64,000 bases of DNA, from assembly GCF_014205015.1 (NCBI RefSeq), contig NZ_JACHMO010000001.1, forward strand, positions 1,240,001 through 1,304,000, given 5' to 3'. Positions 1 to 64,000 of the stretch are shown here, piece after piece. The notes beneath the pieces were generated by a model. The model did no database searches. It was not told the DNA's origin and saw only the letters and a list, made by a program, of their open reading frames with translations. The stretch's first letter is position 1; each line of letters opens with the position of its first letter. The DNA is from Saccharothrix ecbatanensis. Its GTDB lineage: Bacteria > Actinomycetota > Actinomycetes > Mycobacteriales > Pseudonocardiaceae. The position numbers were made by a program, and so were the translations under genes.

Positions 1-2099
1 GTCTGGGTCTGCCAGCCGGTCCACTTACCGCCGGCGAGGGTGGTGTTGTAGTGGTTCGACATGGCCACGTCGTCGGCGAGGCGTGCTTCGGCCGTGGCGG
101 CGAGGTCGTTGGTGGCGGCGCGTCCCTGGGTGGCGTACCAGCGGTTGACGAACTGCGCCCGGCGCAGTTCGTACATGTTGGCGGTGGCCTTGGTCGCGTA
201 CAGCACGAGTTGGTAGTAGGCGTCGCGGTCGGCGGTCGGCAGGGTCTGGTTCACCGCCTCGGCCTTCGCCGCGAGCTCCCGCCACTCGGCGGTGACCCGG
301 TCGAGCTCGCCGTAGTTCTCGATGCTGTACGGCGTCATCGCGTCGTCGGTGCCGTAGGTGCCGTTGGCGTTGCGGTTGTAGCGCCGGTTGGTGGCCTCGG
401 GCTTGCGCCGCGCCTGCAACTGCCCATAGGAGTGCAGGACCTCGGCGATCCCCGGCGCGGCCTGGTTGCCGAAGTTCTGGGCGGCGTACTTCCGGGTCCA
501 GTCGTCGATGCCGTCGGCGGGGATGGAGGACGGGTTCCAGGCGTAGTCGAGGAAGAACTGGGTGGGTGCTTCCTCGTTCTTGAGGTCGCCGACGTTGACC
601 ACCCACAGCCGGTCGATGCCGGACTTGTAGGAGAGGTTGAGCTGTTCGCGGGTGTTGGCCAGGTTGATCGTGTCGACCCACTTGTAGTTGCGGCCGCCGC
701 CGACGTAATCGAAGTGGTAGTACAGGCCGTAGCCGCCGGCGCGTGGCGGCAGGGAGGCGTCGGGGACCTTGCGCATGTTGCCCCAGTTGTCGTCCGCGAA
801 GACCACGGTGACGTCGTCGGGCGGGCGCATGCCGGCGTCCCAGTACTGCTGGACTTCCTTGTAGAGCGTGAAGACCTGTGGGATCTCGGTGATCGGCTTG
901 GTGGTCTCCTCGTCGAGGATGCGCCGTTGGTCGGCGATGATCTGTTCCATGACGTCGCGGCCGGCGTCGGGGTTGGGGCGGTCGCCGTCGCCGCGCATGC
1001 CGAGGGTGACCACGCCCTCGAAGTCCTCCTGCTCCATGCGCTTGACGCCGTCACGCCAGTACTGCTGGAGCGCTGCCTTGTTGGTGGTGTAGCTCCAGTC
1101 GCCGTTGCCGCCGTAGGGGTCGGTGTCGGGCTTGGCGTGCCGGACCCACTCCTCGATGCCGCGCATCATCGGCGCTTCGTGCGAGGTGCCCATCACGACG
1201 CCGTACCGGCTTGCGGTGGCGTGGTTCTGCGGGTCGTCCTCGGCGAAAGCCCTACCCCACACCGTCGGCCACAGGTAGTTGGCCTTGAGCCGCAACATGG
1301 CCTCGAAGACCTTCTCGTAGTACTTGTGGTTCAGGCCGTAGGGGAAACCGGGCGCCAGACCCGGGCCGAAGGTCCTGGGGGCCCAGTTGCCGGTGGAGGG
1401 GTTCTCGTCGTTGATGAACACGCCCCGGTACTTCACCGCCGGCGTGCCCTGGGTGTGACGGCCGGGTCGGACGTACACGGCGCTGTGCTTGCGCGCGGGC
1501 ACGTCGTCGAAGTAGTGCCACGGGGACACGCCGATGCGGCGGGAGAGGTCGTAGACCCCGAAGATCGTGCCGCGCTGGTCGCTGCCGGCGATCACCAGGG
1601 CACGGCGCACGCCGGGCAGCGGGTTGTTCACCACCTGCTGCAGCGAGGTCTCCCACTTGCCTCGGATGCCCTCGACGTCCAGCTTGCCGTTGGACACCAG
1701 TCGGTCGATGAGCGCGCTGCGCCCGATCGTGCCGACCAGGACCGGTTCGCCGGAGGTGGGGACGGTGGTGGACACGGTCGGCTGGACGTCGGTGACGCGC
1801 TTGACGTCGTCACGCAGGTCGCCCACCACCCGCACGACACCGGCGTGGTCACCGCCGTCCACGAACAGCGGTGCCGCCTTGCCGTTCGCGGCGAGCGTGA
1901 AACCGCCGCCGACCGGGCTGAACGAGACGTACTCGCCGTCGGGGGCCGCCGCCGCCTCCGGTGCCTGCGCGGCGATGAGCACCGGCGGTATCACCGCTGT
2001 CAGGAGCGCGGCGGCCATGAAGACGGACCTGGTGCGTGTCGACCTGGACCATCGTCGCCGTCGTGACACGGCGTTGTTCGGGCTCGGCAGGGATTTCAT
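1..2099 (-). CDS. GH115-family xylan alpha-glucuronidase, secreted (3' end outside window)
   Basis: About 699 N-terminal residues are visible and the reading frame runs off the left edge without a stop. The ATG at 2099 is preceded by GGAGG with a short spacer. The protein begins with an Arg-rich stretch, a hydrophobic segment and an Ala-rich cleavage region (residues 1-45), so it is predicted to be exported. The following sequence (DGEYVSFSPVGGGFTLAANG, then RRALVIAGSDQRGTIFGVYD and the SPWHYFDDVP block) matches the GH115 layout, a family that removes 4-O-methylglucuronic acid from xylan. GH115 proteins are usually 900-1,000 residues, so roughly a quarter is missing. It diverges from a LacI regulator and the gap between them holds palindromic operators, suggesting substrate-induced control. 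Family assignment is by recognition, not by search. Confidence 0.82.
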   Translation of the reverse strand, partial: MKSLPSPNNAVSRRRRWSRSTRTRSVFMAAALLTAVIPPVLIAAQAPEAAAAPDGEYVSFSPVGGGFTLAANGKAAPLFVDGGDHAGVVRVVGDLRDDVKRVTDVQPTVSTTVPTSGEPVLVGTIGRSALIDRLVSNGKLDVEGIRGKWETSLQQVVNNPLPGVRRALVIAGSDQRGTIFGVYDLSRRIGVSPWHYFDDVPARKHSAVYVRPGRHTQGTPAVKYRGVFINDENPSTGNWAPRTFGPGLAPGFPYGLNHKYYEKVFEAMLRLKANYLWPTVWGRAFAEDDPQNHATASRYGVVMGTSHEAPMMRGIEEWVRHAKPDTDPYGGNGDWSYTTNKAALQQYWRDGVKRMEQEDFEGVVTLGMRGDGDRPNPDAGRDVMEQIIADQRRILDEETTKPITEIPQVFTLYKEVQQYWDAGMRPPDDVTVVFADDNWGNMRKVPDASLPPRAGGYGLYYHFDYVGGGRNYKWVDTINLANTREQLNLSYKSGIDRLWVVNVGDLKNEEAPTQFFLDYAWNPSSIPADGIDDWTRKYAAQNFGNQAAPGIAEVLHSYGQLQARRKPEATNRRYNRNANGTYGTDDAMTPYSIENYGELDRVTAEWRELAAKAEAVNQTLPTADRDAYYQLVLYATKATANMYELRRAQFVNRWYATQGRAATNDLAATAEARLADDVAMSNHYNTTLAGGKWTGWQTQ

Positions 2100-2194
2100 G
2101 GAACCTCCGTAGCGGCGTTGCTTCGGTGCGGTGTGGGCGGAATCCGGGCCGTCGGTGACGGCGGTTGCCTTGGGCTGACCAGCTCTGGAACGTC

Positions 2195-2286
2195 CTGGAA
2201 TCGTTTCCAGCGTGTGTTGCGGGCTTCTGGCCTGTCAAGACGCGCGAAACTGTTTCGAAGGATTGACAACTTCGGGAATGGATTCC
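2195..2286. promoter_or_regulatory. Cluster of LacI-type palindromes between GH115 and lacI genes
   Basis: Three dyads lie in the divergent intergenic region: CTGGAATCGTTTCCAG at 2195-2210 (arms CTGGAA and TTCCAG with CG at the centre), CGAAACTGTTTCG at 2245-2257, and GGAATGGATTCC at 2275-2286, which covers the lacI start. A palindrome with a central CG step is the usual operator form for LacI-family proteins. The likeliest reader is the LacI regulator encoded immediately downstream, which would repress both the GH115 gene and itself. Confidence 0.6.
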
Positions 2287-3285
2287 AGACTCGGTGGCGT
2301 GGCGGTGACGATCAAGGACGTGGCGCGGCTGGCCGGGGTGTCGGCCTCGTCGGTTTGTCGCACCCTCGCCGCGCCGGACGACGTCCGCCCGGACACGCGG
2401 GAACGGGTGCAGCGTGCCGTCGCCGAGCTGGGCTATTACCCGAACCGGGCCGCACGGGGTCTCATCACGGGGCGTACCGGGAACCTCGGGTTGATCGTGC
2501 CCGATATCGCCAACCCGTTCTTCCCCGACATCATCAAGGCCGCCGAGGCGAGGGCCCGCGAACTCGATTACGCGGTGTTCCTGGCCGACACCGACGAGGA
2601 CCCGGCGGCGGAGATGGGGTTGATCCGGGCGATGTCCAAGCAGGTGGACGGATTCCTGCTGGTGTCCGCGCGGTGCAGCGACGAGGAACTGCGTTCGGTG
2701 TACGACGACATGCCCGTGGTCGTGGTGCAGCGCTGCGTCCGCCACGTGCCCGCCGTGACTTTCGACGACCACGACGGCATCCGGCAGGCGGTGGGGCACC
2801 TGGCGACGCTGGGCCACCGCCGCGTCGCCTATGTCGCCGGTCCGCGCACGTCGTGGAGCAACAAGGAACGACAGCGCATTCTGCGTTCGACCACCTCGGC
2901 GGCGGGCATCGAACTGGTCGACACCGGCCACGCCGCGCCGACCCTCGACGGTGGCACGGCGGTGGCGGACCTGGTCCTGGCGACCCGTGCGACCGCGGTC
3001 ATGGCCTTCAACGACATGATGGCGTTGGGCCTGCTCAGGCGGTTCCGGGCGTTGGGCGTGGACGTGCCCGGCGACATCAGCGTCGTCGGGTTCGACGACA
3101 TCCCCCTCGCCGAACTGGTCGACCCACCGCTGACCACCATCAGCCTGGCCAAGCAGCGGGTCGGCCGGGCGGGCGTCGACATGCTGATCGGCCTGCTGGA
3201 CGGCCGGCTGGACCGCGCACCGCGCACGATCCTGCCGACCCAGCTCACCGTGCGCGCCTCCACCGGTCCCGCGCGCCGCGACTGA
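2278..3285 (+). CDS. LacI-family transcriptional regulator
   Basis: The N-terminus holds the LacI helix-turn-helix (TIKDVARLAGVSASSVCRTL) followed by the hinge (ELGYYPNRAARGL), and residues 65 to the end form the periplasmic-binding-like sensor with the typical TGNLGLIVPDIANPFF opening and VVGFDDIPLAELVDPPLTTI near the C-terminus. The length (335 residues) is normal. ATG 2278 is chosen because little in-frame sequence above it looks coding; a GTG a few codons later is possible and the ribosome site is weak (GAAGGA, 15 bases upstream). It diverges from the GH115 gene, so its effector is probably a xylan or glucuronoxylan oligosaccharide; this is inference from context. The transcript ends at a strong hairpin just past the stop codon. 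Confidence 0.9.
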   Translation: MDSRLGGVAVTIKDVARLAGVSASSVCRTLAAPDDVRPDTRERVQRAVAELGYYPNRAARGLITGRTGNLGLIVPDIANPFFPDIIKAAEARARELDYAVFLADTDEDPAAEMGLIRAMSKQVDGFLLVSARCSDEELRSVYDDMPVVVVQRCVRHVPAVTFDDHDGIRQAVGHLATLGHRRVAYVAGPRTSWSNKERQRILRSTTSAAGIELVDTGHAAPTLDGGTAVADLVLATRATAVMAFNDMMALGLLRRFRALGVDVPGDISVVGFDDIPLAELVDPPLTTISLAKQRVGRAGVDMLIGLLDGRLDRAPRTILPTQLTVRASTGPARRD

Positions 3286-3292
3286 CTGCCAC

Positions 3293-3343
3293 GCACGCGG
3301 ACAACGGCGGGATCGTTCGCCGATCCCGCTGTTGTCCGCGTGC
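3293..3343 (+). terminator. Long hairpin terminator after lacI
   Basis: A 23-bp stem (3293-3315 with 3321-3343) closes a 5-base loop, with a single G-T wobble. It begins 8 bases after the lacI stop. There is no U tract, as is common for actinomycete terminators. Confidence 0.75.
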
Positions 3344-3372
3344 CTTCCGGAGCAGCCCAGGCGACCGAACCG

Positions 3373-3537
3373 CTAGGAGGACACGTCCTCGCCCCGTGAC
3401 GCGGCGGGCACGTCGGCCGGGCGCGGTGTCAGGGCCGCTTTCTCCTCGGTGGTGAACGGGGGTTCGGTCAGGGCGGGGGAGGGCTTGGCCCGGCGCGCGT
3501 CCAGGAGGATTCCCGGTTTCACCAGGGCCGCCCGTGG
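3373..3537 (-). pseudogene. Short minus-strand coding-like remnant, unrecognised
   Basis: The frame is open from 3537 down to a TAG at 3373-3375, and a GTG at 3522 would give 49 residues. The codons show strong third-position G/C and the peptide (KPGILLDARRAKPSP, then TEEKAALTPRPADV) reads like a protein tail rather than a random frame. No ribosome site precedes the GTG and no family is recognised. It could be the 3' end of a lost gene or a small real ORF. Apart from this and the lacI hairpin, I see nothing else in 3286-3580; 3581-3621 holds the start region of the protease gene. Confidence 0.2.
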
Positions 3538-3621
3538 TCACCGTTAACCGGTGTCCACTAATGGTCCATATCCAGGGACTTCCGCTGACGCTTACGTTAG
3601 TGGCTTTGGAGGGAGAAGATC

Positions 3622-4515
3622 ATGACCTTCCCTGCTGTGCGTCGGATGGCGGTGGCCGTGCTGGCGGCCGGTCTCGTGTTCGCCTCGGCCGGGCCGGTGT
3701 CCGGGGAGCCGGACGGGGTCGGGTCGGCGGTCGCCAAGGAGCGGTTGGACCGGGGGGCTGCGACGCGGCCTCAGTCGGTCACCGCGTGGCACGTCGACGC
3801 CGCGGCCAAGGCGGTGGTGGTGTCCGTGCACGGCTCCGCCGCAGGTGTCGTCGAGTGGGCCGGCGGACTTGGTGCCGGCGCGGTCACCGTCGAGCACGTC
3901 GCCGAGGCGCCCCGTCCGGTGTGGGATCTCATTGCCGGGCAGTCGATCCACAGCGTCGGTGCGCGGTGCACGTTGGGGTTCAACGCCCGTTCGGGTTCCG
4001 CTCGCTTCATCGTGTCCGCCGGGCACTGCGTGAGCGTGGGCAGCGATTGGCACGGCGTCGGCGGCTACATCGGCCCGAGCGGCGGCTCGTCGTTCCCGGG
4101 CAACGACTACGGGCTCATCAGGGTGGCGTCGGCCGCCGCGGTGTCCACCCCGCTGGTCGATCGCTATGCCGTCGGCGCCGACGTCACCATCACCGGCGTC
4201 ACGAACCCGTCCGTCGGCATGTCCGTGTGCTACTCCAGCCCGGTCACGGGGTGGCGGTGCGGCAGCATCACCGGCGTCAACCAGACGGTGTGCTACCCGC
4301 AAGGCTGCGTGAACCAGCTCGCCCGCACGACCATGTGCCCGGAGCCGGGCGCCTCCGGGGCGCCGGTGGTCACCAACCCCGGCTCGGGCGCCACGGTTCG
4401 GGCGGTCGGGTTGGTGTCGGGCGGATCAGGGAACTGCACGTCCGGCGGCACCACCTGGATCCAGCCGGTTTCCGAGCCCCTCGCGGCGTACGGGCTGACC
4501 CTGTACACCGGTTGA
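3622..4515 (+). CDS. Secreted S1-family (streptogrisin/alpha-lytic-like) serine protease with altered Ser motif
   Basis: This 297-residue protein has a signal peptide (residues 1-28), a short pro-region (about 29-105) and a chymotrypsin-fold domain. The catalytic residues by position are His135 (SAGHC), Asp162 (GNDYGL) and Ser245. The Ser sits in EPGASGAP rather than the canonical GDSGGP, so the Asp before Ser and the second Gly after it are both Ala. Six of the cysteines fall at places compatible with the disulfides of the family. GGAGGGAGAAG lies just before the ATG. The gene stands alone between a terminator region and a convergent exporter gene. The fold call is firm; normal proteolytic activity is less certain because of the motif changes. 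Confidence 0.85.
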   Translation: MTFPAVRRMAVAVLAAGLVFASAGPVSGEPDGVGSAVAKERLDRGAATRPQSVTAWHVDAAAKAVVVSVHGSAAGVVEWAGGLGAGAVTVEHVAEAPRPVWDLIAGQSIHSVGARCTLGFNARSGSARFIVSAGHCVSVGSDWHGVGGYIGPSGGSSFPGNDYGLIRVASAAAVSTPLVDRYAVGADVTITGVTNPSVGMSVCYSSPVTGWRCGSITGVNQTVCYPQGCVNQLARTTMCPEPGASGAPVVTNPGSGATVRAVGLVSGGSGNCTSGGTTWIQPVSEPLAAYGLTLYTG

Positions 4516-4542
4516 CCCACGTGTCCAGGCAGCTGCGGCAGA

Positions 4543-6396
4543 TCAGAGACGGAACGGCTTGGCGCCCACCGGGTCCGGCTCGTCGGGGACCTCCTCGTCG
4601 GGGACCTCCTCGTCGAGGAAGCCGCCGGACTGGTGGCGCCACAGCTTCGCGTACGCGCCGTCGAGGTCGAGCAGTTCGGCGTGCGTGCCCTGTTCGACTA
4701 TCCGGCCTTGGTCGAGCACGATCAGCCGGTCCATCCGCACGACGGTGCTCAGCCGGTGTGCCACGACGAGCGCGGTGCGGCCTTCCATGAGCTGCCACAG
4801 CGCCTGCTGGACCAACACCTCGCTTTCCGAGTCCAACGCGCTGGTCGCCTCGTCGAGCAGCAGGATCGGCGCGTCGCGCACGATCGCGCGGGCCAGCGCG
4901 ACCCGCTGCCGCTGACCGCCGGACAGCTTGACACCGCGTTCGCCGACCATCGTGTCGAACCCGTCGGGCAGCGCGTCCGCGAACTCCGTGACGTGGGCGG
5001 CTTGGGCGGCGCGGCGGATCTCGGCCTCGGTGGCGCCCGGCCGTGCGAACGCGATGTTCTCGCGCAGCGTGCGGTGGAACATGGCCGGGTCCTGCGGCAC
5101 GTACGCGATCAGGCTGCGCAGGTCGGCTTGGCGCAGGCGCGAGATGTCCTGGCCGCCGATGAGGATGCGGCCTTCGTTGATGTCCATCAGCCGCAGCAAC
5201 AACCGGGTGAGCGTGGTCTTGCCGCCTCCGGAGCGGCCGACCAGTCCGACCCGGGTGCCCGCCGGGATGTCGAGGTCGAGCCCGGTGAACAGCGGCCTGC
5301 CGCCGTTGTGCGCGAAGACCACTCGGTCGAACCTGATCCGGGAGTCCTTGACGCGCAACGGTTCCGGCTGCTCCGGGTCGACCACGGTCGGCTGGTCGAG
5401 CAGCAGTTCGGTGAACTGGGCGGCCTCGGTGAGCGCGCTCTCGAACTGCCGGTAGATTTGGTTGAACTCGAACATGATCCGTGTCGCGTTGGCGAAGTAG
5501 GTGAACGTCACCACGGTCGCCTCCACGCCGAGCCCGCCGCTGACGCCGACGGCGATCGCGAGGCCCAACGCGCTGGTGAGCACGGACATCGGCGCGATGA
5601 TGGTGTCGATGCGCAGGTTGCCGTAGTCCCACGACCTCATCGCCAGCGTCCGGCTCTCGGCGGCGCGGCTCCGGTGCTCCGCGCCCTCGCGCTGCTCGGC
5701 GGCGAACGCCCGCACCGAGTCCATGTTCGTGAGCGCGTCGGAGACGTGGCCGGCTACCCGCGCGTAGGCGGCCTCACGCTGGTCGACCAGCTGCTGGCGG
5801 CGGCGGACGAGCGGCACGACACCGAATCCCGTGCCGAGGATCAGACCGAGCAGCACCACGACGAGCAGCGGGTTGTAGCTCCACAGCACGACGCACGCGA
5901 AGCCCAGCGGGAGGAGGTTGCCGACGACCTTGAACACCGCCGTGTCCACGAACTGCTCGAAGCGGGACGCGAAGCTCAGCACCCGTTTGGTGAGCGACCC
6001 CGCGAAGTTGTCGTGGAAGAACGCCGCGTCCTTGCCGAGCAGCGCGTCCATGCCGAAGACGGACAGGTGCTCGATCCCACGCGCGTCCACGCGGTTGAGG
6101 CAGTGGACGCCGATGCGCCACAGCAGTTCCGCGAACAGCATCACGCCGCCGAAGGTCAGCACGTACGGCAGCACGGTGGCGAGGCTCGTGTCGCCGCCCT
6201 CCGCGAGCCGCCCGATGAGCGCGCCCACGGCCAGCGGCGCGAGGTACATCTGGCACGTGACGCCCAGCGCGGGCAGGGTGAGCGCGCCGACGGCGATGAA
6301 CCGGTGCCGCAGCAACTCCTTGGTGTACAGGCGCAGGGCGAGCAACACCGCCTTCTTGCCGGTGCCGTGGGGTTTTTCCGAGCTTGGCGCAGCCAT
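4543..6396 (-). CDS. ABC exporter, fused membrane and ATPase domains
   Basis: The 617-residue product has an N-terminal six-helix exporter domain (about 20-330) followed by an ATPase domain. Walker A (GRSGGGKTT, near residue 386), the signature LSGGQRQR (near 490) and Walker B (ILLLDEATSALD, near 512) are all intact. This is the layout of half-size multidrug or lipid exporters that work as homodimers. The ATG at 6396 follows GGGAGGGAGTCGA; frames open further upstream lack a ribosome site. The C-terminus ends in an acidic tail with a tandem DEEVP repeat, encoded by two copies of a 15-base unit at about 4580-4612. It diverges from a quinone oxidoreductase gene. Substrate unknown. Confidence 0.9.
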   Translation of the reverse strand: MAAPSSEKPHGTGKKAVLLALRLYTKELLRHRFIAVGALTLPALGVTCQMYLAPLAVGALIGRLAEGGDTSLATVLPYVLTFGGVMLFAELLWRIGVHCLNRVDARGIEHLSVFGMDALLGKDAAFFHDNFAGSLTKRVLSFASRFEQFVDTAVFKVVGNLLPLGFACVVLWSYNPLLVVVLLGLILGTGFGVVPLVRRRQQLVDQREAAYARVAGHVSDALTNMDSVRAFAAEQREGAEHRSRAAESRTLAMRSWDYGNLRIDTIIAPMSVLTSALGLAIAVGVSGGLGVEATVVTFTYFANATRIMFEFNQIYRQFESALTEAAQFTELLLDQPTVVDPEQPEPLRVKDSRIRFDRVVFAHNGGRPLFTGLDLDIPAGTRVGLVGRSGGGKTTLTRLLLRLMDINEGRILIGGQDISRLRQADLRSLIAYVPQDPAMFHRTLRENIAFARPGATEAEIRRAAQAAHVTEFADALPDGFDTMVGERGVKLSGGQRQRVALARAIVRDAPILLLDEATSALDSESEVLVQQALWQLMEGRTALVVAHRLSTVVRMDRLIVLDQGRIVEQGTHAELLDLDGAYAKLWRHQSGGFLDEEVPDEEVPDEPDPVGAKPFRL

Positions 6397-6500
6397 TCGA
6401 CTCCCTCCCCTGGCACCTTGGCCGTGTCGATGTTGCCCTAGCGGGCCGGGTGACGGCGACCGATTAACGCCCGCACGCCCCCGTCTGGAGTAAAAGATTA

Positions 6501-6541
6501 TTGACATGATGTCTGCTGAGCTTTACAGTCGGCGATGTCAA
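6501..6541 (+). promoter_or_regulatory. Promoter for oxidoreductase gene with overlapping dyads
   Basis: TTGACA (6501-6506) and TACAGT (6524-6529) are separated by 17 bases, a good match to a housekeeping sigma promoter reading right. The -35 overlaps the palindrome GACATGATGTC (6503-6513), and TTGACAT at 6501-6507 is mirrored by ATGTCAA at 6535-6541. A repressor site over the promoter is likely; no regulator gene lies next to it. Confidence 0.55.
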
Positions 6542-6589
6542 ACTTGCTTTACATTGCGGACGTTTCCAGTGCCCGGACGGGGAGAGATC

Positions 6590-7552
6590 ATGAAGGCGAT
6601 CGTGTACGACAGGTACGGCCCGGCCGACGTGTTGCGGCTCGCCGACATCGACAAGCCGGAGCCTGGCGACGACGAGGTGCTCGTGCGGGTCCACGCGGCC
6701 GGGGTGGACTACGGGGTGTGGCACGTCATGACCGGGCTGCCGCTCTTGGTCCGTGCGGCCTTGGGCTTGCGCAGACCCAGGAACCCCGTGCTGGGGCGGG
6801 ATGTCGCGGGGACGGTCGAGGCGCTCGGCGCCAACGTGACGACGTTCCGGGTCGGTGACGAGGTGTTCGGCACGTGCGGCGGCTCGTTCGCCGAGTACGC
6901 GTGCGTGCCGGTGGCGAGATGCGTGCCGAAGCCGTCGAACCTGACGCTCGAACAGGCGGCTGCCGTCCCGGTCTCGGGCCTCACCGCGCTGCACAGCCTG
7001 CGTGACGCCGTGCGGACCGGCGACAAGGTCCTGGTCATCGGCGCGGGCGGCGGGGTGGGCACGTTCGCGGTGCAGCTGGCGAAGGCGTACGGCGCCTCGG
7101 TGACCGGCGTGTGCAGCACCGGCAAGGTCGACCTGGTCCGTTCGATCGGCGCGGACGACGTTGTCGACTACACCAAGGCGGATTTCGCCGACGGGACGCG
7201 GCACTGGGACCTGATCCTCGACACCGGCGGGATGCGACGGCTGTCCCACCTGCGCCGCGCCCTCACCCCACGTGGCCGGCTGATCCTCGTGGGCGGCGAG
7301 GGAGGCGGCCGGTGGCTCGGCGGAATGGACCGCGCTCTCCGGGCGATCCTGTTGTCCCCCTTCGTGAGCCAGCGCCTGGGCGGCGTGCTCTCCGTGGAGC
7401 GCGGCGAGGACATCGAGGAACTGCGCACGCTCGTCGAGGCCGGCAAGCTGACCCCGGTAATCGACCGCACGTTCCCTCTCGCCGACACCGCCCAAGCCAT
7501 CCGCTACCTGGCGGAAGGCCGCGCTCGGGGCAAGATCGTCATCACCATCTGA
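6590..7552 (+). CDS. Zinc-free quinone oxidoreductase-like NAD(P)H-dependent MDR protein
   Basis: The 320-residue protein has the medium-chain dehydrogenase/reductase layout: a GroES-like N-domain (MKAIVYDRYGPADVLRL, DEVLVRVHAAGVDYG) and a Rossmann domain with VLVIGAGGGVGTFAVQLAKA at about 145-165. The catalytic and structural zinc ligands of alcohol dehydrogenases are missing, as in the quinone oxidoreductase branch. The ATG at 6590 follows GGGGAGAGATC. It faces an ABC exporter across a shared promoter region, so a joint role in handling a reactive small molecule is plausible. Substrate cannot be told from the sequence. Confidence 0.88.
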   Translation: MKAIVYDRYGPADVLRLADIDKPEPGDDEVLVRVHAAGVDYGVWHVMTGLPLLVRAALGLRRPRNPVLGRDVAGTVEALGANVTTFRVGDEVFGTCGGSFAEYACVPVARCVPKPSNLTLEQAAAVPVSGLTALHSLRDAVRTGDKVLVIGAGGGVGTFAVQLAKAYGASVTGVCSTGKVDLVRSIGADDVVDYTKADFADGTRHWDLILDTGGMRRLSHLRRALTPRGRLILVGGEGGGRWLGGMDRALRAILLSPFVSQRLGGVLSVERGEDIEELRTLVEAGKLTPVIDRTFPLADTAQAIRYLAEGRARGKIVITI

Positions 7553-7615
7553 GAACGCTTGCGGTGCGGCCACCGAGATCTCCTGCTGCTCGGTTGGTCG
7601 ACGGCGCGGAGCTTC

Positions 7616-8377
7616 TCAACGATGGGTGACGGCCGGCGGTGTCCAGCGGCTCAGGAAGGGGTCTCCCAGGGCGGTGAGTGGGCTGCAGAGGGTCTGGCCG
7701 TGAAGGGTGAACAGGTCGTCGCGTGAGGCGAACCGGCCGAGGTCGGTGAGCACGGTCGCGGACAAGTCGCAGGCCGACGGCATCCCCGGCGAGCAGGTCT
7801 GGCCGTCCCAGTCCACCGCGGTTCGCGCTACGGCGTCGAACAGCGTCTCACCGCCCGCGTTGCTGAACCCGGACCCGCCGGAGGACTCCATCTCCGACAA
7901 CGTCCCGAACAGTTCGCTGACCTGGACCCACTCCTGCTCCACCCGGAACTCCGGCCACGCCAGGAGAACCCGTGCCGGCACGAGGAACGGCACCTGGGGG
8001 AACCGCGGATACCAGAACCGCCCGTCGACAACGAGCCCCCGTACGCGCGTCGCGATCCCGTGAGTGCGCGCGAGACCTTCGAGAACCGCCATCCGCTGGC
8101 TGCACGACCCCCGCCCCCGACTGAGAGTGCGCGAAATCGGCTGCACGTCGTTCACCGCGTACACCGGTCGTACCGTGCTCGCGACGAGCTGGTGCGCCTC
8201 CTTCAACGCGGTGACGGGGTCGCTGTGCCAGAGCGGTGTGATCTGCTCTGCCATCGAACGGACCAGCGGGTGGTCCCAGTCGAGAATCGGTGTCGGGTCG
8301 ACGCCGCCGTCCACCGCCTCGGAGTCCTCCCCGGGCAGATGCCGACGCCACCAGGGAGTGACAAGTAAACAGGTCAT
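7616..8377 (-). CDS. Transglutaminase-like domain protein, function unknown
   Basis: Translation from the ATG at 8377 gives 253 residues; a longer frame could begin at 8425 or 8434. The shorter start is preferred because GGAGG lies 11 bases before it. Residues about 85-125 (RGRGSCSQRMAVLEGLART followed by HGIATRVRGLVVDG) resemble the Cys-containing core of transglutaminase-like proteins, with Cys92 in the nucleophile position. The His and Asp expected after it are not obvious: the segment reads RFWYPRF where an HAW-type motif would sit. It converges with the oxidoreductase gene and lies downstream of the pectate lyase terminator. Role unknown. Confidence 0.6.
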   Translation of the reverse strand: MTCLLVTPWWRRHLPGEDSEAVDGGVDPTPILDWDHPLVRSMAEQITPLWHSDPVTALKEAHQLVASTVRPVYAVNDVQPISRTLSRGRGSCSQRMAVLEGLARTHGIATRVRGLVVDGRFWYPRFPQVPFLVPARVLLAWPEFRVEQEWVQVSELFGTLSEMESSGGSGFSNAGGETLFDAVARTAVDWDGQTCSPGMPSACDLSATVLTDLGRFASRDDLFTLHGQTLCSPLTALGDPFLSRWTPPAVTHR

Positions 8378-8386
8378 CTTGTCACT
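8357..8386. promoter_or_regulatory. Inverted repeat bracketing a start codon
   Basis: AGTGACAAG (8357-8365) and CTTGTCACT (8378-8386) are perfect 9-base arms around a 12-base spacer. On the minus strand the repeat spans the ribosome-site side and the start codon at 8377. It could be a repressor operator, or an mRNA hairpin that presents the start codon in its loop. Confidence 0.4.
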
Positions 8387-8474
8387 GTCCTCCGCCCTTG
8401 GGACACGGGCAACGACAGTTGACATACGCCTCAATCGTGCAGTCGCGCTGAGAGTCGTCCAGAACGATGCCGAG

Positions 8475-8513
8475 ACGGCGGCTACCGGGCCGGTGTGGCT
8501 CGGTAGCCGCCGT
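8475..8513 (-). terminator. Hairpin terminator after pectate lyase gene
   Basis: A perfect 13-bp stem (ACGGCGGCTACCG at 8475-8487 with its complement at 8501-8513) and a 13-base loop lie 15 bases past the stop codon of the minus-strand lyase gene. Confidence 0.65.
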
Positions 8514-8527
8514 GCGAAGCGCTGCTG

Positions 8528-10072
8528 TTAGCAGCTGCCGTTCGACTCCTTCATGCCGGTGTTGGCGCCTGCGGTCTGGGCGACGATGGTCGGGACGCAG
8601 GAGGCCTGGTCGAGCGTGAAGCTGTAGGGGATGTTGACGGTGGTGGTGGACTTGACGTCCGGTCCGGCGGGCTTGTTCTCGCTGCCGGGGGCGGACCAGG
8701 TGACGTTGTCGAAGATGTTGCCGCTGACCTGCCAGTAGCCGGCCATGTCGGTGTAGAACGTGCCGAGGACGTCGCGGGAGTTCTTGAAGTAGTTGTTGTC
8801 GACCTTGGCCTTGGCGCCGGCCCGGGAGTTGATGCCGGACTCGTTGAGGCTCACGTAGTGGTTGTTGTACATGTGGCCGACGCCGCCGCGCAGCAGGGGC
8901 GCCCGGGAGTCGATGTTCTCGTACAGGTTGTGGTGGTAGGTGACGAACCCGTTGGAGAGGTCGCTCTCGCTGGACCCGACCAGCCCGCCGCGGCCGGAGT
9001 TGCGCAGGGTGCTGTAGGACAGGGTCACGTACTGGGTGTTGTTCTTCATGTCGAACAGGCCGTCGTAGCCTTCGGACTCGCCGCCCGACGCGAGCAGGGT
9101 GGTGTGGTCGACCCAGACGTTGCGGACGTTGCTCTCCATGCCGATGGCGTCACCGCCGTTGGAGGTGGGAGAACCGGACTTCTTGACGTTCCGGACCGTC
9201 ACGTTCCGGATGATGATGTTGCTGGACTCGCGGATGTGGATGCCCAGCTGGTCGAAGACCGCTCCGCTGCCGACGCCGATGATCGTGACGTTGCTGATCT
9301 GCTTGAGTTCGATCACGCCCGAGGCGGTCGAGCAGCTGCCGCCCGACACCTGACTGGTGTTGCCGTGGTTGATCGTGCCCTCGACCTCGATGATGATCGG
9401 GGTGGAGCGGCTGGCCCGGCCGCACAGGGCCGCGTGGATCTGCGTTCCCGTGGTGGCCCGGACCTTCGCACCGCCCTGGCCGCCGGTGGTCCCGCCGTTC
9501 TGGGTCGCGAAGCCGGTCGCGGCACCCGTGGGCGGCGGGTTCGACGTCGTGGTGGTCGAGGTCGTGGTCGACGTCGAAGTGGACGTCGAAGTCGAAGTCG
9601 AGGTCGACGTGGAAGTCGACGTTGAGGTGTCGGTGGGCGAACCGGTGCACGCCACGCCGTTGAGCTTGAAGGAGGTCGGGACGGGGTTGGAGCCGGTCCA
9701 GGACCCGTTGAAGCCCGGCGTCACCGACGCGCCCGTGCCCAGCGAGCCGTTGTAGCTCGCGTTGCGCACCCGCACCGCGCTGCCTGACTGGGTGAACTCA
9801 CCGCCCCAGAGCTGCGTGACCTGCTGACCCGCGGCGAAGTTCCACTCCAGGGTCCAACCCGACACCGCGTCACCCAGGTTGGTCACCGTGACGTTGGCGC
9901 CGAACCCGCCCTGCCACTGGCTCGTCACGGTGTAGTCCACCCGGCACCCGACCGCCGCATTGGCATTGGTGCCGGCCGCCATTACCAAGCCCCCGGTCAA
10001 AGCCGCCACCGACACGGCCGCGGCAATACCTGCGGTCCGACTTCTCGCGCGGTTACCAATGCGCAGACTCAT
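8528..10072 (-). CDS. Secreted pectate lyase (PL1) with N-terminal CBM2
   Basis: The 514-residue protein has a signal peptide (1-40), a family-2 carbohydrate-binding module (41-143, with the paired Cys43/Cys142 and the W residues typical of CBM2), a Thr-Ser linker (147-178) and a PL1 parallel-beta-helix lyase (about 185-514). The lyase shows VWVDHTTL and the catalytic RAPLLR motif, and the DGLFDMKNNTQYVTLSYS calcium-side segment. AAGGAGG precedes the ATG at 10072. The enzyme should cleave polygalacturonate by beta-elimination outside the cell, with the CBM2 anchoring it to cellulose in plant cell wall. A CebR-like operator upstream suggests control by cello-oligosaccharides. Confidence 0.92.
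   Translation of the reverse strand: MSLRIGNRARSRTAGIAAAVSVAALTGGLVMAAGTNANAAVGCRVDYTVTSQWQGGFGANVTVTNLGDAVSGWTLEWNFAAGQQVTQLWGGEFTQSGSAVRVRNASYNGSLGTGASVTPGFNGSWTGSNPVPTSFKLNGVACTGSPTDTSTSTSTSTSTSTSTSTSTSTTTSTTTTSNPPPTGAATGFATQNGGTTGGQGGAKVRATTGTQIHAALCGRASRSTPIIIEVEGTINHGNTSQVSGGSCSTASGVIELKQISNVTIIGVGSGAVFDQLGIHIRESSNIIIRNVTVRNVKKSGSPTSNGGDAIGMESNVRNVWVDHTTLLASGGESEGYDGLFDMKNNTQYVTLSYSTLRNSGRGGLVGSSESDLSNGFVTYHHNLYENIDSRAPLLRGGVGHMYNNHYVSLNESGINSRAGAKAKVDNNYFKNSRDVLGTFYTDMAGYWQVSGNIFDNVTWSAPGSENKPAGPDVKSTTTVNIPYSFTLDQASCVPTIVAQTAGANTGMKESNGSC
9541..9634 (-). repeat. Thr-Ser linker-coding microsatellite
   Basis: Alternating Thr and Ser codons (ACG, ACC and ACT with TCG and TCC type codons) encode about 32 residues of linker between CBM2 and lyase. 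Copy number is likely variable because the DNA is a near-perfect 6-base repeat. Confidence 0.8.
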
Positions 10073-10168
10073 GCGTCGCCTCCTTGCGAACAGCACACCT
10101 GGACAGCGGTCCTCCAACGACACCGACCGCTGCCGACTGTGGCGGAATCAGCGGCGGTCACCAGGTCC

Positions 10169-10182
10169 TGGGAACGCTCCCA
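10169..10182. promoter_or_regulatory. CebR-type operator upstream of pectate lyase
   Basis: TGGGAACGCTCCCA differs at one base from the established CebR box TGGGAGCGCTCCCA, the cellobiose-responsive LacI-family operator of streptomycetes. It lies about 97 bases before the lyase start codon. The rest of 10073-10348 holds the lyase promoter region; no gene is seen there. Confidence 0.7.
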
Positions 10183-10348
10183 GGGAGCATTGCGCAAGTT
10201 TGCGGAGCGGGCAACAATATTCACGGTGGTGAACCATCACGTTAGACGCGTGAAGTGAGAATTTCTCGGTACCACCGGTTCGATTCACGGACGTGAACAA
10301 AACGGGAACGCCGGGAGCGACACGGCCATTTCGTTTGGCGGAGAACAA

Positions 10349-10402
10349 GGACGGGGCGGCGGCACGCGGTGCGCGGTGGGTTCGCGTGCCGCCGCCCCGT
10401 CC
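10349..10402 (-). terminator. Strong hairpin terminator after DUF1416 gene
   Basis: A perfect 20-bp stem (10349-10368 with 10383-10402) and 14-base loop start 5 bases past the stop codon of the minus-strand DUF1416 gene. Confidence 0.8.
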
Positions 10403-10406
10403 TCGG

Positions 10407-10709
10407 TCAGTTCAGCGACACCTCGACGTCGTGCACGCCCGGACCGAGCGCGACGACGTCCGACTGCCCGCTGACGTTGCGGTAGAGCGCGCGCACGGTC
10501 CACTTGCCCGGCGCGGCGAAGAACCGGAAGTCGCCCTCCGCGGACGACACGACCTCGGCCGTGAACTCACCGGACGCGTCGAGCAGGCGCACGAACGCGC
10601 CACCGACCGGAGCTCCCTCGGTGAGCACCTTGCCGCTCACCACCACCGCGTTGGACCCGACTTCGACGTGGGCGCCCTGTGGGGGCGCGCCGCAACCGTC
10701 CAGGCTCAT
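10407..10709 (-). CDS. DUF1416 protein, partner of thiosulfate sulfurtransferase
   Basis: This 100-residue protein starts MSLDGCGAPPQG and continues as a small beta-sandwich-like domain (VVVSGKVLTEGAPVGGAFVR, then TAEVVSSAEGDFRFFAAPGK), which is the DUF1416 signature. In actinobacteria this gene regularly follows the thiosulfate sulfurtransferase gene, as it does here with a 2-base gap; AAGGAGG overlaps the end of that gene. The conserved CG near the N-terminus could take part in sulfur handling, but no activity is established. The run ends at a strong hairpin. Confidence 0.88.
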   Translation of the reverse strand: MSLDGCGAPPQGAHVEVGSNAVVVSGKVLTEGAPVGGAFVRLLDASGEFTAEVVSSAEGDFRFFAAPGKWTVRALYRNVSGQSDVVALGPGVHDVEVSLN

Positions 10710-10711
10710 GA

Positions 10712-11557
10712 TCAGGCCTCCTTGCCGCTGCCGAGCTCGACCGGCACGCCGACCAGCGAGCCGTACTCGGTCCAGGAACCGTCGTAGTTCTTCACGTCGT
10801 CGTGGCCGAGCAGCTCGTGCAGCGCGAACCACGTGTGCGACGAGCGCTCGCCGATGCGGCAGTAGGCGATCGTCTTGCGCGAGCCGTCGAACCCGGCCTC
10901 GCCGTAGATCTCGGCCAGCTCCTCGTCCGACTTGAACGTGCCGTCCTCGTTGGCCGCCTTGCTCCACGGCACGTTGATCGCGCTGGGGATGTGGCCGCCG
11001 CGCTGCGCCTGCTCCTGCGGCAGGTGCGCGGGGGCCAGCAGCTTGCCGGAGAACTCGTCGGGGGACCGCACGTCGACCAGGTTCTTGTTGCCGATCGCGT
11101 CGACGACCTCGTCGCGGAACGCGCGGATCGCGAGGTTCTGCTCCTGTGCGGTGTAGCTGGTCGCGTCGCGCTCGACCGGCTCCTTGTCCAGCGGACGCCC
11201 GTCCAGTTCCCACTTCTTGCGGCCGCCGTCGAGCAGCTTCACGCTGTCGTGGCCGTACAGCTTGAAGTACCAGTACGCGTACGCGGCGAACCAGTTGTTG
11301 TTGCCGCCGTACAGGATGACGTTGTCGTCGTTGGCGATGCCCTTGGCGGACAGCAGCTTCTCGAAGCCCGCGCGGTCCACGAAGTCGCGGCGCACAGGGT
11401 CCTGCAATTCGGTCTTCCAGTCGATCCTCACCGCGCCCGGGATGTGGCCCCCGTCGTAGGCGGAGGTGTCCTCGTCCACCTCCACGAACACCACGCCGGG
11501 CGTGGCGAGGTTCTCCTCGGCCCAAGCGGCCGAGACCAGGACGTCTTCACGGCTCAT
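10712..11557 (-). CDS. sseA: Thiosulfate/3-mercaptopyruvate sulfurtransferase (rhodanese), copy 1
   Basis: The 281-residue protein has two rhodanese domains. The N-terminal, inactive one covers about 1-125 (DGGHIPGAVRIDW) and the catalytic one about 140-281 with the active-site loop CRIGERSS and nucleophile Cys233. It transfers a sulfane sulfur from thiosulfate or mercaptopyruvate to thiophilic acceptors. It heads a two-gene operon with the DUF1416 gene. Three identical palindromes lie 25-67 bases before its start and are the probable regulatory sites. A second, diverged copy is at 33278-34108. Confidence 0.92.
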   Translation of the reverse strand: MSREDVLVSAAWAEENLATPGVVFVEVDEDTSAYDGGHIPGAVRIDWKTELQDPVRRDFVDRAGFEKLLSAKGIANDDNVILYGGNNNWFAAYAYWYFKLYGHDSVKLLDGGRKKWELDGRPLDKEPVERDATSYTAQEQNLAIRAFRDEVVDAIGNKNLVDVRSPDEFSGKLLAPAHLPQEQAQRGGHIPSAINVPWSKAANEDGTFKSDEELAEIYGEAGFDGSRKTIAYCRIGERSSHTWFALHELLGHDDVKNYDGSWTEYGSLVGVPVELGSGKEA

Positions 11558-11581
11558 CGAAGCTGCTCCATTGTTGTTGTC

Positions 11582-11624
11582 CAGCGCTGCGTTTCGTGCA
11601 GCGCTGCCTTGACCTGCAGCGCTG
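11582..11624. promoter_or_regulatory. Three CAGCGCTG palindromes upstream of rhodanese gene
   Basis: The 8-base palindrome CAGCGCTG occurs at 11582-11589, 11599-11606 and 11617-11624, at 17- and 18-base spacing. The regular spacing and position just before the start at 11557 point to a multi-site operator. The regulator is unknown; the LysR gene next to it is one candidate. Confidence 0.55.
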
Positions 11625-11648
11625 TGTTCATGCGGGTGCGTGTCGCCG

Positions 11649-12593
11649 TCAGCCGGCGGTGGCCAGCGCGCAGGTGGGCGCGACGGTCGCCAGCTCGGCG
11701 ACCGGGTCGGAGAGGACCTCGACGGCGTGACGCACCACTGCCGTGAGGGTGGGGGAGTTCGTCATCTCGGCACGCCAGATCGCGCGGGCGTGCACGTGCG
11801 CGCTGGGGAAGTGCGACACGATGGACAGCTCACCGCGGTCGATCTTCTCCTTGACCGCGACGTACGGCACGAACGCGACGTTCGTGGTGTCGCGCAGGTT
11901 GTCCACGGCGCTCGCGATGGAGCCGACCTCCAGGCTCGGCAGCGGCCGGCCGAAGCGGCGGCGGAACTCGCGCGCCATCACCTGCTGTGCCACGCACTCG
12001 GGGTCGTCCACCAGCACCACGTCGTCCACCCGGACCCCGGTCTTGGTGGTGGACACGGCGACGAAGTCCACCGCGCACAGGGTTCGCCAGTGCAGCGGGC
12101 CGTCGCGGAACTGGTCGTCGCCGCAGTCCTCGGTCAGCACGAAGCCGAGGTCGACCTCGCCCGCGCGCACCGTCTTCTCGATGTCGGAAGGGCGCAGGGT
12201 GCGGGTGCTCAGTCGCAACTCCGGGTAGACCTGGTGGCACTTGCGCAGCAACGGACCGAGGTAGTAGCTGGTCAGGACCGCGGGACCACCGATGGCGACC
12301 CGGCCGCGGACCGGTTCGGACGAGCCGACGGACCGCACCATGTCGTCGATGACCTCGAACAGGCGCGACGCGTGGCCGATGACCGACTCGCCCTCGTCCG
12401 TGAGCCGGACGCCCTGCGAGTGGCGGTGGAACAAGCGAACGCCCAGCCTGCGTTCGAGGGTGCGGATGTGCACCGTGACGCTGGACTGGGCGTAGCCGAG
12501 GCGGCTGGCCGCCTTGGTGAGGTTGCCGGTTCGCGCGACTTCCAGGAACGTCCGTAATTGGTGGATCGACAAGTCGTACCAGTTAGCGCTCAC
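11649..12593 (-). CDS. LysR-family transcriptional regulator
   Basis: A winged helix-turn-helix fills residues 1-65 (LSIHQLRTFLEVARTG, KAASRLGYAQSSVTVHIRTL) and the effector domain fills the rest, as usual for the family (314 residues). The start chosen is the GTG at 12593, preceded by GGGGGGAAG; open frame continues upstream but has no ribosome site and would give an unlikely leader. It lies between the AhpD-like gene and the rhodanese operon, all on the minus strand. The region before its start carries inverted repeats suited to autoregulation. The ligand is not predictable. Confidence 0.9.
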   Translation of the reverse strand: MSANWYDLSIHQLRTFLEVARTGNLTKAASRLGYAQSSVTVHIRTLERRLGVRLFHRHSQGVRLTDEGESVIGHASRLFEVIDDMVRSVGSSEPVRGRVAIGGPAVLTSYYLGPLLRKCHQVYPELRLSTRTLRPSDIEKTVRAGEVDLGFVLTEDCGDDQFRDGPLHWRTLCAVDFVAVSTTKTGVRVDDVVLVDDPECVAQQVMAREFRRRFGRPLPSLEVGSIASAVDNLRDTTNVAFVPYVAVKEKIDRGELSIVSHFPSAHVHARAIWRAEMTNSPTLTAVVRHAVEVLSDPVAELATVAPTCALATAG

Positions 12594-12613
12594 GAGTCTT
12601 CCCCCCAGGCACA

Positions 12614-12643
12614 CTAATGCTATTCGCTCGTCACGAGTATTAG
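12614..12643. promoter_or_regulatory. Inverted repeats in LysR promoter
   Basis: CTAAT (12614-12618) is mirrored by ATTAG (12639-12643), and CTCGTCACGAG (12627-12637) is a palindrome inside. AT-rich dyads of this sort upstream of a lysR start fit a LysR binding site; the element sits 21-50 bases before the GTG. Confidence 0.4.
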
Positions 12644-12762
12644 CTAGCAGAAGCATGGCTGTTACATCCGACTGCGACAAGCGCCCAAACCGCCGTAACC
12701 CGTACCGGCCGAAAGGGGCTTCGGCTTGCCGTAAGGCGCCCAAATCCGCGCGCGAGGGACCG

Positions 12763-12786
12763 CCGAGCGTGTGCGCACACGCTCGG
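12763..12786 (-). terminator. Palindromic terminator after AhpD-like gene
   Basis: A 24-base perfect palindrome (arms CCGAGCGTGTGC and complement) starts 20 bases past the stop codon at 12806. Confidence 0.6.
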
Positions 12787-12805
12787 CCGGCCACCCCGTG
12801 TCGGC

Positions 12806-13345
12806 TCAGCTCAGCGGCTGCGCCTCGGGGAAGTCGATCGGCGTCTCCGAGACCTTGTTGACGAAGTTGGTCAACACGTTCAGCGCGGTGTAGGCGACCA
12901 GTTCCAGCACCTCGCCGTCGGTGAAGCCGGCCGCGCGGACCTTCGCCAGCTCCTCGTCCGACACGGTGCCGCGGGTCTCCAGGAGGCGGAGTGCGAACGC
13001 GATCGCGGCAGCCTGCTTCGGGTCGGACGAGGTGCCGCGGCGGGCGGCGGTGATCTCGTCCTCGCTCAGGCCGGCCTTGGCGCCCAACGTGGTGTGCGCC
13101 GACAGGCAGAGGGTGCAGCTGTTGGCCTCGCCGACGGCCAGGGCCACCCGCTCACCGGTCAGCCGCCCGACCGAGCTGTTGGCCAGCGCGCCGTTGAGCC
13201 CGAGGTACCCCTTGAGGACGGCGGGGGAGTTGGCCATGACCTGGGTCATGTTGATCACGCGCCCAAGCCGGTCCTTGATCGCGGTGAACATCTCCGCCAC
13301 TTCGCCCTGGGCCGAGTCCGGCTCGACCAGCGGGATGCGAGACAT
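12806..13345 (-). CDS. AhpD-like carboxymuconolactone decarboxylase family protein
   Basis: This 179-residue all-helical protein carries the AhpD-type redox motif with Cys77, Cys80 and His84 (SCTLCLSAH), preceded by the conserved GERVALAVGEAN. Such proteins act as alkylhydroperoxidases or thiol-disulfide reductants. The length fits the peroxidase-related subfamily. GAGGAG-type sequence lies just before the ATG at 13345. It precedes the LysR gene on the same strand, with a terminator-like palindrome between them, so the two may be separately expressed. Electron donor unknown. Confidence 0.85.
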   Translation of the reverse strand: MSRIPLVEPDSAQGEVAEMFTAIKDRLGRVINMTQVMANSPAVLKGYLGLNGALANSSVGRLTGERVALAVGEANSCTLCLSAHTTLGAKAGLSEDEITAARRGTSSDPKQAAAIAFALRLLETRGTVSDEELAKVRAAGFTDGEVLELVAYTALNVLTNFVNKVSETPIDFPEAQPLS

Positions 13346-13470
13346 TCAGGCTCCTCATGGTTAGAGAGTCTTGTAAGTGTTAGTAGCAACATGATTGTCG
13401 AGTGGTTGGACACATGCCGTCAAGGCCCTGCTAGCGTTAATTAAGGCGGTCGGAGGATGGGAGTCACGCC

Positions 13471-14094
13471 GTGGACACTCAACTGGCGCTCACCCTGGTG
13501 AACACGGTTCGGGTCATCCGGCGGACCCGCGGCCGGGTGCGGGACGTCCTGCGCAGCCCGGAAGGCCTGCGCGACTGGCTCGACCAGGTCCACGAGCGCT
13601 GGCCGATGTTCCCGACCGACGCGGTCCCCGCCGACACCGCCACCGCCGACCGGCTGGTCGAGGTCCGCCAGGCGTTGCGCGCGTTGTTCGCCCACGCCGT
13701 CGCCCCGGACCCGCCCAGCGCCCCGGACGCGCACGAGCTGCCCGACCTGGACGTCGCGCTCGCGACGGTGAACCAGGTGCTGCGCGAGGCCGAGGTGACG
13801 CCGCACCTCGTCTGGCCCGGCGACGGCGAACCCGACCTGCACTGGTCCGTGCCGGTCGACCTGGACGAACGGTCGCGCGCGATCGCCTCGCTGACGTGGG
13901 TCGCGACCCGGTTCCTGGCCGGCCCGGCACGCGAACAGCTGCGTGCCTGCCCTGCGCCGCTGTGCGTGCTGTATTTCGTCAAGGAGCATCACCGCCAGCA
14001 GTGGTGTTCCTCGGCGTGTGGCAACCGTGCGCGCGTGAGCCGCTACTACTACGGGCGGCGCGAGAGCGACACCGTCGAGGAACCCGTCTCGTAG
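13471..14094 (+). CDS. CGNR zinc-finger protein (ABATE domain), putative regulator
   Basis: The 207-residue product has an N-terminal stress-induced ABATE-like domain (LALTLVNTV onwards) and a C-terminal CGNR zinc finger (CPAPLC and CSSACGNRARVSRYY), thought to bind DNA. The GTG at 13471 is preceded by GGAGG at some distance. Its last 46 bases overlap the 3' end of the convergent CoA ligase gene, and both frames look genuinely coding. Target genes unknown; the adjacent mutase operon is a candidate by position only. Confidence 0.85.
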   Translation: MDTQLALTLVNTVRVIRRTRGRVRDVLRSPEGLRDWLDQVHERWPMFPTDAVPADTATADRLVEVRQALRALFAHAVAPDPPSAPDAHELPDLDVALATVNQVLREAEVTPHLVWPGDGEPDLHWSVPVDLDERSRAIASLTWVATRFLAGPAREQLRACPAPLCVLYFVKEHHRQQWCSSACGNRARVSRYYYGRRESDTVEEPVS

Positions 14095-15701
14095 ACCACG
14101 CGGGCATCGGCGGCACGCAGCCGCGCCCGCTGGATCTTGCCGGACGCCGTGCGCGGCAGGACGTCCACGAACTCGATCTGCGCCACCGCCTTCTCGGGCG
14201 GCAGTTCCAGCGCCATGTGGTCGAACACGCCCGTCGCCACGTCGGCGTCGGGCGTCGCCGAGGGCTTGCGCACCAGGAACGCCTTGGGCACCCACATGCC
14301 GATCGGGTGCGGCACCGGCACCACGGCCGCGTCCACCACCTCGGGGTGCAGGCACAGCACGCGTTCCAGCTCGTGCGGCGAGATCCGGTGGTCGAACGAC
14401 TTGAACACGTCGTCCACCCGGCCGAGGCAGGTGATCGTCCCGTCGGCGTGCCGCACGCCGAGGTCGCCGGTGCGGTAGTGGCCCTCGCCGGTCGGGATGC
14501 CCGCCGGCCGGTTCGCCAGGTCCACGCTGATCTCGCCCTCGTCGCCGGGCACGCCGTCCGGTCCGAGCAGGACGATGTCGTAGCCGGGCAGGGGGCGTCC
14601 GAGCACGCCGGGCCGGGCGCGGTCGCCGGGCGTGGTGCCGATCATGCCGGTGGCCTCGGTCTGCCCGTAGCCGTCGCGCAGCGCGATGCCCCAGCGGTCC
14701 CGGATCGCGTGGAACAGGTCCGGGTTCAGGGGCTCGCCCGCCGTGGTGGCCTCGCGCAGCGCGGCGGGCCGGTCGCCCAGGCCGTGCCGGATCAGACCGC
14801 GCCACACCGTCGGCGGCGCGCAGACCGACGTGGCGCGGTGCGCGTGCAGGGCGTCCAGCACCGCGGCGGGTTCCGGTGTCGGCACGGCGAGGACGGTCGC
14901 CTCCGCCGTCCACGGCACGAACAGCGAACTCCACGGGTGCTTGGCCCAGCCCGGCGACGCCACGTTCAGGTGCACGTCACCCGGCCGCACGCCGTTCCAG
15001 TACAGGCTGCTGAGGTGGCCGACGGGGTAGCTGGCGTGGGTGTGCCGGATCAGCTTGGGCTGCGACGTGGTGCCCGAGGTGAAGTAGAGGAACAGCGGGT
15101 CGTCGCGGTGGGTCGGACCGTCCGGCGCGAACTCTGTCGGCGCGAACTCCGCCGGCGCGTCCGCCGAGTCCGGATAGGACGTCCAGCCCGCATAGGACGT
15201 CCAGCCCGCGACCTCGTCGATCGACACCCGGATGCCGGGCACCCGGACGTCCGCGAACCGCTCGACCAGCCCCGCCTCGGCGACCACGTGCCGCACGCCC
15301 GCGCGGGCGAACCGGTCGGCGATCTCGGAGGGCGTCGCGGTGGGGTAGGTCGGCGTCAGGACCGCGCCCAGCTTCATCGCGGCCAGCGTCACCTCCCACA
15401 GCTCGGGCCGCGTGCCGCACATCAGCAGCACCACGTCGCCGCGCCGCACGCCGAGGTCGCGCAACCGGCAGGCGACCTGACTCGACCGGCGGGACAGTTC
15501 CGCGTAGGTGAGCGCGCCGAGGCCCACCACGCGCAGCGCCTCGCGGCCGTTGTCACGGGCCACCACGTCGAACCAGTCCAACGCCCAGTTGAACTCGGGC
15601 GCGCGGGGCCAGCGGAACTCCGCCCGTGCCCGGTCCAGGTCCCCGCGGTGGGTCAGCAGCACGTCCCGGGCCGCGCGGAACTCATCGGTCGCGTCGCTCA
15701 T
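14049..15701 (-). CDS. AMP-forming acyl-CoA synthetase (benzoate/medium-chain type)
   Basis: The 550-residue enzyme has the ANL-superfamily P-loop motif (LFLYFTSGTTSQPK), the DGYGQTEATG segment, the YRTGDLG hinge region and the catalytic lysine in RTASGKIQRARLR. The N-terminal FRWPRAPEFNWALDWFD is typical of the benzoate-CoA ligase and medium-chain acyl-CoA synthetase branch. It would activate a carboxylic acid to an adenylate and then a CoA thioester. AGGAGG precedes the ATG at 15701. It is the last gene of the cupin-mutase-FAD operon (40-base gap), so its acid substrate is probably made by those enzymes. Confidence 0.9.
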   Translation of the reverse strand: MSDATDEFRAARDVLLTHRGDLDRARAEFRWPRAPEFNWALDWFDVVARDNGREALRVVGLGALTYAELSRRSSQVACRLRDLGVRRGDVVLLMCGTRPELWEVTLAAMKLGAVLTPTYPTATPSEIADRFARAGVRHVVAEAGLVERFADVRVPGIRVSIDEVAGWTSYAGWTSYPDSADAPAEFAPTEFAPDGPTHRDDPLFLYFTSGTTSQPKLIRHTHASYPVGHLSSLYWNGVRPGDVHLNVASPGWAKHPWSSLFVPWTAEATVLAVPTPEPAAVLDALHAHRATSVCAPPTVWRGLIRHGLGDRPAALREATTAGEPLNPDLFHAIRDRWGIALRDGYGQTEATGMIGTTPGDRARPGVLGRPLPGYDIVLLGPDGVPGDEGEISVDLANRPAGIPTGEGHYRTGDLGVRHADGTITCLGRVDDVFKSFDHRISPHELERVLCLHPEVVDAAVVPVPHPIGMWVPKAFLVRKPSATPDADVATGVFDHMALELPPEKAVAQIEFVDVLPRTASGKIQRARLRAADARVVYETGSSTVSLSRRP

Positions 15702-15741
15702 CTGCAACCTCCTGGGTCATCTGTGCGCTGAATCAAGCGGG

Positions 15742-17652
15742 TCACCTGGGCGCGAGCACGGGGAAGGGGATGAGCAGTCGTTCGGCGATGGCGTCGGCGT
15801 CGCGCAAGAACAGCGTGCGCATGCCGGGCCGGCTGCTGCCGACCTGCGTGAACCAGCGCGTGTGCTCGGTGGGCAGGCCGAGCGCGTGCGCGCCGGGCAC
15901 CTCCTCGCCGTGCCGGTCCAGCAACGCGAACGGCGCCGGGGTGACGTCGACCCCGCCGGTCTCGAACACCTCGCCCGTCACCGGGTCGCGCTCCACGAAC
16001 TGCGTCACCAGGCCGCGCGCGACCAGGTCCTCGTACAGCTGCGAGGTGTCCCGACGCAGGTCCGGCTGGGGGATGCGGGCGTCGACCAGCGCCGCCACCT
16101 CGGTCCGCGAGTCGGTGACGTCGACCGAGGACACCACGAACGTGTCACGTGCCGGGTCGCACTCGTAGCGGACCTGCGGACCGACCACGGTCACCACGCC
16201 CACCTCGATCAACGCGAGCAGCTGCTCCACCCGCTCCACCGGCGGCCCCGCGGACAGCAGCGCGTTCATCGGCACGTACCAGCCGAGGAAGTCGTCCCGG
16301 TGCGAACGGACGGTCAGGCCGCCGAAGTCCACCGCCACGCGGATGGTGTTGCGGATGTCGCGCAGCACGTCGAGCGCCGCCTTGACGGGACCGTCGACGT
16401 TGCCGCGCCTGGCCTCGTCGATGTCCTTGGCCATCAGGTCGAGCAGCGTCGCCCGGAACGCGGCGGGGTGCGTGAACCGCTCGCCCCCGAACGGCCGCGC
16501 GAGCCGTTCCAGGTCCAGCCCGGCGTCCGGGGCCAGGCCGTGCTCGGCCATGAGCGCGGCCTTCGGTCCACCGTGGCGCAGGACGCGGGCGTGCCGGTCG
16601 GCGAACCGGGCGGCGACCGCGTCACCCTGCCGGGAACGCACCAGGGTGGTGAGGTAGACGTGGTCCACCTCCTTCTGGATCAGCGGCATGATCTGGCCGG
16701 TGAAGTCCAGTCCGGCCGCGCCGGCCCGCGCCTTCGCCTCGCGCACCGCGTCCGTGGTGAACACGACCGGCTGGTGCACGTGATCGGGTCGCTTCTGGTT
16801 CGCGCCGCGCGCCAGGATCGGCATCCCGCTGCGCGACCCGGCGAAGATCAGCGGTTCACGACCGCTCGCCACGTACCGCATGGCGCCGGCGACGTCCCGC
16901 CGGAACACCCCGCCACGCCCCACCGTCAGCGACAGCAGGATGTCGTAGAACCCGAGGCCCATGCCGATCACGCCGACGGGTGTGCCGGGCGCGATGAGGT
17001 CGAGCGGCAGGTCCGCGGCGGAATCCCCGCTCAGGTACGTCAATCCCGGCCGGGTGGCGGCGAAGTCGGCCAGCGCCAGCTCGGACGCACCGGGTCGGGA
17101 CACCGGGTGACCGGTGGCCAGCACCACCCGGTCGACCACCAGCGGCTCGGAGCGGTCCGACAACGTCAGCGCGAACCCGCCGTCGGGCAGCGGCGCCATC
17201 GTGGTGACGCGCGCGGTGACCGGTCGCACGACCATGCCGTCGGGCAGGTGGTCGACCACGCTGCGGTACACGTGCCGCAGGTAGTGCCCGTAGACGACGC
17301 GCGGCGCGTAGCCGTCCGGGCCGATCGACGCCTGCTCCGGGTCGGGGGAGCGGGCCAGCCACTGCGCCACGCTGGGTCCGGCGCCCGCGCGGTCCGGTCC
17401 GCCGTCGGGCTCGCCGGAGTACATGGTCACCTGGCCCGCGACCGTGTTCATGGTGAACCACGGCTGCTGGTCGGTGCGCCAGATCCGGCCGCAGCCCACT
17501 TGGACGGCGTCGATCGCGAACACCTCCGGCCCCGATCCGTGGTGGTCGTCGGCGCGGAGGGCGAGGCGTTCGAGCACCGAGATGCCACGGGGGCCCATGC
17601 CGATGATGGCGATCCTGGGCCCGTGCGACACCGGGTCGTCGGCTGAGGACAC
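15742..17652 (-). CDS. FAD/NAD(P)-binding protein (NAD_binding_9 type)
   Basis: The 636-residue protein opens with a dinucleotide-binding motif (RIAIIGMGPRGISVLERL) and has a second one at about 235-250 (VGVIGMGLGFYDILLSL), with VDRVVLATGH between them. This is the layout of the FAD-NAD(P)-binding Pfam family whose members include oxidoreductases of unknown substrate. The C-terminal 300 residues are mostly helical and without a recognised motif. The frame is open far upstream to 18486, but GTG 17652 is chosen because GGGAG lies 5 bases before it and the sequence above belongs to the mutase gene. It lies 11 bases after the mutase stop, so it is co-transcribed. Confidence 0.82.
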   Translation of the reverse strand: MSSADDPVSHGPRIAIIGMGPRGISVLERLALRADDHHGSGPEVFAIDAVQVGCGRIWRTDQQPWFTMNTVAGQVTMYSGEPDGGPDRAGAGPSVAQWLARSPDPEQASIGPDGYAPRVVYGHYLRHVYRSVVDHLPDGMVVRPVTARVTTMAPLPDGGFALTLSDRSEPLVVDRVVLATGHPVSRPGASELALADFAATRPGLTYLSGDSAADLPLDLIAPGTPVGVIGMGLGFYDILLSLTVGRGGVFRRDVAGAMRYVASGREPLIFAGSRSGMPILARGANQKRPDHVHQPVVFTTDAVREAKARAGAAGLDFTGQIMPLIQKEVDHVYLTTLVRSRQGDAVAARFADRHARVLRHGGPKAALMAEHGLAPDAGLDLERLARPFGGERFTHPAAFRATLLDLMAKDIDEARRGNVDGPVKAALDVLRDIRNTIRVAVDFGGLTVRSHRDDFLGWYVPMNALLSAGPPVERVEQLLALIEVGVVTVVGPQVRYECDPARDTFVVSSVDVTDSRTEVAALVDARIPQPDLRRDTSQLYEDLVARGLVTQFVERDPVTGEVFETGGVDVTPAPFALLDRHGEEVPGAHALGLPTEHTRWFTQVGSSRPGMRTLFLRDADAIAERLLIPFPVLAPR

Positions 17653-17663
17653 GATCACTCCCG

Positions 17664-18923
17664 TCAGTCGGTCAGGTGCGGGCGTGCGGGCGTGCGGGCG
17701 AGCACGTTGTCGTAGCGGTGCTCGACGTGCGTGAGCATCGCCAGCAGGGAACGGGCGGTGAGCGCTTCGGGCGGCAGGGCGCGGGTCAGGCCCTTGATCG
17801 GCATCGAGCCGATCGACACCCACCGCAACCGGCCACGCTCGTCCAGCGCGGCACGCGTCCGGCCCGCGTTGTCCGGGTGCAGGCAGTACGGGACGTCGAG
17901 CCAGCCGCGCTGGAACGCCAGTTCCAGCGTGCGGCCGAGGTCGTCGTCCAGGCCGAGCACGGCCTCCACGAGGGCCCGCGCCTCCGCGAGCACCCCGGTC
18001 TGCGCGGGCCGCAGCTCTTCGGTCGGTGGCCGCACGGCGTCGAGGGCGTGGCGCAGCGCGGCGACGTTCTCCGCGGGCGTCGGGATGCGGTGCGCCTCGA
18101 CCTCCGTCTTGACGATCACCCGCTCCGCGCCCGAGCGGACCGCCAGCTCGACGCTGTCGCGCAGCAGCGTGGTCGCGCCCGTCGTGCTGCGCGGGTACAC
18201 GCCCATGTAGGTGTAGAGCACTACGTGCCACCGCACGTCCGGCAGCAGTTCGCCGGCCAGGGTGCGCAACGCCGCGATGGCCTCCAGGTCTTGTGCCGCG
18301 TTGGTCTGCTGCGCGTAGCTGAGCGACACGCTCCGCAGGCCGTGCGCGCGGAAGAACAACGCTTCCAGCACGGACAACGCCACGAGGAGGCCGGGCGGGC
18401 ACAGCTGGCCGAGCATGCACCCGCCGAACGTCTCCAGGTGCGCGTCCGGGCTGTGCCCTCCCATCAGCTCGCAGGTGCGCCGCCACTCCCGCACCGAATC
18501 GCGCAGCGGGGTCCGGCTGTAGGGCAGGCAGTAGGACACGGGCCCGCCCTCGGTGGCGTCGAGCCCGGCGTCCAGCAGGGTGCGCACGATGTCGTACGGC
18601 GCGGGGCTGCCGTGCCGCACTTGGACCGGGAAGTCCGCCGCCACAACGCCTTCGAGCATCCGGCGGGTGACGTCCGCACCGTGCACGACGAGGGGGAACC
18701 CGTTGAGCGGCGCCCCGTCACGCAGGGCTCGTCGTGCGGCGTCGTGCACGCCCACTCTGGTGTAGCTGTCCAGGGTGATCGTGCCGACGGTGCGTCCCGG
18801 CACGGCGCGCACCGCCAGCAGCCCTTCCCGCATCCGCGCGGGTTCGGCGAAGCCCATGCGGGGCTGCACCACCAGCTTGCCCCGGGCCGCCGCGTCGGCG
18901 ACGAACGCGGAGAACGACGTCAC
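17664..18923 (-). CDS. Glutamate (methylaspartate) mutase large-subunit-like protein
   Basis: The 419-residue product resembles the epsilon (catalytic barrel) subunit of cobalamin-dependent glutamate mutase: RGKLVVQPRMGF, a central ETFGGCMLGQLCPP segment and YAQQTNAAQDLEAI are family-like. It is somewhat shorter than the usual 480 or so residues. Its ATG overlaps the stop of the B12-binding subunit gene by 4 bases, so the two should form one complex. The expected chemistry is a radical carbon-skeleton rearrangement, glutamate to 3-methylaspartate or a related acid. The cupin, FAD protein and CoA ligase neighbours are not those of glutamate fermentation, which argues for a biosynthetic role. 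Confidence 0.82.
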   Translation of the reverse strand: MTSFSAFVADAAARGKLVVQPRMGFAEPARMREGLLAVRAVPGRTVGTITLDSYTRVGVHDAARRALRDGAPLNGFPLVVHGADVTRRMLEGVVAADFPVQVRHGSPAPYDIVRTLLDAGLDATEGGPVSYCLPYSRTPLRDSVREWRRTCELMGGHSPDAHLETFGGCMLGQLCPPGLLVALSVLEALFFRAHGLRSVSLSYAQQTNAAQDLEAIAALRTLAGELLPDVRWHVVLYTYMGVYPRSTTGATTLLRDSVELAVRSGAERVIVKTEVEAHRIPTPAENVAALRHALDAVRPPTEELRPAQTGVLAEARALVEAVLGLDDDLGRTLELAFQRGWLDVPYCLHPDNAGRTRAALDERGRLRWVSIGSMPIKGLTRALPPEALTARSLLAMLTHVEHRYDNVLARTPARPHLTD

Positions 18924-19378
18924 GACGTGGTCCTGCCGCTGGGCAAAGCCGGTCGGCGCAACCCTTCGACGTAGCCGACCAGCCGCTGCGGATCGCTGTC
19001 CTCCACCACCATGTCGAACCCGGCGGCGATCAGCGCGTGCCGCGACTCCGCCCCGCCGCCCACACCGAGCTTGCCGCCGATGACCAGCCGCAGGTCGGCC
19101 GTGTCCGGGTCGGCGCGCAGCAGGCGGGCCAGCCGCACACCGTCCAGGTGGCCGTGACCGTTCACGGTGCTGATCACGACGAGGTCAGGGCGGTGGTCGC
19201 GGCAGTGCTCCAGGAGCAGTTCCTCGGGCACGCACGCGCCGAGGTTCGTCACCAGGCACCCGTGTTCCTCCAGCAGCAGTTGGAGGAACACGAGGTTCCA
19301 GGTGTGCGCGTCGGAGAACACGCTCGACAGCACGACCCGGACCGGTCGGACGGCGAGCGCGGTCGGGGCGTTGCTCAC
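18920..19378 (-). CDS. B12-binding small subunit of mutase (MutS/GlmS-like)
   Basis: This 152-residue protein has the Rossmann-like cobalamin-binding fold: VVLSSVFSDAHTWNLVFLQ, then LVVISTVNGHG and LVIGGKLGVGG. The cobalt-ligating His is His25 with Asp23 before it; the usual Gly of the D-x-H-x-x-G motif is Asn28 here. The start is GTG 19378, which overlaps the cupin stop by 4 bases (GTGA). It pairs with the large subunit encoded immediately downstream. The base-off/His-on binding mode is expected from the family. Confidence 0.85.
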   Translation of the reverse strand: MSNAPTALAVRPVRVVLSSVFSDAHTWNLVFLQLLLEEHGCLVTNLGACVPEELLLEHCRDHRPDLVVISTVNGHGHLDGVRLARLLRADPDTADLRLVIGGKLGVGGGAESRHALIAAGFDMVVEDSDPQRLVGYVEGLRRPALPSGRTTS

Positions 19379-19761
19379 CGGGCGTCGTTGGGCCGGGCCT
19401 CGGCGGGCCTGGTCCGGATGGCCAGCACGGTGCACCCGGCGGCGCTGGACATCTGGTGCTTGCTGCCGGGGCCCTCGACCACGAGCGCGCCCTTCTTGAA
19501 CGAGTGGCCGTCGCTGTGGTCGAGCGAGCCGTCGAGGACGAGCATCAGCTCCCAGCCGAGGTGCTCGTGGAAGTCGCCGTGCGCCCCCGGGGGGAAGCGC
19601 AGCAGCAGGCCGACGGACACGTCGCCGGTCTCGGGGTTCGGCGCCCACAGCACGTGGTGCTCGACGCCTTCGCGGCCGGGCTCGACCCACTTGGTCCACT
19701 CGATGTCGGTCAGGTCGAAGCCGTTCCGAATTACGTCCTCGATGATTTTCATGTCAGACAC
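19375..19761 (-). CDS. Cupin-domain protein, first gene of mutase operon
   Basis: The 128-residue single-domain cupin has metal-ligand-like residues in GDFHEHLGWELMLVLDGSLD and a second conserved strand set ending GPGSKHQMSS. It could bind iron, zinc or manganese and act as an isomerase, dioxygenase or sensor. The GTG at 19761 follows GGGAG at 7 bases; an internal ATG at 19752 is possible. It is coupled by a 4-base overlap to the B12-binding subunit. The 200-base gap above (19762-19961) must hold the operon promoter; I could not identify its elements. Confidence 0.8.
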   Translation of the reverse strand: MSDMKIIEDVIRNGFDLTDIEWTKWVEPGREGVEHHVLWAPNPETGDVSVGLLLRFPPGAHGDFHEHLGWELMLVLDGSLDHSDGHSFKKGALVVEGPGSKHQMSSAAGCTVLAIRTRPAEARPNDAR

Positions 19762-19961
19762 GGGCGCGCTCCCAGTAAATAGGCTCCGCTGCGGTTCGAT
19801 CGATGCGCCACGATGGTGAAGTGTTGCGGCGTAAAGGTTCCAGCGGTTTCACGCTAGCCGGCGGACGAAGGATCCGCGCTGTCGTCCTGACGATGTGCGA
19901 CCATCGGAAAAATCGATGCGGCGTGGTTCGGCGCGACGGGCGGGTGCGGGAATCCGAATTC

Positions 19962-20654
19962 TCACACGTGCGCCGACAGGTGCAGTCCGTGTACGGCGGC
20001 GACCACGGACGGGTGCGCGCCGAGCGGCGCGGCCACCACGACGTCGGGGTGGACCCGCCGTGCCGCGTTCACGATCCGGTCCGGCAGCCGTCCGGGGGCG
20101 AGGAACCAGGACGCCACGGCGATGCGGCGCGCGCCGAGGTCCTTCAGCTCGGCGATCGCGTCGGTGACGTCCGGCGCGCAGGTGGCGAACGCGGGCCGGA
20201 CACCGGCCCAGCCGTGCTCGCGTGCCCACCGGTCGGCGAGGTCCGCGACCGCCGCGTTGGCCGCCGCGTGCGACGAACCCGCGCCGGCGAGCACCACGCC
20301 CAGCCGGTCGTCACCCGGCCGCACACCGACCTCGGCGAGCCGTGCGAGCGCCGCGTCGGCGACCCGCGGGTCCGTCCCGATCACGTCGGTGACCCGAACC
20401 GACAGCCACGGCGCGCGCGTGGTCGCCGCGTCGACCATCTCCGGGATGTCGACCAGCGCGTGGTACGCGCTGCCGAGCAGCAAAGGGACTACCACCGCCT
20501 CGTCGTGCGGGCTCACGTCCGCGAGGACATCGGCGAGCAGCGGTTCGGACAGGTCGAGGAAGGCGTGCCGGGCGCCGGGCAGGGCGGCGACCAGTTGCCG
20601 GACAGCCGCCGCGGAACGCGGGTCACGGCTGCCGTGCGCGACGGCGATGAGCAC
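19962..20654 (-). CDS. Sirohydrochlorin chelatase (CbiX/SirB-like)
   Basis: The 230-residue protein starts LIAVAHGSRDPRSAAAV, the hallmark of CbiX/SirB chelatases, and has a second half beginning LGVVLAGAGSSHAAANA, so it is the two-domain long form. His7 and a second His in VVVPLLLGSAYHA are probable metal ligands. It inserts iron or cobalt into sirohydrochlorin. Here it follows sulfite reductase, whose siroheme it would complete. The GTG start abuts the stop codon of the permease gene (TAG then GTG), so it is the last gene of the sulfur run. Confidence 0.9.
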   Translation of the reverse strand: MLIAVAHGSRDPRSAAAVRQLVAALPGARHAFLDLSEPLLADVLADVSPHDEAVVVPLLLGSAYHALVDIPEMVDAATTRAPWLSVRVTDVIGTDPRVADAALARLAEVGVRPGDDRLGVVLAGAGSSHAAANAAVADLADRWAREHGWAGVRPAFATCAPDVTDAIAELKDLGARRIAVASWFLAPGRLPDRIVNAARRVHPDVVVAAPLGAHPSVVAAVHGLHLSAHV

Positions 20655-21536
20655 CTACAGCGCTCCGCCGAGGCCGCGTGCCCGGAGCACCGACCGCTCC
20701 AGCGGGCGGAACAGCACCAGCTCGATGCCGACACCCACGAAGAAGATCAGCACGATGGCGGCCATGACCAGCGACATGTCCGACAACGACATGCCGTTGT
20801 GCAGCACCTGACCGAGGCCGACGCCCAACTGCGGCGACGTGGCGATCAGCTCGGCGGCCATCAGCGACCGCCACGAGAACGCCCAGCCCTGCTTGAGCCC
20901 GGACAGGAAACCGGGCAGCGCGGCGGGCAGCAGCACGTGCCGGATCGCGGCCAGCCTCGACGCGCCGAGCACCACCCCGACCCGGTGGAAGATGGGCGGG
21001 ATCTGGTCCACGCCCGACACCAGGCCGTTCGCGATGGACGGGACCGCTCCCAGCAGCACCACGAAGTAGATGGCGTAGTCCGTCAGGCCGAACCACAGCA
21101 CGCCCGCGGGCACCCACGCCACCGACGGCAGGCTCTGCAACCCCGAGATCAACGGGCCGATGGCGCGTCGCACCGGTGAGACGTTGGCGATCAGCAGGCC
21201 GAGCGGCACCGCCACCACCACAGCCACGGCGAACCCGATCACCGCGCGGTGCACGGACACCCACAGGAAGCCGACGATGTCGCCGCTGCGGATCTGCTGC
21301 GCGATCTGGTCCAACACCGTGGCGGGCGCGGGCAGCTGGTACTCCGGCCAGATCGCCGATGCCCACAGCGCCTGCCACAGGCAGCCGATGACGACCAGCG
21401 CGACCACCGGCGGCAGCACGCGGCCCACGAACCGCGCCCGCCCGTTCGGCGGCGCGGAAGTCGGCGACGTCAGCGCGTCCAGCCCGGCCTCGACCGCCGC
21501 GTCGTCCTCCCGCTCGACGGAGCTACGCGAAGACAT
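20655..21536 (-). CDS. ABC transporter permease, sulfonate/nitrate/taurine type
   Basis: The 293-residue protein has six predicted membrane helices and the binding-protein-dependent permease loop around SLMAAELIATSPQLGVGLGQ. The family (SsuC/TauC/NrtB) imports small anions. It overlaps the ATPase gene by 14 bases and forms an importer with it and the lipoprotein. Location inside the sulfate-activation operon favours an organosulfonate or a sulfur oxyanion as substrate; nitrate is less likely by context. Confidence 0.88.
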   Translation of the reverse strand: MSSRSSVEREDDAAVEAGLDALTSPTSAPPNGRARFVGRVLPPVVALVVIGCLWQALWASAIWPEYQLPAPATVLDQIAQQIRSGDIVGFLWVSVHRAVIGFAVAVVVAVPLGLLIANVSPVRRAIGPLISGLQSLPSVAWVPAGVLWFGLTDYAIYFVVLLGAVPSIANGLVSGVDQIPPIFHRVGVVLGASRLAAIRHVLLPAALPGFLSGLKQGWAFSWRSLMAAELIATSPQLGVGLGQVLHNGMSLSDMSLVMAAIVLIFFVGVGIELVLFRPLERSVLRARGLGGAL

Positions 21537-22284
21537 GGCTGCTGATCACCTCCCGGAGCCTGGTGTTGATCTCGTCGACGAGGTCGTCCTGGCCGGAAAC
21601 GGACCACTCCTGCATGACCCGGCCAGGCCGGGACGACAGCAGCACCACGCGCTGGCCCAGCCGCACGGCCTCGCGCACGTCGTGCGTGACGAACACGACC
21701 GCGGTGCCCGTCTCGCGCCACACCCGCAGCAACTCCGCCTGGAGCACGTCACGCGTGATGGCGTCGAGCGCGGAGAACGGCTCGTCCATGAGCAGCAGGG
21801 CGTTGTCGTCACCGGTGCACGCCAGCGCGCGGGCCAGCGCGACCCGTTGCCGCATCCCGCCGGACAGCTCGTGCGGCCGCTTGCCGCCCGTCCCGGCCAA
21901 CCGGACCAGGCCCAGCAACTGCTCGGTGCGTTCCCGGCGGGCCCGCCGGTCCATCCCGGCCAGCCGCAACGGCAGCTCGACGTTCTGCGCCGCCGTCAGC
22001 CACGGCAACAACGCCGCCTCCTGGAACATGACGGCGGGCCGCCCGGTGGTCAGCTCCACCCGGCCAGAGGTGGGTGCCTCCAGGGTGCCGATCAGGTTGA
22101 GCAGGGTCGACTTGCCGCAGCCGGACGCGCCGAGCAGGCAGACGAACTCGCCCGGACGCACGGTGAGGTCGACGCGGTCGACGGCCGTGACGGCGGACTC
22201 GCCGTGGCCGAACGTCTTGCTGACCGCCGTCAGCCGGACCGCGTAATCCGTCGCGGTGGACAGCGGTTCGAGGGTGCTGGTCAT
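21523..22284 (-). CDS. ABC transporter ATPase, sulfonate type
   Basis: The 253-residue ATPase has Walker A (GASGCGKST), signature LSGGMRQR, Walker B (ALLLMDEPFSALD) and the switch His in VTHDVREAV. It belongs to the SsuB/TauB/NrtD group. The start overlaps the binding-protein stop by 4 bases and the end overlaps the permease start. It powers import by the adjacent permease. Confidence 0.92.
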   Translation of the reverse strand: MTSTLEPLSTATDYAVRLTAVSKTFGHGESAVTAVDRVDLTVRPGEFVCLLGASGCGKSTLLNLIGTLEAPTSGRVELTTGRPAVMFQEAALLPWLTAAQNVELPLRLAGMDRRARRERTEQLLGLVRLAGTGGKRPHELSGGMRQRVALARALACTGDDNALLLMDEPFSALDAITRDVLQAELLRVWRETGTAVVFVTHDVREAVRLGQRVVLLSSRPGRVMQEWSVSGQDDLVDEINTRLREVISSHVFA

Positions 22285-23306
22285 TGGTTCCCCTGTGCGG
22301 TGGTGGGCAGGCCGAGTTCGGACAGCACCGCGGTCAACGGGCCTGGCTCGACGAACCCGGCCAGGTCGATCGGTGCCTTGAGGACACCCGTGGCGTGGGC
22401 GTCACGAGCCAACTGGTCGAACGCCGCCGCGTTGGGATCGGTGGTGAGCCGGATGTTGGCGAAGGCGCGCTCGGTCGTGGCCTCGGGCAATGCACGGCCC
22501 GTCGCCTTTCGCAGGTGGGTGTTCAGGTCCTGCTTGGCCCGCGCCGGGTCCCGGGTGGCGGACTGCTCCGCCCGCACCAGCCCGCGCAGCACCGCCCGCA
22601 CGGTCTCCGGGTGAGCTTCGAGGAACGGCGTCCGCACCACGACCACGGTGGACGGGAACTCGCCCCCCGGCCACAGGCTCTGCTCGTCCACGAGGACGTG
22701 CGCGCCCGCTTCCAGCACCAGCCGCGACGACCACGGCTCGGGCAGCCAGGCGCCGTCCAACTGCCCCTTGGCGAACCCGTCGAGCGCCCGCGCGCTCTCC
22801 ACGTTGGTCACGTTCACCACGTCGGTGAGCTGCGAGGCGGCCAGCCACTTCTTCAACGCGATGTCCTGGGTGTTGCCCAGGGCGGGGCTGGCGATCGTGC
22901 GGCCGATCAGCTGCTGCGGCCGGTCGATCCCCGGCTTGACCACCAGCTGCGCGCCGCGCGACGTGGCGCCGGAGACCAGCCGGATCGCCTCGCCTTCGGA
23001 CTTGGCGTAGGCGTTGATGGCCGGGCCGGGACCGAGGAACGCCATGTCCAGCGACCCGCCGAGCAACGCGTTCACCGCCGCGCCGCCGTCGTTGAAGGTG
23101 ACCGGGACGAACCCGGTCTCGCCCAGTTCGGCGGTGAACAGCCCGCGCTCCACCCCCAACAGCGCCGACGCGTGGGTGATGTTGGGGAAGTAGCCGAGCC
23201 GGACCTCGACGGCCGGGCCCTGGTCGGCCATCGGGGTCCGTTCCCCGCGGTCGGCCCTGGTGCAGCCGACCAGGACCAGCAGGAGCGCGAGCAGCACTCG
23301 GATCAC
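22281..23306 (-). CDS. Sulfonate-type ABC substrate-binding lipoprotein
   Basis: The 341-residue protein has a lipoprotein signal with lipobox LVLVGC near residue 15, followed by a periplasmic-binding fold of the SsuA/TauA/NMT1 type (VRLGYFPNITHASALLG, AFLGPGPAINAY, GAWLPEPWSSRL). It captures substrate outside the membrane for the adjacent permease. The GTG start overlaps the cysN stop by 4 bases (GTGA), which ties transport to sulfate activation in one transcript. Confidence 0.9.
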   Translation of the reverse strand: MIRVLLALLLVLVGCTRADRGERTPMADQGPAVEVRLGYFPNITHASALLGVERGLFTAELGETGFVPVTFNDGGAAVNALLGGSLDMAFLGPGPAINAYAKSEGEAIRLVSGATSRGAQLVVKPGIDRPQQLIGRTIASPALGNTQDIALKKWLAASQLTDVVNVTNVESARALDGFAKGQLDGAWLPEPWSSRLVLEAGAHVLVDEQSLWPGGEFPSTVVVVRTPFLEAHPETVRAVLRGLVRAEQSATRDPARAKQDLNTHLRKATGRALPEATTERAFANIRLTTDPNAAAFDQLARDAHATGVLKAPIDLAGFVEPGPLTAVLSELGLPTTAQGNQ

Positions 23307-24601
23307 GGCACGCCCGCCAGCGCGACATCCCGGGTGATGGTGCTGAGGGGGTCGCCGACCAGGCCGGCGGCGAGCGTGCTGCCGTCGGCCGCGTCGATGA
23401 CCAGGAAGCTGCCCATGTGACGGCTCTTGGTGTAGTCGTCCAGCGGGACGGCGGTGGTGGTGCGGACCGTCACCTGGCCGATCTCGTTGAGCGTCAACGT
23501 GCCCGGGTCTTCGACCGTGGTCAGGTTCTGCTCGTCGAACCGTGTGTGCAGGTGGGTGACGATGGCCTGCACGGTCCGTGTGCCGTGTTTGACCAGGACG
23601 CGGGCGCCGGGGGTCAGGGCCTTCTCGGACAGCCAGCACACGGTGGCGTCGAATTCGTCGGTCACTCTGGGGGGCACGGCCGCGCCGGCGATGAGGTCGC
23701 CGCGGGAGATGTCGAGGTCGTGTGCGAGGAGCAGGGTCACGGACTGGCCGGAGGCGGCTTGGTCCAGTGGGCCGTCGGCGGTGTCGATGCCGGTGACGGT
23801 GGAGCGCAGCCCGTCGGGCAGCACGGCGATCTCGTCGCCGACCCGCACGGTGCCGGCGGCGACCTGGCCGGCGTAGCCGCGGTAGTCGGGGTAGTCGGCG
23901 GTGCGGGGCCGGATCACGTACTGGACGGGGAAGCGGAACGGGGCGTCGTGCGGGTCGACGTCGACCGGCACCGTCTCCAGGTGCTCCAGCAGGGTGGGGC
24001 CGTCGTACCAGGGTGTCCGGTCGGAGCGTTCCACGACGTTGTCGCCCGCGAGCGCGGACACCGGGATCGTCACGACGGCGTCGTCGGGGTAGCCCAGGGC
24101 GGTGGCGTGGGCGGTGAATTCCTTGGCGATGCGGGAGAACGTCGCCTCGTCGTGGTCGACCAGGTCGATCTTGTTGACCGCGAGCACCAGGCGCGGCACC
24201 CCGAGCAGCGCCAGCACGGCGGCGTGGCGGCGGGTCTGCTCGATGACGCCCTTGCGCGCGTCCACGAGCAGCACGCCGAGCTGCGCGGTGGACGCGCCGG
24301 TGACGGTGTTGCGGGTGTACTGGACGTGGCCGGGGGTGTCGGCGAGCACGAACGACCGCTTGGGCGTGGCGAAGTAGCGGTAGGCCACGTCGATGGTGAT
24401 GCCCTGCTCGCGCTCGGAGCGCAGGCCGTCGACGAGCAGGGACAGGTCGGGGGTGCTCAGGCCGCGGTCGGCGCTGGCGCGGTGCACCGCGTCGAGGGTG
24501 TCGGCCAGCACGGATTTGGTGTCGTACAGCAGCCTGCCGACCAGGGTGGACTTGCCGTCGTCCACACTGCCCGCGGTCGCCAGCCTCAACAGGTCGCTCA
24601 T
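23303..24601 (-). CDS. cysN: Sulfate adenylyltransferase subunit 1 (GTPase)
   Basis: The 432-residue protein has translation-factor-like GTPase motifs: GSVDDGKSTL, DTPGH and NKID. It drives ATP sulfurylase (with CysD) by GTP hydrolysis to form APS from sulfate and ATP. There is no C-terminal APS kinase domain, consistent with direct APS reduction by the neighbouring reductase. Its ATG directly follows the cysD stop codon. Confidence 0.95.
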   Translation of the reverse strand: MSDLLRLATAGSVDDGKSTLVGRLLYDTKSVLADTLDAVHRASADRGLSTPDLSLLVDGLRSEREQGITIDVAYRYFATPKRSFVLADTPGHVQYTRNTVTGASTAQLGVLLVDARKGVIEQTRRHAAVLALLGVPRLVLAVNKIDLVDHDEATFSRIAKEFTAHATALGYPDDAVVTIPVSALAGDNVVERSDRTPWYDGPTLLEHLETVPVDVDPHDAPFRFPVQYVIRPRTADYPDYRGYAGQVAAGTVRVGDEIAVLPDGLRSTVTGIDTADGPLDQAASGQSVTLLLAHDLDISRGDLIAGAAVPPRVTDEFDATVCWLSEKALTPGARVLVKHGTRTVQAIVTHLHTRFDEQNLTTVEDPGTLTLNEIGQVTVRTTTAVPLDDYTKSRHMGSFLVIDAADGSTLAAGLVGDPLSTITRDVALAGVP

Positions 24602-25510
24602 CTAGAAGTAGCCTTCCCGCTTGCGGTCTTCCATGGCGGCCTCGGAGAGGCGGTCGTCGGCGCGGGTCGCGCCACGCTCGGTGAGCCTGCTCGCGGCGAC
24701 CTCGGCGATGACGGTGGCGATGTCGGCGGCGTCGGACTCGACCGCGCCGGTGCAGGATCCGTCGCCGACGGTGCGGTAGCGGACGGTCTTCTCGACCATC
24801 GTCTCGTTCTCCCGCGGCCCGCCCCACGGGCCTTCGGCGAGCCACATGCCGTCGCGCAGGTACACCTCGCGCCGGTGGGCGTAGTAGATGTCGGGCAGTT
24901 CGATGTTCTCGCGGGCGATGTAGTGCCACACGTCCAGCTCGGTCCAGTTGGACAGCGGGAACACCCGCACGTGCTCGCCGGGGCGGTGCCGGCCGTTGTA
25001 GAGGTTCCACAGCTCGGGGCGCTGCCGGCGGGGTTCCCACTGGCCGAAGGAGTTGCGCAGGCTGAAGATGCGTTCCTTGGCGCGGGCGCGTTCCTCGTCG
25101 CGTCGGCCGCCGCCGAACACGGCGTCGAACTTGTGGCCGGTGATCGCGTCCAACAGCGGCACGGTCTGCAACGGGTTGCGGGTGCCGTCGGGGCGTTCGG
25201 TCAGGCGTCCGTCGTCGATGTAGTCCTGCACCTTCGCGACCTCGAGGCGCAGGCCGTGTTGGGCGACGACCTTGTCGCGGAAGGCGATGACCTCGTCGAA
25301 GTTGTGCCCGGTGTCGACGTGCAGCAGCGGGAACGGCACCGGCGCGGGCCAGAACGCCTTGACGGCCAAGTGGAGCAGGAGGGTGGAGTCCTTGCCGCCG
25401 GAGAACAGGATCACCGGCCGGTCGAACTCGCCGGCGACCTCGCGGAAGATGTGGACGGCCTCGGACTCGAGGCGGCCCAACGCGTCCAAAGTGGTGGTGG
25501 TGGTGGTCAT
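24602..25510 (-). CDS. cysD: Sulfate adenylyltransferase subunit 2
   Basis: The 302-residue catalytic subunit has the PP-loop SGGKDST at about residue 36, the HVDTGHNF segment and the RRDEERARAKERIFSLR block typical of CysD. It adenylates sulfate. The ATG overlaps the cysH stop by 4 bases, and the stop abuts the cysN start. Confidence 0.95.
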   Translation of the reverse strand: MTTTTTTLDALGRLESEAVHIFREVAGEFDRPVILFSGGKDSTLLLHLAVKAFWPAPVPFPLLHVDTGHNFDEVIAFRDKVVAQHGLRLEVAKVQDYIDDGRLTERPDGTRNPLQTVPLLDAITGHKFDAVFGGGRRDEERARAKERIFSLRNSFGQWEPRRQRPELWNLYNGRHRPGEHVRVFPLSNWTELDVWHYIARENIELPDIYYAHRREVYLRDGMWLAEGPWGGPRENETMVEKTVRYRTVGDGSCTGAVESDAADIATVIAEVAASRLTERGATRADDRLSEAAMEDRKREGYF

Positions 25511-26208
25511 CCGTGCAACCCGCATTCGGTCTTGGTCTGGCCCGCCCACCGGCCGCTGCGCGGGTCGGCGCCCGGCAGTGGCTTCACGGTGCACGGCGCG
25601 CAGCCGATGGAGGGGTAACCGTCCTGCACCAGCGGGTTCTCCAGGATCCCGTGCGAGGCGATGTAGTCGTGGAACTCGTCGTCGGACCACGCCGCGATCG
25701 GGTTGATCTTCACCAGGCCGTTGCGGTCGTCCCACTGCACGATCGGCGTGCCCGCCCGGGTCGGCGCGTCCACCCGACGCACCCCGGTCACCCACGCGTC
25801 GTAGTTCTTCAGCGTGCGCTGCAACGGGATCACCTTGCGCAACCGGCAGCACTCCGACGGATTCGTCTTGTTCAGCAGACCGAATTCCTTTTCCTGGTCC
25901 ATGACGGACTGTTCGGCGGCGGCGTTCACGATCCGGACCCCTGAGTAGACGAGGTCCACCGCGTCACGCGTGCCGATCGTCTCGGCGAAGTGGTAGCCGG
26001 TCTCCAGGAACAGCACGTCCACGTCCGGCTTCACCTTGGTGGCCAGGTCGATGAGGACGGCGTCCTGCATGTTCGACGCGACGATCCAGCTCTCGCCGAA
26101 CGTCCGGGCGGTCCACGCGAGCGCCTCTTCGGCACTGGCATCGGCCAACGCCACGCTCGCCGTTTCGGCGATCGCCTTCAGTTCCTCGACCCTGGTCGGG
26201 GCGGTCAT
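25507..26208 (-). CDS. cysH: APS reductase (4Fe-4S, thioredoxin-dependent)
   Basis: The 233-residue enzyme has both iron-sulfur cysteine pairs, Cys120-Cys121 and Cys203-x-x-Cys206, and the catalytic Cys229 in the C-terminal ECGLH motif. The cluster pairs mark it as an adenylylsulfate reductase rather than the PAPS type. It reduces APS to sulfite and AMP. AGGAGG precedes the ATG at 26208. It lies between sulfite reductase and CysD, so the run encodes sulfate to sulfide without APS kinase. Confidence 0.94.
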   Translation of the reverse strand: MTAPTRVEELKAIAETASVALADASAEEALAWTARTFGESWIVASNMQDAVLIDLATKVKPDVDVLFLETGYHFAETIGTRDAVDLVYSGVRIVNAAAEQSVMDQEKEFGLLNKTNPSECCRLRKVIPLQRTLKNYDAWVTGVRRVDAPTRAGTPIVQWDDRNGLVKINPIAAWSDDEFHDYIASHGILENPLVQDGYPSIGCAPCTVKPLPGADPRSGRWAGQTKTECGLHG

Positions 26209-26246
26209 CGCTGCACCTCCTGAGGAAGGTTGAGACCCGCGTTCAC

Positions 26247-27911
26247 TCACTTCAGGTCCGCTTCGGTGGCGCGGACGACCCACTGCGCGAACCTTTCGTG
26301 CTCCTGCCGGTTCGCCACGAAGTTCCGCACGACGCGCTCGACGTAGTCCGACAGCTCGACGGCGGTCACCTTGTGGCCGCGCAACTTCCGCCCGAACCCG
26401 GCGTCCAGCCCGAGCCCGCCGCCCAAGTGCACCTGGAAACCCTCGGCCTGCTGCCCGTCCGCGTCCGTGACGATCATGCCCTTGAGGCCGATGTCCGCGG
26501 TCTGGATGCGGGCGCACGAGTTGGGGCAGCCGTTGATGTGCACCGCGATCGGCTCCGTCACCCCGGCCACGATGTCCGCCAGCCGGGTCTCCAACGTGGA
26601 CACCAACTCCACCGCACGGGCCTTGGTCTCCACGATCGCGAGCTTGCAGAACTCGATACCCGTGCACGCCATCACACCCCGCCGCCACGGCGACGGCTCC
26701 GTCTGCAACCCCAACTTCGCCAGATCCGCCTGCAGGTTCTTCACCTCGGCCTCCGGCACGTCCAACACCACCAGCTTCTGCTGCGGCGTCAACCGGACCC
26801 GCGCCGAACCCGCCCGCTCCACCACCTTGGCCACCTCGACCAACGTGGACCCCGACACCCGGCCCGCGATCGGCGCCGCGCCGATGTAGAACAAGCCGTC
26901 CTTCTGCCGGTGCACACCGATGTGGTCACGCGGCACCGCGGGCACCTCCGGCGCCGGACCGTCGACCAGCTTCCGGTTCAGGTACTCGTCCTCCAGGACC
27001 TGCCGGAACTTCTCCGGACCCCAGTCCGCCACCAAAAACTTGATCCGCGCCCGGTGCCGCAACCGCCGGTAGCCGTAATCACGGAAGACGCTGATCACGC
27101 CCTCCCACACATCCGGCACCTCGGCCTCCGGCACCCACGCGCCCAACCGCTTGCCGATCATCGGGTTCGTCGACAGACCACCGCCGACCCACACGTCGAA
27201 CCCCGGACCGTGCTCCGGGTGATCCACACCGACGAACGCCACGTCGTGGATCTCGTGCGCCACATCCGGCAGACCCGAGATCGCCGTCTTGAACTTCCGC
27301 GGCAGGTTCGAGAACCGCGGATCCCCGATGTAGCGGCGCAGGATCTCGTCGATCGCCCCGGAACCGTCGACCACCTCGTCCTCGGCGATACCCGCCACCG
27401 GCGAACCCAACACCACCCGAGGGCTGTCGCCGCACGCCTCCATCGTGGTCAGGCCCGCGTCCTCCAGCTTGCGCCAGATCGTCGGCACGTCCTCGATCCG
27501 GATCCAGTGGTACTGGATGTTCTGCCGGTCGGTGATGTCCGCCGTGTCCCGCGCATACGTCTGCGACAACTCGCCCAACAACGCCAACTGCTGCGTCGAC
27601 AACCGGCCACCGTCGATGCGGACCCGGAGCATGAAGTACTCGTCGTCCAGCTCCTCCGGCTCCAACGTCGCCGTCCGCCCGCCGTCAATCCCCGGCTTGC
27701 GCTGGGTATAGAGGCCGTACCAGCGGAAACGGCCACGCAGATCGGCCGGGTCGATCGACTCGAAACCACCGTGGGCGTAGATGTTCTCGATCCGCGAACG
27801 CACGTTGAGCGGATTGTCGTCCTTCTTGCTCCGCTCGTTCGGGTTCAGCGGCTCGCGGTAGCCCAGCGCCCACTGCCCCTCACCTCGGCGCTGCTTGTCC
27901 CGGACTGCCAT
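26247..27911 (-). CDS. sir: Ferredoxin-dependent sulfite reductase (siroheme, 4Fe-4S)
   Basis: The 554-residue protein has the two-fold repeated nitrite/sulfite reductase layout. The siroheme-cluster ligands are in CTGIEFCK and NGCPNSCAR in the C-terminal half. It carries out the six-electron reduction of sulfite to sulfide. The nitrite reductase alternative is disfavoured by the cysH-cysD-cysN neighbours. GGAGG precedes the ATG at 27911. Only 43 bases separate it from the ferredoxin oxidoreductase beta gene, so it may be read from the promoter of that pair. Confidence 0.92.
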   Translation of the reverse strand: MAVRDKQRRGEGQWALGYREPLNPNERSKKDDNPLNVRSRIENIYAHGGFESIDPADLRGRFRWYGLYTQRKPGIDGGRTATLEPEELDDEYFMLRVRIDGGRLSTQQLALLGELSQTYARDTADITDRQNIQYHWIRIEDVPTIWRKLEDAGLTTMEACGDSPRVVLGSPVAGIAEDEVVDGSGAIDEILRRYIGDPRFSNLPRKFKTAISGLPDVAHEIHDVAFVGVDHPEHGPGFDVWVGGGLSTNPMIGKRLGAWVPEAEVPDVWEGVISVFRDYGYRRLRHRARIKFLVADWGPEKFRQVLEDEYLNRKLVDGPAPEVPAVPRDHIGVHRQKDGLFYIGAAPIAGRVSGSTLVEVAKVVERAGSARVRLTPQQKLVVLDVPEAEVKNLQADLAKLGLQTEPSPWRRGVMACTGIEFCKLAIVETKARAVELVSTLETRLADIVAGVTEPIAVHINGCPNSCARIQTADIGLKGMIVTDADGQQAEGFQVHLGGGLGLDAGFGRKLRGHKVTAVELSDYVERVVRNFVANRQEHERFAQWVVRATEADLK

Positions 27912-27954
27912 GGTCGAAATCCTCCAGTGGTGCGGTTTGCTGCTGTGGCGAGTC

Positions 27955-29013
27955 CTATGAGGACGATGTGGTCCAGGTGTCCTTGCCGTGGAGCAAGGCG
28001 GTCAGATCGACAGGCTGCGTTTCCGTGGCGCGCTTGACTTGCGCCCGTGCTTCATCGTCGTAGGTGGTCCGTGCGGTGTTGCGGAATACGCCGGTGACGG
28101 TGTGTTGGAGGTCCTGGGTGGACAGCCGGGACAGTGCGAACGACAGGTTCAGGTCGGTCGCGTCGTGCACCACGATGTCCTCGGGCGAGACGTCGGTCGT
28201 CTTCGCCACGCCCAACCCGAAGCCCTCGCGCACGACGGCGTAGTCGCCGCCGCCGAAGGTGATGGGTTGTCCGTGGACGACGTTGATGATCCGCCGTGCG
28301 GCTTCGGCTTCGTCCTTGAGGACGTCGAACGCGCCGTCGTTGAAGATGGGGCAGTTCTGGTAGATCTCGACCAGCGCGGTGCCGCGGTGTTCGGCGGCTT
28401 GGCGCAGCACCTCGGTGAGCCCGACCCGGTCGGAGTCGACGGCGCGGCCGACGAACGTGGCTTCCGCGCCCAACGCCAGCGACACGGGGTTGAACGGGTG
28501 GTCCAGTGATCCGAGGGGGGTGGATTTGGTGACTTTGCCCTCTTCGGAGGTGGGCGAGTACTGGCCCTTGGTCAGCCCGTAGATCCGGTTGTTGAACAGC
28601 AGGATCTTGAGGTTGACGTTGCGGCGCAGGGTGTGGATGAGGTGGTTGCCGCCGATGGACAGCGCGTCGCCGTCGCCGGTGACGACCCACACCGACAGGT
28701 CCGGTCGGGCGACGGCGAGGCCGGTCGCGATGGCCGGGGCACGTCCGTGGATGGAGTGCATGCCGTAGGTGTTCATGTAGTACGGGAACCGGGAGGAGCA
28801 GCCGATCCCGGACACGAACACGATGTTCTCGCGTTTGAGGCCGAGGGTGGGCAGGAACGACTGCACGGCGTTGAGCACCACGTAGTCGCCGCAGCCGGGG
28901 CACCAGCGGACTTCCTGGTCGGACTTGTAGTCCTTGGCCTTCTGCGGTTCGTCCGCGGTGGGCACGCCGACCAGGCCGCCGAGGGCGGGCAGGCCCAGAT
29001 CCGTCGCCGTCAT
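27955..29013 (-). CDS. korB: 2-oxoacid:ferredoxin oxidoreductase, beta subunit
   Basis: The 352-residue subunit has the thiamine-diphosphate and cluster motifs of 2-oxoglutarate ferredoxin oxidoreductase: WCPGCGDYVVLN (Cys38 and Cys41), GIGCSSRFPYY, GDGDALSIGGNH and NNRIYGLTKGQ. It decarboxylates 2-oxoglutarate to succinyl-CoA and passes electrons to ferredoxin. The ATG overlaps the alpha-subunit stop by 4 bases. Placed just before ferredoxin-dependent sulfite reductase, it could supply the reductant. Confidence 0.92.
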   Translation of the reverse strand: MTATDLGLPALGGLVGVPTADEPQKAKDYKSDQEVRWCPGCGDYVVLNAVQSFLPTLGLKRENIVFVSGIGCSSRFPYYMNTYGMHSIHGRAPAIATGLAVARPDLSVWVVTGDGDALSIGGNHLIHTLRRNVNLKILLFNNRIYGLTKGQYSPTSEEGKVTKSTPLGSLDHPFNPVSLALGAEATFVGRAVDSDRVGLTEVLRQAAEHRGTALVEIYQNCPIFNDGAFDVLKDEAEAARRIINVVHGQPITFGGGDYAVVREGFGLGVAKTTDVSPEDIVVHDATDLNLSFALSRLSTQDLQHTVTGVFRNTARTTYDDEARAQVKRATETQPVDLTALLHGKDTWTTSSS

Positions 29014-30860
29014 TCCGACACTCCCTTGATCACGTCGGCGAGCACGTCCTGAAGCTCTTCGGCCTTGAACGGCAGGCCCTGCACCTTCGTGTAGCTGATC
29101 GCGTCGACCAGGTACTTCGCGCGCAGCAGCATGGCGAGTTGGCCGAGGTTCATCTCCGGCACCACGACCCGGTCATAGCGGCGCAGCACCTCGCCCAGAT
29201 TGCGCGGGAACGGGTTGAGGTGCCGCAGGTGCGCGTGCGCGACCGGCATCCCGAGCTTGCGCACGCGGCGGGCGGCGGCGCCGATCGGCCCGTAGGAGGA
29301 GCCCCAGCCGACGACCAGCACGCGGGCGTCGCCGGTCGGGTCGTCCACCACCACGTCGGGCACCGTGATGCCGTCGACCTTGCGTTGGCGCAGCCGGACC
29401 ATGTGGTCGTGGTTGGCGGGGTCGTAGGAGATGTTGCCGGTGCCGTCGGCCTTCTCCAGCCCGCCGATGCGGTGCTGCAACCCCGCGGTGCCCGGCACCG
29501 CCCACGGACGCGCCAGCGTCTCCGGGTCGCGCAGGTAGGGCCAGAACGTGCCGTCGGGGGCGTTGGGTTCGGTGGCGAACGTCACGGTCAGGTCGGGCAG
29601 GTCGGCGACGTCGGGGATCAGCCACGGCTCGGAGCCGTTCGCGATGGCCCCGTCCGACAGCAGCAGCACCGGCGTGCGGTAGACCAGCGCGATCCGGGCG
29701 GCCTCCATGGCGGCGTCGAAGCAGTCCGACGGTGAGCGGGGGGCGACGACCGGCACCGGGGACTCGCCGTTGCGGCCGAACATGGCCTGCAGCAGGTCGG
29801 CCTGCTCGGTCTTGGTCGGCAGACCCGTGGACGGGCCGCCGCGCTGCACGTCGATGATGATCAATGGCAGTTCGGTCATCACCGCGAGGCCGATGGTCTC
29901 GGACTTCAACGCCAACCCCGGACCGGACGTCGACGTGATCCCGAGCGCGCCGCCGTAGGAGGCGCCCAGCGCGGCGCCGATGCCGGCGATCTCGTCCTCG
30001 GCCTGCAGCGTGGTGATGCCGAACTGCTTGTGCCGCGACAACTCGTGCAGGATGTCGGAGGCCGGCGTGATGGGGTAGGTGCCCAGCACCACCGGCAGCC
30101 CGGACTGCTGACCCGCGGCGACGATCCCGTAGGCGAGGGCGGTGTTGCCGGTGATCTGCCGGTAGGTGCCCACGTTCAGCTTGGCGGGGGCGACTTCGTA
30201 GGTGACGGCGAAGGACTCGGTGGTCTCGCCGTAGTTCCAGCCCGCCCGGAACGCCAGCACGTTGGCCTCGGCGATGTCGGGCTTCTTCGCGAACTTCTCC
30301 CGCAGGAACCGCTCGGTGCCCTCGGTGGGGCGGTGGTACATCCAGGACAGCAGGCCCAGGGCGAACATGTTCTTCGCCCGTTCCGCGTCCTTCTTGCCCA
30401 GGCCGGTGTCCGCCAGGGCGCCGATGGTCAGCGTGGCCATGGCGACCTTGTGCACCTGGTAGGTCTCGGTGAGGGAGTGGTCCTCCAGCGGGTCGGCCGC
30501 GTAGCCGACCTTGGTCAGGTTCCGCTTGCTGAACTCGTCGGTGTTCACGATCAGGATCCCGCCCTTGGGCAGGTCCTCGATGTTCGCCTTCAACGCGGCC
30601 GGGTTCATCGCCACCAGCACGTCGGGCCGGTCGCCGGGAGTGAGGATGTCGTAGTCCGCGAAGTGCAGCTGGAAGCTGGACACACCCGGCAGCGTGCCCT
30701 GAGGCGCCCGGATCTCGGCCGGGAAGTTCGGCTGGGTGGCGAGGTCGTTGCCGAACGCGGCGGCCTCGGAGGTGAACCGGTCACCCGTGAGCTGCATGCC
30801 GTCACCGGAGTCCCCGGCGAACCGGATCACCACGCGATCCAGCTTGACCACGTCGTGCAC
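29010..30860 (-). CDS. korA: 2-oxoacid:ferredoxin oxidoreductase, alpha (gamma-alpha fused) subunit
   Basis: The 616-residue protein has an N-terminal gamma domain (RFAGDSGDGMQLTGDRF) and an alpha domain from about 230 (GTYPITPASDILHELS, TSTSGPGLALKSE). This fused form is the usual actinobacterial KorA. The GTG at 30860 follows GGAGGA. Only 59 bases separate it from the upstream haloperoxidase gene on the same strand, and a terminator lies in that gap, so its promoter must be short or overlap the hairpin. It is the first gene of the sulfur-and-ferredoxin run. Confidence 0.93.
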   Translation of the reverse strand: MHDVVKLDRVVIRFAGDSGDGMQLTGDRFTSEAAAFGNDLATQPNFPAEIRAPQGTLPGVSSFQLHFADYDILTPGDRPDVLVAMNPAALKANIEDLPKGGILIVNTDEFSKRNLTKVGYAADPLEDHSLTETYQVHKVAMATLTIGALADTGLGKKDAERAKNMFALGLLSWMYHRPTEGTERFLREKFAKKPDIAEANVLAFRAGWNYGETTESFAVTYEVAPAKLNVGTYRQITGNTALAYGIVAAGQQSGLPVVLGTYPITPASDILHELSRHKQFGITTLQAEDEIAGIGAALGASYGGALGITSTSGPGLALKSETIGLAVMTELPLIIIDVQRGGPSTGLPTKTEQADLLQAMFGRNGESPVPVVAPRSPSDCFDAAMEAARIALVYRTPVLLLSDGAIANGSEPWLIPDVADLPDLTVTFATEPNAPDGTFWPYLRDPETLARPWAVPGTAGLQHRIGGLEKADGTGNISYDPANHDHMVRLRQRKVDGITVPDVVVDDPTGDARVLVVGWGSSYGPIGAAARRVRKLGMPVAHAHLRHLNPFPRNLGEVLRRYDRVVVPEMNLGQLAMLLRAKYLVDAISYTKVQGLPFKAEELQDVLADVIKGVSE

Positions 30861-30882
30861 GTGCTCCTCCGATCAGGGGGGT

Positions 30883-30914
30883 GCGGAGCGGTTCCCGGGC
30901 GGGAACCGCTCCGC
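30883..30914 (-). terminator. Hairpin terminator after haloperoxidase gene
   Basis: A perfect 14-bp stem (GCGGAGCGGTTCCC at 30883-30896 with 30901-30914) and a 4-base loop begin 5 bases past the stop codon of the minus-strand haloperoxidase gene and upstream of the korA start. Confidence 0.78.
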
Positions 30915-30919
30915 GTCGG

Positions 30920-32464
30920 TCACGCGTGGCCGTTGATGTACAGGTTCGCGGTGTTCCAGGTGACCTGGCCGATCGAGCTGCCGAGCGCCCGGCCGTGGAG
31001 GTCGCCGTCGAGGAAGTGGATGCCGCCGTAGCGACGCGAGATGCCCACCTGCGCGGCTGCCTCGCTGAACGTCGGCCACGACAGGGTGATCGGCGAGCTG
31101 GGCAGGTTGTGCTCGAACGTCAGCTGACCCGGCTGGATGGTCGTCGACATGCCGAACTGGTCGCTGCCGGTGAACCGCCGGAACACCTCGGCCGCCGCGA
31201 AGCTGAACGTGCTGTGGCCGGACACGTACTCCGAGAACGGAGGCGTCGGGAACGTGTCCTCCTGGTACGGACGCCACTGGCTGCCGTCGATCGTGACGGT
31301 GCCCTGGTCAGGGCCGCCCCACGCGGCGATCTCCTGATCCTGGAACAGGTAGCGGACCGCGGTGATCGGCCGCACGTAGTCGTAGTGCCGCTTGACGTAC
31401 CAGCACGCCACGGCGGCGTCGGCCTGGGCGTTGCCCATCGCGAAGAACAGCTTCGCGTCCTCGTCCAGCGTGTTGCCGTCCCTGCGCGACACGTCCTGCG
31501 TCAGCACCATCCAGTGGCCGGCGGGCGTCACGGTGCCCGCGCCGTCGGCCCAGTACTCCGCGATGGCCTTGTGCTCTTCGGTCAGGTTCGCGCTGATGTC
31601 GACGAGGTCCTGCGCCTGCTGCACGTACTCCGGGGAACCGTACGGGACCGGGCCGGGGGTGGTGGACCGGCGCAGCGCTTCGAGGATGCCCTTCTGCGCC
31701 GAGTCCTGCCACGCCTGCGGCAGACCCTGCACCGAGAGGAGCTTGATCTTGCCCCACTGCGCGCCGACGAAGCCGTCCGTGATGGTCGGGCCGTTCTTCG
31801 TCGGGTGGATCAGCGGCTGGTAGCCGTTCGGGTCACGCACCGTCGCCGGGTCGAAGGCGAAGATGTCCATCGGGTCGTTGCGCGGGACCCAACCGGTGTA
31901 GTCGCTGTACGGCGCTCCACCGTTGAGGTTGCCGAGCTGGTTGGCGCCGTCGTGGTGCCGGAAGTCCAGCACGGCCTGGCACGCCTTGGTGCCGATCGCC
32001 GCCGGCGACGTGACGCCGCCCGGCACGGTGGTCGGGTCGTAGCCGAGCTTCACCATCAGCTGGTCGAACGCCGGCTTGCTCGCGGGGTAGAGGTCCTTGA
32101 GCGCGAGGTAGCCCGCGTAGCTGATGGCCTTGCTCTTGTTGGCGAGCGTCCGCTCGGCCACGGGGCGGCGCAGCTGGGAGCCGTAGCGCGTGCCGGTGGC
32201 CTTGCCGTCGTACGCCGCCCAAGCGTCGTACGTGCAGGTGTGCAGGACGCCGATGGCGCGGGCCACGTGCGGCGGGCCCAGCTTGCCGACCTTGACGGCC
32301 TCCATCAGGGCTTGGTCCCACTGGATGATCACGTTGTCGCCGGCGGGCACGGCGCCGCTCTCGGCTCCGGCGACCGGCGTGAACACGCTCGCGGTGAGGG
32401 CGGCGGCCAGCGCCACCGGCGTCAGCGTCGAGCGCAGACGGCGCCGACGGTTGTCAGTGCTCAC
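30920..32464 (-). CDS. Secreted vanadium-dependent haloperoxidase-family (PAP2-like) protein
   Basis: The 514-residue protein has an Arg-rich N-terminus and hydrophobic segment (1-34) that form an export signal, possibly Tat. The vanadate/phosphate-binding residues of the PAP2/vanadium chloroperoxidase family are in place: Lys and Arg in YVKRHYDYVRPITAVR, Ser-Gly-His in EYVSGHSTF, and Arg and His in RRYGGIHFLDGD. Such enzymes oxidise halides with hydrogen peroxide or act as acid phosphatases; sequence alone does not decide. The start is GTG 32464 behind GGAGC. It is transcribed alone, ending at a strong hairpin. Confidence 0.87.
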   Translation of the reverse strand: MSTDNRRRRLRSTLTPVALAAALTASVFTPVAGAESGAVPAGDNVIIQWDQALMEAVKVGKLGPPHVARAIGVLHTCTYDAWAAYDGKATGTRYGSQLRRPVAERTLANKSKAISYAGYLALKDLYPASKPAFDQLMVKLGYDPTTVPGGVTSPAAIGTKACQAVLDFRHHDGANQLGNLNGGAPYSDYTGWVPRNDPMDIFAFDPATVRDPNGYQPLIHPTKNGPTITDGFVGAQWGKIKLLSVQGLPQAWQDSAQKGILEALRRSTTPGPVPYGSPEYVQQAQDLVDISANLTEEHKAIAEYWADGAGTVTPAGHWMVLTQDVSRRDGNTLDEDAKLFFAMGNAQADAAVACWYVKRHYDYVRPITAVRYLFQDQEIAAWGGPDQGTVTIDGSQWRPYQEDTFPTPPFSEYVSGHSTFSFAAAEVFRRFTGSDQFGMSTTIQPGQLTFEHNLPSSPITLSWPTFSEAAAQVGISRRYGGIHFLDGDLHGRALGSSIGQVTWNTANLYINGHA

Positions 32465-32700
32465 AGATGCTCCAGGTGGAAAAGAACCGGGTAAGACCTG
32501 CGGGATTACTTCAGAGGCCCCGTCACGCGAACGTCACGCGACCGTCAACCACCCAGTTCAGCGGCCCGCACATCGGAAATCTTCATGGCGGGCCCGCCAG
32601 TTGATCTTGATCCGGGACCGCGGCGCACCCAAGCTTCAGGGTGAAGGACGCGATCCGCCAACCAGGTCGTGCGGGTCGTCATTCACGAGAGGCGTACTCG

Positions 32701-33234
32701 ATGACCAAGCCAGCCGCCGATCCCACGCCCGTCGAGACGACGGCCAGCCGGTGGCGGAGCAAGGCGCCCGCTCAACCGAAGCCCGCGGTGATCGCACGGG
32801 CCACGGTGATCACCGCGGTCATGCTCCTGCTGCTGGTGGGTATCGGCTCGGTGACCAACTCGGTGCTGTTCACCGCACCGCTGGCGGCGACCGCGATGCT
32901 GCTCGTGGCGATGCACGCGACACCGCCCGCACAGCCGCGCAACGTCGTGCTCGGCCACCTGGTGTCCGTGGTGATCGGCCTGCTCATGGTCACCGCGTTC
33001 GACCACCACCTGTGGGTGGCGGCGGTGGCCGCGGGCCTCGCGGTCGGCGGCATGCTCACGCTGCGAGCCGCGCACGCGCCCGCGGCGGCAACCGCCGCGG
33101 TGGTCGTGCTCCAGCCGGTCGCGCCGCTGACCGCCGTGCTCGTCTTCCTGATCGGCAGCGTGCTGCTGGTCGCCGTCGGGTGGGTCGTCGGCAAGTTGAT
33201 CCCCGCGCTGCGCTACCCCACCTACTGGTGGTGA
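32701..33234 (+). CDS. HPP-family membrane protein
   Basis: The 177-residue protein has four to five predicted membrane helices after a charged N-terminus and ends in the RYPTYWW signature of HPP-family proteins. Some plant and cyanobacterial HPP members transport nitrite. GAGAGGCG lies before the ATG at 32701. It is followed 43 bases later by the second rhodanese gene on the same strand, so the two may be co-expressed and the transported anion may be sulfur-related; that is inference. The gap 32465-32700 has repeated GTCACGCGA units near 32522-32541 but no gene. Confidence 0.8.
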   Translation: MTKPAADPTPVETTASRWRSKAPAQPKPAVIARATVITAVMLLLLVGIGSVTNSVLFTAPLAATAMLLVAMHATPPAQPRNVVLGHLVSVVIGLLMVTAFDHHLWVAAVAAGLAVGGMLTLRAAHAPAAATAAVVVLQPVAPLTAVLVFLIGSVLLVAVGWVVGKLIPALRYPTYWW

Positions 33235-33277
33235 CGGGCGTTCCCCATCGCAATGAACACCGTAGAGAGCTGAGGAC

Positions 33278-34108
33278 ATGTCGAAGCACCAACCGCTCGT
33301 CGACTCCGCATGGTTACTCGCCCACGTCGAGGATCCCTCGGTCGTGGTGGTGGAAATCGACAACGGCACCGCCAACTACGAGTCGGGCCACGTGCCCGGC
33401 GCCGTGAAGATCGACTGGGAGCGCGACCTGCTCGACCCGGTGGTGCGCGACGTGGTGCCGCGTGACCGGTTCGAGCGGCTGGTGTCCTCCCTGGGCATCG
33501 GCAACGACGACACGGTCGTGTTCTACAGCGCCCAGAGCAACTGGTGGGCGGCCGTCGCCTACTGGTACTTCCGCATGTACGGGCACACCGACGTGCGGCT
33601 GCTCGACGGCGGACGTCGGGCGTGGATCGTCGGCGGGCACCCCCTGAGCAAGCAGTCGGTCACCCGCGCGCGCACCGAGTACCAGGCGAAGGACCTCGAC
33701 CTGGCCACCCGGGCCTACCGCGACGACGTGCTCGACGCCTCGTCCGCGCTGGTCGACGTCCGCTCGCCCGAGGAGTACACCGGGGAGCTGCTGGCCGCGC
33801 GCGGCATGTCGCAGGAACACCCGCAGCGCCGGGGTCACATCCCGGGCGCGGTGAACATCCCGTGGACCGCCACGGTCAACGAGGACGAGACGTTCAAATC
33901 GCCCGAAGAGATCGCCGAGGTGTACCGGGCGCACGGTGTCGCGCTGGAGGACGGCGTCACCCTGTACTGCCGCATGGGTTGGCGCTCCTCGCACTCGTGG
34001 TTCGCGCTCAGCGAGCTGATCGGCGTCGACGGCGTGCGCAACTACGACGGCAGCTGGAACGAGTACGGGATGCTCACCGGCGTGCCCATCGAGCGCACGT
34101 CCGCCTGA
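33278..34108 (+). CDS. Thiosulfate sulfurtransferase (rhodanese), copy 2
   Basis: The 276-residue two-domain rhodanese is a clear paralogue of the product of 10712-11557 but the active-site loop is CRMGWRSS (Cys231) rather than CRIGERSS; the Glu-to-Trp change may alter substrate choice. GCTGAGGAC lies before the ATG. It follows the HPP gene and is followed by a strong hairpin. No DUF1416 gene accompanies this copy. Confidence 0.9.
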   Translation: MSKHQPLVDSAWLLAHVEDPSVVVVEIDNGTANYESGHVPGAVKIDWERDLLDPVVRDVVPRDRFERLVSSLGIGNDDTVVFYSAQSNWWAAVAYWYFRMYGHTDVRLLDGGRRAWIVGGHPLSKQSVTRARTEYQAKDLDLATRAYRDDVLDASSALVDVRSPEEYTGELLAARGMSQEHPQRRGHIPGAVNIPWTATVNEDETFKSPEEIAEVYRAHGVALEDGVTLYCRMGWRSSHSWFALSELIGVDGVRNYDGSWNEYGMLTGVPIERTSA

Positions 34109-34143
34109 TTCCCCGCACCGAGCCTGAACTGATCGCCGCCGGT

Positions 34144-34188
34144 GGGCAGGCGTTCGGGGATTCTCCGCGAGTCCCCGAACGCCTGCCC
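34144..34188 (+). terminator. Perfect hairpin between rhodanese 2 and SARP gene
   Basis: A perfect 17-bp stem (34144-34160 with 34172-34188) closes an 11-base loop. It ends only 48 bases before the regulator start, so it could terminate the rhodanese transcript or act as an attenuator in the leader of the regulator gene. Confidence 0.72.
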
Positions 34189-34236
34189 GTCGCTGTCCGT
34201 ACTTCTCGCGTCGCCGGGTCTGAGGAGCGCTTGACC

Positions 34237-35046
34237 ATGTCCGAAACCGTGTGGTCGCACTACCTGGTGGCCGCCGGGTCGCCGCAGGCCCGCGGTCGCA
34301 CCAGCGTGCGGCTCCTCGGCGGCTTCGAGTTCCGCCACGACGGCCACCGCGTCCAACTCGGCGCGAGCGCGGAACGGTTGGTCGCGTTGCTGGCGCTGCG
34401 CGGCGCTCCGGTCGGTCGTGCCAGGGTGGCGGCCGTGCTGTGGCCCGACGCGTCGGCGACCCGTGCGGCGGCCAACCTGCGGTCCGTGCTGTGGCGGATG
34501 CCGCCGGGCACCGACGCCAGGGTGGTGTCCACGCGGGAGCAGCTCAGCCTGGCCGATGACGTCACGGTGGACCTGCACGCGGCCGACGACCTCGCGTTGC
34601 GGGTGCTCGACGGTGACGTGGCGCCGGTCGACGCGGACAACCTCGGCGTCGCCGTGCGGCAGTTGCTGTTCCACGACCTGCTGCCGGAGCACACCGAGGA
34701 CGCGTGGCTGCTGGAGGAGCGCGAGCGGTTTCGGCAACTGCGGCTGCACGCGTTGGAGACGTTGTGCCGCATGCTGTCCGCCAGAGGGTTGGGCGGCCTC
34801 GCCATCGAGGTCGGCCTCGCGGCGTTGCACGCCGACCCGTACCGGGAGAGCGCTCATCGCGCGCTCATCGACGTGCACCTCGCCGAAGGCAACCGCCGCG
34901 AGGCCGCCCGCCAGTTCGAGGAGTGCAGGCGGCTGCTGCACGACGAACTGGGGATCTCACCGTCGGACGTGCTGACCCAGCTGATCCACCAGACCTGCCT
35001 CTCGATGGACGACCGCCTTTTCCGGAGCCTTGCGGAATACTCGTAG
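34237..35046 (+). CDS. SARP-like regulator (winged helix plus BTAD domain)
   Basis: The 269-residue protein has an OmpR-like DNA-binding domain (about 20-105, VRLLGGFEFRHDGHRVQLG and RVAAVLWPDASATRAAANLR) and a bacterial transcriptional activation domain with tetratrico-like helices (about 115-250, LHADPYRESAHRALIDVHLA). SARP-type regulators often activate secondary metabolism. GAGGAG precedes the ATG at 34237. The last 90 bases overlap the 3' end of the convergent DoxX gene. Its target is unknown; no biosynthetic operon directly abuts it. Confidence 0.87.
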   Translation: MSETVWSHYLVAAGSPQARGRTSVRLLGGFEFRHDGHRVQLGASAERLVALLALRGAPVGRARVAAVLWPDASATRAAANLRSVLWRMPPGTDARVVSTREQLSLADDVTVDLHAADDLALRVLDGDVAPVDADNLGVAVRQLLFHDLLPEHTEDAWLLEERERFRQLRLHALETLCRMLSARGLGGLAIEVGLAALHADPYRESAHRALIDVHLAEGNRREAARQFEECRRLLHDELGISPSDVLTQLIHQTCLSMDDRLFRSLAEYS

Positions 35047-35472
35047 GGCGACGTTCAGCAAGGCGCACACCAGTATCGCGTTTTTCACCACATACTGGCC
35101 GTTCAGCGTCGGGACACCCCAGGTGGCCCAGATTTCGCCGGGCAGGATGAACACGGTCAGGAAAATCCCGGCCATGTGCCCCAAGGCCACGATCACGGTG
35201 ATTCGCGGCAACTTTCCGCTGATCAGTCCGATCCCGATCAGAATTTCCGCCACGGCCAGCAGCGGCATCGACACCGATGGCTTGACCAGCCCCATCGTGA
35301 TCACCGACATCGCGTGACCGGCCAGGTCGTCCACCGGGCTCAGGCCGGGGATGACCTTCAGCCCGCCGAACCACACGTACAGCACCCCGATCACCACCCG
35401 CTGCACCGCGACCTGGTCGCGCTGGTAGCGATCAATGATTTCGATGGTGATTCTCCGCAGGTTCTTCCGCAT
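34957..35472 (-). CDS. DoxX-like four-helix membrane protein
   Basis: The 171-residue protein has four predicted membrane helices (for example VVIGVLYVWFGGLKVIPGL and VIVALGHMAGIFLTVFILPG) in the DoxX/SURF4-like arrangement. Members of the family have been linked to thiosulfate oxidation and to redox protection; with a rhodanese nearby a sulfur link is possible but unproven. The ATG at 35472 lies in an AT-richer gap that also serves as the start region of the decayed TIR gene. Its 3' 90 bases overlap the SARP gene. Confidence 0.8.
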   Translation of the reverse strand: MRKNLRRITIEIIDRYQRDQVAVQRVVIGVLYVWFGGLKVIPGLSPVDDLAGHAMSVITMGLVKPSVSMPLLAVAEILIGIGLISGKLPRITVIVALGHMAGIFLTVFILPGEIWATWGVPTLNGQYVVKNAILVCALLNVALRVFRKAPEKAVVHREAGLVDQLGQHVRR

Positions 35473-35560
35473 TCCGCCCCCATTCCGTCAGCGAGCGGGT
35501 CCGACGTTAGCGAACGGGCTGTCGCCAACCCGTTACCCATTCGTCACGGAAGATTTCCGG

Positions 35561-37537
35561 GTGGCGTCGCCGGAGGAAGAAGAATCTTTCCCGCGGTGGG
35601 TATTTCGCGCGCTTCTCCCCGAGCTGCACGGACTTTGCGGTCGACGGGTCGTCCGGACGAGTGATCTTTCGGTCCCGGCGTTCTTCGTGCTGATGGCCTC
35701 GCCCGAGGCCGCCGCGTCGCACTGGGTGCAGCGGGAGATCCGCTACTGGCAGGAGAACCGGGACCAGGCGACGTTGCTGATCGTGGTCACCTCGGGCGAG
35801 GTGTCGTGGTCGGGTGACGACTTCGACTGGGACCGCACGACCGCGTTGCCCCATCAGCTCGGCGGGTGGTTCCGGGAAGAGCCGCTCTGGATCGTGCTCG
35901 ACAAGGACCGGTCCGACGACACCCGGCTCTCCCTGCGCGACGCGGAGTTCCGTTCGGCGGCGTGTCGGCTCGCCGCGCCCGTTCACGGTATGGCGCCCGA
36001 TGAGTTGGACGGCGAGGACGTGCGTCAGTTCCGGGTGGCGACCCGGTTGCGGCGGGCCGCGGTGGCGGCGTTGAGCATGCTGCTGGTGGCGGCCACCGTG
36101 CTGGGCTTGGTGGCGGTGCGGCAGCGTGCCGTCGCCATCGAAGAACGTGACCGCGCGGAGCGGCAACTGCGGATCGCGTCGGCGCGGGCGCTCGCGGCGG
36201 AGTCGGACGGACTGGCGTCGCGGGACCCCGTGCTCGCCGCCCGCTGGCCGTGACCGCCTACCGGGTGGACCGCTCGCCTCAGGTGCTCTCGTCACTGATG
36301 CGTGCCATCGACCGCCACCGCCACGAGGTCAGGTTCCTCGAACTAGCTGAGCCAGGAGCGGCCGTTGGGGCAACTGCCGTCCACGAGCGGCTACGTCGAT
36401 GTCAACCACGACGGGTCGCTCGCTGTGGTGTCGGACGCCGTCGGCAACGTCCTGCTGCTCCGCCCGCACGAGGACCGCCGCTTCGACGTGCTGCCCGGCA
36501 CGAGCGGTCGCGTCGACCCGAACGGCGACGCCGAGGAGCAGCGGCTGATGCCGAGCCCGGACGGACGGTGGCTGCTCGTCCACCGGACTCGCTCCGTGGC
36601 GCTGTGGCGGCTCGACGACCGGCGGCTCGTCGCCGAGTACCTGACCGACAACGACCACGGCCTGCGCAGGACACCGGTGGCGTTCACCGCCGACAGCACC
36701 AGGTTCGCCGTGGCGAGTCAGGGACGGGTGGTGGCGCGCGAGGTCGAGACGCTGCGGGAGGTCGCCGCGGAGCCCGGGAACGCGGATCCCGTCCAGGAGG
36801 CAGCGGCGTTCGCCCGAGTGCTGGGGGAGGAGCGGGTTGTCGTGCGCACCATCGGCTTCGAACGCATCGAGGTCTTGGTCGTCGGTCCGGACGGCGAGCG
36901 CTCGTTGTTCGAGACGACCTACGCCGCCGCTTCGGGGCCGAGGGGCCACGTGACGGTTCTCGCGGACAGTGTCGGCCCCCAGCGCGTCCACGTCTGGGAC
37001 CTCCGCGACGGCGTCGCCGGCGAGTCGGTCGGGTTCGACTACGGGAGCGAACCGGAGGTCGTCGCCGCGAGCCCGGACGCCGACCGGGTGGTGATCAGCG
37101 GTGACGGGCCGGAAGCGGACGTGGTCGACCTCGACACCGGAGCACGGACCCGGCTCGCGGGTGGCAGCGGACCCGCCGCGCCGCTGCTGACCGAGTACGG
37201 GTTCCTCGGCGACTCCGGCCTGCTGGTGCAGCACACCATTTCGCACCGCGACGGCAACGACCTCCGCAACCGGCTGCTGTTGTGGCACGTCGACACGGGC
37301 GCGCTGCTCGGCGAGTGGCCCGAGCCGACCCGCCTGCGCATACCGGGACAACAGCCCCACCACGTGGCGATCGCGGCCGACCACACCGCGTTGACCGTCA
37401 GAGCGGATGGCTCGATCGCCGCCTGGCACGTGCACCCGGACGCGTGGGCCCGGAGCCTTTGCGACGCCTTCGGTGATCTCGACGGTGACCAGCGGCAGCG
37501 CTACCAAGCGGAAAGCGACCGCGGACCGGTGTGCTGA
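35561..37537 (+). pseudogene. Decayed TIR-transmembrane-WD40 protein gene
   Basis: Three coding segments in changing frames make up one ancestral gene. Segment one (to TGA at 36253, GTG start at 35561 possible) encodes the C-terminal part of a TIR-like domain (VPAFFVLMASPEAA, then ATLLIVVTSG and DFDWDRTTALP), a membrane helix near codon 170 and the start of a repeat stalk. Segment two (about 36240-36360) continues the same protein in another frame (LAVTAYRVDRSPQVLSSLM). Segment three (about 36365-37537) returns to the first frame and encodes WD40-like repeats (LMPSPDGRWLLVHR, VVAASPDADRVVISG). The N-terminal third of the TIR domain is missing. Two compensating frameshifts and the N-terminal loss argue for a pseudogene; sequencing errors are an alternative for the shifts. 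Confidence 0.7.
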
Positions 37538-37585
37538 TCGCCGCTCGCGCTGGACGGCCGCCGGAGCGCCATCGCGACGAGCGCC

Positions 37586-37621
37586 GCTGCACGCCCCGCT
37601 GCACGCCCCGCCGCACGCCCC
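37586..37621. repeat. Three tandem 12-base repeats
   Basis: GCTGCACGCCCC occurs twice and GCCGCACGCCCC once, head to tail, 48 bases past the WD40 stop. It lies in a gap of 190 bases without a gene that also contains the lipoprotein promoter. Confidence 0.7.
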
Positions 37622-37727
37622 GGCGTCGCCTGTCCGCCGCTGCCGGGGATCTTCGGGTCCCGGTGCTGTGCGGGGGGCGCGGTTGCGTACAGTCCGCGCC
37701 GGATCTGTCGTGACCGTGGGGGTTGTC

Positions 37728-38435
37728 GTGCGTGGTGTGGTGACGGTGGCGTGTGCCGTCGTGCTGGTGGCGGGGTGTTCGGCGCAGGCGGATCCTCCTG
37801 CGGCGCCGACCGAGGACCCGGCGGCGGTCGCGATGCGAGCGGTGGAGAAGTTGGTGTTGCCGGACCAGGTGACGTCGTCGGCGGGTCTGACGCCGGTGGG
37901 TGGGCCTGAGGTCGGGGTGCAGCCGTTGGTGTCGTGCCCGGATCCGGCGGCGGTGCCGGAGTTGGCGGCGGCGACGCCGGCGATCGCGGGCCGGACCCAG
38001 CGGTGGCAGTGGACCGCTCCGGACGGCACGACGGTCCCCTACAGCCTCTACAGCGCGGTCTACGACGGGATCCCCGCTCGGGAAGCGATCAAACAGGCGC
38101 GAGCGGTCACCAAGTGCTACCCGAACCAGCAGGACCCGGTTCCGTGGCTGGATCGGCAGGTCTACCGCACTGACGGTCTTCCCTCGACCAAACCCTTCGT
38201 CGACGACCGTTTCGCCTACTGCGTGCGTCGAGGCGCGATCGACTACACCGAGACGGTCGACGAGCACTTGGCGTCCCGCGTCGAGGTCGTCTGGGACTGC
38301 GCCGCGTTCATGGCCGAAGGGCAGAAGCTGGTGCGGTTGAACAGCGTCCAACACAACCGGAAGGCCAGCCCGCTGAACGCCCCGACCGTGGACACGGTGG
38401 GGCAGGCCATGGTCGACGCGCTCGTGGCTCCCTGA
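37728..38435 (+). CDS. Secreted lipoprotein of unknown function
   Basis: From the GTG at 37728 the product is 235 residues with a short signal and lipobox LVAGC (Cys17). The GGGGG stretch 6 bases before supports this start; GTG 37710 is an alternative. The mature part has several cysteines (VSCPDP, TKCYPN, AYCVRR, VWDCAAF) that could form disulfides. No enzyme motif is recognised. It converges with the gamma-glutamyltransferase gene; a hairpin separates them. Confidence 0.75.
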   Translation: MRGVVTVACAVVLVAGCSAQADPPAAPTEDPAAVAMRAVEKLVLPDQVTSSAGLTPVGGPEVGVQPLVSCPDPAAVPELAAATPAIAGRTQRWQWTAPDGTTVPYSLYSAVYDGIPAREAIKQARAVTKCYPNQQDPVPWLDRQVYRTDGLPSTKPFVDDRFAYCVRRGAIDYTETVDEHLASRVEVVWDCAAFMAEGQKLVRLNSVQHNRKASPLNAPTVDTVGQAMVDALVAP

Positions 38436-38460
38436 TCCCGACTCCGGCGTGGTGAGGTGT

Positions 38461-38484
38461 TCCGGCGGTCCTTCGACTGCCGGA
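38461..38484. terminator. Hairpin between lipoprotein and GGT genes
   Basis: A 10-bp stem (TCCGGCGGTC at 38461-38470 with 38475-38484, one G-T pair) and a CTTC loop lie between two convergent stops, so it may serve both. Confidence 0.55.
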
Positions 38485-38498
38485 CCTCGCCACCGGGC

Positions 38499-40088
38499 TC
38501 AGAACCCGGAAGTGAGGCCTTCCTGCCTGCCGTCGTCGAGTCCGTAGACTGACCGCGCGTGCCGTCCCAGCACCCGCTGTGCCCCACCAACGCTGGCCCG
38601 CACCCGCAGCGTGTGTCCCGCCGCGCCGAGCCACTCCTGCACGTCCGCGGGCATCGAGGAGTCGACCTGTAGGTGCGGCGGCACGCCTGCCTCGGTCTTG
38701 TCCGCTCCGGGCAGGTACGTCCACCGTGGACGGTTCAGCGCCGCCAGCGGGCCCGCTCCGTCCACCAGCATCGCGGCGAGCAGCTGCGTGTTCCACTGGC
38801 ACTGGCCGTCACCGCCGGGTGTGCCGCCGAGCCAGCGCACCTCCTCGGCGTCGGCCGCGCTCCACGCGAAGATGGTGTTGACCGGACGCCTGCCGGGCGC
38901 GACGCCGTTCGGCTCGGTGGGGGAGAGGGTCGCGCTGCGGCCCAGCCGGTTGCACAGCAGCAGCCCCAGCTCGCCGACGCCGACACCGGAACCGAAGCCC
39001 AGCCCGAGGCTCTGCGTCCAGCTCACGCTGTTGCCCACCTCGTCCACGATCGCGAAGTGCGTGGTGTCGCCGTCGTTGTAGTGCCCGGCGTAACGGGTGG
39101 CGCTGCGCTTGTCCGGGTCGACCTCGCCCGCCAGCTCCGCGAGCACCGCCTCCGCCAACGGATCGGCGGGCGGCGTGCACGCCGGATCGCCCAGGTGCTC
39201 GATCCGCCACGCGTAGGTCTGGTGGAAGATCTCCGACAGCAGGTGCACGCCCGCCGCCGAATCGGCGCTGTCCCCACCCCTCAGCCGTTCGTAGAGCGAG
39301 AGGTTCTGCAGCAGCAGCACACCCTGCGTCGGCGCCGGGTTCGTGGCGACCCGCGCGCCTGCCACCGACACGGTCGCGGCGGGCACGATCTCCCCGACCC
39401 GGACGCGGCAGTCACCGGGTGCGAAGAACCCGTCCAACCGGTCGCTGAGCTTCGTCACGCTCGCGTCGAGCTCGGCTTCCAGCCCATCGACCGAACTCGC
39501 CATCAGCCGGTACAGCGCGGCCAGTCCGGGGTTCGGCAGCAGGCCGCCCACGGCCGACTTCGCCGCGTGCGGCCCGTACAGCCCGGCGAACTCCGGCTGG
39601 CTGAGCACCGCCAGGTTGTCCTGGATCCAACGCGCGGTCTGCGTGGTGACGGGAGTGCCCTGCTCGGCCAGCGCGATGGCCGGTGCGAGCAGCCGGGACC
39701 ACGGCATCGTTCCGTGCGCCTCGTGCAGGGCGCACCAGGCGCCCAGCAGACCCGGTGTGGTGGCCGACTCGATTCCCCGGCCGGGCACGGTCCGGTGGCC
39801 ACGCGCGGTGAAGTTCGCCGCCGTGGCGTGCGTGGGCGCCCGGCCCAGCCCGGTCAACGACCAGGCCTGGGCCGAACCCTCGACGTGGAACACCGCCGCC
39901 GCGTCACCGGCGGGCCCCGACGCCATCGGCATCGCCACCGTCAGCACCGCCGACGCCGTGATGGCGGCGTCGAACGCCGTGCCGCCGTCACGGAGCACGT
40001 CCAGCGCCGCCAGCGTCGCGGCCGAGCTGCCGGTGGACACCATCGCCCGCGCCCCCCACTGCTGGCGGTCGCGCAACACGTCACGCAT
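38499..40088 (-). CDS. Gamma-glutamyltransferase family protein
   Basis: The 529-residue Ntn-hydrolase precursor has the autoprocessing and catalytic Thr342 in NDGDTTHFAIVDEVGN, giving a small subunit of about 188 residues after cleavage. The start MRDVLRD lacks an export signal, so it is probably cytoplasmic, unlike typical nutrient-scavenging GGT. The ATG at 40088 overlaps the methyltransferase stop by 8 bases. As the last gene of a seven-gene operon it may add, remove or transfer a gamma-glutamyl group, or hydrolyse an amide, in a biosynthetic route. Confidence 0.88.
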   Translation of the reverse strand: MRDVLRDRQQWGARAMVSTGSSAATLAALDVLRDGGTAFDAAITASAVLTVAMPMASGPAGDAAAVFHVEGSAQAWSLTGLGRAPTHATAANFTARGHRTVPGRGIESATTPGLLGAWCALHEAHGTMPWSRLLAPAIALAEQGTPVTTQTARWIQDNLAVLSQPEFAGLYGPHAAKSAVGGLLPNPGLAALYRLMASSVDGLEAELDASVTKLSDRLDGFFAPGDCRVRVGEIVPAATVSVAGARVATNPAPTQGVLLLQNLSLYERLRGGDSADSAAGVHLLSEIFHQTYAWRIEHLGDPACTPPADPLAEAVLAELAGEVDPDKRSATRYAGHYNDGDTTHFAIVDEVGNSVSWTQSLGLGFGSGVGVGELGLLLCNRLGRSATLSPTEPNGVAPGRRPVNTIFAWSAADAEEVRWLGGTPGGDGQCQWNTQLLAAMLVDGAGPLAALNRPRWTYLPGADKTEAGVPPHLQVDSSMPADVQEWLGAAGHTLRVRASVGGAQRVLGRHARSVYGLDDGRQEGLTSGF

Positions 40089-40860
40089 GCTCTTCCTTGC
40101 GCAGCCGCAGGAACACGCTGGCGTGCACCAGCTCCACCTCACCTTCGCCGAGCACCGAGCACAGCGCGTCGACGGCGTCCTGCACGGGCACCTGCGCCGC
40201 CGTCCACGGCCCGCCACTGGCCACCCACCAGCGGGCGCGGACCTCCGCCGGGACGGACACCGTTCGTTCCAGCAGGAAGGCGTCCTGCACCGCGAACCCC
40301 GCCGCGCCCGCCAGTTCCTCCGCCCCCGCCACCGTCAGCCTGCGCGCCTCGAACGGATCCGGCTCGGACAAGCCGGTCAGCCGGGACAGCGCCGCCTGGG
40401 ACTGCTCGGCGAACCGGTCCGTCGCCGCCGTGCGGCCCGCTGTCGCCACACAGGCCAGCCCGCCGTCGACCAGCAGCGCGTTCATCGTCGTGAACACCTC
40501 GGCGAAGCGCGGGTGCATCCAGTGCAGCGCGGCGTTGGAGAACACCGCGTCGTAGCGCCGATCCGTTGTCACGTCCGGAAAAGCGCCCTGGGTGAAGCGA
40601 ACCCGATCCGGCCAGTCCTTTCGCGCCGCCACCGCGAGCATGTCGTCCGACACGTCGACGGCGTCGATGCGGGCCGAGGGTAACCGGTGCACCAGCGCCT
40701 CGGTGAGAGCTCCGGTCCCGCAGCCGATCTCGTAGACGGTCCTGGGCTCGGTGGGCCGGGGGTGCAGCCCGGCCACCAGCTCCGCGTTGCGGAACTGGAC
40801 GCGTCGGGCCAGCACGTCGTAGTCGGCGGCGCTGTTCCAGCGGTGGCCGGTGACCGTCAC
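40081..40860 (-). CDS. SAM-dependent methyltransferase (trans-aconitate-MT-like)
   Basis: The 259-residue class I methyltransferase has motif I YEIGCGTGALTEALV, motif II region DAVDVSDDMLAVAA and motif IV DAVFSNAALHWM, close to the Tam (trans-aconitate methyltransferase) branch, whose members methylate carboxylates. The GTG at 40860 overlaps the BKACE stop by 4 bases. It belongs to the GTP-cyclohydrolase operon; its substrate is presumably a pathway acid but is not known. Confidence 0.85.
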   Translation of the reverse strand: MTVTGHRWNSAADYDVLARRVQFRNAELVAGLHPRPTEPRTVYEIGCGTGALTEALVHRLPSARIDAVDVSDDMLAVAARKDWPDRVRFTQGAFPDVTTDRRYDAVFSNAALHWMHPRFAEVFTTMNALLVDGGLACVATAGRTAATDRFAEQSQAALSRLTGLSEPDPFEARRLTVAGAEELAGAAGFAVQDAFLLERTVSVPAEVRARWWVASGGPWTAAQVPVQDAVDALCSVLGEGEVELVHASVFLRLRKEEHA

Positions 40861-41711
40861 GTGCGCACCACCTGCGGCAGGCCGATGATCTCGCGGACCT
40901 GCCGCGGGGTGGCGGGCTCGCGGCCCATCTCCCGCGCGATGCGCACGATGCGCTCCACCAGCCGGGGGTTCGTGGTCGGCTCCTTGGCCTTCCAGTCCAG
41001 GTAGGGGTTGTCCTCGAGGCCGACCCGGACGTGCCCGCCGAGGCTGAGCGCCAGCGTGTTCGCGGCCAGCTGGAACCGGCCGATGCCCGCGAACGCCCAC
41101 GTGGACGGCTGGGGCAGCGCGCCCAGCACGGCGGCGGCGTTGGCCGCGCTCACGTCGGCGGTGCCGATCGAGCCGAACAGGATGTTGAGGTAGTACGGCG
41201 GCTTGAGGATGCCGCGCGAGATCAGGTAGTTGGCGTAGTTCACCATGCCGATGTCGAAGATCTCCAACTCCGGCACGATGCCGCGTTCGTGCATCGCCCG
41301 CGCCAGACCCTCGATCGTCTCCGGCGAGTTCACCGACGGCCCGGACACGAAGTTCATCGAACCCAGCGTCAGCGACGCCATCTCCGGGCGGGCCAGGTTG
41401 TCCACCGTCAGCGCCGCGGCGCGCTTGTCCAGGTCGGACCAGTTGCGGCCGCTCGTGGTGACCACGAGCACGATGTCCGGCGTCAGCGTCACCACCGCGT
41501 CCACGATGTCGGTGAACCGCTGCGGGCTCCAGGTGGGCTCCTCGTCGTCCTCCCTGGCGTGCAGGTGGACCATGCCCGCACCCGCCTCGTAGCAGCGGCG
41601 GACGTCCTTGGCGATCTCGTCGGGGGTGATGGGCACGTCCGGCACCTTCGCCCGGCGCGGCACCATCCCGGTGGGACACAGGTTGATGATGACCTGGTCG
41701 GGAAGACTCAT
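40857..41711 (-). CDS. BKACE-family beta-keto acid cleavage enzyme (DUF849)
   Basis: The 284-residue TIM-barrel protein has the metal-binding GMVHLHARE motif (His49, His51) and the conserved SLGGHVRVGLEDN near the C-terminus. The family splits a beta-keto acid with acetyl-CoA to give acetoacetate and a new CoA ester; the founding member acts in lysine degradation, but members vary widely. The ATG overlaps the upstream gene stop by 4 bases. In this operon it may use a pathway keto acid, which would be an unusual setting. Confidence 0.87.
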   Translation of the reverse strand: MSLPDQVIINLCPTGMVPRRAKVPDVPITPDEIAKDVRRCYEAGAGMVHLHAREDDEEPTWSPQRFTDIVDAVVTLTPDIVLVVTTSGRNWSDLDKRAAALTVDNLARPEMASLTLGSMNFVSGPSVNSPETIEGLARAMHERGIVPELEIFDIGMVNYANYLISRGILKPPYYLNILFGSIGTADVSAANAAAVLGALPQPSTWAFAGIGRFQLAANTLALSLGGHVRVGLEDNPYLDWKAKEPTTNPRLVERIVRIAREMGREPATPRQVREIIGLPQVVRT

Positions 41712-42202
41712 ACCCCTCGCCTCTCCTCGGTCGCGGAAAGCCGCCACACACCGGTCCACTGCCCGGGTGCGGGCGTCTGCCCCGCGGGTCGGCAGCGCAG
41801 CGTCGCGCCACCGTCGATGTCGATCAGTCCGTGGTCGTCGGCGGTGGGTTCGCCCGCACCGAGGACCACGGCGGGCCCGGGGGACAGGTCGCGCTCCACC
41901 GCCGGTTCCCAGCGATAGCGGCGCACGTCCGGATCCTTGCGCCACAACGGTTTCGCGGACACCCAGAAGCCGGTCAGCGCGGCGGGCGGATCTGCCCAGA
42001 CCGCCTCCCTGTCCGCGAAGTCCCGCCACAGCCAGTACACGCACAGCTCGGTCTCGTCGTCCGAACGCACCAGCACCTGGTACCTGAGCAGGCCGGGCAC
42101 GCTCAACGCCTGGCCCAGGACGACGTTGAGGCGCAGCAGTTCCGCGCCCTCGCCAGGACGCGCGAACTGCCGGCCCAACACCGCGACGGCGGCGCCGCTC
42201 AT
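41708..42202 (-). CDS. ABM-fold (dimeric alpha-beta barrel) protein
   Basis: The 164-residue protein has an N-terminal domain (AVAVLGRQFARPGEGAELLR, then LRYQVLVRSDDETELCVYWL) resembling the antibiotic-biosynthesis monooxygenase fold, followed by about 60 residues without recognised features. Such proteins can be cofactor-free oxygenases, cyclases or dehydratases. The ATG overlaps the cyclohydrolase stop by 4 bases. Assignment of the fold is moderate and its role is open. Confidence 0.6.
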   Translation of the reverse strand: MSGAAVAVLGRQFARPGEGAELLRLNVVLGQALSVPGLLRYQVLVRSDDETELCVYWLWRDFADREAVWADPPAALTGFWVSAKPLWRKDPDVRRYRWEPAVERDLSPGPAVVLGAGEPTADDHGLIDIDGGATLRCRPAGQTPAPGQWTGVWRLSATEERRGV

Positions 42203-42810
42203 CCGACGAGCCCGCTGCCCGACGAGTCCAAGTGTCCCATGAGGATGTCCTTGACCCTCAGGTACTCGGAGTTGTGCGGGCTGACGAAACCACCGTGCGG
42301 CACCCGTTCCACGGTCAGTCCCGCGTCGACCAGCGCCTCGATCTTGCTCGGGTTGTTCGTCGCAAGGCGGAGGCCGGACACACCCAGCTGGCGCAACGCG
42401 TCGGCGGCGGCGCGGTAGTCGCGGGCGTCGGCGGGCAGCCCGAGGTGGATGTTCGCCGCCACCGTGTCCATGCCCTGTTCCTGCAACGCATAGGCCTTGA
42501 TCTTGTTGACCAGGCCGATGCCCCGGCCCTCGTGCCGGGGCAGGTACAGCAGGATTCCGTGCGGTTCCTGCGCCATCAGCCGCACCGCGGTGACCAGCTG
42601 TGGTCCGCAGTCGCACCGAAGCGAGGCCAGGATGTCGCCCGTGAAGCACGCGCTGTGCAGGCGCACCAACGGTCGATGGAGCGCGTCCGGTCCTCCGTGC
42701 ACGAGGGCGATGACGTCCTCACGTCCGTCGGCGTCGCCGAAGACGTGCAAGGTGAAGTCGCCGTAGGACGTCGGTAACTCGCAGCTGGCGAGCAACGCCG
42801 TTGTCAGCAC
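42199..42810 (-). CDS. ribA: GTP cyclohydrolase II
   Basis: The 203-residue enzyme has the three zinc cysteines Cys55, Cys66 and Cys68 (CFTGDILASLRCDCG) and the catalytic RHEGRGIGL with Arg96. It opens GTP to 2,5-diamino-6-ribosylamino-pyrimidinone phosphate, formate and pyrophosphate. It is a stand-alone form without the RibB domain, and no other riboflavin gene is near. Such copies occur in secondary-metabolite clusters that draw on GTP. GGGGGAG precedes the GTG at 42810. Adjacent methyltransferase, BKACE and GGT genes support a specialised pathway rather than riboflavin supply. Confidence 0.9.
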   Translation of the reverse strand: MLTTALLASCELPTSYGDFTLHVFGDADGREDVIALVHGGPDALHRPLVRLHSACFTGDILASLRCDCGPQLVTAVRLMAQEPHGILLYLPRHEGRGIGLVNKIKAYALQEQGMDTVAANIHLGLPADARDYRAAADALRQLGVSGLRLATNNPSKIEALVDAGLTVERVPHGGFVSPHNSEYLRVKDILMGHLDSSGSGLVG

Positions 42811-42842
42811 TTGTCGTTCTCCCCCAGTAGCAAGCGTGTCGC

Positions 42843-44033
42843 TCAGTCTCGATAGCGGTCGATGCGCCCGATCGCTCCTTCCGGCTGCCACGACAGCAGG
42901 GGGATGTGGGCGTTGACGGTCTGACCGTCGTTCAGCAACGCCGACGACGGGTGGTACAGGTGCAACATGGGGTCGGCGTACTGGTCGAACGCCGTCGCCA
43001 GCTGCACCCTCAGCACGAAGTCGAGGTCTTCGCGGCCCCACCCCTCGAACCGCTCGTCCATGCCACCCACCGCGTCGAACACGTCCCGCCGCAGCCACAC
43101 GCACATTCCGGGCGCACGATGAACCCGGAAGGCGCGCAACCGATCCGGATCCGCCTCGGCCCGACCCGTCACGCAGCGGTCCGCGATCGCACGCACGGAC
43201 GCCGGTTCGTCGAGGTACGACAAGTCCCGGAACGGCATGAACCCACCAGAGCCGTCCAGGTCGAACCGGGCCACGTTGCGTGCGATGAAATCCTTGTCGA
43301 CCAGGGCATCCGCGTCAAGGACGCAGACGAGGGGCGCGGGTCGGGCGCTGTTCACCACGCCGACGTTGGTGGCCCAGCACTTGTTGAACGGCCCGTCATG
43401 CGGTGCGAAAATGTGCTCGTCGGCGTACTTCTCCGCCAGCTCCCGCCACCGCGGCTCGTCGTCGGCCTCGACCACCGTGACCTGGTAGTCGGCCCGATCG
43501 ACGCTCTGGTCGGCCAGGGACCTCAGGCAGGCGGCCAGGTTCCGGCTCCGGTACTCGTCCTGGCTCCGGTTCCGGAACGTGATCACGACCTGCGCCAGCG
43601 GTTCCGCTGATCCGCCGGTCGCCCTCGCCGCCTCCCACCGCTTCCAGTCGCCGCTCTCCGTCGCCGTCCGGTCGTAGGCGCTGCCCACGTGATAGCCCAA
43701 CCGGGACCGCCGCACCAGGTCCAACGCCGCCCGCGTCAGTTCCTCCGTCTTGCGGCCGGGATCGTCGATGGCGGCCTTCGCCAGCCCGCGAGCCCGTTCC
43801 CAGTGGGCGGCACTGCCCGGATCGGCGTCCAGTGCCGCGACGGCGGCGGACAGCTCCGCGTCACCACAGGACTCGACCGCGTCCATCACCCCCGCGAGCG
43901 GGTCCTGCGTCCGGTGCCAGTAATAGGGGTTCGCGCCTCGCGCCCCGTCGTCCGCCTTCAGCACCACGGCGTCGGCGACGGCGCGGGCAGACTTGTCGGA
44001 GTCCACTGGCGGCCTCATGCGTCCTCTTCTCAT
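42843..44033 (-). CDS. Galactosyltransferase-like glycosyltransferase (GT2/GT27 fold)
   Basis: The 396-residue protein has about 125 N-terminal residues without known domain, then a GT-A fold: AQVVITFRNRSQDEYRSRNL, metal-binding LVCVLDADALVDKD, and WGREDLDFVLR, the acceptor-side motif of galactosyltransferase-like enzymes. It should move a sugar from a nucleotide donor. ATG 44033 overlaps the MFS stop by 4 bases; ATG 44018 with AAGAGGA before it is the other candidate. A 32-base gap leads to the GTP cyclohydrolase gene. It may glycosylate the pathway product. Confidence 0.82.
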   Translation of the reverse strand: MRRGRMRPPVDSDKSARAVADAVVLKADDGARGANPYYWHRTQDPLAGVMDAVESCGDAELSAAVAALDADPGSAAHWERARGLAKAAIDDPGRKTEELTRAALDLVRRSRLGYHVGSAYDRTATESGDWKRWEAARATGGSAEPLAQVVITFRNRSQDEYRSRNLAACLRSLADQSVDRADYQVTVVEADDEPRWRELAEKYADEHIFAPHDGPFNKCWATNVGVVNSARPAPLVCVLDADALVDKDFIARNVARFDLDGSGGFMPFRDLSYLDEPASVRAIADRCVTGRAEADPDRLRAFRVHRAPGMCVWLRRDVFDAVGGMDERFEGWGREDLDFVLRVQLATAFDQYADPMLHLYHPSSALLNDGQTVNAHIPLLSWQPEGAIGRIDRYRD

Positions 44034-45283
44034 GCGTGTACCGGTTGCTTCGCGTTCGTGTCCCGCCGGGGGATCTTGTCATCGATCTCGGCGGGAAGCC
44101 GCTGGCGCAGCAGGAAGAACACGAGCGTGGCGCCCGCGGCGAACGCGGCGAACACCTGCCACACCGCGGTGGCCGACGTCGCGAGCAGGACTCCGACGAT
44201 CGCGGGCCCGGTGATGTTCGGGATCGACCAGGACAGCTGGAAGACCGAGACGAAGCGGCCCCGCCACACGGGCGGTGCCGCCGCGACGGCCAGGCTGGTC
44301 GCGGCCGGACCGGCGGCGGTCTCGCCGAGCGCGAGGAACACGACCCCGGCGAACACCAGCGCGACCGCGGGCGCGGTGCTGTCCACTGCCGACGCGCACG
44401 CCAGCAACACGATCGCGACGAGGAAGAACCCGGCCCCTGCCATCACGGTCGTGGTTCTGCGCAACGTGCCCAGTCGCGCGGTGACCAACGTCTGGAGCAA
44501 AGCCGCCAGCACCATCTTCATCGTCAGCGCGGACGCGGCGACCCACACGGCCAGCACCGTGTACTTGGCCACGTACAGCGGAAGGATCAGCGACGGGATC
44601 AGCCAGGCGAACGTCAGCAGCGTGTTCGCGAGCGTCAGCGAGAGGTACCTGCCGTCGCGCAGGAGTGCGGGCCAGCCGCCCTTCGGCACCGCGGCACGTG
44701 TCGTGCGACCGCCGCGCACCGACAGGAACAGCGCACCGGCGATGAGCGACGACGCGACGTTCAAGGCCAGCATCACCCGCAGTCCGCCGGTGCCGCCGAA
44801 GGCCAACGCGGCGGCACCGAGCGCCCCACCGGCCGCGAGACTCGCGCTCTTGGCCACGTTGACCATGGAGTACCACCGGTCGAGTCCCTCGTCGCCGACG
44901 TGCTCGCCGACGAACACCGGCCAGGTGGCCCAGTACATCCGGTCTGCGAGCGTCACCAGCGCGACGCCGCAGACAAGCATGGCCGGTCCGGTAACGGTGA
45001 AGTAGAAGGAGTAACCGATCGCCGCCACAACCGTCTGCGCCACCAGCACGCGCTGGGCTCCGACGCGGTCCACGAGCTGACCGATCAGCGGCGTGACCGG
45101 CAGCCCGACCAGGCTCGCCACCGTGATCGTGAGACCGAGCTGGCCCAGAGGGATATCGGTGGTCTCGGACAGGTACAGGAAGGTGAGCGGGAAGAACGCG
45201 CCCGCACCGACGGTGTCCACAAGCACCGCGACGAACAGCCGGCGGCGGCCGGCTGAATCCGCGCTCACCACCCCACCGTGCAT
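44030..45283 (-). CDS. MFS transporter, probable exporter of the GTP-cyclohydrolase operon
   Basis: A 12-helix major facilitator protein of about 417 residues, with the loop motif GQLVDRVGAQRVLV after helix 2. Several starts are possible: ATG 45283, GTG 45268 or a TTG further up; none has a strong ribosome site. It is the first gene of the seven-gene run and overlaps the glycosyltransferase gene. Position suggests export of the product or self-resistance. The gap of 291 bases to the divergent GMC gene holds an inverted repeat. Confidence 0.85.
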   Translation of the reverse strand: MHGGVVSADSAGRRRLFVAVLVDTVGAGAFFPLTFLYLSETTDIPLGQLGLTITVASLVGLPVTPLIGQLVDRVGAQRVLVAQTVVAAIGYSFYFTVTGPAMLVCGVALVTLADRMYWATWPVFVGEHVGDEGLDRWYSMVNVAKSASLAAGGALGAAALAFGGTGGLRVMLALNVASSLIAGALFLSVRGGRTTRAAVPKGGWPALLRDGRYLSLTLANTLLTFAWLIPSLILPLYVAKYTVLAVWVAASALTMKMVLAALLQTLVTARLGTLRRTTTVMAGAGFFLVAIVLLACASAVDSTAPAVALVFAGVVFLALGETAAGPAATSLAVAAAPPVWRGRFVSVFQLSWSIPNITGPAIVGVLLATSATAVWQVFAAFAAGATLVFFLLRQRLPAEIDDKIPRRDTNAKQPVHA

Positions 45284-45412
45284 CGTCCACAAAGGGGAGA
45301 TACGCAAATGGCGGATAACAGCACCACGAGCCCGTACCCCCCAGCACGCCGCCGGACGACCCTTCGGCCGTCATCTTCCCTGTATATCACCACGTGAGGG
45401 CGGGTGGTATTC

Positions 45413-45442
45413 CGTGTCCGTACCCGGTCATAAACGGACACG
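45413..45442. promoter_or_regulatory. Inverted repeat between MFS operon and GMC gene
   Basis: CGTGTCCGT (45413-45421) and ACGGACACG (45434-45442) are perfect 9-base arms 12 bases apart, in the middle of a divergent promoter region. Size and placement fit an operator for a dimeric repressor that would control both directions. No regulator gene is adjacent. Confidence 0.5.
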
Positions 45443-45574
45443 CTGTCGGTTCCCGGTTTAACGCACGTTGACGAAAAGCGCGGCTACGCTCGCCACGGTC
45501 TCACTCGCGCCGTCCGTTTACCGGGGTCATTGACGGCGATATGAGACGCAATCCATTAGCTCGAAAGGACATTG

Positions 45575-47215
45575 ATGTCAAGGACAGATCGGGACATCCG
45601 GCAAGACCCGGACGAGATCGCTCGCCGAGTGCAGGACGGAAGCCTCAGCCGACGGGGCCTGCTCAAGTTGTTCGGTGTGTCGGCGGCGTCCGTCGCGTTC
45701 GCCTCGACCGCGGGAACGGCAGGCGCGGCAGCTCGTTGCTACGACTACGTCATCGTGGGCGCGGGGTCGGCCGGGTGCACGCTGGCCGCGCGATTACTGG
45801 CGGACTCACGGGCGAGCGTGCTGCTGATCGAGGCCGGCGGGACGAACGACCTGCCGGAGGTGCGGGACTTCACCAAGGCGGGCTCGCTGACGTGGGGCGG
45901 CTCGCCGCTCATCTGGCCGTACCAGTCGGAGCCGCAGCCGGAGCTGCTGAACGCGACGCAGTCGTTCGTGTGCGGGAAGCTGGGTGGCGGCAGCAGTTCG
46001 GTGAACGGGATGGTGTGGGTCAAGGGCAACCCGGCCGACTTCGACCACTGGGCCGCCCAAGGCGCTGTCGGCTGGGACTACGCGAGCGTGCGGCCGTCGC
46101 TGGACGCGATGACCGGGCCGATCAGGCCGTCGAGTGAGCTGACGCAGCGCAACCTGCTCTCCCAGGCCACGGTGAACGCGGCCGTCGGCATCGGCCACCC
46201 GTTCAACCCCGACTACAACGGCGCGACCCAGTTCGGTGTCGGCTACACGCAGCTCAACGTGGTGAACCAGATCCGCCAGGATGCGTTCACCGCGTTCCTG
46301 ACCCCGTACCTCACCGACCCGCGCCTGACGATCATGACGGACGCGGAGGTCTCGCGGCTGACGTTCGACGGCCGGAAGGCGATCGACGGCGTCGTCATCA
46401 ACGCGGCTGGTCGCCAGTTCACGGTCCGGGCCGACCGCGAGGTCGTCCTCAGCACGGGCACGATCAACACGCCCCGCCTGCTCCAGCTGTCCGGCATCGG
46501 CGCGGCGCGCGACCTGAGGCCGCTCGGCATCCCGGTCGTCGTCGACCTGCCCGGCGTCGGGGCGAACCTGCACGACCACCTGATCTCCGTGACGCTGAAG
46601 AAGCTCCGCGCGCCGGAGCCCGAGTCGCACCTGACCGCGATGGACGTCAGCGTCTTCACCGGCAGCGGTCGGGTGCCGGGTACGCCGAAGTTCCAGTTCC
46701 AGGTCTACTACACGCGTGACGGGTATCCGCCCTATCCGGGGAACTCGACGTCGGTCGGGGTGATCAACCTGCACCCGACCAGCCGCGGGTACGTCAAGCT
46801 GCGGTCGGCGGACCCCACCGTGCCGCCGGTCATCCAGCCGAACTTCCTGCGCACCGGGGAAGACCTCGAGAACCAGGTGGAGGGCTACCGGTTGGCCATG
46901 GACCTGATGAATTCGCCGGGACTGCGCGACTGGGTGGTGGACGACGAGTCCCTCCCCGGCCCGGGTTTCGACACCAGGGAGAAGCTGATCGAAGCGGTGC
47001 GCACGTACTCGCAGGCCGATTTCCACGCGGTCGGCACCTGTCGGATGGGCACCGACGCGAACGCCGTCGTGGATCCGAGGCTGCGCGTGCGCGGCGTCAC
47101 CGGCCTGCGGCTGGCCAGTGCCGCGATCATGCCCAGCGTCACGTCGGGCAACACCAACGCGCCGTCGATGATGATCGGCGACCACTGCGGCCGGATCATG
47201 CTGGGCCGCGCCTGA
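45575..47215 (+). CDS. Tat-exported GMC-family FAD oxidoreductase
   Basis: The 546-residue protein has a twin-arginine signal (SLSRRGLLKLFG with hydrophobic stretch to residue about 50), the FAD motif YDYVIVGAGSAGCTLAARLL and the second GMC signature near STGTINTPRLLQLSGIG. The catalytic His lies in FHAVGTCRMG and a second conserved polar pair in TSGNTNAPSMMIGDH. Members oxidise alcohols (glucose, choline, aryl alcohols). The ATG at 45575 follows AAAGGAC. It diverges from the GTP-cyclohydrolase operon and may be co-regulated by the shared inverted repeat. It could tailor the exported product outside the cell. Confidence 0.88.
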   Translation: MSRTDRDIRQDPDEIARRVQDGSLSRRGLLKLFGVSAASVAFASTAGTAGAAARCYDYVIVGAGSAGCTLAARLLADSRASVLLIEAGGTNDLPEVRDFTKAGSLTWGGSPLIWPYQSEPQPELLNATQSFVCGKLGGGSSSVNGMVWVKGNPADFDHWAAQGAVGWDYASVRPSLDAMTGPIRPSSELTQRNLLSQATVNAAVGIGHPFNPDYNGATQFGVGYTQLNVVNQIRQDAFTAFLTPYLTDPRLTIMTDAEVSRLTFDGRKAIDGVVINAAGRQFTVRADREVVLSTGTINTPRLLQLSGIGAARDLRPLGIPVVVDLPGVGANLHDHLISVTLKKLRAPEPESHLTAMDVSVFTGSGRVPGTPKFQFQVYYTRDGYPPYPGNSTSVGVINLHPTSRGYVKLRSADPTVPPVIQPNFLRTGEDLENQVEGYRLAMDLMNSPGLRDWVVDDESLPGPGFDTREKLIEAVRTYSQADFHAVGTCRMGTDANAVVDPRLRVRGVTGLRLASAAIMPSVTSGNTNAPSMMIGDHCGRIMLGRA

Positions 47216-47233
47216 CACCGCTGTCCACGCGTG

Positions 47234-47267
47234 CCGAGCGGGCGGCTCTTCGCAGCCGTCCGCTCGG
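47234..47267. terminator. Hairpin between GMC and MerR genes
   Basis: A 14-bp stem with one G-T pair (47234-47247 with 47254-47267) and 6-base loop lies between two convergent stops. Confidence 0.7.
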
Positions 47268-47287
47268 TTGGGGACGGGGTCGTGCGA

Positions 47288-47671
47288 CTACCCGGCCAAC
47301 CGCCGCTCCGTGGCCGCCAGGTACTCCCGCAGTGTCCGGCGGGACTGGGCGAGCGTGTCGATCTGCTCGTCCAGTCCGGTGATGCGCGCCCGCAACAGGT
47401 CCAGGGTCTCCGGACAGGGCTTCAGGTCGGGTTCCGTGCCGGTTACGCACGGTTGGAGGTAACCGATCTCCTGGGTCGACAGCCCGGCGTCGAGCAGTCT
47501 CCTGATCTGGGCCACGGTCAGGACAGCGTCGTCGCCGTACTCGCGGTAGCCGTTGCCGGCGCGGTCGGGCACCAGCAGGCCCTGCGCCTCGTAGTACCGC
47601 AGCTGGTGCGGGTTCACCCCGGTCCGCCGACTCAGTTCCCCGATCAGCAAGCGAATCCCCTTGACCTTCAT
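47288..47671 (-). CDS. MerR-family transcriptional regulator
   Basis: The 127-residue protein has the MerR winged helix (LLIGELSRRTGVNPHQLRYYEAQGL, then GYREYGDDAV) and a C-terminal dimer helix. Cys75 and Cys86 in PCVTGTEPDLKPCPE could sense metal or redox but the pattern is not a classic metal site. It diverges from an imine-reductase-like gene, whose expression it probably controls; the operator dyad covers its own start codon. Confidence 0.88.
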   Translation of the reverse strand: MKVKGIRLLIGELSRRTGVNPHQLRYYEAQGLLVPDRAGNGYREYGDDAVLTVAQIRRLLDAGLSTQEIGYLQPCVTGTEPDLKPCPETLDLLRARITGLDEQIDTLAQSRRTLREYLAATERRLAG

Positions 47672-47685
47672 ACCGGTGTGAACGT
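47664..47685. promoter_or_regulatory. MerR-type dyad over the merR start
   Basis: A 22-base imperfect palindrome centred on ACCGGT (arms ACCTTCA and TGAACGT) spans the MerR start codon and lies 35 bases before the divergent enzyme start. This is typical for a MerR regulator acting on itself and its neighbour. Confidence 0.55.
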
Positions 47686-47719
47686 TGACGATTGTGCCAC
47701 CGATCAGAAGGAGCACTTG

Positions 47720-48580
47720 ATGCACAGCGGCACACCCGTCACGGTTCTGGGTCTCGGGCTGATGGGCGGCGCCCTCGCCGGGGCGTTCCTGCGCGCGGGG
47801 CACCCGACGACCGTGTGGAACCGCACGACCGCCAAGGCCGACGACCTGGTGGCTCGCGGCGCGACCCTCGCGGAGTCCCCGGCGGCGGCGATCGCGGCGG
47901 CTCCGCTCGTGGTGGTCTGCGTGTCGGACTACGACGCGGTGGCGGACGTCCTCGACGGACCGCTCGACGGTCGGGTGGTGGTGAACCTGACCTCCGGCAC
48001 GCCCTCGCGGGCCAGAGCGCTGGCCGAGGAGGTGGCGCGACGCGGTGGCGGCTATCTCGACGGCGGGGTCATGGCCGTCCCCGAGGTCGTCGGCACGGCC
48101 GACGCCGTGCTCGCCTACAGCGGGCCGCGACCGCTGTACGACGCCCACAAGTCCACCCTGGACAGCCTTGGCACCGGCCTCCACCTCGGCGACGACCCCG
48201 GGCTCTCGGCCACCCACGAGATGGCCACGCTCGTCCTCATGTGGGCCATGCTCGACGGGTTCCTCAACGGAGCCGCGATCCTCGGCACAGCCGGTGTGTC
48301 GGCCACGGCGTACCTCCCCATCGCACGGATGGCGATCGACACGGTGGCCGGTTGGCTGCCGGGCTACGCGCGGCAGGTCGACGACGGCGTCTACCCGGCT
48401 GACGACGGCACCCTCGACACCCACCTGGCGGCGATGGCGCACGTGGTCGAGGAGAGCGAGTCGCTCGGTGTCAACGCCGAGCTGCCGAGGCTCGTCAAGG
48501 CACTGGCCGAGCGAGCGGCAGCCGCAGGTCACGGCGCCGGCGGGTACGTCGCGCTGGTGGAGCAGTTCCGCGTGGCGTAG
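47720..48580 (+). CDS. NAD(P)-dependent imine-reductase/6PGDH-like oxidoreductase
   Basis: The 286-residue protein has a Rossmann motif (VTVLGLGLMGGALAGAFLRAGH, with NRT following strand 2, typical for NADPH) and a helical C-domain as in beta-hydroxyacid dehydrogenases and imine reductases. The 6PGDH catalytic Lys position is replaced, with HEMATLVLMWAML in the region, as in imine reductases. AGAAGGAG precedes the ATG. It is divergent from the MerR gene. Substrate unknown. Confidence 0.85.
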   Translation: MHSGTPVTVLGLGLMGGALAGAFLRAGHPTTVWNRTTAKADDLVARGATLAESPAAAIAAAPLVVVCVSDYDAVADVLDGPLDGRVVVNLTSGTPSRARALAEEVARRGGGYLDGGVMAVPEVVGTADAVLAYSGPRPLYDAHKSTLDSLGTGLHLGDDPGLSATHEMATLVLMWAMLDGFLNGAAILGTAGVSATAYLPIARMAIDTVAGWLPGYARQVDDGVYPADDGTLDTHLAAMAHVVEESESLGVNAELPRLVKALAERAAAAGHGAGGYVALVEQFRVA

Positions 48581-48589
48581 GCACGGGGG

Positions 48590-48641
48590 TGTTCGCGCAC
48601 AGAATGCGACCATAAGCACATACTGCTTGTGCGAACGAACA
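48590..48641. promoter_or_regulatory. Inverted repeats upstream of DeoR gene
   Basis: AAGCA (48614-48618) mirrors TGCTT (48624-48628), and an outer imperfect pair TTCGCGCACA (48592-48601) and TGTGCGAA (48628-48635) flanks it. These AT-richer dyads sit 22-73 bases before the GTG and are likely DeoR autoregulatory sites. Confidence 0.4.
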
Positions 48642-48662
48642 TTTTTTGCGACGGTTTCTCAC

Positions 48663-49439
48663 GTGAAGAGCACCGACCGGCACCGGGTGATCGTCGATCG
48701 GCTCCGCTCCGGCGCGCAGGTCGCCGTGGTGGAGCTGGCGGCGGCCACCGGGGCGTCGGAGATGACCATCCGCCGCGACCTCGACCTGCTCGCGGCGAGC
48801 GGTGTGCTGCGCCGGATCCACGGCGGGGCCGTGCCGCTGAGCCCGGCGGGCGTCGAGCCGCCGTTCACCGCGCGTGCGGCCACCGCGACCGCCACGAAAC
48901 GCGCCATCGCTGCAGCCACCGTCGAGCTGATCCGGGACGGCGAGACGATCGTGCTGGACAGCGGCACGACGGCGGTCGAGGTGGCCAAGCTGCTGCGCGG
49001 CCGTTCGGTCACCGTGATGCCGTTGTCCCTGCACGCGGTGCGCGAACTGCTGGACGCTCCGGAAGTGCGGCTGCTGCTGCCCGGCGGTGAGCCGAGGCCC
49101 GGTGAGCTGGCGATGGTCGGCCCGCTGGCGCTGGCCTCGCTGCGGGCGCTGCGCTTCGACGTCGCCGTGCTCAGCCCGTGCGCGTACGGCCTGGAGGCCG
49201 GGCTCACCGCGCACAACCTCGCCGACGCCGAGGTCAAGCAGCAGGCGATGGCCGTGTCCGGCCGGACGATCGTGATGGCCGACAGCACGAAGTTCGACCA
49301 CACCGCACTGGCCCACGTCTGCCCCGCCGACCGGCCGGACGTGCTGGTCACCGATCAGAGCACCCCCGCCGACGTGCGCCGCGAACTGGCCGGACGCGGG
49401 GTGCTCGTGCACGTCGCCGAACCACTGGAGAACCTGTGA
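48663..49439 (+). CDS. DeoR-family transcriptional regulator
   Basis: The 258-residue protein has the DeoR HTH (VVELAAATGASEMTIRRDLDLLAASGVLRRIHGGAV) and the sugar-phosphate sensor domain (VLDSGTTAVEVAKLL, MVGPLALASLRALRFDVAVL). The GTG at 48663 has only weak upstream purines. It overlaps the MFS gene by 4 bases (GTGA), so it most probably controls that transporter in response to a sugar phosphate or similar ligand. Confidence 0.9.
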   Translation: MKSTDRHRVIVDRLRSGAQVAVVELAAATGASEMTIRRDLDLLAASGVLRRIHGGAVPLSPAGVEPPFTARAATATATKRAIAAATVELIRDGETIVLDSGTTAVEVAKLLRGRSVTVMPLSLHAVRELLDAPEVRLLLPGGEPRPGELAMVGPLALASLRALRFDVAVLSPCAYGLEAGLTAHNLADAEVKQQAMAVSGRTIVMADSTKFDHTALAHVCPADRPDVLVTDQSTPADVRRELAGRGVLVHVAEPLENL

Positions 49440-50617
49440 CGACCGCCCTGCCGCGCGCCGCCCGCGTCGCGACGTGGATCTACTTCACCCTGAACGGGTT
49501 CGCCGTCGGCCTGTGGGTGGTGCACATCCCGAACGTCGAGCGCGCGACCGGCATCTCGCACAGCGCGCTGGGCGGGCTGCTGCTCGTGCTCGGCGCGGCG
49601 GCGTTCCTGGGGATGCAGGTCGCCGGTCCGCTCGCCGACCGGTTCGGCCAGCGCAAGCTCCTCCCGGCCGCGGGTGTGCTGCTCGGCGCCGCGCTGTTCC
49701 TCCCCGGCCTGGCCGAGTCCTGGTGGGCGCTGGGGCTGGCGCTGCTGTTCTTCGGCTTCGGCAACGGCACGATCGACGTGGCGATGAACTCGCACGCCGT
49801 GGTCGTGGAACGCGCCTACCCGCGGCCGATCATGGCGTCGTTCCACGCGATGTGGTCGATCGGCGGCGCGTTCGCGGCTGTGGTCGGCGCGGTCACGCTC
49901 GGGGCCGAGGTGCCGACGGCGGTGACGTTGAGCGTGTGCGGTGTGTTCACCATCGTGGTGTCACTGCTGACCGGTCGGTTCCTGATCGACGCCGACGTGC
50001 CGGAGCCGGAGGAGACCACGTCGTCCGCCCCGGCGGCGAAGCCGTCCAAGAAGCTGGTGTGGCTGCTGGGCGCGATCGCGTTCGCCATGATGCTCGCCGA
50101 GGGTGTCGCCAACGACTGGGCCGCCCTGCACGCCGAGGACGTCCTGGGCACGTCCACCAGCACGGCCGCCTTCGCTTACGGCTCGTTCGCGGTGGCGATG
50201 ACGGTCGGCCGGTTCGCCACCGACCGGGTCGCCGCGATCGTCGGGCCGGTCGCGATCGTGCGCTACGGGGCGGCGCTGGCGGGGTTCGGGCTCACGCTCG
50301 TGGTGTTCTCGCCGTGGGTGTGGCTGGCGTTCACGGGGTGGGCGTTGTTCGGTCTCGGCCTGTCCGGCAGCGTCCCGCAGCTGTTCTCCGCCGCGGGCAA
50401 CCTGGACAAGCGGTCGTCCGGCGCTTTGATGGCACGGGTCGTCGGGCTGGGTTACGTGGGTCTGCTCGCCGGTCCGGCGCTGATCGGCGGCCTGGCCCAC
50501 TGGATCCCGCTGAACGTGGCGTTCCTCGTGCCGGTGGCGCTGTGCCTGCTGGGGGTGGTGTTCGCCAACGTCCTGGCGCCGCGCCCGGAACCCGCGGTGT
50601 CGGTGTCGGGCCGTTGA
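49436..50617 (+). CDS. MFS transporter coupled to DeoR regulator
   Basis: The 393-residue 12-helix transporter resembles the small FucP/YbjJ-like MFS group (VHIPNVERATGISHSALG, ADRFGQRKLLP). Translation is coupled to the DeoR gene. Ligand could be a sugar or a toxic metabolite. The pair ends at a strong bidirectional hairpin. Confidence 0.87.
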   Translation: MTTALPRAARVATWIYFTLNGFAVGLWVVHIPNVERATGISHSALGGLLLVLGAAAFLGMQVAGPLADRFGQRKLLPAAGVLLGAALFLPGLAESWWALGLALLFFGFGNGTIDVAMNSHAVVVERAYPRPIMASFHAMWSIGGAFAAVVGAVTLGAEVPTAVTLSVCGVFTIVVSLLTGRFLIDADVPEPEETTSSAPAAKPSKKLVWLLGAIAFAMMLAEGVANDWAALHAEDVLGTSTSTAAFAYGSFAVAMTVGRFATDRVAAIVGPVAIVRYGAALAGFGLTLVVFSPWVWLAFTGWALFGLGLSGSVPQLFSAAGNLDKRSSGALMARVVGLGYVGLLAGPALIGGLAHWIPLNVAFLVPVALCLLGVVFANVLAPRPEPAVSVSGR

Positions 50618-50623
50618 CGCGCA

Positions 50624-50673
50624 CGTGGCCGCGCCGGGTCAGGCGAAATATCGCCTAGCCCGGCGCGGCCACG
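50624..50673. terminator. Bidirectional hairpin between MFS and DUF2867 genes
   Basis: A 15-bp GC-rich stem continues, after a small 2x2 internal mismatch, into a 6-bp upper stem with an AATA loop (50624-50673). It lies between a plus-strand and a minus-strand stop and marks the boundary of the PKS cluster. Confidence 0.8.
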
Positions 50674-50683
50674 TCACCACGCC

Positions 50684-51271
50684 TCATTTGGCCTGACGTG
50701 CCTGCCACCCGGTGCCGACCGTCTTGACCAGGTTCGGCGTCACGAAGATGCGCCGGAAGGGCAGGATCAACGGCATGTACACCTTGCCCAGCCAGTCCTT
50801 CTTCCGGACCAGCACGGCCATCTGGGCGTGATGGCGCCCGTTCCCGTCGTCGACCCAGCCGATGTGCATCGCCGTGTGCACCGTGCGATTGGCGAGCTCG
50901 GTCACCCACTCGTCGGAGGTCTGGTACACCGACTTCATCGGCACCACACGCATGTCCGGGCCACGCCGACCTTCGAGCAGGTCTTCGGGCAGCCGGTCGC
51001 GCAAGGACGGGTGGCGGGAAGAGCCGACACCGTTCTCTTCCGTGTCCCACTTGAGCAGTGCGCCGAGCTTCCACCGGACGGCGAAGAGGAGCTTGTACAT
51101 CGGCGACGGGTTGAAATCCTTGCCGTCGCTGTCGAACTGGTCGACCAGCCGCGCCAGATCGTCAGGCCCACCGGGGGTCGAGAGGTCCCAAACGTCCTCG
51201 ACCTCGAAATCCTTGACGAACTCGTGAATCCGCCATGGCCGCTCGGTGAACTCGGTGTTCGGGACCCTCAT
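50684..51271 (-). CDS. DUF2867 protein, end of PKS cluster
   Basis: The 195-residue protein has the DUF2867 pattern: MYKLLFAVRWKLGALLKWD, VYQTSDEWVTELANRTVHTAMHIGW and a C-terminal LPFRRIFVTP. No catalytic role is established for this family, though members sit in polyketide clusters. It lies 38 bases after the P450 gene on the same strand and ends at the cluster-boundary hairpin. It may take part in product cyclisation or handling; that is inference. Confidence 0.8.
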   Translation of the reverse strand: MRVPNTEFTERPWRIHEFVKDFEVEDVWDLSTPGGPDDLARLVDQFDSDGKDFNPSPMYKLLFAVRWKLGALLKWDTEENGVGSSRHPSLRDRLPEDLLEGRRGPDMRVVPMKSVYQTSDEWVTELANRTVHTAMHIGWVDDGNGRHHAQMAVLVRKKDWLGKVYMPLILPFRRIFVTPNLVKTVGTGWQARQAK

Positions 51272-51309
51272 CCAAATCCTCCGGTATTCCTGGAACAGGT
51301 GGCTCGGGC

Positions 51310-52743
51310 TCAGTTCGTGGCCAACTCGGCGTTCACCTTACGTCGCCGGAAGATCACCCGGGAGCCGTTCTTCGGGATGTTGACGACGATGCGGCTGTGC
51401 GCGGGTTCCGGCTTCGGGTCGGCCCGCTCGACCACGCAGGTGGTGAAGATCGCCGTCAACGTGGCCTTCAGCTCGGTGAACGCGATCCGGTCGCCGAGGC
51501 AACGGGTGTGCCCGCCGCCGAACGGGATCCACGTGTGCGAGCCGGGCTTGGTGCCGAACCAGCGCTCGGGCTGGAACTCCTCCGGCTGCGAGTAGGTGTC
51601 CGCGTCCCGGTTGAGCAGGTAGGCGCTGGCCCACAGGCGGTCACCGGGCTGGTACTGCACGCCGCCGATCACGATCGGCTTGACGATCGCGCGGGGCACG
51701 ATCTGGAGGATCGGCGAGCCGAGCCGCAGCACCTCGTGCACCACCGCGTCCAGGTACTTGTCGCTGGCGCCCTCGTCGATCTCGGCGATCAGCTTGTCGA
51801 GCGCGTCCGGGTTCCGGGTGAGGAACTCCAACGCCCAGCAGATGGCCGAGGCGGTCGTTTCCGTACCGGCCAGGAACTGCGTCATGATCTCGTCGCGCAT
51901 CTCGATCCTGGTCGGCGACGAACCGTCCTTGTTGGTGATCGACAGCATCACCCCGAGCAGGTCGTCACCGGGCGCGCCGGACTTGATCCGCTCGTCGATC
52001 GCCTGGTCGACCATCTTGTGGAGCTGCTCACGCTGCTTGAGGAACGTGTTGATGCCGTTGGGGCGCATCGCCTTCAGCATCGCCATCCGCCAAGCGGGCA
52101 GCCGGTGGAACATCGTCATGGACGACGTGCGGGAGTTGAAGGTCAGCATCTTCATGACCAGTTCGAGCATCTCGTCCTGGCGGGACGGGCGGTGCTCCCC
52201 GAAGAGGACCTCCATGATCACCAAGGTGGTGTAGCGGTGTGCGTACGGGTGCACGGACACCGCCTCGTCGCGCGGCCAGGACGCGACGGTCTCGTTGGCC
52301 AGGTCGTAGACGGCCCGCTCGACGCGCTTCAGCGCCGAGCCGCGGAAACTCGGCATGACCGCGCGACGCCGCTCGAGGTGCGCTTCCTCCTCCAGGAAGG
52401 CGAGTCCGTTCTGGCCGGTCCACTTCTCGATCGGGCCGTTGCTGGAACCGGTGTGCACCTTGTCCCGGGGCGCGAGGAACATCTCCTTCACGTCCTGCGG
52501 CGCGGAGACCACGTGAATGCGGATGCCGGGGATGATCGTCACCCGGAACCGGTGGCCGTACTTGGCGCGGGACTCGCTGAAGAACTTCTCCGGGCGAGCC
52601 CAGATGCCGAGCACCTGGCGGATCCTCGATAGTTCCACCACCGGCAGCGCGGTGGAGGGGATGACGGCCTGGGGGGTCGGCGCGGTGTGGTCGACCGGGC
52701 ACTTGCCCTCGGCCACGTCGGGCGCGTTGCTGGAGTGGTCCAC
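51310..52743 (-). CDS. Cytochrome P450, PKS tailoring enzyme
   Basis: The roughly 477-residue P450 has the oxygen-binding I-helix LAGTETTASA, the ExxR pair in VHEVLRLG and the heme loop FGGGHTRCLGDR with the axial Cys. The start chosen is GTG 52743 with AAGGAAG 8 bases before; ATG 52761 is possible. It resembles bacterial class P450s with fatty-acid-like or polyketide substrates. It lies 35 bases after the exporter gene in the PKS run, so it probably oxidises the released polyketide. Confidence 0.9.
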   Translation of the reverse strand: MDHSSNAPDVAEGKCPVDHTAPTPQAVIPSTALPVVELSRIRQVLGIWARPEKFFSESRAKYGHRFRVTIIPGIRIHVVSAPQDVKEMFLAPRDKVHTGSSNGPIEKWTGQNGLAFLEEEAHLERRRAVMPSFRGSALKRVERAVYDLANETVASWPRDEAVSVHPYAHRYTTLVIMEVLFGEHRPSRQDEMLELVMKMLTFNSRTSSMTMFHRLPAWRMAMLKAMRPNGINTFLKQREQLHKMVDQAIDERIKSGAPGDDLLGVMLSITNKDGSSPTRIEMRDEIMTQFLAGTETTASAICWALEFLTRNPDALDKLIAEIDEGASDKYLDAVVHEVLRLGSPILQIVPRAIVKPIVIGGVQYQPGDRLWASAYLLNRDADTYSQPEEFQPERWFGTKPGSHTWIPFGGGHTRCLGDRIAFTELKATLTAIFTTCVVERADPKPEPAHSRIVVNIPKNGSRVIFRRRKVNAELATN

Positions 52744-52778
52744 TGTCTTTGCTTCCTTCATCTCGGTGACCGGGTGGT

Positions 52779-54218
52779 TCAATTGGCCCGACTTGCCGTT
52801 TCCGCAGGCGCCGCGGGCTCGTGCCCGGTCACCGCCGACGGTTTGCCCACTTCGGCCGGGGCCGGGCGGTTCACCGGGCCGACCGCGAGCAAGGCGAGCC
52901 CGCTGGCCAAGCCCGCGCCTGCCATGATCATGAACGCTACTTGGAACGAGGCGAGATCCGGGGCACCGGCGAGCACGGCCGCCACCACGGCGACACCGAG
53001 CGCCATGCCGATCTGGCGGGACATGGCCGACATGCCGGTGCCGGTCGCCATGCGCTCCGGCGGCAGCGACAGCGTGGCGGCGGCGGCCAGCGCGGGCAGG
53101 ATGAGGCCGAACCCGATGCCGCCGATGATCGATCCGGGCAGGAAGCCGCCGCCGAAGTCCGGGGTGCCGTCCAGCACGAGTGCCCACCAGACGCCCGCGG
53201 CCGAGAAGAGGATGCCGCCGACCAGCCCGATCAGGCGCACTCCGTAGCGGACGGCCAGGATGCCGCTGGGAACGGCGAAGAAAGCGGCGGCCACCGGTCC
53301 CGGCGCGATCTCCATGGCGCCCCGCAGCGTCGAGTGCTGCCAGATCTGGGTCAGGAAGAGGATCGTGGACAAGGCCATCGCGCCGACGCCCATGAAGAAC
53401 AAGGCGGTGGCGACGTTGCCCAGGGCCACGTTCCTGATCCTGAGGAGAGCGGGTTCGATGACCGGGGCGGGGTGCCGAAGCGCCCGCCGCACGGTGTAGA
53501 CGAGACCAAGCGCGCCCACCACCGACAGGCCGATGACCTGGGCGCTGCCCCAGCCCCACGACTGCCCCTGGGAGATCGCCGCGACGAGCGCCGCGACCGT
53601 CGCCGCGAGCACGACGATGCCGAGCATGTCGGGGACGGGACCGGCTTCCTTCTCGGACTTCGGCAGCGCCCAGATGCCGATCGCCACGGCCACCACCCCG
53701 AGGGGGAGGTTCACGATGAAGATCGCGCGCCAGTCGGACTGGGCGAGCAGGCCACCCAGCGGCAGCGCGGCGGCGGAGCCGACCCCGCCCACCGCGGTCC
53801 ACAGGCCGATCGCGATGCCGCGCCGGTGCGCGGGGAAGAGCCCGAGCAGCAGCCCCAGGGAGCTGGGCGCCATCAACGCGGCGCCGACGCCTTGCAGCGC
53901 CCGTGTCGCCACGAGCACTTCGAGCGAGGTCGCCGCGGCGCAGATCGCCGATGCCACGGTGAACAGCGCCAGGCCGAGCAGGAAGACCTGCTTGCGCCCC
54001 GACCGGTCCGCCCAGCGGCCACTGGGCAGCAGCAGCGCGGCGAACGTGATCGCGTAGGCGCTCATCACCCAGGACAGCGAGGTCAGGCTCGCGGACTGGA
54101 AGGTCTTCTGCATGCTCGGGAAGGCGATGTTCACGATCAGCATGTCGACCGCGGAGATGAACACCCCGATGAGGATGACCGTGATGGCCATACCCCGGCG
54201 GAGCGTGTCGTTGCTCAT
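52779..54218 (-). CDS. DHA2-family (14-TM) MFS exporter
   Basis: The 479-residue transporter has about 14 membrane helices and the DHA2 motifs ADRSGRKQVFLLG and LGGLLAQSDWRAIFIVNLPLG. Its ATG overlaps the PKS stop by 4 bases, so it is co-translated with the PKS. It is the probable product exporter and self-resistance gene. Confidence 0.92.
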   Translation of the reverse strand: MSNDTLRRGMAITVILIGVFISAVDMLIVNIAFPSMQKTFQSASLTSLSWVMSAYAITFAALLLPSGRWADRSGRKQVFLLGLALFTVASAICAAATSLEVLVATRALQGVGAALMAPSSLGLLLGLFPAHRRGIAIGLWTAVGGVGSAAALPLGGLLAQSDWRAIFIVNLPLGVVAVAIGIWALPKSEKEAGPVPDMLGIVVLAATVAALVAAISQGQSWGWGSAQVIGLSVVGALGLVYTVRRALRHPAPVIEPALLRIRNVALGNVATALFFMGVGAMALSTILFLTQIWQHSTLRGAMEIAPGPVAAAFFAVPSGILAVRYGVRLIGLVGGILFSAAGVWWALVLDGTPDFGGGFLPGSIIGGIGFGLILPALAAAATLSLPPERMATGTGMSAMSRQIGMALGVAVVAAVLAGAPDLASFQVAFMIMAGAGLASGLALLAVGPVNRPAPAEVGKPSAVTGHEPAAPAETASRAN

Positions 54219-57200
54219 GCGTGGATCCAACTTTCGATTTCGTCAGCGGTGGTGGTGGCGGCGGCCTCGATGAGGGCGAAGTGGTCGGCCGCGACCACGG
54301 TGTGGACGTCGGTGGTCTCCCACCGCGTTCCGGCCCGGTCCGTTCCGCCGTCGAGCGGCTCGGCCGCCCGGATCATCAGGGTCTTGGCGGAAATCGGCGT
54401 CTGCCGGTGGTGCGCGAACAGGCGCAGGTAGGTGCCCATGGACAGCCAGTTCGCGTCGGAGATGGAGAGGTCGCGCCGCTCGTGCGCGATGATCTCCGTC
54501 ATCATCGCCGCGAAGGCCTGCCCGACATGCTCACCGTCGACCTGCTCACCGTCGCCGTCGAGGGCCAACGTGTCGATCATGACGACCCCGGTCGGCGCGG
54601 CGCCCGAGGTTTCGAGGCGTTCGGCCAGGGCGTGCGCCACGATGCCGCCCATGGAGTAGCCGACCAGGACGAACGGCGCGTCGCCGACGGCCGTGCGGAT
54701 CTCGCCTTCCAGAACTTCCAGGGCGACCTCCCTGGACTGCGGTGACAGCCCGGTGCCGAAGCCGGGCAGCGAGCAGACGTGCACATCCCGCACGCCCTCG
54801 AAGCGGTCGGCCAGCCGCATGAACTGCTCCTGGCCGGAGCCGACGACGTACACGTAGGACGGCACGCAGACGATCTTCACCCGGCCCGGCCCGGAGGCGA
54901 GCTGCGCGACCCGTCCGTCGGTGTCGGGCAGCTCGGCGGCCGAGGAGAAGACGGGCCCGCGGCCCGCGGCGTCCACGAGCTGCCGCAACGCCTCGGGCAT
55001 GGTCCCGTTCTCGGCGGCGTGCTTGAGCCGCACGCTGATCATGTCCTCGGTCGGTGCGCCGGCGTCCGCCGTCCCGGTACCGACGAGCTTGAGCAGCTGC
55101 CGTGCGATCTCGGCCGGGGTGGGGTGCTCGAAGACGAACGACACGGGCAGGCGCAGGCCGGTCGCCTGGGCGAGCCGGTTGCGCAGCCCGACCGCGGTCA
55201 TCGAGTCCATGCCGAGTTCGGTGAGCTTGCGCTCGACGTCGACCTGGTCGGCGGAGTGGTGGCCGAGCACGGCCGCCACCTGAGCCTTGACCAGGTCCAA
55301 CGCGACGCCGTCCTGGTCCGCGTCGGACACCCCGGCCAGCCGCTGCGCGAGCGAGCCGCCCTCCGTCGCACGCTTGGCGGGCAGCCGGACCAGACCGCGC
55401 AACAGCGCGGGGAGGGACTCCTCACGGGCCTGCGCCCGCAACGCCGCCATGTCCAGTCGCACCGGCGCCAGCAGTGCGGCGTCCACGCCGACGGCGTGGT
55501 CGAACAGCGCCAGTCCGCTCTCCAGGGACAGGTCCGCGGTGCCCGCCGACCCGACGGCGTCGGGCGTTGCCCCCGCCCAGGCTCCCCACGCCAGCACGGT
55601 CCCGGCGAGTCCTGCCGAGCGGCGCCTGCGCACCAGCGCCTCCGCGCATGCCGCGTCCACGGACGCGACCGGGGCCACCTCCCGGCCGCCGCCGATGGCG
55701 GCGAACGAGGAGAACAGCACGAATGCGGAAAGGTCCAGTCGCTCGGTCGCCGCGTGCAGCTGCCAGGCCAGGTCCAGCCTGTCACCGTCGAGGTCGCCGC
55801 CGGTGTGCAGCACCGCCGTGAGCGGCTGCTCCAGGGACTCGATCAGCGGGGCCAGCCGGTCCGGGGCAGCGGTCTCGACGCGCGCCCGCGCGCCGAGACC
55901 TTCCAGTTCCCCGACCAGTTCTGCCACGCCGTGTCCATCGTGACCTTGCTCGGTGAGCAGGAGCAGGTTCCTGACGCCGTGCCGGGCCGCCAGGTGCTTC
56001 GCCAGCGCTGAGCCCGCGCGGGTCGAGCCGCCGGTGATCAGGACGGTGCCCTCGGGGTCCAGCGGCCTCGTCCGGTCCGCGGCTCCGGCGGACACACGGG
56101 CCAGTCTGGGAACCAGGACCTGCCCACCGCGCACGGCGAGCCGCGGTTCGTCCAGGTCGAGCAACGCGCTCCACTCCGGCTCGCCATCCGCGTCCACCAC
56201 GACGAAACGACCGGGGTCCTGGGCCTGCGCGGCCCGGACCACACCCCACACCGCTGCCTGCGCGGCATCGGGGACTTCATCCCCGACACCCACTGCGGCA
56301 CGCGTCGTCACCACGAGCGTGGCCGCGCCCAACCGCGTGCACGCCGACCACTGGCGCACCAGATCCGACGCCTCGGCCGCCGCGGCGCGCACGGCTGCCA
56401 GACCGTCCGAGGCAGAGGTGTCGATCGCGGCCAGCACGACCCGGGGGGCCGCGGCGCCACCGTCGACAGCCCGTTCGAGCGCGGCCAGGTCCTCGAACCG
56501 GTCCGCCGCACCCCCGACCCCACCCAGACCGGCCAACCGCACCGGCCGGGCAACCCCGACCGGGACCGGGACCCAGTCCACCCCGTACATCGAGTTCTGC
56601 TCCCGGCGCAGCGCCTCCAGGTGGGCCTGGTCGGGCTCGCGGAACACGACCCGATCCACCTGCGCCACCGGCGCGCCGTTGACGTCGAAGACGTCCAGCC
56701 GCAGGGTGTCGCCGTCGGCGGTGACGCGGGCCCGGCCCCGGGTGGCGCCGGTCGCGGCCAACCGCACTCCCGACCACGAGACCGGCAACTTCGCCGCGCC
56801 CTGCTCGCCGAAGCTCAGCTGCCCGATGTGCAGCGCGGACTCGAACAGGGCCGGGTGGATCCCGAAGCTGTCCACCTCGGTGCCGTCCGCGAGCGCGAGC
56901 TCGGCGTACGCCGCACCGTCCAGGGTCCACACCGCCCGCAGGCCTTGCAGCGCGGGGCCGCAGTCCAGGCCGAGTCCCGCCAAGGACGCGTACAACGCGT
57001 CGACCGACACGGACTCCGCACCCGCCGGCGGCCACTCGCCCTGCCAACCGGGCAGGGGCTCGGCGTCCGGCGCGAGCCAACCACGGCAGTGGCAGGTCGA
57101 CTCGGCGTGCTTGTCGCCATCCGGCCGGGAGTAGACCGCCACCTCGCGGCGACCGTCCGCGCCGAGACCGCCGACGATCACCTGGATGTGCAGCGCCGAA

Positions 57201-60200
57201 CCCTCCGACACCAGCAGCGGCGCCAGGAACATCATCTCGTCGAGCAGCGGGGCCTCGACCTCACGGCCCGCGGCCAGCGCCAGTTCGACCAGCGTCGTGC
57301 TGGGCGTGACCGGGAGGCCGAACGCGCCGTGGTCGCGGAGCCAGGGCTGGGAGTCCTGGGAGAGGCGACCGGTGAGCACCCACTCGTCCCGGTCGGCGAG
57401 CTGCACGGCCGCCGCCAGCACGGGGTGCCCGACGTCGCCGAGGCCGGCGGAGCCGCGGTCACCGACGTGCTGACTCGCGCTCGGCCAGTACCGCCTGCGC
57501 TGGAAGGCGTAGGTGGGCAGGGGGACCTGCCGCGCGCCGGAGTCGGCGAAGCAGGCGTCCCAGTCGACCTTGACGCCGGCGACGTGCGCCTCGCCGAGTG
57601 AGAGCAGGAAGCGGTTCAGGCCGCCCTGGTCCCGCCGCAGCGAGCCGAGCACGCCGACCCTGCCTTCGACCCGCGCGGCGGCGATGGTGTCCTCCACCGG
57701 CACGACCAGCATGGGGTGCGGGGAGATCTCCACGAAGCAACTCGCGCCGTTGTCGATCAGCGCCCGGATCGCCGGCTCGAAGCCGACCGGGTTGCGCAGG
57801 TTGGCGTACCAGTAGTCCGCGTCCATCGTCGCGGTGTCGATGAACGCCCCGAGCGCCGTCGAGTACAGCGGGACGTTCCCGCGGCGTGGCGTGACCGGGG
57901 CGAAGGCCGCCAGCATCTCGTCGCGGGCCACCTCCACGTGCGCCGAGTGCGAGGCGAAGGTGGCGGCGAGCTTCTTCGCCCGGATCTCCTCGCGTTCACA
58001 CCGCGCCACGAGCTCGTCGATCGAATCCGTGTCGCCCGCGATGATCACCGCCGCCGGACCGTTGATCGCCGCCACCGTCACGCGATCCCCGTACGACGCG
58101 ATCAGCTGCCGGACCTGCTCGGCGGGCAACCCGACCGAGGCGATGCAGGTCGTTCCCACGAGCATGTCCCGGGCCACCTGGCTGCGTCGCGCCACGACCC
58201 TGGCCGCATCCCGCAGCGAGAGGGCGCCCGCGACGTACGCCGCGGCGATCTCGCCCTGCGAGTGCCCCACCACGGCCGACGGCTCGACGCCGTAGGACCG
58301 CCACAAGGCGGCCAGACCCGCCATCACGGCGAACAAGGCAGGCTGCACGACGTCGACCTGTTGCAGGGACGGCGCATCGGCCGCACCTCGCAGCACGTCC
58401 TCCAACCGCCAGTCGACGAACTCCGCCAGGGCTTCTCCACACGCGGCGATCTCGGCGGCGAAGACGGGGGAGGAGTCGAGCAGTTCGACCGCCATGCCCA
58501 GCCACTGGCCACCCTGACCCGGGAACACGAACACCGGCTTGACGGCGCCGGAGGGGCGGCCCGAGGCCGTCCGCTCCGTCGGGTCGCCCACGGCGAAGGC
58601 GGCCAGTTCGGCGGCCAGCTCGTCCCGGTCGCCCGCCACGAACACCGCCTGGTGGTCCAGCCGGGCTCGCGTCGCCAGCTGGGAGTACCCGAGGTCGGGC
58701 AAGGAGAGCCCGGGGTTCTCCAGCACGTGCAGGCGCAGCCGCTCGGCTTGGGCCCGCAGGGCGGGCTCGGTGCGCGCGGACAGCAGCACCGGCGTCGCGG
58801 GCGCCGGGGCGACGGCCTCGGGAACGACGGCCTCGGATCCGTCGACTTCGACGTCGGTGGGCGCCTCTTCGAGGATGATGTGCGCGTTGGTGCCGCTCAC
58901 CCCGAAGGACGACACGCCCGCGCGGCGGGGACGGCCGTGGCCGTTCCACTCCCTGGCTTCGGTCAGCAGCTCGACCTCGCCGGAGTCCCAGTCGATGTGC
59001 GAGGACGGCGTCTCCGCGTGCAGGGTCCGGGGCAGGACCCCGTGCCGCATCGCCATCACCATCTTGATCACACCGGCGACACCGGCCGCACCCGAGGTGT
59101 GGCCGATGTTCGACTTGATCGAGCCGAGCCACAGGGGCCCGTTCGCGCGTTCCCGGCCGTACGTCGCCAACAGGGCGTGTGCCTCGATCGGATCACCGAG
59201 CGCGGTGCCCGTGCCGTGACCCTCGACCACGTCCACATCGGACGGGGTCAGTCCGGCGTTGGCCAGCGCCTGTCGGATGACCCGCTCCTGAGCGGGGCCG
59301 CTCGGCGCGGTCAGACCGTTGCTCGCGCCGTCCTGGTTGATCGCCGTGCCCCGGACGAGGCCGAGGATGCGCCGTCCGTTGCGCTGGGCGTCGGACAACC
59401 GCTCCAGCACCACAAGGCCGAGCCCGTCGGCGAAACCGGTGCCGTCGGCCGAAGCCGAGTAGGCGCGGCAGCGGCCGTCCGGGGAGTTCGCCCGTTGACG
59501 GGTGAACTCCGTGAACGTGATCGGCGTCGTCATGAACGTCACGCCGCCGACCAACGCGAGGGAGCACTCGCCGCTCCTCAGCGACTGCGCCGCCAGGTGC
59601 ATCGCCACGCCCGAGGAGGAGCAGGCCGTCTCCACCGACACGGCGGGACCTTCCAACCCCAGGGTGTAGGCGATGCGGCCCGAGGCGACGCTGGACATGG
59701 TGCCGGTGAGGCGGTAGCCCTCGTACTCGCTCGGCACGAGCATCCCGTAGTCGGCGCCGGTGATGCCGAGGAAGACGCCGGTGTCGCTGCCCCGCAAGGA
59801 GGTCGGGTCGATACCGGAGCGCTCGAAAGCCTCCCAGGACGTCTCCAGCAGCAGGCGCTGCTGGGGGTCCATGGCCATGGACTCGCGGGGGCTGATCCCG
59901 AAGAACTCGGCGTCGAAGTCACCCATGCCGGAGATGAAGCCACCGCCGCGGGCGTCGGTCGTGCCGATCTTCTCGATGTCCGTGCTGTAGAGCCCTTCCA
60001 GGTCCCAGCCCCGGTCGGTCGGGAACGGGCCGATCACGTCGCGGCCCTCGGCCACCAGTTCCCACAGCTCTTCGGGGGAGGTGACGCCGCCGGGGTAGCG
60101 GCAGCCGATGCCGACGATCGCCAGCGGCTCGTCCACCGCCCCGTGCCGCTTCTGCGCGGCGGGCAGGGCAGTCCCCGCGGTGCCGTCGACCTCGGCGAGC

Positions 60201-63200
60201 AGCAGCCGGGCGATGGCCACCGGCGTGGGGTGGTCGAAGACAACGGTGGCCGCCAGCCGCACGCCGGTGCTGTGCGAGAGGCGGTTGCGCAGTTCGACCG
60301 CGCTGACGGAGTCGAAGCCGAGGTCCTTGAAGGCACGCTCGATGTCGACCTCGTCGGCGGAGTCGTGGCCGAGCACGGCGGCGACCTGCGCCCGCACCAG
60401 GTCGAGCACCACGCGTTCCCGCTCGGCTTCCGGCACCTCGGCCAGGCGTCGAGCCAGGCTCCCGCCCGCCGCGGTACGGCGGTTGGGCACCTGCACCAGT
60501 CCACGCAGCAGGGCAGGTAGCTGCCCTGCGCGGGCCTGGTCGCGCAGGATGGCCAGGTCCAGCTCGACCGGGACCAGCAGCGGCTCGTCGCCGGCGACGC
60601 AGCGGTCGAAGAGTTCGAGTCCGAACTCGGCCGAGAGCGTGCGGATACCGGCTTGCGCGAGGCGGGCGAGGCTGGCCTCGTCGAGTTCGGCGGCAATGCC
60701 ACGGCCGTCGGCCCAGAAGCCCCAGGCGAGCACGGCGCCCACGAGTCCGGCCGAGCGGCGGCTGCGGGCCAAAGCCTGCACGGCCGCGTCCGCCGCGGAC
60801 GACGCGGCTTGGCCAGGGCTGCCGATCAGCGCGGCGAAAGAGGAGAACAGCACGAAGGCGGCGAGGTCCGCGTCGGCGGTCAGCTCGTGCAGGTGCCACG
60901 CGGCGTCCGCGTTGACCCGCAAGACCTGCTCCAGCCGTTCCGCGGAGAGGGCCTCGATCAGACCCGCGTCGGGCAGGCCCGCCATGTGCACGACCGCGGT
61001 CAACGGGCGTTCCAGGGAACCGAGCAGCCCTGCCAGCTGGTCGCGATCGGTGACGTCACAGGCTTCGACCCGCACCTGCGCGCCGAGGGACTCCAGCGTG
61101 GCGACCAGGTCGGCGGCGCCGTCGGCGGCCGGCCCACGGCGACTGACCAGCAGCAGGTGGCGGGCGCCGTGGCGCTTGACGATGTGCTCGGCGAACAGGG
61201 CGCCCAACGCGCCGGTGCCGCCGGTGATCAGGACAGTGCCGTCGGGGTCCAGCGGCCTCGTCCGATCCGTGGAACCGGTGGGCACACGGGCCAACCTCGG
61301 CGCCAGGACCCGACCACCGCGCACCGCGAGCTGGGGCTCGTCCAGGTCCAGCAGCGCGCCCCACTCCGGTTCACCCGCCACCTCCACGTCCACCAGGAGG
61401 AAACGACCGGGATGCTCGGACTGCGCGGCCCGCACGACACCCGCCACGGCCGCCTGTGCCGAATCGGGAACCTCGTTCCCGACACCCACCGCACCGCGCG
61501 TGGTGACCACCAAGGTGGCCTCGCCCAGCTGCCTGCACGCCAGCCAGCGCTGCGCCAAGGCCAACGCCTCGGCAGCGGCGGCGCGCACGTCCGCGGCGGG
61601 AGTGTCGATCAGGGCCAGCACGACGTGAGGTGCCGCGGCACCACCGTCAACGGCCAGTTCGAGCCCGGCCAGGTCGTCGTACCGATCCCCGCCGCCCACG
61701 GCTCCGCCCAGAGCGGCGGTGCGCACAGTCCTGGACGCCTCGGCCTGGACCGGAACCCACTCCATCCGGAACAACGAGTTCTGCCTCCGGCGCAACTCTT
61801 CGAGGTGAACCGAATCGGCCTCACGGGCAGTGATCCGGTCCACGCACGCCACGGGCGTGCCCTCGGCGTCGAAGATGTCGAGCCGCAGCGCGTTGTCGCC
61901 CACGGGCGTGATGCGTGCCCGTGCCTGTGTCACGTCGGCACCCGCCAGCCGCACTCCCGCCCAGGTACCCGCGGACAGGGAAGCGTCGGGTTGCCGAGCG
62001 CCGTGCAGCGCGGACTCCAGCAGGGCCGGGTGGACGCTGAAGGCGCCTGCCGTGACGCCGTCGGGCAGCGCGAGTTCGGCGTACACCTCGGGACCGAGAG
62101 TCCACGCCGCCTGCACGCCCTGCAACACCGGACCGCAGTCCACGCCGAGTTCCGCCAAAGTGGCGTACAACGCGTCGACCGACACGGGCTCGGCACCTGC
62201 CGGCGGCCACTCGCCCTGCGTGCTGGTCAGCGGCTCGGCATCGGGGACGAGCCGGCCCCGCGCGTGGCAGGTGACCGCGGCGGACTGTTCCTCGTCCGCC
62301 TCCGGCCGCGAGTAGATCGCCACCTCGCGGTGGCCGTCGGCGTCGGCCTGACCGAGCGTGACCTGGACGCGGACGGCGTCATCGCCCAGGACCAGTGGCG
62401 CTTCCAGGTTCAATTCCGCGAGCTGGGCGCACCCCACGCGGTTGCCCGCGGACAGCGCCAGCTCCACGAACGCGGCGCCGGGAAGGGCGACCGCGCCGAA
62501 CAGCGCGTGGTCGCGCGTCCACGGCTGCGACTCCTGGGAGACGCGGCCGGTGAGCACCCATTCGTCCTGGTCGCCGACCTTCACGGCCGCCGCCAGGATG
62601 GGGTGCTCGACGCGGCTCAGGCCCACCGCGGAGGCATCGGCCAGACCTGTGCCGGAGAGCCAGTAGCGCTTGTGCTGGAAGGCGTAGGTCGGCAGGGGGA
62701 CCTGTCGCGCGCCGGAGTCGGCGAAGCGGGCGGCCCAGTCGACCTTGACGCCGGCGATGTGCGCCTCGCCGAGCGAGAGGGTGAAGCGGGCCAGGCCGCC
62801 TTCGTCACGGCGCAGGGAGCCGACCACTCCGATCCGGTCGACCGCGCCGTGAGCGGCGATCGTCTCCTCCACCGCCATGGTGAGGACCGGATGCGGAGAC
62901 ATTTCGATGAAGCAGCCGGTGCCGTGGTCGATGAGGGCGCGGATGGCGGGTTCGAAGTCCACCTGCCCGCGGAGGTTGGTGTACCAGTAGTCGGCGTTCA
63001 TCGTGGTGGTGTCGATGAACCCGTTGGTGGCGGTGGAGTAGAAGGGGATCGTCGCGGTTTTGGGCTCGGTGGGCGCCAGTGCCTTGACCAGGTCGGTGCG
63101 GATTGCTTCGACGTAGTGGGAGTGGGAGGCGTAGTCGACGGCGATGCGGCGTGCGCGGATGTCGTCTTGCTGGCAGGTGGCGAGGATGGCGTCGAGTGCT

Positions 63201-64000
63201 GCGGGTTCGCCGGCGATGACGACGGTGGCGGGTCCGTTGACGGCGGCGATGGACACTCGGCCCGTGTGGGGTGCGATGAGTTTTTCGACGCGTTCGACGG
63301 GCAGGGAGATGGACATCATGCCGCCGTGTCCGGCGAGGTGGTCGCGGACGAGTTGGCTGCGCAGGGTGACGATCCTGGCGGCGTCCGTCAGTGACAGCGC
63401 ACCGGCGACGTAAGCGGCGGCGATCTCGCCCTGGGAGTGGCCCACCACGGCGGAGGGTTCGATGCCGTGGGAGCGCCACAGTGCGGCCAGCCCTGCCATG
63501 ACGGTGAACAGTGCGGGCTGGACGACGTCGACGCGTTCCAGGGACGGCGCGTCGGGGGCCGCGCGTAGGACGTCGTCGAGGTTCCAGTCCACGAACGGGG
63601 CCAGTGCTTCGCCGCAGGCGGCGATCTCGGCGGCGAACACGGGGGAGGAGTCCAACAACTCCACCGCCATGCCGACCCATTGCGCTCCCTGGCCCGGGAA
63701 CACGAACACGGACTTGGCACCGGGCGTAACGCGGCCTTCGACCACCACGGGCGATGACCCGGAAGCGGACAGGGCGGCCAGCCCTGCCAGCAGTTGCGTG
63801 CGGTCGGAGGCCGCCACGAGACCGCGATGTTCCAAGTGGGCTCTTGTCGTGGCCGCGGAGAAGCCCACGTCGAGGAGCGACAGCTCCGGACGCGCCAGCA
63901 GGTGCGTGCGCAGCCTCTCGGCCTGGGCGCGCATCGCGGCTGCGGTGCGGCCTGAGACCGTCACGGGAACCGCGGGCATGACCCGGGGCTGGACGGCATC
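54215..64000 (-). CDS. Modular type I polyketide synthase with terminal thioesterase (5' end outside window)
   Basis: The frame is open to the right edge; residues are numbered from the ATG codon at 63979, which is not the start. Domains in order: AT1 (about 63710-62820, Ser182, YASH at 283-286), DH1 (about 62630-61800, His491, Glu655 for Asp), KR1 (about 61260-60620, GGTGALG kept, Ser1060 for catalytic Tyr and Asp1064 for Asn), ACP1 (Ser1224), KS2 (about 60130-58870, Cys1453), AT2 (about 58530-57640, Ser1907, FASH at 2008-2011), DH2 (about 57450-56600, His2217, Glu2380 for Asp), KR2 (about 56050-55440, cofactor motif GGSTRAG and no catalytic Tyr), ACP2 (Ser2926), TE (about 54900-54215, Ser3109). 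AT1 looks methylmalonyl-specific. Upstream modules lie outside. The stop overlaps the exporter start, linking synthesis to export. Confidence 0.95.

Follow-up and report, generated by a model that had tools for sequence, protein, structure and literature searches.

A seven-gene set related to one beside the genes of a vitamin-B2-like antibiotic points to a seemingly undescribed pathway

Seven genes at 38499-45283 on the minus strand of the window, the 64,000-nucleotide stretch of Saccharothrix ecbatanensis DNA analysed here, probably constitute a compact operon for a specialised metabolite, in which a pyrimidine derived from GTP would be provided with a side chain, glycosylated and exported. 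We put the probability of this reading at roughly 0.55. The set is rare and patchy in its distribution, and a related set located beside the genes of the vitamin-B2-like antibiotic roseoflavin points to a pathway that seems to be undescribed. To our knowledge, few natural products start from GTP cyclohydrolase II (GCHII); two were found in a literature search of CC-licensed PMC papers. Recurrence of the set without ros genes offers a testable role for neighbours of rosB and rosA whose function is unknown, and casts doubt on the role suggested for RosG. The unit of 6.8 kb can be expressed as a single piece.

Organization of the gene set

The open reading frames were checked on the window, and all seven were open at the coordinates assigned beforehand. 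Read along the minus strand, they encode a predicted MFS exporter (44030..45283; PF07690, MFS_1, 83.9 bits), a GT2/GT7C-type glycosyltransferase (GT, 42843..44033; PF00535, Glycos_transf_2, and PF02709, Glyco_transf_7C), a GCHII of a cluster-specific clade (42199..42810; PF00925 and TIGR00505), an ABM-fold protein of 164 aa with a C-terminal extension (41708..42202; ABM profile and predicted fold), a BKACE (DUF849) enzyme (40857..41711; PF05853), a BioC/Tam-like SAM-dependent methyltransferase (MT, 40081..40860; PF13649, 60.5 bits) and a RosG-type Ntn-hydrolase of the GGT family (38499..40088; PF01019, G_glu_transpept, 284.3 bits). Overlaps of 4 bases are present at MFS/GT, GCHII/ABM, ABM/BKACE and BKACE/MT, an overlap of 8 bases at MT/GGT and a gap of 32 bases at GT/GCHII. 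The MFS/GT overlap applies to the GT start at 44033; with a start at 44006 it becomes a gap of 23 bases. The spacing and the seven family assignments made in the preliminary description were thus confirmed, the former on ORF coordinates and the latter by profile scores (by predicted fold for the ABM protein).

A GMC oxidoreductase gene on the plus strand (45572..47215; PF00732/PF05199) is a candidate eighth member. Its product is 83-86% identical in loci L004 and L005, where the gene is also divergent from the MFS gene; the comparison covers these two loci, the L007 contig being too short to show the gene. The intervening region (45284..45571) has blocks in common with L004 and L005 in DNA alignment and may serve as a divergent promoter region.

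The MFS protein, which would export the product, is 82-85% identical in L004 and L005 and 67% in L007. The family match of GT, the putative sugar-adding enzyme, spans residues 149-346, leaving the ~148 residues at the N terminus unmatched in Pfam. GT homologues were found in L004, L005, L007 and L040, and at 24-34% identity in L014-L016 (three of 13 loci), with no tblastn match in L051 and L052. That no GT was found in these two relatives counts against our reading of the operon, as does the MFS gene of Streptomyces camelliae, which is frame-broken in the public sequence. The ABM profile score of 22.0 bits is just below the cut-off of 23.1; the ABM monomer fold is nevertheless seen in the predicted structure, by which the product of 41708..42202 is assigned to the ABM superfamily. 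MT reached no NCBIfam cut-off. The ABM protein, BKACE and MT would provide the pyrimidine with a side chain or alter one that it carries.

Conservation and distribution

The same seven genes are found in the same order in four genomes, those of the window, Saccharothrix algeriensis, Lentzea and Actinocrinis, which span two orders (Pseudonocardiales and Catenulisporales). All seven are also found, in a rearranged order, on a plasmid of Streptomyces camelliae, and two more Streptomycetaceae carry a five-gene core (GCHII, ABM, BKACE, MT and GGT). Values of dN/dS ranged from 0.07 to 0.47, below 0.5 in 21 of 21 gene comparisons. The 4-base GCHII/ABM overlap is retained in the window, L004, L005, L007 and L052; at ABM/BKACE the spacing in L004 is +5. 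Trees of GCHII, BKACE, MT and GGT, with 7-10 sequences each, all separate the four Saccharothrix-type members from the three of Streptomycetaceae, and their finer branching differs. Genome mining, a check proposed in the preliminary description, recovered GCHII, BKACE and GGT together as a conserved set; the absence of the set from relatives, which would have refuted that description, was not observed.

BKACE was detected in two of 25 genus genomes at E 1e-60 and in four of 390 family genomes at E 1e-90. One of the latter, G350, has BKACE paired with GGT and no GCHII nearby, so the step of these two enzymes may not touch the pyrimidine. GCHII is present in all seven core-bearing clusters. A chance assembly of transport and salvage genes, rather than one pathway, would agree with the catabolic enzymes that occur, by name, among BKACE relatives, and with the BKACE homologues of L033 (64%) and L034 (51%), which lie outside the set in other contexts, without GCHII or the rest. 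We hold this very improbable: the seven genes stay together through rearrangement in S. camelliae and across orders, and the identical order in three other genomes with dN/dS below 0.5 argues for a grouping beyond chance.

GCHII and the riboflavin genes of the same genome

GCHII enzymes open the imidazole ring of GTP. The cluster GCHII scored 191.4 bits with GTP_cyclohydro2 (PF00925), scanned from a start at 42834, and 207.4 bits with TIGR00505 ribA, above the cut-off of 205.85. On alignment to E. coli 2bz0, the three Cys that we take to be the Zn site and the presumed active-site Tyr of KIxAYALQ are retained, as they are in seven of seven cluster GCHIIs. From these residues, the enzyme would convert GTP to 2,5-diamino-6-ribosylamino-pyrimidinone phosphate. 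A FAPy-type activity, which we take to involve a switch in the active site, was rejected for the window enzyme, in which the Tyr is kept; another GCHII paralogue of the genome, at 8.65 Mb, has His at this position.

In the tree, the cluster GCHII forms a branch of its own, apart from RibBA. A housekeeping operon for RibD, riboflavin synthase, RibBA and RibH is located at 4.99-5.00 Mb of contig C1 of the same genome (G000). The only DHBP-synthase and riboflavin-synthase domains genome-wide are those at 4.997 Mb, outside the window, and no other riboflavin gene was seen among the 20 proteins scanned (33.3 to 52.7 kb of the window), in agreement with the original claim. As the riboflavin operon elsewhere is complete, the cluster GCHII is not the housekeeping copy, the outcome by which the preliminary description would have fallen. 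Control of the cluster by an FMN riboswitch was also rejected, none being found in the window, L004, L005 or L007.

BKACE and comparison with known systems

BKACE scored 292.3 bits with PF05853 (cut-off 24.8), and its alignment to 2y7d spans residues 7-278. It may carry out an acetyl-CoA-dependent acyl transfer or a retro-Claisen cleavage. Tyr145 is a feature of CcaKce, a canonical beta-keto acid cleavage enzyme (PMC12871164). The equivalent residue in the window enzyme, located by counting manually along the alignment and allowing for a 6-residue tag, is Phe152. Phe is also found at this site in the DUF849 structures 3no5, 3chv and 3fa5; Tyr145 may therefore not define the family, and Phe is not diagnostic.

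No GCHII-BKACE-GGT set came up in searches of CC-licensed PMC papers, and for GCHII with BKACE a search of the same literature yielded flavophos alone. The flavophos bsf cluster of Burkholderia makes a phosphonate via PepM, and its duplicate lumazine synthase confers resistance. In common with the window it has a BKACE-family enzyme in which the catalytic Tyr is replaced by Phe. Both also have a riboflavin enzyme in duplicate, lumazine synthase there and GCHII here. Phe as a mark of flavophos-like chemistry is weakened by its presence in the three structures above. By this precedent of a DUF849 enzyme with a resistance-conferring duplicate, GCHII could be a duplicate of the target that tolerates a riboflavin-pathway inhibitor made by the other genes; in two relatives the core likewise comes with an additional ribB and a riboflavin synthase of non-homologous type, besides the usual forms of both. 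However, GCHII lies inside the operon, and five genomes keep its 4-base overlap with ABM. The flavophos gene bsfB, by contrast, is on the opposite strand, and we know of no natural GCHII inhibitor. Self-resistance is the less likely role for GCHII, and we regard it as quite improbable.

The pseudoiodinine cluster (psdABCDEFG), for which its authors note a relation to toxoflavin, shares the GCHII entry from GTP and a methyltransferase. It has RibD, WD40, sulphatase-modifying-factor and glyoxalase genes, which are missing among the 20 proteins scanned in the window, whereas the window has BKACE, GGT, ABM and GT; the mismatch with azapteridine (toxoflavin-type) clusters pointed out earlier therefore stands. 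Vicine is a pyrimidine glucoside. The vicine/convicine pathway of faba bean also starts with GCHII (VC1/RIBA); it is a plant pathway, and the portion of its description consulted names no BKACE, GGT or ABM step. In the cyclitol-type loci L008, L009, L010, L013 and part of L011, which we take to be validamycin-like, GT is 42-47% identical to that of the window. These loci gave no GCHII match and, across the searched genomes (all but that of L011), no BKACE above 37%, and L010 has a sugar-phosphate cyclase, a kinase and a nucleotidyltransferase instead. With GT alone in common, a cyclitol cluster was rejected.

The RosG-type GGT and the roseoflavin genes

The preliminary description overlooked a link to the roseoflavin clusters, in which a GGT of this type is RosG. 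The window GGT is 57% identical to the RosG homologue of S. camelliae HUAS 2-6 (WP_270086806.1, listed at 77.71% to S. davaonensis), which is the very GGT adjoining GCHII, BKACE and MT in that organism. Thr342 aligns with residue 1 of the E. coli small chain (2dbu_B), and this catalytic Thr is retained in all eight aligned GGTs. The sites of E. coli R114, N411, Q430, D433, S462 and S463, which we take to bind the gamma-glutamyl group, are L, G, R, R, N and T in the window GGT by hand count on the 2e0w alignment; an Arg lies two residues past the R114 position and could change the first assignment. TIGR00066 scores were 176.9 (window), 189.2 (L040) and 185.1 bits (L052), below the cut-off of 357.85; the scan covered these three of the eight GGTs. 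No signal peptide was visible by eye. The proposed gamma-glutamylation is thus not supported: the catalytic Thr is present, but the presumed binding residues are replaced and the cut-off is missed. Rather than being a classical gamma-glutamyl transferase, the enzyme may attack an amide or a C-C bond in the manner of an Ntn-hydrolase or acylase. The idea of an undescribed GCHII-based cluster holds as to a conserved accessory biosynthetic unit with a GCHII of a second type, separate from RibBA, with catalytic residues retained; the gamma-glutamyl step does not.

In S. camelliae, the core adjoins rosB-type genes and clusters on the plasmid with rosB, rosC, ribC/ribE2, ribX, ribY and ribB. The last four are near the core in S. 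rubrisoli also, and in both species an FMN riboswitch precedes ribB. The product could then derive from finished riboflavin or FMN, with GCHII only boosting flavin supply and MT, GT and others decorating the flavin. In roseoflavin clusters, ribE2, ribXY and perhaps ribB would boost supply in this way; for ribE2 and ribXY, the S. berlinensis paper gives an increase in riboflavin levels as the explanation. The extra flavin genes and riboswitches of the two relatives agree better with a product derived from a flavin than with one from an early pyrimidine. Against this, archaeal-type RibC is present in two of the seven core-bearing genomes and absent from those of Saccharothrix, Lentzea and Actinocrinis, a single DHBP synthase was found in the window's genome and in S. 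algeriensis (the RibB survey covered five of the seven), and the window, L004, L005 and L007 are without the riboswitch. We consider a flavin-derived product rather unlikely.

The window shares the RosG-type GGT with the rosB cluster (rosG-ribE2-ribX-ribY-rosB) and rosA cluster of the S. davaonensis group, whereas RosB, RosC, RibC/RibE2, RibX and RibY gave no tblastn match in it at E 1e-8. The role suggested for RosG is to provide RosB with glutamate, yet GGTs of this type accompany BKACE in genomes where RosB was not detected in the vicinity, and they lack the presumed gamma-glutamyl-binding residues. Tentatively, and at somewhat less than even odds, the roseoflavin neighbourhood may comprise two pathways: RosG, GCHII, BKACE, MT and ABM would make an independent, undescribed GTP-derived conjugate, the ros genes having been added in one lineage, and the window would hold the free-standing, glycosylated, compact form. 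If the pathways are independent, RosG would not be the glutamate supplier for RosB.

The Streptomycetaceae core is accompanied by two ATP-grasp ligases and a FemAB/GNAT protein, and in some by radical-SAM and carrier-protein genes. S. cinnabarinus, a named roseoflavin producer, has homologues of BKACE and GT, in each case on a contig with a length of 9,621,721.

Gene content and conservation of the cluster

The cluster at 38499-45283 on the minus strand comprises seven ORFs, whose products are an MFS exporter, a GT2/GT7C glycosyltransferase (GT), GTP cyclohydrolase II (GCHII), an ABM-fold protein (ABM), a DUF849 enzyme (BKACE), a SAM methyltransferase (MT) and a GGT-family protein (GGT). The gene spacing in the preliminary description was reproduced: an overlap of 4 bases (which hinges on the choice of GT start), a gap of 32, then overlaps of 4, 4, 4 and 8. 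The window lies at 1.24-1.30 Mb in a 9.69-Mb single-contig genome, which belongs to Saccharothrix, since S. algeriensis falls in its genus.

The genes had been proposed to form an undescribed cluster based on GCHII, and conservation of the set was sought in relatives. A single scan of genome contigs with GT as query gave 13 loci. The full seven-gene set recurs in unchanged order in three genomes: L004 (S. algeriensis), L005 (Lentzea sp. NEAU-D7) and L007 (Actinocrinis puniceicyclus), the last a member of another taxonomic order whose contig stops inside GGT. Identity to the window proteins is 80-96% in the first two and 62-85% in A. puniceicyclus; dN/dS against the window is 0.07-0.47 (21 comparisons). 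The 4-base overlaps GCHII/ABM and BKACE/MT are present in all four genomes. Divergent from the cluster, a GMC oxidoreductase gene (45572-47215), whose product has a twin-arginine-like start as judged by eye, is kept beside it in S. algeriensis and Lentzea. An HTH-domain gene (L005:7356-8369) lies between GMC and MFS in Lentzea; the same gap in the window and S. algeriensis is without it.

In Saccharothrix NRRL B-16314, GT (80%) was the sole cluster match within 21 kb, and the top BKACE of that genome reached 33%. In the region L006:7119-11188 this orphan GT adjoins an FAD-binding gene and an aminotransferase gene. GT was also the only gene that loci L008-L013 had in common with the window. At L008-L011 and L013, GT homologues of 42-47% lie in a conserved cluster that also has genes for a sugar-phosphate cyclase, a nucleotidyltransferase, a ROK kinase, an RmlD-like protein, a glyoxalase and a 2OG oxygenase; these families were scanned in L010 only, and at L011 the cyclase and glyoxalase genes gave no match. 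The window itself carries at 51310-63934 a P450, an MFS-like gene, an ORF of 3239 residues that weakly matches a ketosynthase, and an Rfam ASpks match, probably a separate polyketide cluster.

Distribution of the core genes

The BKACE genome draws overlap and, apart from those of genus and family, are samples: matches were found in 2 of 25 genus genomes (E 1e-60), 4 of 390 family genomes (E 1e-90; the window's genome with those of S. algeriensis, Lentzea and G350), 3 of 396 genomes of the phylum (E 1e-80; the window's genome, G612 and G710), 1 of 392 Streptomyces genomes and 3 of 355 genomes from the family to which that one Streptomyces genome belongs (both E 1e-90). G350, G612 and G710 are without GCHII nearby. 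ABM matched in 5 of 397 order genomes, full-length in the own genome alone; the other four matches cover 59-68 residues (E 2.9e-4 to 7.4e-4). A protein search gave eight ABM proteins, the window's own kind among them, a lower bound because the search misses the S. camelliae and ST-888 relatives.

The S. camelliae linear plasmid NZ_CP115301.1 carries all seven genes in changed order: six run GCHII-BKACE-MT-MFS-GT-ABM along a single strand and GGT diverges from them; MFS is frame-broken in the available sequence. In Streptantibioticus rubrisoli (L051/L054/L055) and 'Saccharothrix sp. ST-888' (L052/L053), GCHII, ABM, BKACE, MT and GGT are present (ABM of L051 as a 41.5% tblastn stretch), and no GT match was found in these loci. 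All three also have a FemAB/GNAT protein, together with a pair of ATP-grasp proteins related to each other. In G350, from the window's family, BKACE and GGT are adjacent, and GCHII, MT, ABM and GT gave no match in the ~43 kb searched; GNAT-like (33%) and ATP-grasp-like (26%) matches lie ~12 kb from the pair. Octopine-dehydrogenase-like, TauD, class-III aminotransferase and M20 genes are also nearby (L045-L047).

Cluster GCHII is distinct from the riboflavin enzyme

GCHII matched at three places in the window's genome. The first match is RibBA, whose operon reads RibD, riboflavin synthase, RibBA, RibH; RibD and RibH were named from sequence reading, and the riboflavin-synthase and DHBP-synthase domains were located there. 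A second paralogue, at ~8.65 Mb (G000:C1:8642000-8660000), neighbours PTPS, creatininase and an RibD_C protein, and has His at the site of Tyr in the window's KIxAYALQ; this region resembles S. coelicolor SCO6650-SCO6655. The window GCHII is 50% identical to RibBA and 48% to the 8.65-Mb paralogue. A nine-sequence FastTree splits the seven GCHIIs of the clusters from both paralogues (support 0.997) and sets the four of Saccharothrix type apart from the others (support >=0.955). As a RibBA-type riboflavin operon sits elsewhere in the genome, the window GCHII as housekeeping copy is ruled out. By analogy with flavophos, GCHII might instead serve as a self-resistance copy; beyond this precedent, little speaks for that role.

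Flavin genes in two relatives

Downstream of GGT in S. camelliae, on the same strand, are ribC, ribX, a RibY-like protein gene and rosB, with ribB and rosC farther along. Its RibC (L040) is an archaeal-type riboflavin synthase (2b98 match, E 9.7e-47); that of S. rubrisoli (L051) scores 166.5 with TIGR01506 (cut-off 100.55). Archaeal-type RibC was found in two of nine genomes, which include all seven core-bearing ones, within the cluster each time. S. rubrisoli has RibC, RibX, RibY, RibB and radical-SAM genes; RosB and RosC were without match in the 43 kb searched there and in 32 of 41 kb of ST-888. FMN riboswitches precede the extra ribB in S. camelliae (L042:5205-5333) and S. rubrisoli (L051:2267-2397).

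In the S. berlinensis paper (PMC11039241), the rosB cluster is defined as rosG-ribE2-ribX-ribY-rosB, and RosA, RosB and RosC are stated to be enough for the conversion of FMN to roseoflavin; RosG is suggested possibly to free glutamate for RosB. Its table gives S. camelliae GGT WP_270086806.1 as a RosG homologue, and RosA and RibX as not found in the strain, unlike the plasmid annotation, which does name a ribX. The paper's predicted product for that strain is 8-amino-riboflavin.

GGT, BKACE and ABM proteins

GGT Thr342 pairs in alignment with residue 1 of the E. coli small chain, and this catalytic Thr is kept in all eight aligned GGTs. The gamma-glutamyl-binding residues of E. coli GGT correspond, by hand count on the alignment, to L, G, R, R, N and T of the window protein. 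The GGT equivalog score is about half of the cut-off in the three proteins scanned. The low score, the replaced binding residues and the occurrence of GGT beside BKACE, away from RosB, argue that RosG-type proteins are probably not classical gamma-glutamyl transferases.

Phe152 of BKACE replaces Tyr145 of CcaKce in 20 of 20 usable alignment rows (site by hand count). Such a change, the flavophos paper (PMC12871164) suggests, may matter for acetyl transfer as opposed to cleavage, but Phe is at the same site in three PDB relatives without named function. Residues ~1-100 of the ABM model (pLDDT 76.3, 11 sequences) fold into a good ABM barrel; beyond them the model is less certain.

Proposed biosynthesis

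Gene content and conservation are direct observations, as are the retained catalytic residues of GCHII and GGT. The GCHII product would be the precursor, which ABM, BKACE, MT and GGT may tailor and GT and MFS would finish. A skeleton from an early pyrimidine is favoured because GCHII is universal and overlaps ABM in five genomes; it is held to be about twice as likely as a flavin skeleton, to which the flavin supply genes of the two relatives point. The window has the defining genes of none of the named cluster types compared. As far as the available text of each report goes, pseudoiodinine (PMC9911603) has only GCHII and methyltransferases in common with it, and vicine (PMC12202586) the GCHII start.
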